Part shown: piece after piece, positions 1 through 42,781 of the stretch
How the letters are laid out: each line of letters opens with the position of its first letter
How positions within the stretch are numbered: the first letter of the stretch is position 1
Source of the DNA: a virus
IMG/VR virus record: IMGVR_UViG_3300017917_001388
Location: 1-42,781 of that record
Direction: 5' to 3' (one strand)
DNA length: 42,781 bases
Translations under genes and position numbers: made by a program
The notes under the pieces: generated by a model
Told to the model about the DNA's origin: nothing
Databases searched by the model: none
What the model saw: the letters and a program-made list of their open reading frames with translations, nothing else

Positions 1-2
1 CT

Positions 3-923
3 GGAAGTGTGCAAGGTGCATTGTCGAATCTTTCAGGTGCTACCGGCATGGCAGGCATTGGAAATTCTATTTCTAGTAGTGTTAACGGAGCAATAAATTC
101 TTTACAGTCTGTGACAGGGTCTACAAGCAACATTACAGCAGATATCTCCGGTAGTCTAAACAAATTAACTGGCGGTAACCTAGCGGGCGGTTTACAATCA
201 CTGGCAGGTTCTATTTCAAAAGCAGCAGGTGCGCTCAACAATATACTTAGTCTAAAACGTGGAGCTAACCTTCCATCGGGAGCGGAAGCATTTATCAAAC
301 AAGGCACAGCCATTAAATTATCTCCAGGCGCCAAGGATGATTGGCGTGTGAGAATAACCTGCGAATGGAATATTTTTAATAGTGCTTTATTTTCTGTTCT
401 TGAAAACACAGGAGGTGTTGTATGGCCATACAATCCCAGTATCACTGTAGCAACCAAAGCAGAATACAATACCATAACTCCTATACACAGCAATTATGCC
501 GTTTACTCATATAAGAACAGCACCGTGGATGACATACAGATCAGCGGAGAATTCAGTTGTGAAACAGAAACAGATGCGGCCTATTGGATAGCAGCCACCA
601 CATTCTTTAAGACAGCAACTAAGATGTTTTTTGGTCAAGGAGAATTTGCAGGAAATCCTCCATTGATATGCAATCTAACCGGATATGGTTCCAGCGTGTT
701 TGACAAAGTTCCAGTGATTATAAAATCTTTTTCTGTGGATCTAAAGGAAGACGTTAACTATATCAGATGTAACACATTTGAAACCAATACCTGGGTCCCT
801 ATCATGAGCACTATCTCTGTGACAGTTTCGCCGGTCTATAATCGTCAGAGACTGCGCAAATTTAGTCTGCAGGATTATGCTCGTGGTAAAACTGCCGGCA
901 GCACTGAAGTAGGATATTACTAA
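3..923 (+). CDS. 48: Baseplate tail tube cap (gp48-like), 5' partial
   Basis: Likely baseplate protein that caps or starts the tail tube on the central hub. The reading frame is open to the left edge (Gly-Ser codons precede a GTG at 9), so the true start is probably outside the window. Residues 1-100, counted from the GTG, are a Ser/Gly/Ala/Asn-rich low-complexity stretch. The folded part follows, with GGVVWPYNPSI near residue 133 and a block containing HSNYAVYSYKNS and ISGEF, then AAYWIAATTFFKTATKMFFGQ-type residues. This pattern matches my recollection of gp48 in T4-like phages of aquatic bacteria. T4 gp48 itself is longer and diverged. The stop overlaps the gp53 start by one base (taATG), consistent with a baseplate operon. 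A gp54-type tube initiator is the main alternative. Confidence 0.6.
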   Translation, partial: GSVQGALSNLSGATGMAGIGNSISSSVNGAINSLQSVTGSTSNITADISGSLNKLTGGNLAGGLQSLAGSISKAAGALNNILSLKRGANLPSGAEAFIKQGTAIKLSPGAKDDWRVRITCEWNIFNSALFSVLENTGGVVWPYNPSITVATKAEYNTITPIHSNYAVYSYKNSTVDDIQISGEFSCETETDAAYWIAATTFFKTATKMFFGQGEFAGNPPLICNLTGYGSSVFDKVPVIIKSFSVDLKEDVNYIRCNTFETNTWVPIMSTISVTVSPVYNRQRLRKFSLQDYARGKTAGSTEVGYY

Positions 924-1222
924 TGGCAAACTATTCTAAGGCCAGCCCTTGGGCCAACACCAGACAGAACAATTTATATCTTGAATTATTAGACATAAGA
1001 TCAGTTCCTGCAGAAGATGACGATTATCGTTATGTGATTGAAAATCAATATCGTCATCGCCCAGATCTCTTGGCCTATGACTTGTATGGTAATCCTAAAC
1101 TTTGGTGGGTATTTGTTCAAAGAAACATGAGTGTAATAAAAGATCCTATCTACGATTTTGAACCAGGCACTGTGATATATCTTCCTAAAAAATCAAATCT
1201 AGAAAAGTTTCTAGGAGTATAA
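923..1222 (+). CDS. 53: Baseplate wedge subunit gp53
   Basis: Small baseplate wedge protein that in T4 helps join neighbouring wedges around the hub. At 99 aa it is about half of T4 gp53 (196 aa) and looks like the compact core. Visible hallmarks are YRYVIENQYRHRPDLLAYDLYG-type sequence (residues 36-57), then PKLWWVF and a C-terminal DPIYDFEPGTVIYLP segment, which is the LysM-like pattern of this family. The start overlaps the upstream stop by one base, and AGGA at 911-914 gives normal ribosome-binding spacing. It sits between the gp48-like gene and the hub gene, and AGGAG for the next gene lies inside its 3' end, so the three are probably translated together. Confidence 0.85.
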   Translation: MANYSKASPWANTRQNNLYLELLDIRSVPAEDDDYRYVIENQYRHRPDLLAYDLYGNPKLWWVFVQRNMSVIKDPIYDFEPGTVIYLPKKSNLEKFLGV

Positions 1223-1223
1223 C

Positions 1224-3671
1224 ATGGCTATTTTAGATTATCTAAATCGGCTTGCAGATATTAGGAAACCCGATGGAACAGGAGTTAATCTCAATCCAAG
1301 CAATAGCACTATTGGTGTAGGTTCGGTATCGAATGTAACTAATCTTTCTTTGCCTAAAGCCACTGACGCATTGAAAAACGGTGTGTCTAGCATACTGAAA
1401 GATTATACTAAGTCTACTGCCGCAGCAACAAAAAATCTTCCAAGACTTGTAAAAAATCCCATGGAGGATTTCGCTTCAGTAAACGTGCTATGGACTTTGG
1501 CCTGTCTGACTCCTCAACAGTTTAATAATCCCAGTTCTTACAGAAACAGTCCAACAGACCTACAGAATATTGTATTTGCTTCGGGTGGTAGGTTCGATAG
1601 CCAACGTGTTAAAACATATTTTGGCACACCGGAATATTATATAAACAATTTCCAAATGAACTGTTTGATAGGCACAAATGAAAAGACCGGAAACAGTAAT
1701 GCTATTAAATTTTCATTCGACATCTATGAACCTCATTCTATGGGGCTGCTGTTACAGAGTATGCAGAATGCTGCTATAAAATCAGGTTACATAAGTTATC
1801 TAGGAAATACTCCTTACGTGCTAAGGATGGATATACAAGGATACGATGATCTTGGGTTAGTAATCAAATCTGTAAAACCAAAGTTTTTTACATTGAAGCT
1901 AACCACGATGAAGTTTTCTGTCACAGAAGGCGGCAGCAATTACAAAGTGGAAGCCATACCATTCAACCATCAAGGTTTTTCAGATGCTGTGAATACATCA
2001 TATAATGATTTGAAAATATACGGCGATAAAAATGGCAAAGGTGATGTAGTTGAATTACTCAGCACTGGAGAAGCAAGCCTTGCAGCAATACTTAATCGCA
2101 ACGAAGAAAAACTAAGGAAAGAAGGCAAGATAGGCATAGTTGATGAATATGCTATTCAATTTCCTGTGCTATCTGGAGATTGGTATTCGTCAGCCGGAAA
2201 TCCAGCTAAAATATCAAAGGCTTCTGTAAACCCTTTGGCCGAGTTACCGAAATCTATTTCGGGAGGAGCATCTACAAAGCAAGATGTTAAGAATTTGCCA
2301 GTGAATGAGATAGGATTGGCTAGTTTGGGATTTGATCAAAGCCGCGGTGGTAATACTGTATTCAAACGAGCCAACGATCAGTTAGACGCCAAGACGGGAA
2401 TAATAAAAAGAGATAGTATGACCATTGATCCTAAAATCCGTGCATTTCAATTCGGACAAGGACAGAGTCTTACATCTATGATCAATCAGATCATCCTTAG
2501 TTCTGATTATGCAAAGAAAGCTATTGATCCCAATAATTTAACAAAAGAAGGTTATATTAAATGGTTCAAATTAGATGTGCAGATTGAATTATTAGAATAC
2601 GATCCGCTAATAGGTGATTACGCTAAGAAAATCACCTATAGGGTAGTGCCTTATTACATACATCAAAGTATATTTGCTAATCCCACTTCTGCTCCTATAG
2701 GATATGCAGAACTAATGAAAACTGTGATAAAAGAATATCAATATATCTATACAGGACAAAACGTTGATGTATTAAAATTTGATATTAATATCAATAATTT
2801 GTTTTTCACAGGTACCAATCCTAAACCTGAAAATGAAGCAGCACAAACCAGTAATCAAGATCAGAAAGGTGCCGAAGTAAGAAATAAAACTACTAAAACA
2901 GGACAGGGCCAAGCACCAGAAGTGCAGGCAGCTCAATCAGGTAGATCAAGAACTCCTAGAGATCCTAGATTATTAGCAGGATTCAAAGGCGGTTCTGGAG
3001 ACAAGACCACAGAACAAAATATAGCTGAAAATTTCCAACAGGCTTTTATCAGCGGCAATTCGGCAGATTTAGTCACTGTAGATTTAGAAATACTAGGAGA
3101 TCCTTATTGGTTAGTTGACAGTGGTATGGGTAATTATTTTTCCGGCACAGCCACTCCAACATCGCAGATAACCAACGACGGTACGATGAATTATGAAGCA
3201 GGTAATATCTATATCTATTTGACTTTTAGAACGCCTGCAGACATCAATGAAACCACAGGATTGTATGATTTTTCTGTGGCAGGCAAAGAAAGCCCATTTG
3301 GTGGAATATATCGAGTGAACATGTGCGAGAATTATTTCCAAGACGGATTCTGGAAACAGAAATTAAAATGTTTGAGAATGCCAGGACCTCAAGGACCTGA
3401 AGCAAACAAAACTGCTCAAGGGGATGTTGCATCGGTGATTTCTAAAGCAGGAAGTTCTGCTACTGAACTCACAGAAGCTGAAGCAATTAAGAAATCTCCA
3501 ACCGATGATGCTAATAAAGAAACGCCAGTTCAAAATAACAGTTCTAGTTCTACAAATAGCACAGCGGCCAAACAGGGCAGTGCTGTTTCTAAAGCCGGAA
3601 CTAAAACAGTTTCAAACCAAGGACAGCGAGCAACAGGATTTAGATACTACAGAGATTTAGGACAAAATTAA
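1224..3671 (+). CDS. Putative baseplate hub / structural protein (815 aa)
   Basis: Probable virion structural protein placed directly before the spike gene, where a hub protein that holds the spike would be expected. No enzyme motif is visible. Two conserved-looking regions stand out. An N-terminal one, about residues 80-260, includes EPHSMGLLLQSMQNAA near 169. A C-terminal one, about 610-725, includes GDPYWLVDSGMGNY, MNYEAGNIYIYLTFR and a closing ENYFQDGFWKQKL. Residues about 730-815 are a Gln/Ser/Thr/Ala/Asn-rich tail that is probably disordered. AGGAG at 1213-1217 sets the start. The stop overlaps the gp5-like start (taATG). A role equivalent to T4 gp27 is inferred from position only; I see no clear gp27 sequence match. 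Confidence 0.6.
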   Translation: MAILDYLNRLADIRKPDGTGVNLNPSNSTIGVGSVSNVTNLSLPKATDALKNGVSSILKDYTKSTAAATKNLPRLVKNPMEDFASVNVLWTLACLTPQQFNNPSSYRNSPTDLQNIVFASGGRFDSQRVKTYFGTPEYYINNFQMNCLIGTNEKTGNSNAIKFSFDIYEPHSMGLLLQSMQNAAIKSGYISYLGNTPYVLRMDIQGYDDLGLVIKSVKPKFFTLKLTTMKFSVTEGGSNYKVEAIPFNHQGFSDAVNTSYNDLKIYGDKNGKGDVVELLSTGEASLAAILNRNEEKLRKEGKIGIVDEYAIQFPVLSGDWYSSAGNPAKISKASVNPLAELPKSISGGASTKQDVKNLPVNEIGLASLGFDQSRGGNTVFKRANDQLDAKTGIIKRDSMTIDPKIRAFQFGQGQSLTSMINQIILSSDYAKKAIDPNNLTKEGYIKWFKLDVQIELLEYDPLIGDYAKKITYRVVPYYIHQSIFANPTSAPIGYAELMKTVIKEYQYIYTGQNVDVLKFDININNLFFTGTNPKPENEAAQTSNQDQKGAEVRNKTTKTGQGQAPEVQAAQSGRSRTPRDPRLLAGFKGGSGDKTTEQNIAENFQQAFISGNSADLVTVDLEILGDPYWLVDSGMGNYFSGTATPTSQITNDGTMNYEAGNIYIYLTFRTPADINETTGLYDFSVAGKESPFGGIYRVNMCENYFQDGFWKQKLKCLRMPGPQGPEANKTAQGDVASVISKAGSSATELTEAEAIKKSPTDDANKETPVQNNSSSSTNSTAAKQGSAVSKAGTKTVSNQGQRATGFRYYRDLGQN

Positions 3672-5275
3672 TGGCAGAGTTAAAACGACCATCGGCCGAA
3701 GGAGACGGTAAAAAGGGATTATTAAGCAATGGCATGTATTTGGCCAGAGTTATCAGTCATCTTGATCCTACATTCGGTGGTGCCTTAGAAGTTACAGTTT
3801 TAAAAGATCAAAATAATACCCCAGGCGAAGATGCAGAAACACAGATAGTAAAATATGCACCTCCGTTCTTTGGCTATACACCTTTTGAATTCATGGGCAA
3901 GAACGACGGCTCACAGTCTACCATAGAAGGATTTAACGACACACAAAAATCCTATGGTATGTGGTTTGTTCCTCCAGATATAGGAACCAATGTTCTTTGT
4001 ATGTTCATAGACGGTGATCCTAGCCAAGGATATTGGTTCGCTTGTGTTCCTGGAAGATTTATTAATAATATGGTTCCTGCGATAGCAGCATCTACAGAAA
4101 ATGTTCTAGACAGTGTAGATAAAAAACGTTATGGTAACACTAAACAACCTTTACCTGTGGCCGAAATCAATAAACGCATCAACGGTGAAAAACAGGAAAT
4201 AAATCCAGAAAAGATTAAAAAGGTCGTGCATCCTATCGCAGATCGTTTCTTAGAACAAGGCACACTAGAAGATGATGTTAGAGGACCCTCAACGTCAAGT
4301 CCTCGTAGAGAAGCACCTAGTATGGTGTTTGGTATTTCAACACCAGGACCTGTTGATCGTAGAACCAATGCTAAAAAATCAAAGATAGGAAAAAATAACA
4401 GCCAGACTGAAAACCCCGTGCCAGTGAGTAGATTAGGTGGCACACAGTTGGTCATGGACGATGGTGATGATCGTTATCACAGAGAAAAGACCGCAGCAGA
4501 AGGGCCTGTAAAATATGTCGACCTTCTAGATCCTACTGTGCAGAAAAAATTAAATCAAGGTGAAGCCACTGTTCCATATAATGAACATTTCAGAATCCGC
4601 ACACGCACCGGTCATCAGATACTGTTGCATAACAGTGAAGATTTAATCTATATCGCCAATGCTCGAGGCACTGCATGGATAGAATTTACCAGCAACGGAA
4701 AAATAGACATATATTCCGAAGACAGCATCAGTATACATACACACAATGATCTAAATATACGAGCCGACCGTGACATCAACATGGAGGCTGGTCGTAACAT
4801 TAACATGCACACAGAATCAGGCAAATGGCATGTTGAAGTAGCCACAGACATGGAATTTCTAATAAACAATGATTCTAAACTTACTGTAGGCAGTAATCTC
4901 GACATCTTGGTCGGCGCTAAGACCAAGATTTCCACAAACACAGATTTAGACCTAGCAGCAGGAGGAGCAACAAAATTAAGTTCCACAGCAGACATAAGCA
5001 TAGGTAGTGGCGGCGAAGTAAAAATTAACGGTTCCAAGATAAATTTAAATGGACCAAATAACGCAGAAACTGCCATTGCTGCAGATTTCGTTAGACCTTA
5101 CGATCTACATGATAATGCAGCTACCAGCACCACTGCTGACTGGGAAACCAAGAGATATCAGTCCGGAATAGTCAAGAGTTTCATGAAACGTATACCCATG
5201 CATGAACCCTGGGCTCTACACGAACATCAGGCTCCGGACCAACTGACACCTGATAAAACAGATAGGGATGCATAA
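3671..5275 (+). CDS. 5: Baseplate central spike gp5/gpV-like, no lysozyme domain seen
   Basis: Central spike protein expected to form the trimeric needle below the tail tube. Residues about 15-145 look like the gp5/gpV OB-fold, ending in VPPDIGTNVLCMFIDGDPSQGYW-type sequence. Residues about 150-270 are a charged linker with a TSSPRREAPSMVFG-type motif. A GGTQLVMDDGDD segment leads to RTRTGHQILLHN, and residues about 334-462 form a beta-helix of short repeats such as INMEAGRNINM and DLDLAAGGATKL, as in gp5 C-termini and VgrG. The T4 lysozyme domain and its Glu/Asp/Thr catalytic pattern are not visible. AGGA at 3659-3662 supports the start. Two bases separate the stop from gp25. Confidence 0.87.
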   Translation: MAELKRPSAEGDGKKGLLSNGMYLARVISHLDPTFGGALEVTVLKDQNNTPGEDAETQIVKYAPPFFGYTPFEFMGKNDGSQSTIEGFNDTQKSYGMWFVPPDIGTNVLCMFIDGDPSQGYWFACVPGRFINNMVPAIAASTENVLDSVDKKRYGNTKQPLPVAEINKRINGEKQEINPEKIKKVVHPIADRFLEQGTLEDDVRGPSTSSPRREAPSMVFGISTPGPVDRRTNAKKSKIGKNNSQTENPVPVSRLGGTQLVMDDGDDRYHREKTAAEGPVKYVDLLDPTVQKKLNQGEATVPYNEHFRIRTRTGHQILLHNSEDLIYIANARGTAWIEFTSNGKIDIYSEDSISIHTHNDLNIRADRDINMEAGRNINMHTESGKWHVEVATDMEFLINNDSKLTVGSNLDILVGAKTKISTNTDLDLAAGGATKLSSTADISIGSGGEVKINGSKINLNGPNNAETAIAADFVRPYDLHDNAATSTTADWETKRYQSGIVKSFMKRIPMHEPWALHEHQAPDQLTPDKTDRDA

Positions 5276-5277
5276 TC

Positions 5278-5718
5278 ATGGCTAACACAAAATTATATAA
5301 TCAAAAAGTTGCTGCCAGTAACACAGCTACAGTTTCAGAAAATTTAGGAAGTTTTACCTATAAAGGATTCAGTTCCAAAGAAACTGCTAAGAATTATAAA
5401 CTGTATGATATCGATCTAGTTAAACAAGACCTCATCAATCATTTCTATATACGCAAAGGCGAAAAATTAGAAAATCCAGAATTCGGCACAGTGATATGGG
5501 ACATGCTGTTTGAACAGTTCACAGAGAATGTAAAAACCATCATTGCTAAAGATGTAGAAGACATAATCAATTATGATCCTAGGATAGCAGTAAATGAAGT
5601 GCAGGTTGACAGCACAGATCAGGGCATACGCATACAGGCAGACGTAGTTTATATTCCGTTTAATATCAACGAAAAAATGACTTTTAACTTTGATAAAACT
5701 TATTCGGTTATAAACTGA
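5278..5718 (+). CDS. 25: Baseplate wedge subunit gp25
   Basis: Wedge protein of the GPW/gp25 family, which attaches the wedges to the sheath and seeds sheath assembly. Family features are clear: LYDIDLVKQDLINHF, IRKGEKLENPEFGTVIWDMLFEQ, and DVEDIINYDPRIAVNEV, the last holding the conserved acidic-Pro-Arg motif. The length (146 aa) is close to T4 gp25 (132 aa), with about 40 extra N-terminal residues that also occur in some aquatic relatives as far as I recall. AGGGA at 5264-5268 gives a ribosome-binding site nine bases before the ATG. It lies between the spike and gp6 genes, a usual neighbourhood for this family. Confidence 0.92.
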   Translation: MANTKLYNQKVAASNTATVSENLGSFTYKGFSSKETAKNYKLYDIDLVKQDLINHFYIRKGEKLENPEFGTVIWDMLFEQFTENVKTIIAKDVEDIINYDPRIAVNEVQVDSTDQGIRIQADVVYIPFNINEKMTFNFDKTYSVIN

Positions 5719-5734
5719 CCAGATAATTTTTTAA

Positions 5735-5742
5735 GGTAAATA
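5735..5742 (+). promoter_or_regulatory. TAAATA element, possible late promoter before gp6
   Basis: GGTAAATA lies in the 42-base gap between gp25 and gp6, eighteen bases before the gp6 ATG. It matches the 3' six bases of the T4 late promoter consensus TATAAATA. It is one of several such elements in this window placed in the rare intergenic gaps. The first two bases do not fit, and chance occurrence in AT-rich DNA is possible. Confidence 0.3.
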
Positions 5743-5760
5743 TTGGTATAGAGACAAAAT

Positions 5761-8700
5761 ATGACCACAACCAGCAGACAAAATAATTTAATTCTGAACC
5801 AAGATTGGACTAGGATATATCAGACATTTAAAAATGCAGATTTTAAATCCTATGATTTTGAAAATCTACGCAGGGTTATTATCACATATCTACGTGAAAA
5901 TTATCCTGAAGACTTCAATGATTATATCGAAAGTTCTGAGTATATGGCTCTTATTGATGCCATCGCCTTTCTCGGTCAGAGTCTCAGTTTCCGCATTGAC
6001 CTAGCCAGCCGTGAAAATTTCATCGAGCTAGCAGAAACTAAAGAAAGTGTTTTGAGGATCGCTCGCATGCTTTCTTATAATGCTAAACGCACAGTAGCTG
6101 CCAAGGGATTACTGAAGTTTACCACGGTGTCTACCACAGAAGATATCCTTGACAGCAATGGAAAAAATCTTTCGCAACAGACCATTTCTTGGAATGATCC
6201 TACTAATACCAATTGGCTAGAACAGTTTATACTGGTGTTGAATTCTGCTATGGCAGATAACACAGAGTTTGGACGCAGCCAGGGATCTGCTACCATCCAA
6301 GGAATCCCTACAGAACAGTATCGCTTTAGAACAACTACCACAGATGTTCCTATATACGCATTTACAAAAACAGTGGCGTCAAGAGGAATGCCTTTTGAAA
6401 TAGTTTCTACAGCATTCAAGAACAGTGAAAATATCTACGAAGAACCACCAGTGCCAGCCAATCAATTAGGTTTTGTTTATCGCAATGATGGCACAGGTCC
6501 GGGCAGCGCCAACACTGGTTTCTTCTTGATGTTTAAACAAGGAACACTACAACTGGCAGATTTCTCTATCGATGTTCCTACTACCAATGAAAAAATAGCT
6601 GTTGATGCTGCAAACATCAACAATGATGACGTATGGTTGTTCAGCCTAAATTCGGCAGCAGTGCAACTAGAAGAATGGAGCAAGGTTGAATCTCTAGTAG
6701 GTAGCAATATTGCCTATAACAGTGTGAGTCAAAATATCAGGAATATCTATGCCATCAATACCAAAGAAAATGATAATATTGATCTAGTGTTTGCTGATGG
6801 AGTCTATGGAAATCTTCCTCAAGGTGCATTCAGAGTCTATTATAGAGTCAGCAACGGGCTATCCTATATTGTATATCCAAATGAACTTAGAGGCATTAAC
6901 ATAGCCATCAACTATCTAAACAAGTCGGGAGTGGTTCACACGTTAACAGTGGGACTAGCACTGCAATCTACAGTTTCTAATTCAGCTGCTTCAGAAGACA
7001 TAGACACGATTAGGACCAATGCTCCTGCTGTGTATTACACACAGAATCGCATGATTACTGCTGAGGACTATAATCTAGCGCCTTTATCTAGTTCTCAAAA
7101 TATCGTAAAGATCAAAGCAGTGAACAGAACATCCAGCGGCATATCTAGGAATTATGATATCATTGATGCATCGGGCAAATATAGCAGCATCAATGTATTT
7201 TCAGATGACGGATATATCTATAAAGAACAACAAGAAGATACATTGTCATTTAAATTTAATAATCGAGTAGACATAATTAATTTTATTAGAAGAAGCATTG
7301 AACCAGCGTTTACTGATTCTGAAGTTTACAATTTTTATCTGACAAAATTTGACAAAATTATTTTTACAGATTCCAACACTGTGTGGCAGTCTGTGACGTC
7401 TTCTACACCAACAGGATATTTTAAAAACACTGTAGACGGAGCACTATTAAAGGTAGCGGCATATTCGACTAATAATTTAAAATATGTTTACCCCGGAAGT
7501 TTAATAAAATTTGTCCCTCCGAACGGATATGCTTTTAAAAATAATAAAATAGTAGACAAAGATGCTAAAGATCCAGATCAGCTAGATAGACTTTGGATAA
7601 AGATAATTAAAGTAACCGGCGACGGAACCAATGCAGGTCGCGGCACATTGGCCAATGGTCTTGGTCCTATAATAACAAGTTCCCCAGTGCCTAGCGGTGC
7701 AATAGCATCAAGAATAGTGCCTAGATTTGTCAATGATTTATCAACGGCTCTAGAAACAGAAATAGTCAATCAGGCATTTAACAATTTAAATTTTGGTCTA
7801 AGATATGATGTGGAAAATTCTCAATGGAAGATTATAACTGCTAATAATATCGATTTGATAGATAGTTTTACTCTAGGCAAGGCAGGAGACACCACAAATT
7901 CAAATGTTGATGCATCGTGGATCATTGCATTTGTCAAGACAGCAGATAGGTATACGGTTAGAATAAGAAAAATGGCCTATGTATTTGGCAGCCTAAATCA
8001 AAATCGTTTTTATTTTGATTCTAATGAAAAGAAATACAATGATCAGATCGGCAATGTGGTCAAAGATCAAATCACGATATTAGGCATAAATTCCGGTAGT
8101 GATTTTATCACAGAACTTAAACAGAATGTTCCTTTCGAAATCACAGACACTATCAAATTTGACGATGGATATGAAAGCACCACAGAAATAAAAATTTCAT
8201 TTTATGATTCTAACAGTGATGGTGTTATAGATAATCCTGAATCTTTTGAGATAGTGGTGGGTCTAGACCAAGATTTGAATTATCTATTTTTCCAGGAAGC
8301 TGTTGACGTCTACGGAACAACATCATATGCTTTGGTTGACAATTCGCAAAATTTTATTATAATCCGAGAAAAAGAATCGTTGATAGACCTAACAGACGCA
8401 GTTTCATACCCAGATGGTCAACTGATATATTTTTATGACACTGCCGAAGATATTGTAAAAATGGTCAATAGGTCAACTAACACTCTAGACATTGATAACA
8501 CTTATAAAGCAGCCGTAGGACGACGCGATTTAAAATTCCAATACATTCATAATGCCAGTGTGGATCGCAGGATAGATCCCAGTTCCAGCAACATTATTGA
8601 TCTATATCTATTAACGAGATCTTATGATACAGAATTTAGGAATTATCTATCTGGGGCTGTGACCACAGAACCAGAGGCACCCGACAGTGACAGTCTAAGA

Positions 8701-9168
8701 ACAACATTCGGCACTAATCTTTCTGCCATTAAATCTATCAGTGACGAAATCATATATCATCCTGTGAAATACAAAGTATTGTTTGGATCAAAGGCAGACA
8801 CAAAATTACAGGCCACTTTTAAGATAGTGAAAAATCCAAATCTATCAATCAATGACAATGATTTAAAAGTTAGGGTCATAACTGCCATTAATAATTTCTT
8901 CGATATCAACAATTGGGATTTTGGAGATAGGTTCTATATGAGCGAACTCACTACATATATTTTAAATTCAGTGGCTCCCGATTTGGCCAATATAGTAATA
9001 GTTCCTAAACAGTCCGATCAGGTGTTTGGTAGTTTATTTGAAATTCAAAGTAGATCAGATGAGATACTAGCCAGCGGTGCAACTGTGGACGACGTCGAAG
9101 TAGTGACTTCAATCACAGCATCTGAGATTGGCGCGAATATGTCTAGCGTAGTTACCACAACTTATTAA
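5761..9168 (+). CDS. 6: Baseplate wedge subunit gp6 (baseplate J-like), enlarged
   Basis: Wedge protein that in T4 forms the inner iris of the baseplate. Residues about 84-110 carry a RENFIELAETKESVLRIARML-type motif typical of gp6/baseplate J. Residues about 412-438 hold EDIDTIRTNAPAVYYTQNR followed by ITAEDY, the strongest family hallmark. The last part, from about residue 1045, has NNWDFGDRFYMSELTTYI and FGSLFEIQSRSDEI, a typical gp6 C-terminus. The protein is 1135 aa against 660 aa for T4 gp6; the extra length lies mainly between the ITAEDY motif and the C-terminal domain. The start follows a 42-base gap with a TAAATA element. The giant gene starts two bases after its stop. Confidence 0.9.
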   Translation: MTTTSRQNNLILNQDWTRIYQTFKNADFKSYDFENLRRVIITYLRENYPEDFNDYIESSEYMALIDAIAFLGQSLSFRIDLASRENFIELAETKESVLRIARMLSYNAKRTVAAKGLLKFTTVSTTEDILDSNGKNLSQQTISWNDPTNTNWLEQFILVLNSAMADNTEFGRSQGSATIQGIPTEQYRFRTTTTDVPIYAFTKTVASRGMPFEIVSTAFKNSENIYEEPPVPANQLGFVYRNDGTGPGSANTGFFLMFKQGTLQLADFSIDVPTTNEKIAVDAANINNDDVWLFSLNSAAVQLEEWSKVESLVGSNIAYNSVSQNIRNIYAINTKENDNIDLVFADGVYGNLPQGAFRVYYRVSNGLSYIVYPNELRGINIAINYLNKSGVVHTLTVGLALQSTVSNSAASEDIDTIRTNAPAVYYTQNRMITAEDYNLAPLSSSQNIVKIKAVNRTSSGISRNYDIIDASGKYSSINVFSDDGYIYKEQQEDTLSFKFNNRVDIINFIRRSIEPAFTDSEVYNFYLTKFDKIIFTDSNTVWQSVTSSTPTGYFKNTVDGALLKVAAYSTNNLKYVYPGSLIKFVPPNGYAFKNNKIVDKDAKDPDQLDRLWIKIIKVTGDGTNAGRGTLANGLGPIITSSPVPSGAIASRIVPRFVNDLSTALETEIVNQAFNNLNFGLRYDVENSQWKIITANNIDLIDSFTLGKAGDTTNSNVDASWIIAFVKTADRYTVRIRKMAYVFGSLNQNRFYFDSNEKKYNDQIGNVVKDQITILGINSGSDFITELKQNVPFEITDTIKFDDGYESTTEIKISFYDSNSDGVIDNPESFEIVVGLDQDLNYLFFQEAVDVYGTTSYALVDNSQNFIIIREKESLIDLTDAVSYPDGQLIYFYDTAEDIVKMVNRSTNTLDIDNTYKAAVGRRDLKFQYIHNASVDRRIDPSSSNIIDLYLLTRSYDTEFRNYLSGAVTTEPEAPDSDSLRTTFGTNLSAIKSISDEIIYHPVKYKVLFGSKADTKLQATFKIVKNPNLSINDNDLKVRVITAINNFFDINNWDFGDRFYMSELTTYILNSVAPDLANIVIVPKQSDQVFGSLFEIQSRSDEILASGATVDDVEVVTSITASEIGANMSSVVTTTY

Positions 9169-9170
9169 TT

Positions 9171-12100
9171 ATGGCAGAAAAATATTTTCCTAAAAGCAAT
9201 TTACCTATAAGAAGAAGTGTAGAACTTCTTCCGGTTATATTTCAAACAGACGCCAATGATAAATTTTTATCTGGAGTTTTAGACCCGCTAGTTCAACCTG
9301 GCGTGTTGGATAAAGTTGTTGGTTATATCGGAAGAAGATATGGTAAAACCTACAGCGGTAAAGACGTTTATGTTGACACCGATGCCACACTGAGAAGCAG
9401 ATATCAACTTGAACCCGGGGTAACTTACAAGAATCAAGAAAAAATTGAAAATTTCTATGACTATCTTGATTTTAAAAATCAATTAAAATTTTTCGGCAAC
9501 AATGATGACCGAGATGACAAAGTTACCAGCCAAACTCATTACACCTGGAACCCTCCTATCGATTGGGACAAATTCATTAACTATCGAGAATACTACTGGG
9601 AACCCAACGGTCCTCCTAGCACAAAAGTGTTTGGTCAGACCACAAAAATCAACAGCACTTACAAAGTTGTTTTAGGTTCTACAAAAAATACTTTTGTATT
9701 CACACCCGACTCATATACAAATAATCCCACAGTTACCCTTTATAGAGGACAAACCTATAAATTCAGGATTAATGCTCCTGGTGAAGGTTTTGCTATAAGA
9801 ACAAATTATGATACGGGATCTCTATTGTTTAAGCCCAGTTATGGATATCGTGCAGGAAGTCTGGCGGTATATGACAACAAATTATGGAGAGCCAAACAAG
9901 ATATAAATCCTTTGGATGGCAGTTCTATCACCTTAGATAGCCAAGATTGGACCTATGTAGAACCTGCAAGTTCAGGAGCAGCACTAGAATATAAAAAAGG
10001 CATTACCAATAACGGAATTGAAAATGGAACATTGACTTTTGAAGTGCCCTATGATGCTCCGGACGTTCTGTTCTATCAAGGATTAATCACACCTGATTGT
10101 TTTGGTAAATTCATAATCTCTGATATAGAAGCCAATACATATGTAGATGTTGACAAAGAAATAGTAGGCAAAACAACCTATACGTCAGGAAACGGAGTTG
10201 AATTTACCAACGGCTTGGTGGTTGAGTTTTTAGGAAATGTTTCTCCTTCTAAATATTCTCAAGAAACATGGTTAGTGGAAGGTGTTGGCCGAGCTATTAC
10301 ACTGACTAAATTTTCAGAACTCATAGTGCCTGTGCTTACAGCAGATGTTCCTGAAGTGTTATTTGACAATGAAGGATTTGACAGCCAACCATTTGATGAT
10401 GCATCGGCATATCCGACATACAAAGATTACATAACCATAGCTAGAGACAGCAGAGATTCTAATCCTTGGAGCAGATATAATCGTTGGTTCCATCGCAGTG
10501 TTTTAGAAACTGCCTATGCATCACGAGGAGAAGATTTTCCTGCGGTAGAAACCAGCAGAGCAAGAAGACCTATTATAGAATTCCAAGCTAACCTTCAGCT
10601 TTATAATTTCGGATCAGTGGCCAAGCAAACTGTGGATTACATTGATTCATACACCACTGATGTATTTTCTAAGATAGAAGGATCGGCTGGTTATAGCATA
10701 GACGGAGAATTCCTATTCCAGGGTGCGAGAATACTGATTATTGCCGACACAGATTCTCTTTCTAATAATAAAATCTATGAAGTTGAGTTTATAACACATC
10801 TTGGTAGACAACAAATACATCTAAAAGAAACTGCTGATACTGATTCCTTTGCAGGAGAATCTGTGTTGATCCGAAGAGGATCAGTCAATGGAGGCAAGAT
10901 GTTCTATTTTAACGGAACATCGTGGATAGAAAGCCAAGCTAAAACATCAGTGAACCAGCCTCCTTTGTTTGATGTGTTTGATGAAAATGGAGTGAGTTTT
11001 TCAGATGCCACAACTTATCCAACCAGCACTTTTGTGGGATCTAAATTATTAAGTTATAAGCAAGGTAATGGTAGAGTTGACACTGAATTAGGTTTTAAAT
11101 TAAGTTATCTCAACATCAACAATGTAGGAGATATTCAATTTGATTGGAATTGGGAAATAGAAAGTTTTTCGTATGTAATAGATAGAGTATCGTATACCAC
11201 AAAGATTTCTCAAGGATTTTATCTACTTAATCCTAATTCAGAATATAAAAACGGCTGGATTGATTTGTCTACTGATTATCTACAACCTATCATAGACAGT
11301 CAAGTGGTATCGGAATCTACTAATGTATTGACCTTTGACACAGTTTTATGGGATGATCTAATAGATGAGCCCACTGTGAATTTTTATATAAATGGAATCA
11401 AATATGATGGCACATGGACCAGAACACAAAACAAATTCTCATTCTCTTCGTCTTTTGCAGCCAAGGATGTTGTTTCTGTCAAGGTTATCACAGATCTAGA
11501 ACCTTATCAAGGCTTTTACGAAATACCAATAGGCCTAGAAAAAAATCCGTTCAACGATGCATTACAGACATTTACACTGGGACAGGCCATCGATCATGTG
11601 GCATCGGCTGTAGAATTTGATACCACATTCTCTGGTGTGATTCCGGGAAATTCAAATCTAAGAAATATCAATGAATATAATACTCATGCCAAGAGATTTT
11701 TGAAACATTCTGGCATTATTCCATTGTCTATAATGACCTTGTGTGATAAAACTCATAATATTGTCAAGTCGGTTCAATATGCTGAAAAATCATACACAGA
11801 ATTTAAAAATAATTTCTTGTCGAGAGCTCTAGAAATAGATTACAATGACAGCATAGTTGATTTTGTAGATGACATTATTAACAGCCTGACAAAAACTAAA
11901 AATTCAGATAGTCCTTTTGCTGATTCAGATATGATCGGAGCAGGTGCTTTTACATCTATAATTTATGATGTGGAAGATACTGGGATAAAAACATTTTCAT
12001 TATCTGAAAAATTTGATCTCCAAACATTGAGTAGGAAAGCAGTTTACGTTTATAAAAACAATCAACAACTGTTAAATTCTAAACAATATCAATTCGATTC

Positions 12101-15100
12101 TACTTTTGGATTTGTGAGATTATTTGTTGATATTGCAGAGGGAGACATCATTGAAATACGAGAATATGTGTCATCAGCCACTAATCACATTCCTCCTACT
12201 CCTACGTCAATGGGACTGTATAAAAAATACACACCATCAAAGTTTTTAGATGATACTTATGTTGAACCAAGATTAGTCATACAAGGGCATGACGGCAGTA
12301 TTACTGCTGCATATGGTGATTTCCGAGATGACCTGCTGCTAGAATTAGAATTCAGGATCTACAATAATATCAAACAAGAATATGATCCCGCAGTCTTTGA
12401 CATAGACAGCATAATTGGTGGATACTATGGGCATGGTTTATATAAAAAATCTCAGCTCGATGACATAGTTGTGCAAGAATTTTTAAAATGGATACAGAAC
12501 ACAAATATCAATTACACAAATAACGAGTATTTTGACAGTCAAAATCCGTTTACTTATACATATTCTAACATGACTGACCCAACCAGAAAGGTCAACCTTC
12601 CTGGTTATTGGAGAGGTGTGTATCAGTGGTTCTATGACACAGATCGTCCTCATCGTTGCCCGTGGGAAATGTTGGGATTCAGCGAGAAGCCCGAATGGTG
12701 GGAAAGTGTTTACGGTCCAGCACCCTACACTTCCAATAACTTAATCCTATGGGAAGATCTAGAAGCCGGATACATTCGCCAAGGTAATAGGTCAGGCCGT
12801 CACGACAGATATAAACGTCCTGGTTTGCTTAATCATATTCCTGTGGACGGCGATGGAAAATTATTAGATCCTTTAAGTTCTGGTCTTGCACAGGATTTCA
12901 GTCTGATTAATAATCGTGGACCATTTTCATTAGGTGATGTTTCCCCGGCAGAATACGGATGGAGATCCAGCAGCGAATGGCCGTTTGCTGTGGTCATGGC
13001 CATGTGTTTGATGAAACCTTTTGAATATATTACAGATAATTTTGATAAGTCAAATACAAAACTTAATAGGTTGGGACAGTATATTAGAAAGGATTCGGGT
13101 TCATTTGCACGTATTGAAGATATAGTAAACCAAGCATCAACTAAGCTAACTGTTGGTTTGGTAAAATATATTGTGAGCTATATAAGATCTAGAGGATTGT
13201 CTACAGACACATTGTGGAACAAGATCACTAATCTAGGAGTATCTCTTTCTTATAGAATGAGTGGATTCGTGGATCAAGACCAACAGAAATTCTTGTTAGA
13301 TTCTAAGAGTCCTGCATCAACAACTTCTAGTATCTATGTGCCACCGGAAAATTATGACATAATTTTTAATGTCAGCTCACCTATCCTAGGGGTATCTTAC
13401 AGTGGCGTCATACTAGAAAAGACAGAAGGGGGCTGGATAGTCACAGGTTACGATGATATCCATCCTTACTTTAACTATCATGCTCCTTTGCAATCTAATA
13501 GAGATCCTGTGATTTCTGTAGGAGGAATCAGTGAGAATTTCACAGACTGGACTGAAAACAAAAATTACAACAACGGAATTTTGGTCAGGTATCAAGGAAA
13601 TTTTTACAGAGCTATAAAAACACATAACAGTGGAACTGCATTCAATTCTACTGATTGGAAAAAATTAGGAGATATTCCTAAAATAGGTGCGGTGGAGGCA
13701 CTGCGTCGCAGGACTTTCAACACCTTGGCGGTAAAAAGAGTCAGTTATGGCACGAAATTGACCAGCATACAGCAAGTGGTTGATTTGTTATTGGGTTACG
13801 AAAATTATCTAAAAAGCCAAGGGTTTACCTTTGATAGGTATGACGCAGAGAATCAAATTTCACAGGATTGGCTGGGTGCTGCTAAAGAGTTCATGTTTTG
13901 GACCAAACATAATTGGGAAATAGGCAGTCTTATCGCACTCAGCCCTGCCGCAGAGAAAGTTGATATCACTGTGCCAGTGGGAGTATCAGATAACATACTA
14001 GACGGATTCTACGATTATCAGATACTCAAAGGTGATGGTAAACCTTTACAACCTAGATTTATTAATGTAAACAGATCATTTCAAAACGTCACAGTTGAAA
14101 CAACCAACACTACAGATGGAATCTATTACTTAAGATTATACTATGTGTTAAAAGAACATGTAACTATCTTTGATGATCGAACAGTGTTCAATGATATCAT
14201 CTATGACAAGACCACAGGTTACCGCCAGGGGCGGATCAAGGTTCAGGGATTTAGAACAGTTGACTGGGACGGTGACTATACCAGTCCGGGATTCTTATTT
14301 GATAATGTTGACATTAAATCATGGCAACCTTGGACTGATTACAAGCTAGGTGATATTGTGGCCTATAAATCTTATAATTGGACCAGTTTGTCAAATCAAT
14401 TAGGCACCGAAACATTTGATGAAACCTATTGGACAAAATTAGACACCACTCCTACAAAACAGCTAGTGGCAAATTTTGATTTCAAGATAAAACAATTTTC
14501 TGATTACTTTGAAGTAGCTTCAGAAGGTATCAACCAAAGCCAACGAGACCTAGCTCGGCATGCAATCGGCTATCAGCAGAGAGATTACCTACAGAATCTA
14601 GCACAAGATCCAGTCAGTCAGTTCCAACTCTATAGAGGTTTCGTGAGAGAAAAAGGAACAGCTAATTCTATCACTAAAATATTTGGAAAACTAAGCAGAT
14701 CCGGCAGCGACAGCATTATGCTCAACGAAGAATGGGCATTCCTGTTAGGTAAGATGGGAGGTGTTGATCAGCTGACAGAAGTAGAAATACAATTAGAGAA
14801 AAACAAGTTTACTCTAAATCCGCAGTTATTTTTAATTAAGAATTCTGAAAATAAACAGGCAGTTGATCAAAATTATCAACTGACCGCTACAGATTTTACG
14901 ATATCATTGATTCCTTACAGCACGGATATCAATCCTGTTTCTGTAGAACAGCAATTGACGCAGACCGCAGGGTATGTTTCCAAGGATCAATATGAACATG
15001 TGTTGGCTACCAAGGCAAATCTAACTTCATTGGATATTACAACAGTCTTTGAAAACGATCACATATGGATCACATTTGAAAAAGATTCATGGACAGTGTT

Positions 15101-18100
15101 GAGAATTAATGAATCTCCTCTACTATATGTTGTTGGAGTAGTTAGGCCAGAAGACACAAAAGTTACATTAACTTTAAATAGACCTCATGCTATTCAAGTT
15201 AATGATTTTATTGGCATTAGGGAACTGACTAATCTCACTGGATTCTTCAAGGTCATAGAAATTACTAGCAGAACTATCAGTGTAGAAATTCCAGCAGACA
15301 ACGAAGATCCAAGTATTGATTCCAGCACAATTATAAATCTACAGCTACTCACAGATTGTAGATATAGCACATATGAAAACTTAGATCAAAAATCAGCAGC
15401 ATTGCTAAAAAATAAATCTAGACTGTTTATAGATGCTAATGGTAACGACGCCTGGGAAGTGGTAGAAAAAAATAAACAGTATCTACCAAAGTTGATAGAC
15501 AATTATAGTGTATCATCTCCTATAGGCATAGGAACAAAAGTTTTATATGATAATAATTTTAAACATTCTTTTGTTTCAATTCCAGGATCGGGAATAGTAA
15601 ACATTTATGTGGAATCAGATACAGGACTGATATTAAAACAAATCATTTCCCCTCCTACGGGTTTCTATGATATAGCATTAGGATCATTTGGTAATAAGAT
15701 GACTGTGAGCCCAGATGGGCGCCTCTTAGTAATTTCCGCACCAGAAGCCAGCGGAGTTCCTAGTGGGTATAGAGGCCTATGGGGAGCTGATGTGGCCTAT
15801 CAAGAAAATGATGTAGTTCTATATGAGGGCAGGTTGTGGCGAGCCAAAAATTCAAACACAGTGATAGGTGACGGCAGCACTGAACTTGCTGTAAACACAG
15901 ATGACTGGGAATTGGCTAAGATCATACCTGTAACAACTTCGGGAAACAATGAAGGATTCTATCAACAAGGTATGGTGGCTGTATATGAATATACAGATGG
16001 AAGATTCGTGCAAACAGCAGCATTGATCAGTCCTCGACCTGTCGATAACGAAAAATTTGGATCGGAATTAGCAATTGGTGTAAGCGGATCTCAGAGCATA
16101 TTGGCAGTATCTGCAATTGGTGCATATAATGGCACTGGTCGTGTTTATCTGTTTAGCTACGATGGTACCAGTTGGTCTCATTTAGAGAATCCTCTTTACA
16201 AAGGGGTATACGATCCACTGGCAACTTATTATGCCGGTGAAATAGTTTGGCAAGCCTCTCAAGACCCTATATCAGAAGGGGTTAGGGGAAATCTATGGCA
16301 GTGTTTAGATACTTCAACAAGTGACGGTAGCACCCTTACTGTAGATTCTAATAATTGGCTCAAAGTCAGCGATATCTCCACAAATTGTTCTTTGCCTACA
16401 AATATTGCAGTTCCAGATGACGGATCAACTTTAGAATTTGCTATCACTGGTTTGCTTTCAGATATGCAGATGGCCGAGCTGATTAAACAGGGTGATCAAT
16501 TTGGATTTTCTCTGGCAATGAGCCAAGACACAAATGTTTTAATTATAGGTGCACCTTATGCCGATGGACAATATTTTGCTAATTATCGAGGATTATGGAG
16601 ATCTGATGTAGAATATGTCGAAGGAGAAGTTGTAAAATATCAGAGCGGGCCTATGCAAGGCTATCAATACTATAAGCTAGGAGACACATCCGACTCTACT
16701 GTAGATTCCACCTATAGAAGTTTCAATGAAGATCCTTCTAACAGTGCTAATTGGCAGGTAGTAGGAGACAGTACCACAACTGCTTCTGGTAAGATATTTG
16801 TTTATAAAAAAACACCATATGGGTCTTATGAATTAACACAGATGATAAATTCAGGATCCTTGTCATCATTCACAGACATTGATTCTGGATTGGTTATCAG
16901 CACAGGCGATGAATTTGGTTTTGCTATAGATGTAGATTCGACCGGTGACACCCTGATAGTAAGTAGTCCTAAGTCAGATATCAACTTCCAAGATCAAGGA
17001 TCTGTTTATGTTCTCGGCCTAGATAAATCAACTACAGAATATAGAGTTAAACAGAGATTAGAAAGTTATGAAATATATGCCAACGAATATTTTGGTTATG
17101 GAATTTCTATCAGTCCTGACGGTTCTAAGATAGCTGTAGGTGCCAGAAACGTCAAAACTCCATATCAGGTAAATTTTGATATTCTTCTAGGAACAACATT
17201 TGATAATGCACGAACAACATTTTATGTTGAACAAGGGTATACTGGCGGCGTGTATGTGTTTGACAAAAAAGATCAGGTATTTTTCTTGACCGAGAAACTA
17301 GATGCAGATCTAGAAACAGATGAAGCGTTCGGATACAGCATTGACTGTGTGGGATCTTCAGTGTTAGTGGGCTCTCCATATTACAGAGCTCCGAAGACTC
17401 ATTTTACAGGTGCCATAGTCTACGAAGGTCCTTATACAGGCACCGCAAGATTATTTAAGAAAAATAACGATGTTTCATCATGGAATATTCTTGCTCAACA
17501 ACAATCTCTAGTCGACATTAGAAAGATACACAGCATAGAATTATATGATAACGTCAATGACATAAAGATACAAGATGTGGATCATATTGATCCTGCGAAA
17601 GGCAAGATTTTAAATCTAGCAGAAAGAGAAATTAAATTTAAAACGCCCTACGACCCTGCAGTCTACACTATAGGAACAGATGATGTTGTGGTAGATACCA
17701 CAGTGAATTGGTTAGAAAAAAACGTGGGTAAGTTATGGTGGGACACATCTAAGGCAAAATGGATTTATGCTGAACAGAAAGATGAAGCATACAGATCCGG
17801 CAACTGGTTACAATTAGCTGAAGGATCAAGCATAGCTGTGTATGAGTGGGTGGAAACTGCCTTATTGCCCAGTGAATGGGCAGCTTTAGCTGACACTAAC
17901 GAAGGACTAGCAGAAGGCATAAGCGGTCAACCGTTGTATCCCAACGATGATGTTTACAGCGTGAAGTATTTTTACAGTGCTGTTAACGGAAAAATAAATG
18001 ATACGCTATACTATTATTGGGTGAAATCAAAATCAGTCACACCTGTTAACATGCCAGATAGAACAAGATCAGCAGCAGAAGTGGAAAATCTAATATCAAA

Positions 18101-21100
18101 TCCTATTGGTACAGGTATAGCTTTTATTGCTCTGATAGCTTCAGATAAATTTGTAACCTATAATTTCCAGTCAGTGATAAATTCTGACACTGCTTTACTG
18201 AATATACAGTATAAAAATGATTTCAAAAATCTAAACCCAGTTCATAGAGAATATCAACTGTTAACAGAGGGAGTGGCAGACAGTTTACCTGCACAACAAT
18301 TAGAGAACAAATGGATTGATAGTCTATTAGGCTATGACATGTCGGGAAATCGAGTGCCCGATAACAATTTACCAACCAAACAAAAATACGGTATTTCTTA
18401 TAGACCTAGACAAAATATGTTTGTTGATAGACAAACAGCACTGAAGCAAGTCATAGGAAATATCAATAGTGTTCTACAAAAAGATGCATTTGCGAATGTA
18501 ATAGATTTTGTAAATCTAAATTCTGTAGACTCAATACCTTCAGATGTTTTGAATTTATATGATGTAGCAGTAGACAACGAAATAGATTTACAGACAGTAG
18601 GCACTATCAGAACCAAAAGAGCTGTATTGAAATCCAATATAGTCAATGGCGAATTAGACACCATTGATATCGTAGATCCTGGATTTGGATATAAACCAAA
18701 AGAATTATTCAATCAGGAGATACCAGGTATCTATATAGGTCCTCCAATCACTATCCAAGGCGATGGTGTAGACGCCGAGGCAAGATGCCACATCGACGGA
18801 CAGGGCAGAATTATCGCCGTGGTTGTTACCAACAGGGGTAAAAAATACAGTAGATTGACTGCAACAGTGAGATATTTTTCTGTATTAGTTAGACAAGATT
18901 CAACCATCAACAATTTTTGGAGCATCTATTCTTGGGACGATGTTCGTAGAGTATTTTTCCGTAGTCAATCGCAGGCATATGACACCACGAGGTATTGGAA
19001 TTATGCTGATTGGTGGGCAGAAGGATATGGTCCTTTAACAAGAATCACTAAGGAATTTAACAGCGTCTATGAAGAACCCACCCAATCAGTGTCCGTGGGG
19101 GATCTAATTAGAATTAAAGAATATGCCGCAGGCGGTTGGGCTGTGTTTGAAAAAACATCAACTGTTGGCGCTACGTTTCTAGACAGATATACCCCTATAG
19201 GTAGACAAGATGGAACCATACAGTTATCATCTTCTTTATATGATACAGCTATCTCGGGTATAGGATTTGACAATACACAGGCTTTTGATGACACTAACTA
19301 TGACGTGGATAGTTCTAAAGAATTGAGAAACATATTCACAGCAGTCAAAGAAAATATATTCATAGGTGATTATGCAGTTGAATGGAATAAATTATTCTTT
19401 TCTTCAATGCGATATATTTTATCCGAGCAACAATATGTAGATTGGCTGTTTAAAACCAGTTTCGTAAACGCCACCCATAATATTGGTCCGTTTGAACAAA
19501 AAGTAAACTATAAGAGCGACAATCTATCTAGTTATCAGGATTATATTTCAGAGGTTAAGCCTTATAGGACCACAGTTAGAGAATATGTGAGCCGATACGA
19601 AACAGTAGAAAAGTATCAATCTTCCGCAGCTGACTTTGATCTTCCATCTACATATTCTTCGATAGATGGCAAGGTAGTAACGATCACTGCTGACAGATCT
19701 GAATTGCAGCAGTATCCATGGAAATGGTGGACAGATAATAATGGATATTCTATAGTTTCTATAGAAGTATATAAACAAGGTTCTCAATACACAACTCCGC
19801 CTAAAGTATTGATAGAAGGCGACGGAGCAGGTGCTGCCGCTCAGGCCTATATTTCAAATGGAAAAGTATCTGGCATAGTGGTTACCGATAAAGGCAGCGG
19901 ATATACTAAGACTCCTAAGATCACCTTGGTAGGAGGAAATCCTTCAGAAGCCGTGCAAGCCAAAGCAGTGGCTGTTATCGGAGACACCAAAGTCAGAACA
20001 TTTGATATTTCTGTGAAATTTGACAGAGTGTCTAAACTAAAAGATTTTGTATCTTATCAACAGAGCCAGGAATTTGTAGCCAACGGATTGACGTCTGTGT
20101 TTTATCTCAACTATGCCCCTACTAGAGATAAGAATAAAATTTCTATATTAAAAAATAATCAATTAGTTTTGTCTAATGAATATTCGATTAATTTATATTA
20201 TTCTTCCAGTGACAGCTATTCGTTGCTAAGAGGAAAAGTGGTTTTTGTCCAAGCACCTTCGGCAGGGGATGTGATCAGCATTATCTATGATAAAAATATT
20301 GAGTTACTTACTGCTGTAAACAGAATAGATCAATTCTATAATCCAACATCGGGAATGATTGGTAAAGATCTCAATCAGTTGATGACAGGTATTGATTTTG
20401 GTGGAGTGCAGATTCAAGGAACTACTTTTGAAGTAACGGGTGGTTGGGATGCTCTACCTTGGTTCACTGATAATTGGGACTCAGTGGAAACTAGTTCAGA
20501 TTATTATCATGTCTGTGATGGCAGCACAGGAACTATAACATTACCTTACATTCCAAAAGCAGGTCAAGAAATAAACATCTATATAAAGAGAAAAGATAGT
20601 GCAAAATCTATAAGAATTGACAGTGAAAATTATTTTGAAAATAATGATTCTAGCACCGGTATTAATCCTAATGCAGAAATGCCAACATTTGTAGGTGATG
20701 GAGCCAATGCTGTTGTTGTAATAGGAGAATATATAGAAACTGCCGACGGCGATATATTGATATTCCGACCTATAGAAAGTGATGGTTCTGTTACTATAAC
20801 TGATGATAACCTATTAGATACTAAATTAAGTGGCGGATCATTATCGGCCATCAGTGGGTCATATGTTACCGCTACAGGCATGACAGCTGAAGAGATATCT
20901 ATAACAGGTGGTAAGTTTATCAGCCCAGAACAGGTTCCTGCTCCAGAGGAAAATATACCCGGTCAAGTTTTAGATAGTTTCTCACTAAGAGTATATCAAA
21001 GTCCTATATCCGGATCAGTGCCATTGCAATCTAAGATATCACAGGCCAATGGAACTACAACCACATATCCAATTGGCCAGACTGTGATTGAAAATAATTC

Positions 21101-22988
21101 GGTATTTGTATATGTAGGAAATGTGAAAAAAGAATTCGGTGTTGATTATCAAATAGATCTAGAAAACTATAATGTTGAATTCAACACCGCACCAACTCAG
21201 GGACAATTGGTAGAAATATTATCTGTTGGAATTGGAGGTTTAGGCATCTTAGACTATCAAACTTTTGTTGCTGATGGAACCACTAACTTGTTCTTAACTA
21301 ATGCCAATTATGATTATACGTCTAGCATATTTGTAACCGTTAATGGAGAACACGTAGACACTGGATTTAAAAACAGCACAGACGTTGTTGACGCTGTGGG
21401 TAGAACATTAATTGAATTTGGCATATCACCAGCAGCGGGCGATATCGTAAAAATCGTGTGCTTACAGGCAGCATCTGATGTGGATTCATCAGGATTAGCC
21501 ATTGTTAAAGTTAACACACAAACTTTCTATTTTGAAGGATCTACTCTAAGTTTTGACCTAGATAATTTTGTAGAACTTGGAAGGGGTTCTGCACGTAACT
21601 CTATGATAGTCGAGGTTAATGGAAAAGTATTAAAAGGATCTGATACTGTATATGCTGTATATGACGGAACCAATAATCAATTTACTTTAGGAACCGATCC
21701 ATATGAATCTGCAGGTAGTATTTTACCTAGTAACATACGAGTATTTGTCAATAGCATAGAGATACCATTCATAACAGATTACACTTTCGACGGTCCTACA
21801 AAGGTATTAACTATCTATCCTACAAAACTAACAGTAGGTGATATAATTAAGATACAAAACAGCCTAAGAGCTCAATATAGCATTGTGGGCAGCAATCTAG
21901 TGATTGGGTATGATGTTGACCTACAAAACACTGATGAAACAAATAACGATAAGATAGAAGTTACATGGTTTTCTGAATATCCTTCATTAGATATAATCTC
22001 AGACCAAAAATCTGGTGGACGAGTCAATTACAAATTATCTCGTCGACCTATATCTGCTAGTTATGTGTGGGTTTATAAAAATGGTGAGAGATTACGTCAA
22101 GAAAAAGATTATTATGTATCTTTACCCAGAGGTGTGGTATATCTAAACGTAGATTCAACTGAGACCGATGATATCAAGACCATTAGTTTTACCAGCGACA
22201 TATTTACACTACCCAGTGCCTGGGAAATACACAAAGACATGTTGAATATCTATCATTATCAAAGATTTTCTAAAGGTGAAATAACACTGGCTGCTCAGTT
22301 GAATTATTATGACACCACTATAACAGTCAACAATGCATCCAGTCTTGCTAATCCTATCAGTAATAGGAATCTACCGGGTATAATTTATATCTCCGGAGAA
22401 CGCATTGAATACATGAATAAAAACGGAAATGTGCTATCACAATTAAGAAGGGGAGTTCAGGGCACAGCAATAGCAGAAACCTATTCTGCGGGAACCGCAG
22501 TGGTTGATATTGGATATGAAGAAACTATACCGTATAATGAAACTCAAGAAAGATCGGATTTCTATAGCGATGGCAGCACATTATTAGTTGGCGTTTTAGA
22601 TTTCGTCCCCAAACAGGGCACTAGAAGCGGAACTTGGTTTAGATCCACTATTCCTTCAGCATACGGACCTTGCGATGAAATTGAAGTGTTTGCTGGTGGA
22701 CGCAGATTGCGCAAAGATCCCTACGATATTTGGATAGAAAACAACGGAGCCTATAGCCCAGATGCAGATGAAACCCAAGAAGCAGAATTTAGTGTAGATG
22801 GAATTTCAGCTAATATCAGATTGACAACTGCTCTTCCTGCAGGAACAAGGATCACTGTCATCAGGAGACTAGGCAAAATTTGGTATCAAAGAGGAGAAAC
22901 CACAGCCAGTGCAGGAATCACCCTGATAGATAACGACACTGCGGTGGCTAGATTCATAGCACAAAAGACCACTTCCTTACCTGAATAA
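9171..22988 (+). CDS. Giant baseplate/tail-fibre protein with CBM and FG-GAP modules (4605 aa)
   Basis: A single uninterrupted 4605-codon frame in the place of T4 gp7. The N-terminus, about residues 1-135, has a SNLPIRRSVELLPVIFQTD-type segment and WNPPIDWDKFINYREYYW, and may dock to the baseplate. A Trp/Tyr-rich domain lies near 1140-1300 (GYWRGVYQWFYDTDRP, PEWWESVYGPAPY). Six CBM5/12-like modules are visible near residues 224-263, 1460-1500, 1718-1759, 2200-2248, 2343-2399 and 2472-2533. Six FG-GAP-like blades span 2167-2776. GxGY-type beta repeats lie near 3164-3234 and 3527-3597. Beta-sandwich repeats with a VNG...DY...GD pattern are densest at 3639-4340. A PGIIYISGERIEYM...LRRG module lies near 4374-4449. 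There is no lyase or hydrolase signature. I infer a virion component that binds surface polysaccharide. A fused gp7-type wedge plus fibre is the main alternative. Confidence 0.8.
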   Translation: MAEKYFPKSNLPIRRSVELLPVIFQTDANDKFLSGVLDPLVQPGVLDKVVGYIGRRYGKTYSGKDVYVDTDATLRSRYQLEPGVTYKNQEKIENFYDYLDFKNQLKFFGNNDDRDDKVTSQTHYTWNPPIDWDKFINYREYYWEPNGPPSTKVFGQTTKINSTYKVVLGSTKNTFVFTPDSYTNNPTVTLYRGQTYKFRINAPGEGFAIRTNYDTGSLLFKPSYGYRAGSLAVYDNKLWRAKQDINPLDGSSITLDSQDWTYVEPASSGAALEYKKGITNNGIENGTLTFEVPYDAPDVLFYQGLITPDCFGKFIISDIEANTYVDVDKEIVGKTTYTSGNGVEFTNGLVVEFLGNVSPSKYSQETWLVEGVGRAITLTKFSELIVPVLTADVPEVLFDNEGFDSQPFDDASAYPTYKDYITIARDSRDSNPWSRYNRWFHRSVLETAYASRGEDFPAVETSRARRPIIEFQANLQLYNFGSVAKQTVDYIDSYTTDVFSKIEGSAGYSIDGEFLFQGARILIIADTDSLSNNKIYEVEFITHLGRQQIHLKETADTDSFAGESVLIRRGSVNGGKMFYFNGTSWIESQAKTSVNQPPLFDVFDENGVSFSDATTYPTSTFVGSKLLSYKQGNGRVDTELGFKLSYLNINNVGDIQFDWNWEIESFSYVIDRVSYTTKISQGFYLLNPNSEYKNGWIDLSTDYLQPIIDSQVVSESTNVLTFDTVLWDDLIDEPTVNFYINGIKYDGTWTRTQNKFSFSSSFAAKDVVSVKVITDLEPYQGFYEIPIGLEKNPFNDALQTFTLGQAIDHVASAVEFDTTFSGVIPGNSNLRNINEYNTHAKRFLKHSGIIPLSIMTLCDKTHNIVKSVQYAEKSYTEFKNNFLSRALEIDYNDSIVDFVDDIINSLTKTKNSDSPFADSDMIGAGAFTSIIYDVEDTGIKTFSLSEKFDLQTLSRKAVYVYKNNQQLLNSKQYQFDSTFGFVRLFVDIAEGDIIEIREYVSSATNHIPPTPTSMGLYKKYTPSKFLDDTYVEPRLVIQGHDGSITAAYGDFRDDLLLELEFRIYNNIKQEYDPAVFDIDSIIGGYYGHGLYKKSQLDDIVVQEFLKWIQNTNINYTNNEYFDSQNPFTYTYSNMTDPTRKVNLPGYWRGVYQWFYDTDRPHRCPWEMLGFSEKPEWWESVYGPAPYTSNNLILWEDLEAGYIRQGNRSGRHDRYKRPGLLNHIPVDGDGKLLDPLSSGLAQDFSLINNRGPFSLGDVSPAEYGWRSSSEWPFAVVMAMCLMKPFEYITDNFDKSNTKLNRLGQYIRKDSGSFARIEDIVNQASTKLTVGLVKYIVSYIRSRGLSTDTLWNKITNLGVSLSYRMSGFVDQDQQKFLLDSKSPASTTSSIYVPPENYDIIFNVSSPILGVSYSGVILEKTEGGWIVTGYDDIHPYFNYHAPLQSNRDPVISVGGISENFTDWTENKNYNNGILVRYQGNFYRAIKTHNSGTAFNSTDWKKLGDIPKIGAVEALRRRTFNTLAVKRVSYGTKLTSIQQVVDLLLGYENYLKSQGFTFDRYDAENQISQDWLGAAKEFMFWTKHNWEIGSLIALSPAAEKVDITVPVGVSDNILDGFYDYQILKGDGKPLQPRFINVNRSFQNVTVETTNTTDGIYYLRLYYVLKEHVTIFDDRTVFNDIIYDKTTGYRQGRIKVQGFRTVDWDGDYTSPGFLFDNVDIKSWQPWTDYKLGDIVAYKSYNWTSLSNQLGTETFDETYWTKLDTTPTKQLVANFDFKIKQFSDYFEVASEGINQSQRDLARHAIGYQQRDYLQNLAQDPVSQFQLYRGFVREKGTANSITKIFGKLSRSGSDSIMLNEEWAFLLGKMGGVDQLTEVEIQLEKNKFTLNPQLFLIKNSENKQAVDQNYQLTATDFTISLIPYSTDINPVSVEQQLTQTAGYVSKDQYEHVLATKANLTSLDITTVFENDHIWITFEKDSWTVLRINESPLLYVVGVVRPEDTKVTLTLNRPHAIQVNDFIGIRELTNLTGFFKVIEITSRTISVEIPADNEDPSIDSSTIINLQLLTDCRYSTYENLDQKSAALLKNKSRLFIDANGNDAWEVVEKNKQYLPKLIDNYSVSSPIGIGTKVLYDNNFKHSFVSIPGSGIVNIYVESDTGLILKQIISPPTGFYDIALGSFGNKMTVSPDGRLLVISAPEASGVPSGYRGLWGADVAYQENDVVLYEGRLWRAKNSNTVIGDGSTELAVNTDDWELAKIIPVTTSGNNEGFYQQGMVAVYEYTDGRFVQTAALISPRPVDNEKFGSELAIGVSGSQSILAVSAIGAYNGTGRVYLFSYDGTSWSHLENPLYKGVYDPLATYYAGEIVWQASQDPISEGVRGNLWQCLDTSTSDGSTLTVDSNNWLKVSDISTNCSLPTNIAVPDDGSTLEFAITGLLSDMQMAELIKQGDQFGFSLAMSQDTNVLIIGAPYADGQYFANYRGLWRSDVEYVEGEVVKYQSGPMQGYQYYKLGDTSDSTVDSTYRSFNEDPSNSANWQVVGDSTTTASGKIFVYKKTPYGSYELTQMINSGSLSSFTDIDSGLVISTGDEFGFAIDVDSTGDTLIVSSPKSDINFQDQGSVYVLGLDKSTTEYRVKQRLESYEIYANEYFGYGISISPDGSKIAVGARNVKTPYQVNFDILLGTTFDNARTTFYVEQGYTGGVYVFDKKDQVFFLTEKLDADLETDEAFGYSIDCVGSSVLVGSPYYRAPKTHFTGAIVYEGPYTGTARLFKKNNDVSSWNILAQQQSLVDIRKIHSIELYDNVNDIKIQDVDHIDPAKGKILNLAEREIKFKTPYDPAVYTIGTDDVVVDTTVNWLEKNVGKLWWDTSKAKWIYAEQKDEAYRSGNWLQLAEGSSIAVYEWVETALLPSEWAALADTNEGLAEGISGQPLYPNDDVYSVKYFYSAVNGKINDTLYYYWVKSKSVTPVNMPDRTRSAAEVENLISNPIGTGIAFIALIASDKFVTYNFQSVINSDTALLNIQYKNDFKNLNPVHREYQLLTEGVADSLPAQQLENKWIDSLLGYDMSGNRVPDNNLPTKQKYGISYRPRQNMFVDRQTALKQVIGNINSVLQKDAFANVIDFVNLNSVDSIPSDVLNLYDVAVDNEIDLQTVGTIRTKRAVLKSNIVNGELDTIDIVDPGFGYKPKELFNQEIPGIYIGPPITIQGDGVDAEARCHIDGQGRIIAVVVTNRGKKYSRLTATVRYFSVLVRQDSTINNFWSIYSWDDVRRVFFRSQSQAYDTTRYWNYADWWAEGYGPLTRITKEFNSVYEEPTQSVSVGDLIRIKEYAAGGWAVFEKTSTVGATFLDRYTPIGRQDGTIQLSSSLYDTAISGIGFDNTQAFDDTNYDVDSSKELRNIFTAVKENIFIGDYAVEWNKLFFSSMRYILSEQQYVDWLFKTSFVNATHNIGPFEQKVNYKSDNLSSYQDYISEVKPYRTTVREYVSRYETVEKYQSSAADFDLPSTYSSIDGKVVTITADRSELQQYPWKWWTDNNGYSIVSIEVYKQGSQYTTPPKVLIEGDGAGAAAQAYISNGKVSGIVVTDKGSGYTKTPKITLVGGNPSEAVQAKAVAVIGDTKVRTFDISVKFDRVSKLKDFVSYQQSQEFVANGLTSVFYLNYAPTRDKNKISILKNNQLVLSNEYSINLYYSSSDSYSLLRGKVVFVQAPSAGDVISIIYDKNIELLTAVNRIDQFYNPTSGMIGKDLNQLMTGIDFGGVQIQGTTFEVTGGWDALPWFTDNWDSVETSSDYYHVCDGSTGTITLPYIPKAGQEINIYIKRKDSAKSIRIDSENYFENNDSSTGINPNAEMPTFVGDGANAVVVIGEYIETADGDILIFRPIESDGSVTITDDNLLDTKLSGGSLSAISGSYVTATGMTAEEISITGGKFISPEQVPAPEENIPGQVLDSFSLRVYQSPISGSVPLQSKISQANGTTTTYPIGQTVIENNSVFVYVGNVKKEFGVDYQIDLENYNVEFNTAPTQGQLVEILSVGIGGLGILDYQTFVADGTTNLFLTNANYDYTSSIFVTVNGEHVDTGFKNSTDVVDAVGRTLIEFGISPAAGDIVKIVCLQAASDVDSSGLAIVKVNTQTFYFEGSTLSFDLDNFVELGRGSARNSMIVEVNGKVLKGSDTVYAVYDGTNNQFTLGTDPYESAGSILPSNIRVFVNSIEIPFITDYTFDGPTKVLTIYPTKLTVGDIIKIQNSLRAQYSIVGSNLVIGYDVDLQNTDETNNDKIEVTWFSEYPSLDIISDQKSGGRVNYKLSRRPISASYVWVYKNGERLRQEKDYYVSLPRGVVYLNVDSTETDDIKTISFTSDIFTLPSAWEIHKDMLNIYHYQRFSKGEITLAAQLNYYDTTITVNNASSLANPISNRNLPGIIYISGERIEYMNKNGNVLSQLRRGVQGTAIAETYSAGTAVVDIGYEETIPYNETQERSDFYSDGSTLLVGVLDFVPKQGTRSGTWFRSTIPSAYGPCDEIEVFAGGRRLRKDPYDIWIENNGAYSPDADETQEAEFSVDGISANIRLTTALPAGTRITVIRRLGKIWYQRGETTASAGITLIDNDTAVARFIAQKTTSLPE
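9840..9959 (+). repeat. CBM5/12-like module 1
   Basis: Residues about 224-263 of the giant protein. The pattern Y-x2-G-S-x-A-V-Y-x2-K-L-W-R-A-K ending in DW about 20 residues later matches carbohydrate-binding module family 5/12 (Y..Gd.V.y.g..y.A......W). Confidence 0.5.
13548..13670 (+). repeat. CBM5/12-like module 2
   Basis: Residues about 1460-1500 of the giant protein. It has a leading Trp, Y-N-N-G-I-L-V-R-Y-Q-G-N-F-Y-R-A and a closing DWKKLG. This is the closest of the six to the family pattern. Confidence 0.6.
14322..14446 (+). repeat. CBM5/12-like module 3
   Basis: Residues about 1718-1759 of the giant protein: WQPWTDYKLGDIVAYKSYNW, then a closing YWTKLD. Confidence 0.55.
15669..17499 (+). 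repeat. FG-GAP-like beta-propeller repeats with inserted CBM-like modules
   Basis: Six repeats start near residues 2167, 2290, 2441, 2579, 2638 and 2717 of the giant protein. Each has an FG-x-S/A/G-x3-S followed by a hydrophobic strand ending in GAP, SAP, GSP or similar, and most close with G-x-V-Y-V-F/Y. Examples are FGFSLAMS...IIGAPYADG and FGYGISISPDGSKIAVGA. CBM5/12-like modules sit inside or between blades at 15768-15914, 16197-16367 and 16584-16767 (for example GLWGADVAYQENDVVLYEGR). Integrin-type propellers usually have seven blades; a seventh is not clear here. Confidence 0.65.
20085..22190 (+). repeat. Array of beta-sandwich repeats in giant protein
   Basis: At least five copies of a module of about 60-75 residues, near residues 3639-3712, 3960-4021, 4035-4100, 4164-4237 and 4281-4340. 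The shared pattern is a DGT/NGT start, F-x-L, an exposed strand such as IFVTVNG or VWVYKNGERL, a DY turn, and GD-x-I/V-x-I near the end. Earlier diverged copies are visible near 713-784 and 937-1002. This looks like a fibre shaft of stacked domains. Confidence 0.5.
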
Positions 22989-22991
22989 ATA
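22983..22991 (+). promoter_or_regulatory. GAATAAATA element, possible T4-type late promoter
   Basis: GAATAAATA overlaps the stop of the giant gene and matches the T4 late promoter TATAAATA at seven of eight positions. The same nine bases recur at 30273-30281, also immediately upstream of a fibre-region gene. If transcription starts about 10-13 bases downstream, as with T4 late promoters, the RNA would begin near or after the ATG at 22996. That would favour the ATG at 23020 for the next gene. Confidence 0.45.
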
Positions 22992-22995
22992 TACT

Positions 22996-23667
22996 ATGAT
23001 GGAGTCAACAGAGAATAACATGCCGCAAAATCAAGAAAATACAGCACAAAAACCAGACAAGCACCCCAACGAAACGGGAGGTTTTCATTTTGAAGGCCAT
23101 ATCAAGATTTGGGATCCCGAATTTAACGAGGTTTTTATCGATAAGCGAAACGCCATCCATTATGAAAACATGAGTGTGGCCATGGTGCAGAGTCTGAGTA
23201 ATCAAGGACAAGGCACTGTGTATGAAATGATCTTCGGGACAGGTGGCACCACAGTTGATCCCACAGGACTTATCACTTATCTAACCCCTAATACTATTGG
23301 AATTAATTCCAGCCTTTATAATCAAACATATTCTAAGATAGTGGATCAGAATGCAACTGAAAATTCAGATCCTGTGAGAAATAAAATGGAAATACGACAT
23401 ATAAGTGGTGCAACCTACAGCGATATATTGATCAGTTGTTTACTGGATTATGGTGAACCCCTTGATCAAGCAGCTTTCGATAATTCAGTTAACATGGATG
23501 GTAATTTTGTATTCGATGAACTAGGTTTAATGAGTTATAATCCTTCTGGTTCGGGAAAATTGTTAACCCATGTAATATTTCATCCTGTGCAAAAATCGTT
23601 AAACAGATTATTACAGATAGATTATACGATTAGAATCCAGAGCTTGACAGGCTTTACTGAGGTATAA
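22996..23667 (+). CDS. Putative tail/baseplate structural protein (223 aa)
   Basis: Function not assigned. The first 35 residues are polar and probably disordered. The folded part begins near GHIKIWDPEFNEVFIDKRN, followed by AIHYENMSVAMVQSL, FGTGGTTVDPTG and a C-terminal beta-rich part ending in DYTIRIQSLTG. I recall similar proteins near fibre genes of other aquatic T4-like phages, so a virion or fibre-attachment part is likely. Three ATGs are in frame (22996, 22999, 23020). The first two have no Shine-Dalgarno sequence, whereas the one at 23020 has a weak GAG six bases upstream and lies after the late-promoter-like element, so the protein may be 215 aa. The first fibre gene starts three bases after the stop. 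Confidence 0.65.
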   Translation: MMESTENNMPQNQENTAQKPDKHPNETGGFHFEGHIKIWDPEFNEVFIDKRNAIHYENMSVAMVQSLSNQGQGTVYEMIFGTGGTTVDPTGLITYLTPNTIGINSSLYNQTYSKIVDQNATENSDPVRNKMEIRHISGATYSDILISCLLDYGEPLDQAAFDNSVNMDGNFVFDELGLMSYNPSGSGKLLTHVIFHPVQKSLNRLLQIDYTIRIQSLTGFTEV

Positions 23668-23670
23668 TAG

Positions 23671-25794
23671 ATGCCATATACAGTTAATTTTACAGACAAA
23701 AATAACAAGACTCCTATAACTGTATTTGACAATACATCAAATACAGATACTAGCCTGATATTTCCTGGAAGGAATGTAACAGGTTACGGACAGATCATAG
23801 CAGAAAACTTCCTGGCACTGTTAGAAAATTTTTCTTCTACTGACGAGCCTATTAATCCCATAGAAGGACAACTATGGTATAATTCCACAGAAGGTATTTT
23901 AAATATATGGGATAATACGTCATGGAAAGCAGCATCCGGAATACAAAAGGGCACATCAGAACCTTCTGTGTCTCAAAGTAAGGTTGGAGAACTATGGGTC
24001 GACACCACTAATCAACAGTTGAGAATTTATACAGGAACACGTTGGATTTTGGTAGGGCCTAACGAAAGTTCCATAGATGGTTTAAGATACGGACCAGTTG
24101 TTGAAAATATTGCCGACTCTGATAATATTACCAGATATATTTTGACATTTTATATCGCAGATATTCCTGTTATTATATTTTCAAAAGATAGTTTTACTCC
24201 AAAGGTTAAGATTACCGGATTCGCTGTAATCAGAGCTGGTATAAATGTGGCTTCAGCTAAAGATGATCAGGGTAATATTGATGCCACTATTTCTGCTTTG
24301 TTCGGTGGAGGTTATCTTCCTAAATTATTTGGAACGGCAGCAAATGCCGATGCCTTAAATGTAGCGGGCGTAGAAATCTCAGCAGGAAAATTTTTAAGAT
24401 CTGATGCTGCCAATACTACCGAATATGGCATTAACGTTAGAAATAACAATGGTGTGATCATTGGTGTTGATGGCACCTTTAACCTTGCTTCGACTGCAAC
24501 AGCAGCAAAGATTTATAATTCTGCTGCAGGCAGCAGCATAGATTTACAGACAAATAGAAATGGCATACCTGCAACTGTTCTAAGAGTAGTCGACGATAAG
24601 GTAGGGATCAACCAAGCTATTCCATCAGAAGTATTGGATGTAGATGGAAATATTAAATCAACCGGCGCAGTAATTATATCTGATTCCACAGCCAGCACTA
24701 ATCTAAGCAATGGTAGTCTTAGAACTGCAGGAGGTATATCTGTAACTAAAAACATTATTGTAGGTGATGGTATAGATGTTACCGGAATATTGCAAACCAA
24801 TACTGTTCAACCCAAGACGACCGAAACTTATGATATAGGAACTGCACTAAAACGCTGGAATAATATCAGAGCAAAAACTGTAATAGCAGACACCATCCGT
24901 GGAGTGTTAGAGGGCAACATAAGTGGAAATTCTAACACAGCAACATCTCTCAAGAATATAACAAGTTTTCAAATAACAGGAGACGTGATAAGCCCAGTGG
25001 TGCAGTTTGATGGACAGGTTGGTAGCTATACCAAAGTTTTTAATACATCATTGACGGCTAATATTATTTCTTCTAAAGATGAAACTGCTTTATCTAAGAA
25101 AGGCGATTATATTCTAACATATAGACCTAGTGTAGCCTCAGCAACCAGTTCAGGTTTATTGAAACAATCAAGAGAAGCCTTTCTTGCTGATCTTGGCATT
25201 CCTATAGGAACAATACTGCCATATGCCGGAGCCAATGTTCCCTATGGATATTTGCTCTGTGACGGTTCCGAAGTTGAAAGAGCCAAATTCAGTGACTTAT
25301 ATGATGTTATAGGAACGATTTACAATGGTTCCGCAACGCTGCAAGGTGTTGATACATTTAGATTGCCCGACCTTAGAGGTCGTTTTGCGTTGGGTAAAGA
25401 TAATATGGATAATGGCGGAACAGTTCCGTTGCTTCTTGGAGGATATGTAGATGCCGGTGGCGGCTCAGCTGGTCGTGTGCCAGATATCAAATCACAGACC
25501 CTTGGGGGAGATGCCGGACAGAGTTCTGTAACGTTAACTTTGGCTAATTTGCCAGAGCATAGCCACACATTGAGATCAGCTAGGCAGGACTATTCTGCTG
25601 TGGCCGTGACCACTACTATAGATCCTGATGCGACTACTGGCCTAGGACCCACAGCCCCTGGTCAAGCTCAATATCTCAAAGATTCTGGAGGCATAAAAAA
25701 AGGTGCAGGAGTCACATTAAGCACTGCCGTAGGTATTATGAATCCTTATTTGACAATCAATTATATTATCAGATCCGGTCCAGCGGCATTCTAA
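23671..25794 (+). CDS. Tail fibre with collar-domain tip (fibre 1)
   Basis: Fibre protein of 707 aa. Residues 1-130 form the anchor shared with three downstream fibres (GYGQIIAENFLALLENF, then two Gly-x-Leu-Trp strands, ending WILVGP), and homology appears to extend to about residue 200 (KDSFTPKVKITGF). The middle is a Gly/Ser/Thr-rich beta shaft. Residues about 510-580 are a phage tail collar domain, with IPIGTILPYAG, GYLLCDGSEVERAKFSDLY and RLPDLRGRFALGKD. The C-terminus has NLPEHSH (near 627) and PYLTINYIIRSG (near 692), as in T4 gp12-like short fibres and related collar proteins. This points to a receptor-binding short-fibre role. The N-terminus is the most diverged of the four anchors. 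Confidence 0.82.
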   Translation: MPYTVNFTDKNNKTPITVFDNTSNTDTSLIFPGRNVTGYGQIIAENFLALLENFSSTDEPINPIEGQLWYNSTEGILNIWDNTSWKAASGIQKGTSEPSVSQSKVGELWVDTTNQQLRIYTGTRWILVGPNESSIDGLRYGPVVENIADSDNITRYILTFYIADIPVIIFSKDSFTPKVKITGFAVIRAGINVASAKDDQGNIDATISALFGGGYLPKLFGTAANADALNVAGVEISAGKFLRSDAANTTEYGINVRNNNGVIIGVDGTFNLASTATAAKIYNSAAGSSIDLQTNRNGIPATVLRVVDDKVGINQAIPSEVLDVDGNIKSTGAVIISDSTASTNLSNGSLRTAGGISVTKNIIVGDGIDVTGILQTNTVQPKTTETYDIGTALKRWNNIRAKTVIADTIRGVLEGNISGNSNTATSLKNITSFQITGDVISPVVQFDGQVGSYTKVFNTSLTANIISSKDETALSKKGDYILTYRPSVASATSSGLLKQSREAFLADLGIPIGTILPYAGANVPYGYLLCDGSEVERAKFSDLYDVIGTIYNGSATLQGVDTFRLPDLRGRFALGKDNMDNGGTVPLLLGGYVDAGGGSAGRVPDIKSQTLGGDAGQSSVTLTLANLPEHSHTLRSARQDYSAVAVTTTIDPDATTGLGPTAPGQAQYLKDSGGIKKGAGVTLSTAVGIMNPYLTINYIIRSGPAAF

Positions 25795-25806
25795 CAGGTT
25801 AACAAT

Positions 25807-27621
25807 ATGGCATATCAAATTAATAAAACAGACGGAACCATAGTAGCAACAGTAGCCGACGGTCAGATAGATAATCTATCGACTGATATCACACTGATAG
25901 GAAAGAACTACAGCGGATTTGGTGAAGCATTAAATGAAAACTTTATAAAATTGTTAGAAAATTTTTCTAGCACCGCTGCACCTACCCATCCTATACGAGG
26001 ACAGATATGGTTTGATACATCTGAATTAAAATTAAAAGTATATAACGGATCTGATTTTGTTCCGGTAAGTTCCGCCACTGTATCTAATTCTCAACCAAAT
26101 AATCTAGCTATAGGAGATTTATGGTTTGATAATGTAGCAGGACAATTATATTTTTTCGATGGAACAACGCCTATATTGTTAGCCCCTGCTTATTCTGCTA
26201 CTCAGGGATTGAGTGGTCTCAAAGTTGCCAGCATTTTAGACACCTTAAATCAAACTCGAGTTATAACATATCTTTACAATAACGGAATATTATTAGGTAT
26301 ATTTGCCAAAGACAGTTTCACTCCAAAGATTGAAATCATAGGATATTCTGGAAGCATACAACCTGGATTCAATGCCGGGACACTTGCAGGTTTAAAATTC
26401 AATGTTACTGTGACTAATAGCGAACAGTTAGGTGGAATCGTCGCCACTACATACATTCGATCAGACACCGTGAACGCTTTAAACGAAAGACTCAGCGTGG
26501 TCACAGATCAGGGTATACTAGTTGGCACTGCTAGTCAAATGAGTCTGTATGTGACTTCGGGTGACATTTATATGTCTAACTCCGCCACAGATAAAAATTT
26601 AACTCTTAACGTGAGAAAAGGCGCTGATCAAGAAGATGCTGTAGTAATTAATGCAGCCACTAGAACGATAGAACTATATAAAAACTATGCAGCCAGCCAG
26701 GTGTCTATTGGTGGAAATCTTGTTATCACCGGAGACCTAACAGTTGAAGGTACTACTACTACTATTAACACTGCTACGGTCACAGTTGAAGATAAAAATA
26801 TTGTTTTGGCCAATGTCGCTAGCCCCTCTGATGCAACCGCAAACGGTGGCGGCATAACTATCAGAGGAACCACAGATAAAACAATCAGTTATTCATTGGC
26901 CGATAATTGGTTAGATGTATCAGAGACATTGAATCTAGGCTCAGGAAAAGCCATATACATAAACGGAACCAAAGTCATAGATGGTAACAGTCTAGGATCA
27001 GCAATTACCAGTATTCCGGGTGTAACAGCTTTCGGCACACAGAACGTTGTAAATATTGGCCCAGGCACACCTCCAGTCACCCAGATGAGACTGCAAGATA
27101 ATAGGATATCTACAGTTTCGAACAATGATAATCTTGAACTCAATCCCGACGGCACAGGTAATGTGGCATTGATAGGTAGTCCTAAGATTACAGGAATGGC
27201 AGATCCTACCAGTCCTCAAGATGCTGCAACCAAGGAATACACTGATAATAGAATTGAAAGTAGACCACTAATCTTCAGTATTGATCTTTCTGACGGTAAA
27301 TCAAACACCTATATTATCGCAAATATTTTAAACAACATGGCACCCGTGGCAGAATTTCGAGCAGGCACCATAGCTAGAATTTTGTGTAATTTGATTTCAA
27401 ACAATGCTCAGAGTCTAGATATAAATGCTCTTCCCCCGTCGTTGTCAACCAGTTCATTTTTGACCAGCCTAGGAGGCAGCACAGCTCCAGCGGTTACAAA
27501 TATTTCTTTTCCTACAGCAACTATTTCCGCGGCTTCCGTCACAACAACAAGAATTATTAAAGTGTTCCAGATTGTTGGTGGAGTATGGACATGGCAATCA
27601 GATTTAATTTTACCACCATAA
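25807..27621 (+). CDS. Tail fibre protein (fibre 2)
   Basis: Fibre protein of 604 aa. The N-terminal anchor (residues 1-127) aligns with fibres 1, 3 and 4: IGKNYSGFGEALNENFIKLLENF, GQIWFDTSELKLKVY and GDLWFDN. Near residue 309 is a VITGDLTVEGTTTTINT segment, then DKNIVLANVASPSDATANGGG, a shaft motif I know from fibres of aquatic T4-like phages. A DAATKEYTDNRI motif near 471 probably starts a short helical trimer segment before the tip (about 485-604), which I do not recognise. There is no collar or peptidase motif. The start follows a 12-base gap with CAGG at 25795-25798 as a weak ribosome-binding site. Confidence 0.78.
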   Translation: MAYQINKTDGTIVATVADGQIDNLSTDITLIGKNYSGFGEALNENFIKLLENFSSTAAPTHPIRGQIWFDTSELKLKVYNGSDFVPVSSATVSNSQPNNLAIGDLWFDNVAGQLYFFDGTTPILLAPAYSATQGLSGLKVASILDTLNQTRVITYLYNNGILLGIFAKDSFTPKIEIIGYSGSIQPGFNAGTLAGLKFNVTVTNSEQLGGIVATTYIRSDTVNALNERLSVVTDQGILVGTASQMSLYVTSGDIYMSNSATDKNLTLNVRKGADQEDAVVINAATRTIELYKNYAASQVSIGGNLVITGDLTVEGTTTTINTATVTVEDKNIVLANVASPSDATANGGGITIRGTTDKTISYSLADNWLDVSETLNLGSGKAIYINGTKVIDGNSLGSAITSIPGVTAFGTQNVVNIGPGTPPVTQMRLQDNRISTVSNNDNLELNPDGTGNVALIGSPKITGMADPTSPQDAATKEYTDNRIESRPLIFSIDLSDGKSNTYIIANILNNMAPVAEFRAGTIARILCNLISNNAQSLDINALPPSLSTSSFLTSLGGSTAPAVTNISFPTATISAASVTTTRIIKVFQIVGGVWTWQSDLILPP

Positions 27622-27641
27622 TCATATTTGGAGCGCATTAA

Positions 27642-29909
27642 ATGGCATACATTATTAATAAATTCAGTGGAGAACAGTTGATAGTTTTAGAAGATGGAAC
27701 TATCGATACCTCCACCAGCGTGAATCTAGTCGGCAGAAATTATGTGGGATATGGAGAAACACAAAACGAAAATTTTGTATGGTTGCTAGAAAATTTTGCC
27801 AATGACGCTCCCCCATCGAGACCCCTTACAGGTCAGATTTGGTTTAATACCACTAACAACACTGCTTATTCTTATGATGGTTCCAATTGGAGACCTATAG
27901 GTTCTGCGATCTTAAGTGAAACAGCTCCCGAGAATCCCAATTCGGGAACATTATGGTTACAGACACCATTAGCTGTGCTTTACGTATGGAATGGCACCGC
28001 ATGGAAATTCGTTGGACCAGAAGCAGTTGAAGGTTTTGGAACAACCAGAGCCCGATCAACAAGTCTTAGCGATATTAACGGTAATCCGAGACCTGTTATA
28101 TTTTTAGAAATAGATCAACAGGTAGTAGCAATAATTTCTAAAACAGCGTTTACTATTAATCCCACAGATTCGGTAAATGGATTCAGCAATAACCTTATCA
28201 TAGGAATTAATCTATCATCCTCGGCTAAGGTCAACGGTGATATCACAGGTAACTCATACACAACAGATTTATTCAAAACTGCAAGAACAATTAATGGAGT
28301 TCCGTTCGATGGCGGAAATGATATAACTGTAAAATCATCTACCACAAATAAATTAAAGAAAGGCAGCTATATTGTAGGTAGTGACTTTGACGGCAGTTCA
28401 GAAATAACTTGGTCAGTTGATGCAACTTCTTCAAATGCCATAGGAAAAGTAGTTGTTAGAAATAGTCAAGGAGGTTTTTCCGCAGGAACTATCACTGCCG
28501 ATTTCCTTGGTAATCTTTCAGGAGATGTGACCAGCACAGGATCTAGTAGCTTTAATATTGTTACGGCTAATCAATTTATAGGTGCCACACTAACAGGAAA
28601 TGCAGGATCTGCAACCAAGTTGACCACAGCCAGAAAGATCAATGGAATAAATTTTGACGGCACAACTGATATCAGCATTGATGCACCTGCATTGACATTG
28701 ACAGGAAATACTCTATCTCCAACAGTGACTATATCGTCTCTAACTCAGGTTGGAACGTTACAGAATCTCAGTGTTGCAGACACCGGCGTAACAGTAGGTA
28801 GCGCAGGACAACTGCGTTTATTTGTAGATGCAAGCCGACCTACCATACGATCTGATACAGGAATTTTAAATTTTGATATGGGGCCAACTGGTCCCGATGT
28901 GTCATTTGTTGATTCGGCTACCTCGTTGTCTCTTGGCGGGCCAAATGCTCCGGCAATCATAGGAGATAACACAACTAATTTAGGTATCACAGGTTATAAG
29001 TTTGATAAGATCTATGCAAATGAATTTAAAGGAAATGCAGACACAGCCACTGCCGCTGTCACAACCACTAATGTGGCAGGAGGAGGAGCAGGCGCATTAA
29101 TTTATCAGTCCGGAGTGGGCACAACAACAGCACTATCACTAGGAGCAGACGGATATATTCTAAGGGCTAGACCAGGCGGACCATCATGGGAATCTTTGAC
29201 ATATGAGCAGTTGACCAAAGGTTCGTATGTGAACATGGTTAATACATCAACCAGTGGTCCAGTAAGTTCTTTTAATTCATCACTTCCTGTAACGATTTCT
29301 GTAGATGCTACTTCGTCTAATACAGTTAGTAAAATTGTAGCAAGAGATTCCAGCGGTAATTTTTCTGCAGGCACAATTACTGCTAATATGACTGGAGACG
29401 TTTCGGGCAATGCTACCACAGCCACAAGATTACAAAATGCACGGACCATCAATGGAGTATCGTTTGACGGCACAGCTAATATAACAGTAACGGCTACAGA
29501 CCCTAACAAAGTTGCAAAATCAGGCGATTCGATGACAGGATATCTTACATTAAATGCTAATCCTGTTAATTCATTGCATGCCGCAACAAAATCGTATGTT
29601 GATAATTTTGTTCAAACTTTTATATTCACATATGGCAATACCGTTTATGCCTATGGTTATACCAATCAAGTAGGATCTTGGAACAATGATTATAACTGGG
29701 TAGATGTATTCCCCCCTGGGGGAAAAACTATGGCAAATTTAGTAGCTTTTATTCCCAGCATAGCTGTGATTCATTATGCAGGAGGAGTTGACGGCAACGA
29801 TTCGTTAAGATGCACATGGGCTAATCTAGGAGATAGAATTAGAATTTGGGTTCAAAATACTGAGCAACGTTCTACACCTGCAGCAAATTATCTAGCAATT
29901 TGGAGTTAA
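27642..29909 (+). CDS. Tail fibre protein with repeated shaft motifs (fibre 3)
   Basis: Fibre protein of 755 aa with the shared N-terminal anchor (VGRNYVGYGETQNENFVWLLENF, GQIWFNT, ending WKFVGP). The shaft has internal repeats: TARTINGVPFDGGNDITV near 214, TARKINGINFDGTTDIS near 329 and NARTINGVSFDGTANITV near 599. A second repeat pair (SVDATSSN...K-I/V-V-x-R...FSAGTITA) lies near 259 and 553. HAATKSYVDNF near 647 precedes a C-terminal tip of about 105 residues with VFPPGGKTMANLVAF and an aromatic-rich YGNTVYAYGYTNQ segment; its fold is unknown to me. GGAG at 27630-27633 sets the start. The gene is followed after four bases by the chaperone candidate, suggesting that this fibre is its client. 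Confidence 0.78.
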   Translation: MAYIINKFSGEQLIVLEDGTIDTSTSVNLVGRNYVGYGETQNENFVWLLENFANDAPPSRPLTGQIWFNTTNNTAYSYDGSNWRPIGSAILSETAPENPNSGTLWLQTPLAVLYVWNGTAWKFVGPEAVEGFGTTRARSTSLSDINGNPRPVIFLEIDQQVVAIISKTAFTINPTDSVNGFSNNLIIGINLSSSAKVNGDITGNSYTTDLFKTARTINGVPFDGGNDITVKSSTTNKLKKGSYIVGSDFDGSSEITWSVDATSSNAIGKVVVRNSQGGFSAGTITADFLGNLSGDVTSTGSSSFNIVTANQFIGATLTGNAGSATKLTTARKINGINFDGTTDISIDAPALTLTGNTLSPTVTISSLTQVGTLQNLSVADTGVTVGSAGQLRLFVDASRPTIRSDTGILNFDMGPTGPDVSFVDSATSLSLGGPNAPAIIGDNTTNLGITGYKFDKIYANEFKGNADTATAAVTTTNVAGGGAGALIYQSGVGTTTALSLGADGYILRARPGGPSWESLTYEQLTKGSYVNMVNTSTSGPVSSFNSSLPVTISVDATSSNTVSKIVARDSSGNFSAGTITANMTGDVSGNATTATRLQNARTINGVSFDGTANITVTATDPNKVAKSGDSMTGYLTLNANPVNSLHAATKSYVDNFVQTFIFTYGNTVYAYGYTNQVGSWNNDYNWVDVFPPGGKTMANLVAFIPSIAVIHYAGGVDGNDSLRCTWANLGDRIRIWVQNTEQRSTPAANYLAIWS

Positions 29910-29913
29910 AAAA

Positions 29914-30270
29914 ATGTATTATGTATGCGTCGAAAATAATGTTGTTGTCAGCGTGTTAAACTATGTTCCTACTGTGCCTCCTTCGGTATCAGTAACAGAA
30001 ATAACTGATACACAACACAATCAAATCCTAGCAGAAACACATAAATTTGATGTAGCAACAAAGACAGTAATAGTCAACCCAGCTTATTCTCCTTCTGCCA
30101 AAGAACAAGAACAAAATAATGCTGTAGAAAGAGAATTTCTTCGCAGCACAGACTGGAAAATACTACGTCATATTAGACAAAAAGCTCTGGGAGGTCCTAG
30201 TAGTTTGTCAGATGCTGAATATTTAGATCTAGAACAACAAAGAGCAGCGGCAGCAAATCGTATTATATGA
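29914..30270 (+). CDS. Putative tail fibre assembly chaperone
   Basis: Small protein of 118 aa between two fibre genes. The N-terminal half is a short beta-rich segment (MYYVCVENNVVVSVL). The C-terminal half, from about residue 66, is helical and charged with EREFLRSTDWKILRHIRQKAL and LSDAEYLDLEQQRAAAAN. The pattern of R-x-L-x3-DW, a helix, then EY-x3-R-x-A/L resembles the C-terminus of phage tail-fibre assembly proteins of the Mu gp38/Caudo_TAP type, which fold fibres and are encoded next to them. GGAG at 29902-29905, inside the end of fibre 3, serves as its ribosome-binding site. The assignment rests on this motif and position. Confidence 0.55.
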   Translation: MYYVCVENNVVVSVLNYVPTVPPSVSVTEITDTQHNQILAETHKFDVATKTVIVNPAYSPSAKEQEQNNAVEREFLRSTDWKILRHIRQKALGGPSSLSDAEYLDLEQQRAAAANRII

Positions 30271-30272
30271 TA

Positions 30273-30281
30273 GAATAAATA
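30273..30281 (+). promoter_or_regulatory. GAATAAATA element, possible T4-type late promoter
   Basis: Same nine bases as at 22983-22991, in a 33-base gap upstream of fibre 4. Seven of eight bases match TATAAATA. AGGGG at 30291-30295 lies eight bases before the ATG at 30304, so promoter, ribosome-binding site and start are in workable order. Confidence 0.45.
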
Positions 30282-30303
30282 ATAGATATTAGGGGCTAAC
30301 AGC

Positions 30304-32112
30304 ATGGCATATGAAGTTAATAAATTTAATGGTGTGTTTTTAACATCTGTAGCAGATGGCACCATAGACACCACCACAGATCTACGGTTTATTGGTAAAA
30401 ACTACGCAGGATATGGTGAAGTTCAAAACGAAAATTTCCTACATTTACTAGAAAATTTTTCCAATACCACAGCTCCGCCTAAGGTTATTACAGGGCAGAT
30501 ATGGTTTGATTCTGCTAATAAAAAAATTAAATTTTATGATGGATCAAAATTCAAAGTTGCAGGCGGCGCAGAAGCCAGCGCAACAGCTCCTAGCGGGTTA
30601 ACCACAGGAGATTTTTGGTGGGATACTGCTGCCAAACAACTCTATACATGGAACGGAACAGAATTTACATTAGTTGGACCCATAGCTAGTCCTGATCTAG
30701 GAACATCTTTAGTAAGTTCGGCTGTAGTTTATGGCACAGTTTCTACCGCAGTTGGACCCCATACTATATTAAAAATAATAGCAGATGATAAGGTCATCGG
30801 AGTTGTCAGTAAAACTGCTTTCACTTTAGATACCAATAAGAATTCCATAGATGATTTTACAGTGATTAAGAAAGGATTTACACTGGCTAAATCACAGACT
30901 GGTGTGTCAACAGATGATTATATATTCTGGGGATCATCATCTAATGCTCTTAAGTTAGGTGGATTTACTGCGGATCAATATTTGACCAAAGGGGATAATA
31001 CATTTACAAATGAAGTAGTGTTCAAAGATCCCGGACTTCAAATCGGTGATGGCAATGATCTACGAATCCGTATTGAAAATGGCGATGAAGCTATATTTGA
31101 AAATAGACTAGGTAATCCTATCACATTTAGAATAACTGTAACTGATGTCACAGATGAAAGAGATGTTGCAATAATACAACCAACCGCCGTGGTTCCTGGC
31201 GACAATAATTCGTATTCATTAGGCACAGCATCTTTGCTATGGAGTAATGTTTACGCCACAGCATTCAGAGGAAATTTAATAGGAAATGTCACAGGAAATG
31301 TCACAGGAACAACTAAAGGCAATCTACTAGCTTCTGACAATACTGTAATGATAGATTCAGCCAGTAAACAAATTGGATATGCGGGAGCAAATATCGTAGG
31401 AACATTAACTGGATCTATAACAGGTTCCGCAGCAACTGCCACAAGTTCAAGCAAACTAAATGACTTAAATCCTTCAACTTCAGTTCCAGGTGGCGGTGTC
31501 GCAAGTATTCCTGTGAGAGATACCTCTGGAAACATATATGCAACACAATTTGTAGGAACCACTGATAAATCAGACAAAACTTTTATAGACAGAACAGATG
31601 CTGTGTCAGATCCCACATGGTCAAATACCACAGTCAGCACACAATATAGAACAGCAAGATTGACAGCAACAGCCTATAGCATTGCTGCACGAGATGCTAG
31701 CGGTAACATAACAGCTAATATATTCAATGGCACTGCTACAGCAGCTCGATACGCCGATCTTGCAGAAAAATATCTCACAGACAAAGATTACGACGAGGGA
31801 ACGGTAGTTTCTGTGTGCGAACACGGAGAACATGAAGTTGAAGCCTGTCAGTGGGGACAACGTGCTATTGGCGTAGTTTCTGCCAATCCTGCATTCATGA
31901 TGAACAAAGATTTGGAAGGTGGAACTTATATAGCTCTAAAGGGTCGTGTACCTTGTAAGGTAGAAGGCGCAGTTCGTAAAGGTCAACGTTTAATAGCTGG
32001 TAATAATGGCACAGCAACAGCGGCAGTTCCACATGCCAACGATGTATTTGCAGTTGCATTAGAATCTAGCAATGACACAGATGTAAAAACAATAGAAGTA
32101 TTGGTAATATAA
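30304..32112 (+). CDS. Tail fibre with peptidase G2-like C-terminal domain (fibre 4)
   Basis: Fibre protein of 602 aa with the shared N-terminal anchor (IGKNYAGYGEVQNENFLHLLENF, GQIWFDSANKKIKFY, ending FTLVGP). The shaft holds SLGTASLLWSNVYATAFRG and a GNVTGNVTG run. The C-terminal domain, about residues 482-602, has YADLAEKYLTDKDYDEGTVV, AIGVVSANPAFMMN and GRVPCKVEGAVRKGQ. This layout recalls the C-terminal domains of phage appendage proteins that act as intramolecular chaperones, such as peptidase G2 in Bacillus phages, and similar tips occur in aquatic phage fibres. Self-cleavage is not demonstrated by anything I can see. Preceded by a late-promoter-like element and AGGGG. Confidence 0.75.
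   Translation: MAYEVNKFNGVFLTSVADGTIDTTTDLRFIGKNYAGYGEVQNENFLHLLENFSNTTAPPKVITGQIWFDSANKKIKFYDGSKFKVAGGAEASATAPSGLTTGDFWWDTAAKQLYTWNGTEFTLVGPIASPDLGTSLVSSAVVYGTVSTAVGPHTILKIIADDKVIGVVSKTAFTLDTNKNSIDDFTVIKKGFTLAKSQTGVSTDDYIFWGSSSNALKLGGFTADQYLTKGDNTFTNEVVFKDPGLQIGDGNDLRIRIENGDEAIFENRLGNPITFRITVTDVTDERDVAIIQPTAVVPGDNNSYSLGTASLLWSNVYATAFRGNLIGNVTGNVTGTTKGNLLASDNTVMIDSASKQIGYAGANIVGTLTGSITGSAATATSSSKLNDLNPSTSVPGGGVASIPVRDTSGNIYATQFVGTTDKSDKTFIDRTDAVSDPTWSNTTVSTQYRTARLTATAYSIAARDASGNITANIFNGTATAARYADLAEKYLTDKDYDEGTVVSVCEHGEHEVEACQWGQRAIGVVSANPAFMMNKDLEGGTYIALKGRVPCKVEGAVRKGQRLIAGNNGTATAAVPHANDVFAVALESSNDTDVKTIEVLVI
31281..31304 (+). repeat. Short tandem repeat, 2 x 12 bases, in fibre 4
   Basis: AGGAAATGTCAC occurs twice in direct succession and encodes the shaft residues GNVTGNVT. 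It is in frame, so slippage would change shaft length by four residues without breaking the gene. Confidence 0.75.
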
Positions 32113-32113
32113 T

Positions 32114-33025
32114 ATGGCAAGTTCTGGAACCCAAATCTTTGCCTCAGACTATGTGACTATACAGGACAAAGCTCAGTCTGTGCTTGGCACAGGAACAGGC
32201 ACTAGAGGTTACGGTCAAACACTGCAATCGTCTGATGTATATAGCGGAAATAATATCACCAAAGATCAATGGGATTTGCTTAGATACGACATAACCAGCA
32301 TAAGAATGCACCAAGACGGAGTTATGCCTAACATCGTTACGGTGAATAAAGGAGATCCTATTGGTTACGGATCAACATCTCCAAATAACAATTATGATGT
32401 ATTGATTGAAGCAGCCATTGCCAATAGATTCCAGATAGCATCAAATCAATCCACAGTTACGGCCAAAGGCTCATCAACCTATAGTTCGGCATGGTCGACT
32501 TCGGCTACAATGACATTGACCTGCACATTTTCCACAGCCAATCAAGCTAGATACTTCTTTAACAGCGGTGGAAAAATACGTGTAAACCCCACATTGACGG
32601 GAGGGTCAGCTACCCAACAGGTTAACGCATGGAAAAATTTATTATCCAGCATAGGAACTAGATCTTTTGGTGCAGATACTGATCCAATAACAAACTATTA
32701 TACATTAACTAATTCATATCAAACATACTATCAAACATCTATGACCACTCCTTATTCTGCTAATAATTACAGGTTAGAAGCTAAAACTGATGTTGCAGAT
32801 AATTCTAATGGAACGGCTACTGTATTGTATTTGAGAATAAGTCTAAATGATTCCTATACCGATCCAGATGTTCCATACGGGGTAAATTTCCCCCCAGGAG
32901 ATTCAGTTGACGGAACATTGAATATAGCCATAGAAGAACTTAAAGCATCGGGAGCATTGTTTCCTACCGGAACTTTTTCGATCACAAGTCCAAGTTATTC
33001 ACTTTCTGGCATTTCTGCAAGTTAA
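32114..33025 (+). CDS. Putative virion structural protein, paralog A
   Basis: Protein of 303 aa, function unknown, paralogous along most of its length to the next gene. Shared features are an N-terminal ASDYVTIQDKAQSVLGTG segment, YGQTLQSSDV, a W-x-L-R-Y-DI helix, a central AWSTSATMTL...ANQARYFFNSGGKIR block and a C-terminal NFPPGDSVDGTL. It has no signal peptide, membrane segment or enzyme motif. Its position after the fibres and the AQARYFxNSGG block, which I recall from structural proteins of aquatic phages, suggest a virion surface part. The start is one base after the fibre 4 stop and has no good Shine-Dalgarno sequence, so it probably depends on translational coupling. Confidence 0.6.
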   Translation: MASSGTQIFASDYVTIQDKAQSVLGTGTGTRGYGQTLQSSDVYSGNNITKDQWDLLRYDITSIRMHQDGVMPNIVTVNKGDPIGYGSTSPNNNYDVLIEAAIANRFQIASNQSTVTAKGSSTYSSAWSTSATMTLTCTFSTANQARYFFNSGGKIRVNPTLTGGSATQQVNAWKNLLSSIGTRSFGADTDPITNYYTLTNSYQTYYQTSMTTPYSANNYRLEAKTDVADNSNGTATVLYLRISLNDSYTDPDVPYGVNFPPGDSVDGTLNIAIEELKASGALFPTGTFSITSPSYSLSGISAS

Positions 33026-33028
33026 GGT

Positions 33029-33036
33029 ATTAAATA
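33029..33036 (+). promoter_or_regulatory. ATTAAATA element, possible late promoter
   Basis: ATTAAATA lies in the 18-base gap before paralog B and matches the TAAATA core of the T4-type late promoter. It is eight bases from the ATG, so a transcript starting 10-13 bases downstream would be nearly leaderless. This weakens the promoter reading. Confidence 0.22.
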
Positions 33037-33043
33037 GCATACT

Positions 33044-34009
33044 ATGGCGGCTATAAACAGTAAAATCAGTCAGGCTGATTACAACACAATTAGGAATAAA
33101 CTGGTTTCGGTGATCGGCTCCGGCTCTGTTGATTACGGCTGGGGGCAATCTATCAAAAGTTCTGCGGTTGCTGAAGGTAACACAGTTTCAATAAATGAAT
33201 ACAGCAATTTACGATATGATATCATAAATGCATGGACACACATCTATGGTTCGGCCCCTACCACATACACTGTAGCAGAAGGTAACACCATAAGATATAA
33301 TGCCAGTAATGCTCCTATTTCAGCACATGACACTCTGGCAGATACTATCGTAGCTAATAGATTCACCATAGCAGCAGGGCAATATGCCACAACCGCGGCA
33401 ACATCTGTAAGCAGAACCGCAGCATGGTCCAACAGTTTAACCTGCACTATCGATGTCTATTGGTCCGATGCTGCTCAAGCCAGATATTTTTGGAACAGCG
33501 GAGGTCAATTACGAATCACCGCCAGCAAGTCAACAGGTAGTTTAAGCAACAGTCAAAACACATCTTGGACTTCTATTTTGAGCACAGCAGGCACACAGAT
33601 TTTTGGAGGTAATACCCCGGGAACTGGAACGGCGCCAGCCGACGGTTTAAATTGGTATAGACTATATCAGACCTTTCAAAACTTGTATACAATTAGTGGA
33701 TCTAGTCCTTATGGTGGAAATACATATAGAATACAATCTAGATGTGCTGATGTTATTTCTAACAATACCGGTTTATCAAAATATGCTCAATTTAAATTGG
33801 ATTTTATAGATAATTATACAGATCCTGTGCCTGCCAACAATCCAGACGGTAGTGCCAATAATCCTCTAAACTATCCTCCTGGTGATGCAGTAGATGGCAC
33901 CTTAACGGTCTCAGCAAATGTGCTATACGCTACAGGAATCCTGGTGCCGTCCGGAACCTTTGCTGTGGTTAATCCAACTATTGCTATTTCTGCTATAACA
34001 GGATCATGA
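33044..34009 (+). CDS. Putative virion structural protein, paralog B
   Basis: Protein of 321 aa, function unknown, tandem paralog of the gene before it. It keeps the same landmarks: ISQADYNTIRNKLVSVIGSG, YGWGQSIKSSAV, NLRYDIINAW, AWSNSLTCTI...AAQARYFWNSGGQLR and NYPPGDAVDGTL, and ends with the same short strand pattern (SGTFAV...ISAI). It is about 18 residues longer, partly from an insert near residue 190 (TPGTGTAPADG). The two copies have diverged well beyond recent duplication and may form a hetero-oligomer or serve alternative surfaces. It is the last gene before a 60-base gap that separates the structural block from the sugar-modification block. Confidence 0.6.
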   Translation: MAAINSKISQADYNTIRNKLVSVIGSGSVDYGWGQSIKSSAVAEGNTVSINEYSNLRYDIINAWTHIYGSAPTTYTVAEGNTIRYNASNAPISAHDTLADTIVANRFTIAAGQYATTAATSVSRTAAWSNSLTCTIDVYWSDAAQARYFWNSGGQLRITASKSTGSLSNSQNTSWTSILSTAGTQIFGGNTPGTGTAPADGLNWYRLYQTFQNLYTISGSSPYGGNTYRIQSRCADVISNNTGLSKYAQFKLDFIDNYTDPVPANNPDGSANNPLNYPPGDAVDGTLTVSANVLYATGILVPSGTFAVVNPTIAISAITGS

Positions 34010-34019
34010 TATTTTTCTG

Positions 34020-34042
34020 CCTAAATAACTGACCGCTAAATA
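34020..34042 (+). promoter_or_regulatory. Paired TAAATA elements upstream of the modification cassette
   Basis: CCTAAATA (34020-34027) and GCTAAATA (34035-34042) sit fifteen bases apart in the 60-base gap, the longest in the window. Both match the TAAATA core of T4-type late promoters. They lie 27-50 bases before the ATG at 34070, which allows a short leader with AGGAG at 34060-34064. They may start the transcript for the overlapping gene chain. Confidence 0.4.
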
Positions 34043-34055
34043 AACAGCGCAGTTA
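34026..34055 (+). promoter_or_regulatory. Imperfect hairpin between structural and modification blocks
   Basis: TAACTG pairs with CAGTTA and CGCT with AGCG, a ten-pair stem with a two-base bulge (AC) around an eight-base loop AAATAAAC. No T-run follows, so a classic intrinsic terminator is unlikely. The stem and loop contain the second TAAATA element. It could be an RNA processing or stability element, or a protein-binding dyad. Confidence 0.4.
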
Positions 34056-34069
34056 ATTCAGGAGAAAAT

Positions 34070-34420
34070 ATGCAAGAGCATCTACAAAAAGCTCTAGAGT
34101 TTGCTAACTATAAGCAGACTTTTTCAATCCAAAGAAAAATCCTCAAAGAAAAAATGCAGGCCAAGCTAGCCTACGGGTTCAACGGTGGCCTTTTTCATAT
34201 CGACAGGAATTTGATTACCTTTGTTAACCTACTCTGCGAAAAGGGAAGAACACAGGGCATTGTTCTTTTGGACGAAAATGAAAATCCTATACTGGTAGAA
34301 GATTTAGAATCATTTAAAGACGAAATATTCAGCAGATACTTCGAAGTCACCAATGAATATCTAGAACAGTATCAGAATCTAAAGAAAAGCAGATCTGTAG
34401 AAAAATTGTTAGAACAATGA
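34070..34420 (+). CDS. Conserved small phage protein of unknown function (116 aa)
   Basis: I do not know its function. The sequence is mixed helix and strand: a helical start (LQKALEFANYKQTFSIQRKILKEKMQAKL), then NGGLFHIDRNLITFVNLL, a VLLDENENPI strand pair and a closing helix with SRYFEVTNEYLEQYQNLKKSRSV. I recall similar small proteins next to structural genes in other aquatic T4-like phages. AGGAG at 34060-34064 is a strong ribosome-binding site five bases before the ATG, one of the best in the window and the entry point for the overlapping chain that follows. The stop overlaps the next start as ATGA. Confidence 0.6.
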   Translation: MQEHLQKALEFANYKQTFSIQRKILKEKMQAKLAYGFNGGLFHIDRNLITFVNLLCEKGRTQGIVLLDENENPILVEDLESFKDEIFSRYFEVTNEYLEQYQNLKKSRSVEKLLEQ

Positions 34421-35277
34421 AACGTGGAATACTGATTTACGCACACAATAATCGATCTATTGATTATGCAGTCATGGCCATTATTTCTGGGGGGCTAGCT
34501 AAGAAAAATCTAAATGGGCCAGTGTCTTTGATAACAGATCCCTCCACGGTGGAATGGATGAGTGAGTCAAAAATTTTAGAAAAGGCCACAACAATATTTG
34601 AAAATATAATTATCGTTACCAGACCAGAAACAAATAATCAAAGAAGGTTATCAGACGGTGAGTGTAGCAACATGGTTCCTTTTGTTAATACTAACAGAGA
34701 CAGTGTTTGGGATCTCACCCCCTATGATAGAACCCTGTTGATTGATAGTGATTTTTTTATACTTTCAGATCGATTAAACAACTATTGGGGAGTAGAAGAC
34801 GATCTTTTGCTAGGAGAATCTATCAATGACATCTACGACAATGCCAGACTAGGCTATCTAGATAAGTATGTTTCCGAAGTGGGAGTAAAACTATATTGGG
34901 CAACCACTGTGATGTTTACCAAAAACGAAAATACAAAATTGTTTTTTGACACAGTTAATTTTATCAAAGAAAATTACAAACACTACGCAGATGTTTTTAG
35001 ATTTGATGCTAGGCAGTATAGAAACGACATAGCATTCAGCATTGCCAAACATATACTAGATGGTTACCAAGAATCTATCACAGGAAGACTGCCTGCGGTG
35101 CTTACCACTCTAGACAAAGATATTCTCTATGATCTAACAGGAAACAAATTAAATTTTTTAGTCAATCATAGATTAGATAATAATTTCTGCGCAGCTTCGA
35201 TCTCTAACCTTGACATACACATAATGAACAAACAGAGTATTATTAGAAACAAAGATAAGCTCATGGAGATGCTATGA
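34417..35277 (+). CDS. Putative GT-A glycosyltransferase (286 aa)
   Basis: Probably transfers a sugar from a nucleotide donor. It begins with a strand (RGILIYAHNNRSIDYAVMA) and carries YDRTLLIDSDFFIL near residues 104-117, in which D110-S-D112 fits the metal- and donor-binding DxD motif of GT-A folds. A TTVMFTKNENTKLFFDTV segment follows, as in GT8-like enzymes where the acceptor loop comes after the DxD. It lacks a signal peptide or membrane span, so it would act in the cytoplasm. It overlaps the genes on both sides as ATGA. The acceptor and the donor cannot be told from sequence. Confidence 0.6.
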   Translation: MKRGILIYAHNNRSIDYAVMAIISGGLAKKNLNGPVSLITDPSTVEWMSESKILEKATTIFENIIIVTRPETNNQRRLSDGECSNMVPFVNTNRDSVWDLTPYDRTLLIDSDFFILSDRLNNYWGVEDDLLLGESINDIYDNARLGYLDKYVSEVGVKLYWATTVMFTKNENTKLFFDTVNFIKENYKHYADVFRFDARQYRNDIAFSIAKHILDGYQESITGRLPAVLTTLDKDILYDLTGNKLNFLVNHRLDNNFCAASISNLDIHIMNKQSIIRNKDKLMEML

Positions 35278-36113
35278 ATTTTGGATATCTAATCATAGTG
35301 GCCGAACATGAAAAAATTGATTATCTTAAATTGGCCTACGGACTAGCACTTAGTATAAAAAATACACAGAGAGAAGGTTATGATAAAGTTGCCTTGGTGG
35401 TTGATGATAAAAATAAATTAAAAAACCTCAAGAGTCCTTGGGTATTTGATGCAGTAATTGAATGGAAGGAACAGACATTTTGGGATGGCCGTTCATGGAT
35501 GGACCAATTGAGCCCTTGGGAACACACAATCTGCCTAGATGCAGATATGTTGTTTCTTAGAGATTACAGTCACTGGGTAGAATATTTTCTTGAAAATTCA
35601 GAATTGTATGTGGCCAACAGCAGTTACACATATCGAGGAGAAACAGTCACAGGTGATTTTTATAGAAGAGCTTTTGTGAGAAATAATTTGAAAAATCTAT
35701 ATTCTATGTGGACTTATTTTAGAAAAGACAGTGAATTAGTCAAAGATTTTTTTGAACTTGGTAGGCAGATAATAAAAAATCCCACAGAATTTTCTAATGT
35801 ATTTTTAACAGAATATAAACCAAAGATTGTTGGCACAGATGAAGCCTTTGCTCTGGCAGCTAAAATTTTAGACATCGAGGATACCATAGCATATCATTTG
35901 CAATTTCCTCGGATCGTGCATATGAAACCAATGATACAGAATTGGCCTTGGCCTGCGGACTCGTGGAGCGATCATGTGGGATTTTATCTGAATAGAAAAG
36001 GCCAACTCAAGATAGGAAATTATTCGCAGACTGACATAGTCCATTACGTAGAAAAAGATAAGATAAACGATGAGATGATCAACATCTTAGAGGAGATAGC
36101 ATGGAACAAGTAA
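35274..36113 (+). CDS. Putative GT-A/GT8-like glycosyltransferase (279 aa)
   Basis: Probable glycosyltransferase, related in layout to the preceding gene. The N-terminal strand is NFGYLIIVAEHEKIDYLKLAYG, and SPWEHTICLDADMLFLRDYSHW around residues 80-101 contains D89-A-D91 as the DxD motif. A later VGTDEAFALAAKIL segment (near 190) resembles the conserved D-E region that follows the DxD in GT8-like enzymes. PRIVHMKPMIQNWPWP near 215 is a Trp/Pro-rich stretch that could form the acceptor site. No membrane span. ATGA overlap with the gene before it, 13-base overlap with the gene after. Confidence 0.65.
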   Translation: MNFGYLIIVAEHEKIDYLKLAYGLALSIKNTQREGYDKVALVVDDKNKLKNLKSPWVFDAVIEWKEQTFWDGRSWMDQLSPWEHTICLDADMLFLRDYSHWVEYFLENSELYVANSSYTYRGETVTGDFYRRAFVRNNLKNLYSMWTYFRKDSELVKDFFELGRQIIKNPTEFSNVFLTEYKPKIVGTDEAFALAAKILDIEDTIAYHLQFPRIVHMKPMIQNWPWPADSWSDHVGFYLNRKGQLKIGNYSQTDIVHYVEKDKINDEMINILEEIAWNK

Positions 36114-36718
36114 TAGATTTTGATGAATGGTATGCCAATTACAAACCTGAACCAGTCAGTTATGTAGCTGTGTATAATCCAACAGATGGCAAGGTAATTA
36201 GTGTAGGACCTAAACATGCATTTGTTAACGAAAAATATCAGATCAATCTAGACAAGGAAATTGCTGAAGATATTATAGAAGCAAGAATCCTTATAGATAA
36301 TTGTCTAGTAGATATGGATTCAAGTGTGTTAGAAATCGCAGAAATAAAAAATTTGATAAAAATAGATGACGTATTACATAGAATAATCTCTGTAGAATAT
36401 GCTAACGTTGAAAAACCTGATGTATATATAACATACAGTAAAAAAAATAAAACTCTCAAGATTCAATTGACTGAAGATCTAGGAGGTACAAAGAAACTTA
36501 AAGTGAAAAGGAATCCTAGGAAAATAGTTTGGGATGGTGCTACTGAAATGAACTTTTTAATCACTGACTACAATGATCCTAATTTGATTTTTGAAATGTT
36601 TAGTATTAAAATAAATGAATTGATAGGAAAGACCAAAGTTATCAAAAACGTAGACTACAATAAGTTCAGTGTCTATACACGACGCCTGTTTAAAAATTAT
36701 GTGATAGAATATAAATGA
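36101..36718 (+). CDS. Protein of unknown function in the modification cassette (205 aa)
   Basis: I do not recognise this protein. It starts MEQVIDFDEWYANYKPEPVSY and has beta-rich stretches (VSYVAVYNPTDGKVISVGP, KPDVYITYSKKNKTLKIQLT) and a basic segment near 140-150 (KKLKVKRNPRKIVW). No catalytic motif, signal peptide or membrane span is visible. AGGAG at 36091-36095, inside the preceding gene, is a strong ribosome-binding site five bases before this ATG, so it is translated in its own right. The 13-base overlap upstream and the ATGA overlap downstream tie it to the glycosyltransferases. It could be an acceptor, a partner subunit or a carrier. Confidence 0.5.
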   Translation: MEQVIDFDEWYANYKPEPVSYVAVYNPTDGKVISVGPKHAFVNEKYQINLDKEIAEDIIEARILIDNCLVDMDSSVLEIAEIKNLIKIDDVLHRIISVEYANVEKPDVYITYSKKNKTLKIQLTEDLGGTKKLKVKRNPRKIVWDGATEMNFLITDYNDPNLIFEMFSIKINELIGKTKVIKNVDYNKFSVYTRRLFKNYVIEYK

Positions 36719-37626
36719 AAATAATAGAATTTGATGTAATCTTTCTCAGCTACGATGAGCCGAATGCGGATCTACATTATGCAGATTTGTGTGCCAAGGT
36801 GCCATGGGCCAAACGCATACATGGGGTGAAAGGATCAGATCATGCGCACAAGGCCGCAGCGGAACTCAGCGAAACAGATTGGTTTATTACAGTTGATGCT
36901 GATAATATTGTAGATCCTAGGTTCTTTGATCTAGAACTAGACATGACCGATCCTAAGATCAAAGTCTATGGTTGGTGCGGTAGAAATAATATCAATGGAT
37001 TGCGTTATGGTAATGGCGGATTAAAAATCTGGCGGAAAGATTTTGTTTTGAACATGCAGACGCATGAAAATGCCACCAGTGATAGAGCTCAGGTAGATTT
37101 TTGTTGGGAAGATGGATATCGTAATTTTCCTAGAGTATATTCAGACAGCATCATCACAGGATCGCCATTTCAAGCATGGCGAGCAGGATTCCGTGAAGGT
37201 GTAAAGATGACCTTGCTAGATGGAGTAAAGGTGCCTTCACAAGAAATTAAGGAACGAATCTGGTGGCATAACATCCATAGACTACGCATGTGGTCAACAG
37301 TAGGTTCACATCACGAAAACGGAATGTATGCAGTATACGGAGCTAGATTAGGAACATGGTTAACCAACTGCACACAATGGAATTACGTTGAAGTTAGGGA
37401 CTTTGAAATACTAAGAGGGATATGGAATCAATATGGTCATCCTTTTGAAGAAGTAGATGGTGAAGGTCTGTTAGAAGAAATTCAATCATTAGGAGAGAAA
37501 ATTAAACAACAACTAGGATTCGATTGGCCTTGGTTAGATGAAAAACAAAGCAAATATACTTTAGATCTATACGATGAAACAATTAATCTTGGGTTGACTT
37601 ATTATGTGATGCCTGAAAATGTATGA
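36715..37626 (+). CDS. Putative GT-A-like glycosyltransferase (303 aa)
   Basis: Member of a family that I recall from aquatic T4-like phages, annotated as glycosyltransferase. The opening FDVIFLSYDEPNADLHYADL is followed by RIHGVKGSDHAHKAAAELS, then WFITVDADNIVD with D61-A-D63 as a DxD motif, then NNINGLRYGNGGLKIW. SPFQAWRAGFREGVKM near 155 matches the following gene's TTWRSAFRECCKL. A late aromatic stretch (ERIWWHNIHRLRMW) could contact the acceptor. It is paralogous to the C-terminal part of the next gene. ATGA overlap upstream and 8-base overlap downstream. Activity and acceptor are unproven. Confidence 0.6.
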   Translation: MKIIEFDVIFLSYDEPNADLHYADLCAKVPWAKRIHGVKGSDHAHKAAAELSETDWFITVDADNIVDPRFFDLELDMTDPKIKVYGWCGRNNINGLRYGNGGLKIWRKDFVLNMQTHENATSDRAQVDFCWEDGYRNFPRVYSDSIITGSPFQAWRAGFREGVKMTLLDGVKVPSQEIKERIWWHNIHRLRMWSTVGSHHENGMYAVYGARLGTWLTNCTQWNYVEVRDFEILRGIWNQYGHPFEEVDGEGLLEEIQSLGEKIKQQLGFDWPWLDEKQSKYTLDLYDETINLGLTYYVMPENV

Positions 37627-38671
37627 TATATTTTTTGCCAGCCGAACAAAAATAGACGAGTCAGTGTGGCTCGAGGCCAGACAAAGATTTCCTAGGGCAC
37701 AAAAGATTGAAAATATCAAAACATTCAATGACGTGAGATCAAAATCTTTTACTAAACATTTTTGGGTAGTCTGGGATCATATTATTTTGAGAGATGATTG
37801 GAAATTTGAATATGCGATTCCTAAATGGGATGAAGAGTATATTCATGTGTTTAAAAACAACGATTATTACGATGGTGTTTGTATATTTCATAAAAATCAT
37901 AAAATTTTACAACGAGAATGGGACTATAGATTTTTTACCAAGAAGAAGGAGGTAGATATAGTTTCCAGTGCGCCTAAGCCGTTTGACATAGTTTTTATCT
38001 CATACAACGAACCTTTTGCTGATGAAAATTGGCAAAGGCTTTTAACAAAAGCAGATAGCCGGAAATGTCACAGAGTAAATGGAGTCAAAGGTATACATCA
38101 AGCCCACATAGCGGCTGCCAATATTGTCAGTACTGATATGTTCTGGGTAGTTGATGCCGATGCTGAGCTAATGGATACTTTTGATTTTAATCATCAAATT
38201 CCTTATTATGATTTTAACGCAAAAACCACAGTTCATGTCTGGAAGAGCAGAAATCCAGTCAATGGTTTAGAATATGGAAATGGTGGAGTAAAACTTTTAC
38301 CAACAGAAATGACAAAGAACATGGATTTATCTAAGCCTGACATGACCACTAGCATCAGCAAACAATTTAGATCCATGGATGAAATTTCTAACATCACAAG
38401 ATTCAATACAGACCCATTCACTACATGGAGATCTGCTTTTAGAGAATGTTGTAAGTTAGCCAGCAGGATTATTGATAGGCAAGACGATAAAGAAACACAA
38501 GAAAGATTAGATACATGGTGTGAGAAATCCACGGATGAATATGCACTAGATGGGGCCCGTTGTGGTCGAGAGTTTGGTGCAAAAAATAAAACAGAGATTG
38601 AAGTTTTAAAAAAAATCAATGATTATGATTGGCTAAAGGAAAAGTTTGATGAAAGATATAGAGAGAATTAA
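37619..38671 (+). CDS. Putative glycosyltransferase with internal duplication (350 aa)
   Basis: Two tandem copies of the same GT-A-like half. The C-terminal copy, from about residue 121, has FDIVFISYNEPFADENW, HRVNGVKGIHQAHIAAAN, FWVVDADAELMD (D179-A-D181) and NPVNGLEYGNGGVKLLP, with TDPFTTWRSAFRECCKL later, matching the preceding gene. The N-terminal copy, residues about 2-100, aligns with it (YDIFFASRTKIDESVW; FWVVWDHIILRDDWKF; IHVFKN) but the DxD position reads V51-W-D-H, so it has probably lost donor binding and kept a structural or acceptor role. The start overlaps the preceding gene by eight bases and the stop overlaps the radical SAM gene by 23. Confidence 0.62.
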   Translation: MYDIFFASRTKIDESVWLEARQRFPRAQKIENIKTFNDVRSKSFTKHFWVVWDHIILRDDWKFEYAIPKWDEEYIHVFKNNDYYDGVCIFHKNHKILQREWDYRFFTKKKEVDIVSSAPKPFDIVFISYNEPFADENWQRLLTKADSRKCHRVNGVKGIHQAHIAAANIVSTDMFWVVDADAELMDTFDFNHQIPYYDFNAKTTVHVWKSRNPVNGLEYGNGGVKLLPTEMTKNMDLSKPDMTTSISKQFRSMDEISNITRFNTDPFTTWRSAFRECCKLASRIIDRQDDKETQERLDTWCEKSTDEYALDGARCGREFGAKNKTEIEVLKKINDYDWLKEKFDERYREN

Positions 38672-40022
38672 TAAATTCATTCCGATCATGAATGAAATCT
38701 CTCCAACCTTTTGCCTTGCGAAATGGCATCATACCACTATCTATCTCCAGACTGGAGAAACACACAGTTGTTATCATCCACCGCCACACAAGATTTCTAT
38801 AGAAGAAATAACCATCGATCCCAGTGCTCTGCACAACACAGAACAAAAGAAACATGAACGTTTAGAAATGCTGAATGGTGGCAAACCCAGTGGTTGTAAC
38901 TACTGCTGGAATATAGAAGCATTGGGTGAAGATTATGTCAGTGATCGTAAAGAGAGAAATTCGACTATCTACACATCTGAACGTTTCAAAGAGATTAAAG
39001 ATGGAGACTGGGATCAAAATATCAATCCTCAATACATAGAAATTTCATTTGGTAATGAATGTAATTTCAAGTGTGGTTATTGCCATCCTAAACACAGCAG
39101 TGCCTATCATAAAGAGATCAAAGATTATGGTCCCTATGACATGGTAAAAAATCATCGCAATGATATAGACTGGTTCAAAATCTACGAAGAAGAATCTAAT
39201 CCCTATGTGGAAGCATGGTGGCGTTGGTGGCCCGAAGTGCGTGAGACACTGACTATTCTACGCATCACGGGTGGTGAACCTTTGCTGCAATCTAGCACCT
39301 GGCGTTTGTTAGAAGATCTAGAAACTAATCCCCTGCCAAATCTAGAGCTAAACATTAATACCAATTTTGGTGTTAAGCCTGTGCTCATAGACCGACTGAT
39401 TCTAAAAGTTAATAATCTGGTAAACAACGGCAAGATCAAAGACTTTAAGATCTTTACCAGTATAGATACATGGGGTTCCCCTGCAGAATATATTCGAACA
39501 GGATTAGATCTAACTGTATGGGAACGTAACCTAGACACTTATCTCACTGAGACATCTCTGCCTATCACGTTTATGATTACATTCAATATCTTAACCGTGG
39601 TAAACTTCCAAAGTCTTCTAGAAAAGATCCTTGAATGGCGTGAGAAGTATAATGGATTTGAGCAGAATAAATGGCAGCGTGTGCGTTTTGATACACCGTT
39701 TCTAAAAGAACCATTACAGTATGATATGAATTTACTGCCTAAAGACGAATTTATGCCATACATGCAAAGTCATCTAGACTTCATTCTAGCCAATCTAGAC
39801 GATAAAAATCGTAGCAAATTCAACGACTTAGAGTATGCTAAATTTGAAAGAGTGGTAAAATACATGGAATCAGCTGTCTATACCCCAGAAAAACTAAAAG
39901 AAGGCAAAAGAGACTTCTTTAATTGGTTTACTGAATATGACCGCAGGAGAGGTACCAATTTCGTCAAAACGTTTCCAGAATTAGAAAAATTCTACAACGA
40001 TTGTTTTGTGGATGTAAGATGA
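38649..40022 (+). CDS. Radical SAM enzyme with N-terminal twitch-like cysteine domain
   Basis: Radical SAM enzyme of 457 aa. The SAM-cluster motif is C138-NFK-C142-GY-C145 (CX3CX2C), followed by RITGGEPLL near 205-213, which fits the SAM-binding GGE motif. Four more cysteines precede it: C22, C41 (in THSCYHPPPH) and C83/C86 (SGCNYCW), a likely ligand set for an auxiliary iron-sulfur cluster in an N-terminal twitch-type domain, an arrangement I recall from the N_twi_rSAM family. The substrate is unknown; peptide or sugar modification are both open. I chose ATG 38649, eight bases after AAGGA (38636-38640), over a TTG one codon earlier. It overlaps the preceding gene by 23 bases and the next by ATGA. 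Confidence 0.85.
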   Translation: MKDIERINKFIPIMNEISPTFCLAKWHHTTIYLQTGETHSCYHPPPHKISIEEITIDPSALHNTEQKKHERLEMLNGGKPSGCNYCWNIEALGEDYVSDRKERNSTIYTSERFKEIKDGDWDQNINPQYIEISFGNECNFKCGYCHPKHSSAYHKEIKDYGPYDMVKNHRNDIDWFKIYEEESNPYVEAWWRWWPEVRETLTILRITGGEPLLQSSTWRLLEDLETNPLPNLELNINTNFGVKPVLIDRLILKVNNLVNNGKIKDFKIFTSIDTWGSPAEYIRTGLDLTVWERNLDTYLTETSLPITFMITFNILTVVNFQSLLEKILEWREKYNGFEQNKWQRVRFDTPFLKEPLQYDMNLLPKDEFMPYMQSHLDFILANLDDKNRSKFNDLEYAKFERVVKYMESAVYTPEKLKEGKRDFFNWFTEYDRRRGTNFVKTFPELEKFYNDCFVDVR

Positions 40023-40873
40023 TTTCCGAATGTATATCTAATCGATCAATACAGCCCGGAGATCGGGCTATCATCTGTTTAGGAGACAGTTTCACACAAG
40101 GGCAAGGAGCCTGGTCCGCTGAAACTTGGAAACAGCACAACTATCGAATAGATCATAAAATAATCAAAGGAGATCTAGAAAGAGAAATTTATGCTAATAG
40201 TTGGCCATCTCAATTAGGTAAGAGATTACCAGAATTTGTAATGATAAATCTCGGAGTTATTGGCACTGGAAATCGTGCAGCGGTAAAAGAACTGTATCTG
40301 AATCCAGGACTAGGATTGGATAAAATTTCTGGAGGTGTCTTAATATACATGCTTAGTGGAATAGAAAGGTTGGATTTAATAAACAAAACATTTCCTGCAA
40401 ATAGACATTTTGATACTATATGGCCTAGTCCTGATCACGAAAGTGAATTATGGCGATCCTATGCCAAACAGGTATGGAGCGATAAATTTAGTGCTATTGA
40501 AACTATATTGAACATAAAAGAAGCTGAAACATATGCTAAGGCAAATAATCTTCATCTAGTATTGATCAGTGCGTTTGAACAACGCTATACTGCTGAATGG
40601 TTTGAGCGTATGCTAGATAAAGTACATAAAGAATTGATAGCAACAGTTCCTTGGGATAAATTTTTTTATCCTTACAATTATCTAAGTTTTATCGAACTAT
40701 TATTAGAACTTGAAGGAAAAAAGGAATTAGCCAACGGTAGTTGGTATAGTCATTATACAGCATTGAGCACTCCAAGTAAATATGTCACTAACTGCTGCCA
40801 TCCTACCATAGAAGGTTATACAGTAATAGCAAATGAGATATACAAGTATTTGAAAGATAGGAATTTAATTTAA
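40019..40873 (+). CDS. SGNH/GDSL-type hydrolase (284 aa)
   Basis: Likely esterase or O-deacylase. Block I is ICLGDSFTQGQG with S24 as the nucleophile. Block II is INLGVIGTGN, giving G79 and N85 for the oxyanion hole. Block V is NCCHPTIEGY with H261 as the general base. The Asp three residues before His in most family members is Asn258 here, so the enzyme may use a Ser-His dyad or a different acid. No signal peptide, so it acts in the cytoplasm unless released at lysis. The ATG at 40019 forms an ATGA overlap with the radical SAM stop; the TTG at 40001 would extend it into that gene and is less likely. Next to glycosyltransferases, an acyl-sugar substrate is plausible. Confidence 0.8.
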   Translation: MISECISNRSIQPGDRAIICLGDSFTQGQGAWSAETWKQHNYRIDHKIIKGDLEREIYANSWPSQLGKRLPEFVMINLGVIGTGNRAAVKELYLNPGLGLDKISGGVLIYMLSGIERLDLINKTFPANRHFDTIWPSPDHESELWRSYAKQVWSDKFSAIETILNIKEAETYAKANNLHLVLISAFEQRYTAEWFERMLDKVHKELIATVPWDKFFYPYNYLSFIELLLELEGKKELANGSWYSHYTALSTPSKYVTNCCHPTIEGYTVIANEIYKYLKDRNLI

Positions 40874-42066
40874 TGAAAGTATTGAATGTAGTAAGATCAA
40901 AAAATTCTGTATCTGATGTCATAACAGATGATCCCATAACACAAACAGGACAGGATAATGTTAAGATATTTAATGAAGAAAATCTTCCCACGGATTTTTT
41001 TGTATATTTCATCAAACTAGGAGATAAACATTGCACAGGTTATACCTATGGTGATGCATTTGTTAAAGAAAAAGGCGTGTTATCCGAAACTCCAATCGAA
41101 ATTATGAAAAGAATTAAAAAAGGCACTGCAAAAATTGTTCTGTCTTGGCCGTTAGAAAGTTTTGTAGAAGATAACATTTTCTTTGCTATTCATAATTATT
41201 TTAATCATTATCAAATATCTTTAACATCTATTGTCTATCTAAATTGTTGTTCAAACGGAAAAATTTTATACGATTCTTTTTGTTCTAGAAATGAAATTGG
41301 AAAAAATCTAATTTCTCTAGAATATATTCCTTGGTATTTGTATGATACCTATCATGTTACTCCACCTTATATACCGGGAAAAAGAAACAAAACATTCTTT
41401 GCTTTAAATAGACGCATGCACGAGCATAGATGCTTGACTGTGATGTTAATGACAAAAGAAAATTTATTAGATAAATTTTATATGAGCTTTCCTAAGAATC
41501 ATATAGGAACTAACGAAACATTCCTTTATAAGGCATCGGGGTATATACATTCCTTTTCTAGATACGGATTAACTTTAGAAGATGTAAAGCGCACTGACGA
41601 AAAATTACCACTAATTTTAGATGTAGATAATTGGAATCCTTATCCCTTACCTATAGTGTCAAATAAATTAAAAAAATTTTACGATGATTCTTTTATGTCT
41701 TTAGTTGCAGAAACTTATTTCTTTTCTAATGTTATTCATTTAACAGAAAAGACATTTAAACCAATTATTAATCATCATCCGTTTATAATGGTTTCTTCTC
41801 CTAGAACTCTTCAAGCGATTAAATCATTTGGATTCAAAACTTTTGATAATATCATAGACGAAAGCTACGACACTATAGAAGATCATTATGATAGATTTAA
41901 TGCTATATTGTCTATAATCAGACATTTGGCAACCTGGGATTCTAAAAAACTTGAAAATGCTTCGAGAGAAATTAAACAAGTGGTTGATTACAACTATTTG
42001 CTGTTAAATTCTCGTCCTAGAGTCGAATTAAATAATTTTATAGAAAAATACGGAGTCGAGAAATGA
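40873..42066 (+). CDS. Conserved phage protein, possible glycosyltransferase (397 aa)
   Basis: Family recalled from aquatic phages; activity not established. The best-defined part is near residues 275-340: FFSNVIHLTEKTFKPIINHHPFIMVSSPRTLQAIKSFGF in short blocks, then TFDNIIDESYD. The TEK-x-F-K-P-I...H-P-F-I pattern recalls the donor-binding E-K-x-x-x-P/A segment of GT-B enzymes such as fucosyltransferases, but this is weak. The N-terminal half has NCCSNGKILYDSF and a FFALNRRMHEHRC segment near 177-189, basic and possibly ligand-binding. The start overlaps the SGNH stop by one base (taATG) and the stop overlaps the epimerase start as ATGA, so it is co-translated with a GDP-sugar enzyme. Confidence 0.5.
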   Translation: MKVLNVVRSKNSVSDVITDDPITQTGQDNVKIFNEENLPTDFFVYFIKLGDKHCTGYTYGDAFVKEKGVLSETPIEIMKRIKKGTAKIVLSWPLESFVEDNIFFAIHNYFNHYQISLTSIVYLNCCSNGKILYDSFCSRNEIGKNLISLEYIPWYLYDTYHVTPPYIPGKRNKTFFALNRRMHEHRCLTVMLMTKENLLDKFYMSFPKNHIGTNETFLYKASGYIHSFSRYGLTLEDVKRTDEKLPLILDVDNWNPYPLPIVSNKLKKFYDDSFMSLVAETYFFSNVIHLTEKTFKPIINHHPFIMVSSPRTLQAIKSFGFKTFDNIIDESYDTIEDHYDRFNAILSIIRHLATWDSKKLENASREIKQVVDYNYLLLNSRPRVELNNFIEKYGVEK

Positions 42067-42781
42067 AAAAAATTTTAGTATGTGGAGCCGGAGGATTTAT
42101 AGGTACGCACCTAGTCGAAAGCCTAAAGAAGCAAGGACACTACGTCATCGGCGCAGATTTAAAATTTCCAGAATACACCAAAACTGTTGCGGACGAGTTT
42201 TATCAATACGACCTTAGAGATCAGCAATTAGTTGCAAAATTATTGACTGCTGACATTGATGAAATATATCAACTGGCTGCAGACATGGGAGGAGCCGGAT
42301 ATATTTTTACAGGTGAAAATGACGCAGATATCATGCATAACTCTGCTCAAATAAATCTTAACATAGCCAACGAAATGGTCGCTAAGGGTATCAAGAATGT
42401 ATTCTATACATCGAGTGCCTGCATGTATCCTGCATATAATCAAGAAGATCCAGATAATCCATTGCTCAGCGAGGAAAGTGCATATCCTGCTAATCCAGAC
42501 AGCGATTACGGTTGGGAAAAATTATTCAGTGAACGCCTTTATATGGCCTATGCTAGAAATCATGGACTTAGAGTTCGTATAGCAAGACTACACAATGTGT
42601 TTGGTCCTTTAGCAGCTTGGAACAACGGCAGAGAAAAATCTCCAGCAGAGTTATGCCGCAAGGTTGCACAATTACAAGAAGGTGGGACGATTGAAGTGTG
42701 GGGACCTGGCACACAGACTCGCAGCTTTCTATTCATTGATGAGTGCATAGAAGGTATACACAAAATCATGTCCAGCGATTA
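42063..42781 (+). CDS. gme: GDP-mannose 3,5-epimerase, 3' partial
   Basis: Short-chain dehydrogenase/reductase-type enzyme that converts GDP-D-mannose to GDP-L-galactose or GDP-L-gulose using bound NAD. The Rossmann motif GAGGFIG is at residues 8-14. AADMGGAGYI (72-81), SSACMYP (117-123), YGWEK (149-153), NGREKSPAELCRK (188-200) and TQTRSFLFIDE are close to plant GDP-mannose epimerase. Catalytic C120 and K192 and the Y149/K153 pair fall at a constant offset of 25 from C145, K217, Y174 and K178 of the Arabidopsis enzyme as I recall its numbering. The ATG overlaps the preceding stop as ATGA. The frame is open to the right edge, so about 239 of the expected 350 or so residues are seen. Confidence 0.93.
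   Translation, partial: MKKILVCGAGGFIGTHLVESLKKQGHYVIGADLKFPEYTKTVADEFYQYDLRDQQLVAKLLTADIDEIYQLAADMGGAGYIFTGENDADIMHNSAQINLNIANEMVAKGIKNVFYTSSACMYPAYNQEDPDNPLLSEESAYPANPDSDYGWEKLFSERLYMAYARNHGLRVRIARLHNVFGPLAAWNNGREKSPAELCRKVAQLQEGGTIEVWGPGTQTRSFLFIDECIEGIHKIMSSD

Follow-up and report, generated by a model that had tools for sequence, protein, structure and literature searches.

CBM5/12-like modules in the loops of a predicted FG-GAP propeller at a variable site of a giant phage virion protein

The window, i.e. the whole stretch of DNA analysed here, is a virus record of 42.8 kb. The genes in and around its giant open reading frame are as follows.

Positions 5761 to 9168, plus strand: baseplate wedge protein (PHROG 10646, E 8e-290), adjoining the giant open reading frame upstream.
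Positions 9171 to 22988, plus strand: giant virion structural protein of 4605 amino acids (PHROG 10938 'virion structural protein'), directly 3' of the baseplate wedge gene.
Positions 23671 to 32112, plus strand: four tail-fibre-like genes, whose products have an N-terminal stretch of ~90 amino acids in common.

A gene for a hub/lysozyme protein also lies 5' of the giant open reading frame, and a gene for a 223-residue protein is found on its 3' side together with the four tail-fibre-like genes. Isolated jumbo phages, PA5oct, Atu_ph07, Phosso, SCTP-2 and Munch among them, encode giant virion proteins that are 22-30% identical to residues 1-1890 of the giant protein; the PA5oct homologue, gp355, has been detected by mass spectrometry according to its database record. 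The order of genes, with the giant between the wedge gene (gp6) and the fibre genes, is that of T4 gp7 and of VrlC, an ocean myophage baseplate protein suggested, in a passage of PMC7029224, to replace T4 gp7. A search with a 12-sequence profile returned no PDB match to gp7, and we therefore do not file the protein as gp7; gene order and the VrlC literature suggest that its position is gp7-like. Elsewhere in the window, positions 32114-34009 encode two adjacent look-alike proteins of ~300 amino acids each without a PHROG match, and a radical SAM protein gene lies 3' of the tail-fibre genes (positions 38646-40022); the Sinorhizobium phage Phosso has one near its homologous cluster. The photosystem gene psbA, a sign of a cyanobacterial host, was found in none of seven relatives, most of which are fragments.

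Residues 2124-2778 of the giant protein make up a seven-bladed FG-GAP propeller. Pfam FG-GAP_2 gives five matches within residues 2106-2842 (E 4.2e-21), and FG blade motifs occur at residues 2173, 2296, 2444, 2582, 2641 and 2720. An AlphaFold model of residues 2060-2830, made from 33 sequences (the window protein and 32 metagenomic relatives), has a pLDDT of 70.0 and a pTM of 0.73 and is readable as seven four-stranded blades. Most blade strands have pLDDT values of 80-94 and the weak regions are chiefly loops; the inserted modules M5 and M6 are modelled with moderate confidence (58 to 81 in blocks of 10 residues). The closest solved structures are integrin alpha chains (Foldseek, E 2.9e-10 to 1e-9); Foldseek also matches FG-GAP proteins from giant viruses and phages. 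An earlier note on this DNA had proposed an FG-GAP propeller of six to seven blades; the Pfam and integrin matches bear this out, and the model has seven. Whole-length TM scores against the PDB are modest (≤0.36 over the query), as expected for a query that carries three inserts. PDB matches to RIPK1 and to a designed TIM barrel were set aside as chance or repeat artefacts. Judged by eye, the DxDxDG motifs of the Ca2+ loops look incomplete. The blades and inserted modules are arranged as follows.

Positions 15540 to 15647, plus strand: blade 1, residues 2124-2159, from strands in the model.
Positions 15687 to 16028, plus strand: blade 2, residues 2173-2286, FG at 2173, split by M4 in its strand 2-3 loop.
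Positions 15768 to 15914, plus strand: CBM5/12-like module M4, residues 2200-2248, in the strand 2-3 loop of blade 2.
Positions 16056 to 16193, plus strand: blade 3, residues 2296-2341, FG at 2296, from the model.
Positions 16197 to 16367, plus strand: module M5, residues 2343-2399, in the loop that links blade 3 to blade 4.
Positions 16500 to 16847, plus strand: blade 4, residues 2444-2559, FG at 2444, split by M6 in its strand 2-3 loop.
Positions 16584 to 16769, plus strand: module M6, residues 2472-2533, in the strand 2-3 loop of blade 4.
Positions 16914 to 17063, plus strand: blade 5, residues 2582-2631, FG at 2582, from Pfam and the model.
Positions 17091 to 17300, plus strand: blade 6, residues 2641-2710, FG at 2641, with a strand 2-3 loop of 33 residues.
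Positions 17328 to 17504, plus strand: blade 7, residues 2720-2778, FG at 2720, from the model.

The module starts given in the earlier note (2200, 2343 and 2472) are exact in open reading frame 9171-22988, and the modules do lie within or between blades. M4 comes after strand 2 of blade 2, which then resumes with GMVAVYEY, and M6 is placed in the same way in blade 4, which resumes with GKIFVYKK. No G-x-V-Y-V-F strand follows M5, contrary to the earlier note: this module, which has an extra hairpin (DPIxEGVRGN), lies between the last strand of blade 3 and the FG strand of blade 4. Propellers generally bear the 2-3 and 4-1 loops on a single face, and in integrins this is the ligand-binding face. 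Since M4, M5 and M6 leave from 2-3 or 4-1 loops, they should project together, and by analogy they would be displayed on the single face that corresponds to the ligand-binding face of integrins.

Pfam CBM_5_12 matches M4 in 19 of 19 relatives and M6, weakly, in 12 of 19; M5 was matched in none of 18. Profile comparison ties both M5 (hhalign 1e-9) and M6 (1.1e-8) to M4, and in the distant relative L213, whose M5 copy is shorter, all three are weak Pfam matches. In a PDB profile search, M4 by itself matches the binding domain of a Vibrio chitin deacetylase (1.2e-7). A separate model of M4 matches chitin-binding-domain folds (2d49, 1ed7, 2rts; TMq ~0.6), those of ChiC and ChiA1 included, as well as Cis13, the Milano baseplate complex, the fibres of Agrobacterium phage 7-7-1 and the fibre of A-1(L); these matches have E values of 2.8e-3 and above, probabilities of 0.9-1 and TMq values of 0.5-0.68. 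Parts of contractile tails are among the best of them: Cis13 of the Anabaena injection system and the components of Milano and A-1(L). Three further modules lie upstream, as had been noted, and are placed at about residues 226, 1460 and 1718.

Positions 9804 to 9986, plus strand: module M1, residues 212-272, of the same subfamily as M4 (hhalign 4e-13).
Positions 13524 to 13670, plus strand: module M2, residues 1452-1500 (Pfam 31.9 bits; 1ed7, 9.7e-5).
Positions 14292 to 14468, plus strand: module M3, residues 1708-1766 (Pfam 0.0056; hhalign 3.6e-4 to M4).

M2, which is nearest to the ChiA1 chitin-binding domain, is the only module of the window protein to exceed the Pfam cut-off of 26.2 bits by itself. 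Profile comparison joins M1, M4, M5 and M6 strongly (4e-13 to 1e-8) and M2 and M3 more loosely.

The site at which the propeller lies differs strongly from one phage group to another. In isolated jumbo phages the alignment with the window protein breaks off near residue 1890 (at 2022 in Munch) and resumes near 2770; the unaligned stretch in between is 209 to 1537 residues long. The last strand of blade 7 is the start of the segment that these phages and the window protein have in common. The downstream edge of the site is clear in these phages, at about residue 2765. A precise empty site for the whole propeller was considered and rejected; its upstream half had no significant match, and so we claim only a variable site. 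At the protein level, tblastn found no relatives of the propeller piece in the isolated phages; other jumbo phages fill the same site differently. A LamG-like domain suspected by eye at the SCTP-2 site had no Pfam or PDB match. Phosso encodes two proteins of >3000 residues with dozens of FG-GAP repeats (PV764938.1: 48386-68852), separate from its giant protein, which itself has no FG-GAP match. A GxGYxxxP-type repeat at window positions 19737-19937 (residues 3523-3589) matches PHROG 460 'head closure Hc2', a label that is probably misleading here; copies of this type also occur in the variable site of Atu_ph07 and Phosso and in the blade 3 region of the relative L256.

A search with the N-terminal part of the giant protein gave at least 599 matching stretches, from which 80 further giants were taken. 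Both flanks were present in 73 sequences, five isolated phages included, and the stretch between them ranged from 209 residues (Munch) to 1540. Among 58 non-redundant sequences, the window included, M4, M5 and M6 are all present in 45, M4 and M6 in seven, M4 and M5 in two and M4 alone in one; three have none, so that ten carry a subset. In a phylogeny of the N-terminal part (from one FastTree run, with no rooting test and the direction of change at the deepest node not settled), the three members without modules fall on a deep branch together with members carrying M4 alone, M4 and M5, all three, or M4 and M6. Within a clade that otherwise has all three modules, two separate branches, L244 and L246, lack M5. 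L317, a homologous giant, has at the corresponding place a bare propeller of seven FG-GAP repeats that exceeds the Pfam FG-GAP_2 cut-off; its loops measure 5, 16 and 5 residues, compared to 74, 100 and 76 in the window protein. L274 carries two modules inside the M4 loop, and in several relatives other insertions occur near blades 3-4 or within blade 7. The propeller is retained in nearly all relatives while the modules vary. The modules are genuine loop cassettes that come and go on a propeller that persists. This reveals how a giant baseplate protein of uncultured large phages grows, with a constant propeller taking up or dropping small modules at fixed loops, and it provides a natural series for the role of each module: the bare L317, L244 and L246 without M5, the window protein with three modules, and L274 with a doubly occupied loop.

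The M5 region of L140 (L140:8562-8768) and of L254 contains a different small domain, whose GTTxF/W-type motif is widespread in phages; these are insertions next to or within insertions. Relatives of 195-282 kb have two further adjacent giants, the N-termini of which carry tandem HTSA-type CBM5/12-like modules (L237:5555-11173 with the open reading frame at the left end, G001:C1:71000-84000; L238:4176-14001).

We propose, with evenly balanced confidence and largely by analogy, that the propeller is a platform at the variable baseplate site and that its modules dock fibres, spikes or neighbours. Lying on the outer part of the wedge, probably at the baseplate periphery, the propeller would provide a rigid platform, and the loop modules would act as docking tabs for tail fibres, spikes or neighbouring subunits, as this fold does in other contractile tails. 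The tailspike of Milano has an N-terminal tail-binding module of two CBA120-like domains, which sit wedged between the wedge proteins of the baseplate (PMC10811340); Cis13, which resembles a tail fibre, attaches to the baseplate through its N-terminal domains (PMC8894136); and the D2 head subdomain of CBA120 TSP1, which is virion-binding, superposes on the ChiA1 chitin-binding domain (PMC3966878). We count the matches of M4 to parts of Cis13, Milano and A-1(L) in favour of docking, as we do the restriction of conserved aromatics to the fold core in M1, M4 and M5 (see below) and a module conservation close to that of the propeller (mean pairwise identity 0.61-0.73 for the modules, 0.69 for the propeller). 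Docking is the simplest reading that accommodates the turnover of the modules, a conservation that falls mainly on core residues and the role this fold is known to have in tails. Some modules (M2, M3 and perhaps M6) may in addition bind sugars directly, as a secondary role. The four fibre proteins are candidate docking partners; none of their N-termini in the window has a matching module, which counts against docking.

The most interesting alternative is that the modules are active carbohydrate-binding modules, six per chain and multiplied by baseplate symmetry into a multivalent sensor of host glycans, as the earlier note had it. We consider this rather unlikely. The propeller, the loop modules, the six copies per chain and the baseplate context on which it was built are all supported; the fold is that of CBM5/12, with homology to the chitin-binding domains of chitinases and chitin deacetylases, module turnover at a variable site resembles adhesin evolution, and modules of this general kind inserted into siphophage Dit proteins are described, in a passage of PMC8540738, as contributing to host binding. 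The prediction of six sugar binders was not supported. The CBM5/12 profile and small beta fold are found in M2 (above the cut-off) and M4 (all 19 relatives), and are weak in M5 and M6 taken alone. The sugar site of CBM5/12 domains consists of exposed aromatics, the WW of CBM5 or W687 of ChiA1, and W687 binds chitin. We counted aromatics across 16-19 relatives per module. In M1, M4 and M5 the conserved aromatics are the fold-core set only, and neither M4 nor M5 has an aromatic aligned with W687; the aromatic pair of the sugar site, whose lack the earlier note named as refuting its view, is thus missing from all three. M6 is borderline, with a Y/F pair beyond the core (Y2515 and F/Y2518) that is partly conserved and not invariant. 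M2 and M3 each have one Phe, F1491 and F1749, that is invariant in every sequence compared. In the profile alignment F1491 lies opposite the Trp of ChiA1 HTSLAGWEP, which is W687 (counting from residue 655); this fits glycan binding and counts against docking, and F1749 corresponds by motif. The Pfam CBM_5_12 matches fall for the most part on positions 1-31 of 44. The authors of the CBA120 TSP1 structure note that there is no report of sugar binding by head domains of this kind (PMC3966878), and in phage A-1(L) a distal carbohydrate-binding module failed to bind the host (PMC10966104). Sugar binding is not a given for a phage tail domain labelled in this way. With sugar-site aromatics missing or replaced, we describe the modules as CBM5/12-like in fold, not as proven CBMs. 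The sequences thus make a weak case for a glycan sensor.

It is also unlikely that propeller and modules merely pad or stiffen an enlarged baseplate, with largely neutral module turnover. A propeller kept in nearly all relatives with variable modules would fit, as would a within-clade conservation of both that resembles neighbouring segments, and the seven-bladed propeller of SU10, with its inserted domains, is a structural part of the tail (PMC9509320). However, retention of all three modules in 45 of 58 sequences and invariant module core residues that persist over large divergence are more than neutral padding predicts. That the wedge instead of the fibre reads the host, with the propeller face presenting exchangeable sugar-binding modules, gained and lost as hosts change, and signalling baseplate opening, strikes us as quite improbable.

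The proposed docking platform can be compared with several known systems. Integrin alpha chains likewise have seven FG-GAP blades and are the best solved matches; alphaM and alphaX have an inserted I domain, and extra domains leave the 2-3 and 4-1 loops of one face. The protein described here is from a phage, its inserts have the CBM5/12 fold and not that of the I domain, and its DxDxDG loops appear incomplete. The SU10 nozzle protein is a seven-bladed tail propeller with domains between blades 2 and 3 and a fibre-docking loop; it differs in belonging to a short-tailed phage and in having Ig-like inserts, with no relation to FG-GAP or CBM domains shown (PMC9509320). PhiKZ gp131, a jumbo-phage protein cited in PMC4901313, has a C-terminal seven-bladed propeller that lies at the baseplate periphery. 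There, the propeller is a terminal domain, the passage mentions no CBM-like inserts, and the likeness is one of description. Evolved Dit proteins, as described in a passage of PMC8540738, resemble the giant protein in having CBM-type domains inserted into a baseplate protein, but they belong to siphophages, use other CBM families and have no propeller. The VrlC of pelagimyophages and cyanophages is, like the giant, a large baseplate protein beside the structural cluster; the passage on VrlC mentions no propeller, and the likeness is by description and not by sequence (PMC7029224). The small ChiA1-like fold is found in the attachment parts CBA120 TSP1 D2 (PMC3966878), Milano TSP (PMC10811340) and Cis13 (PMC8894136), where it is borne by fibres and spikes and not by a wedge-type giant protein.
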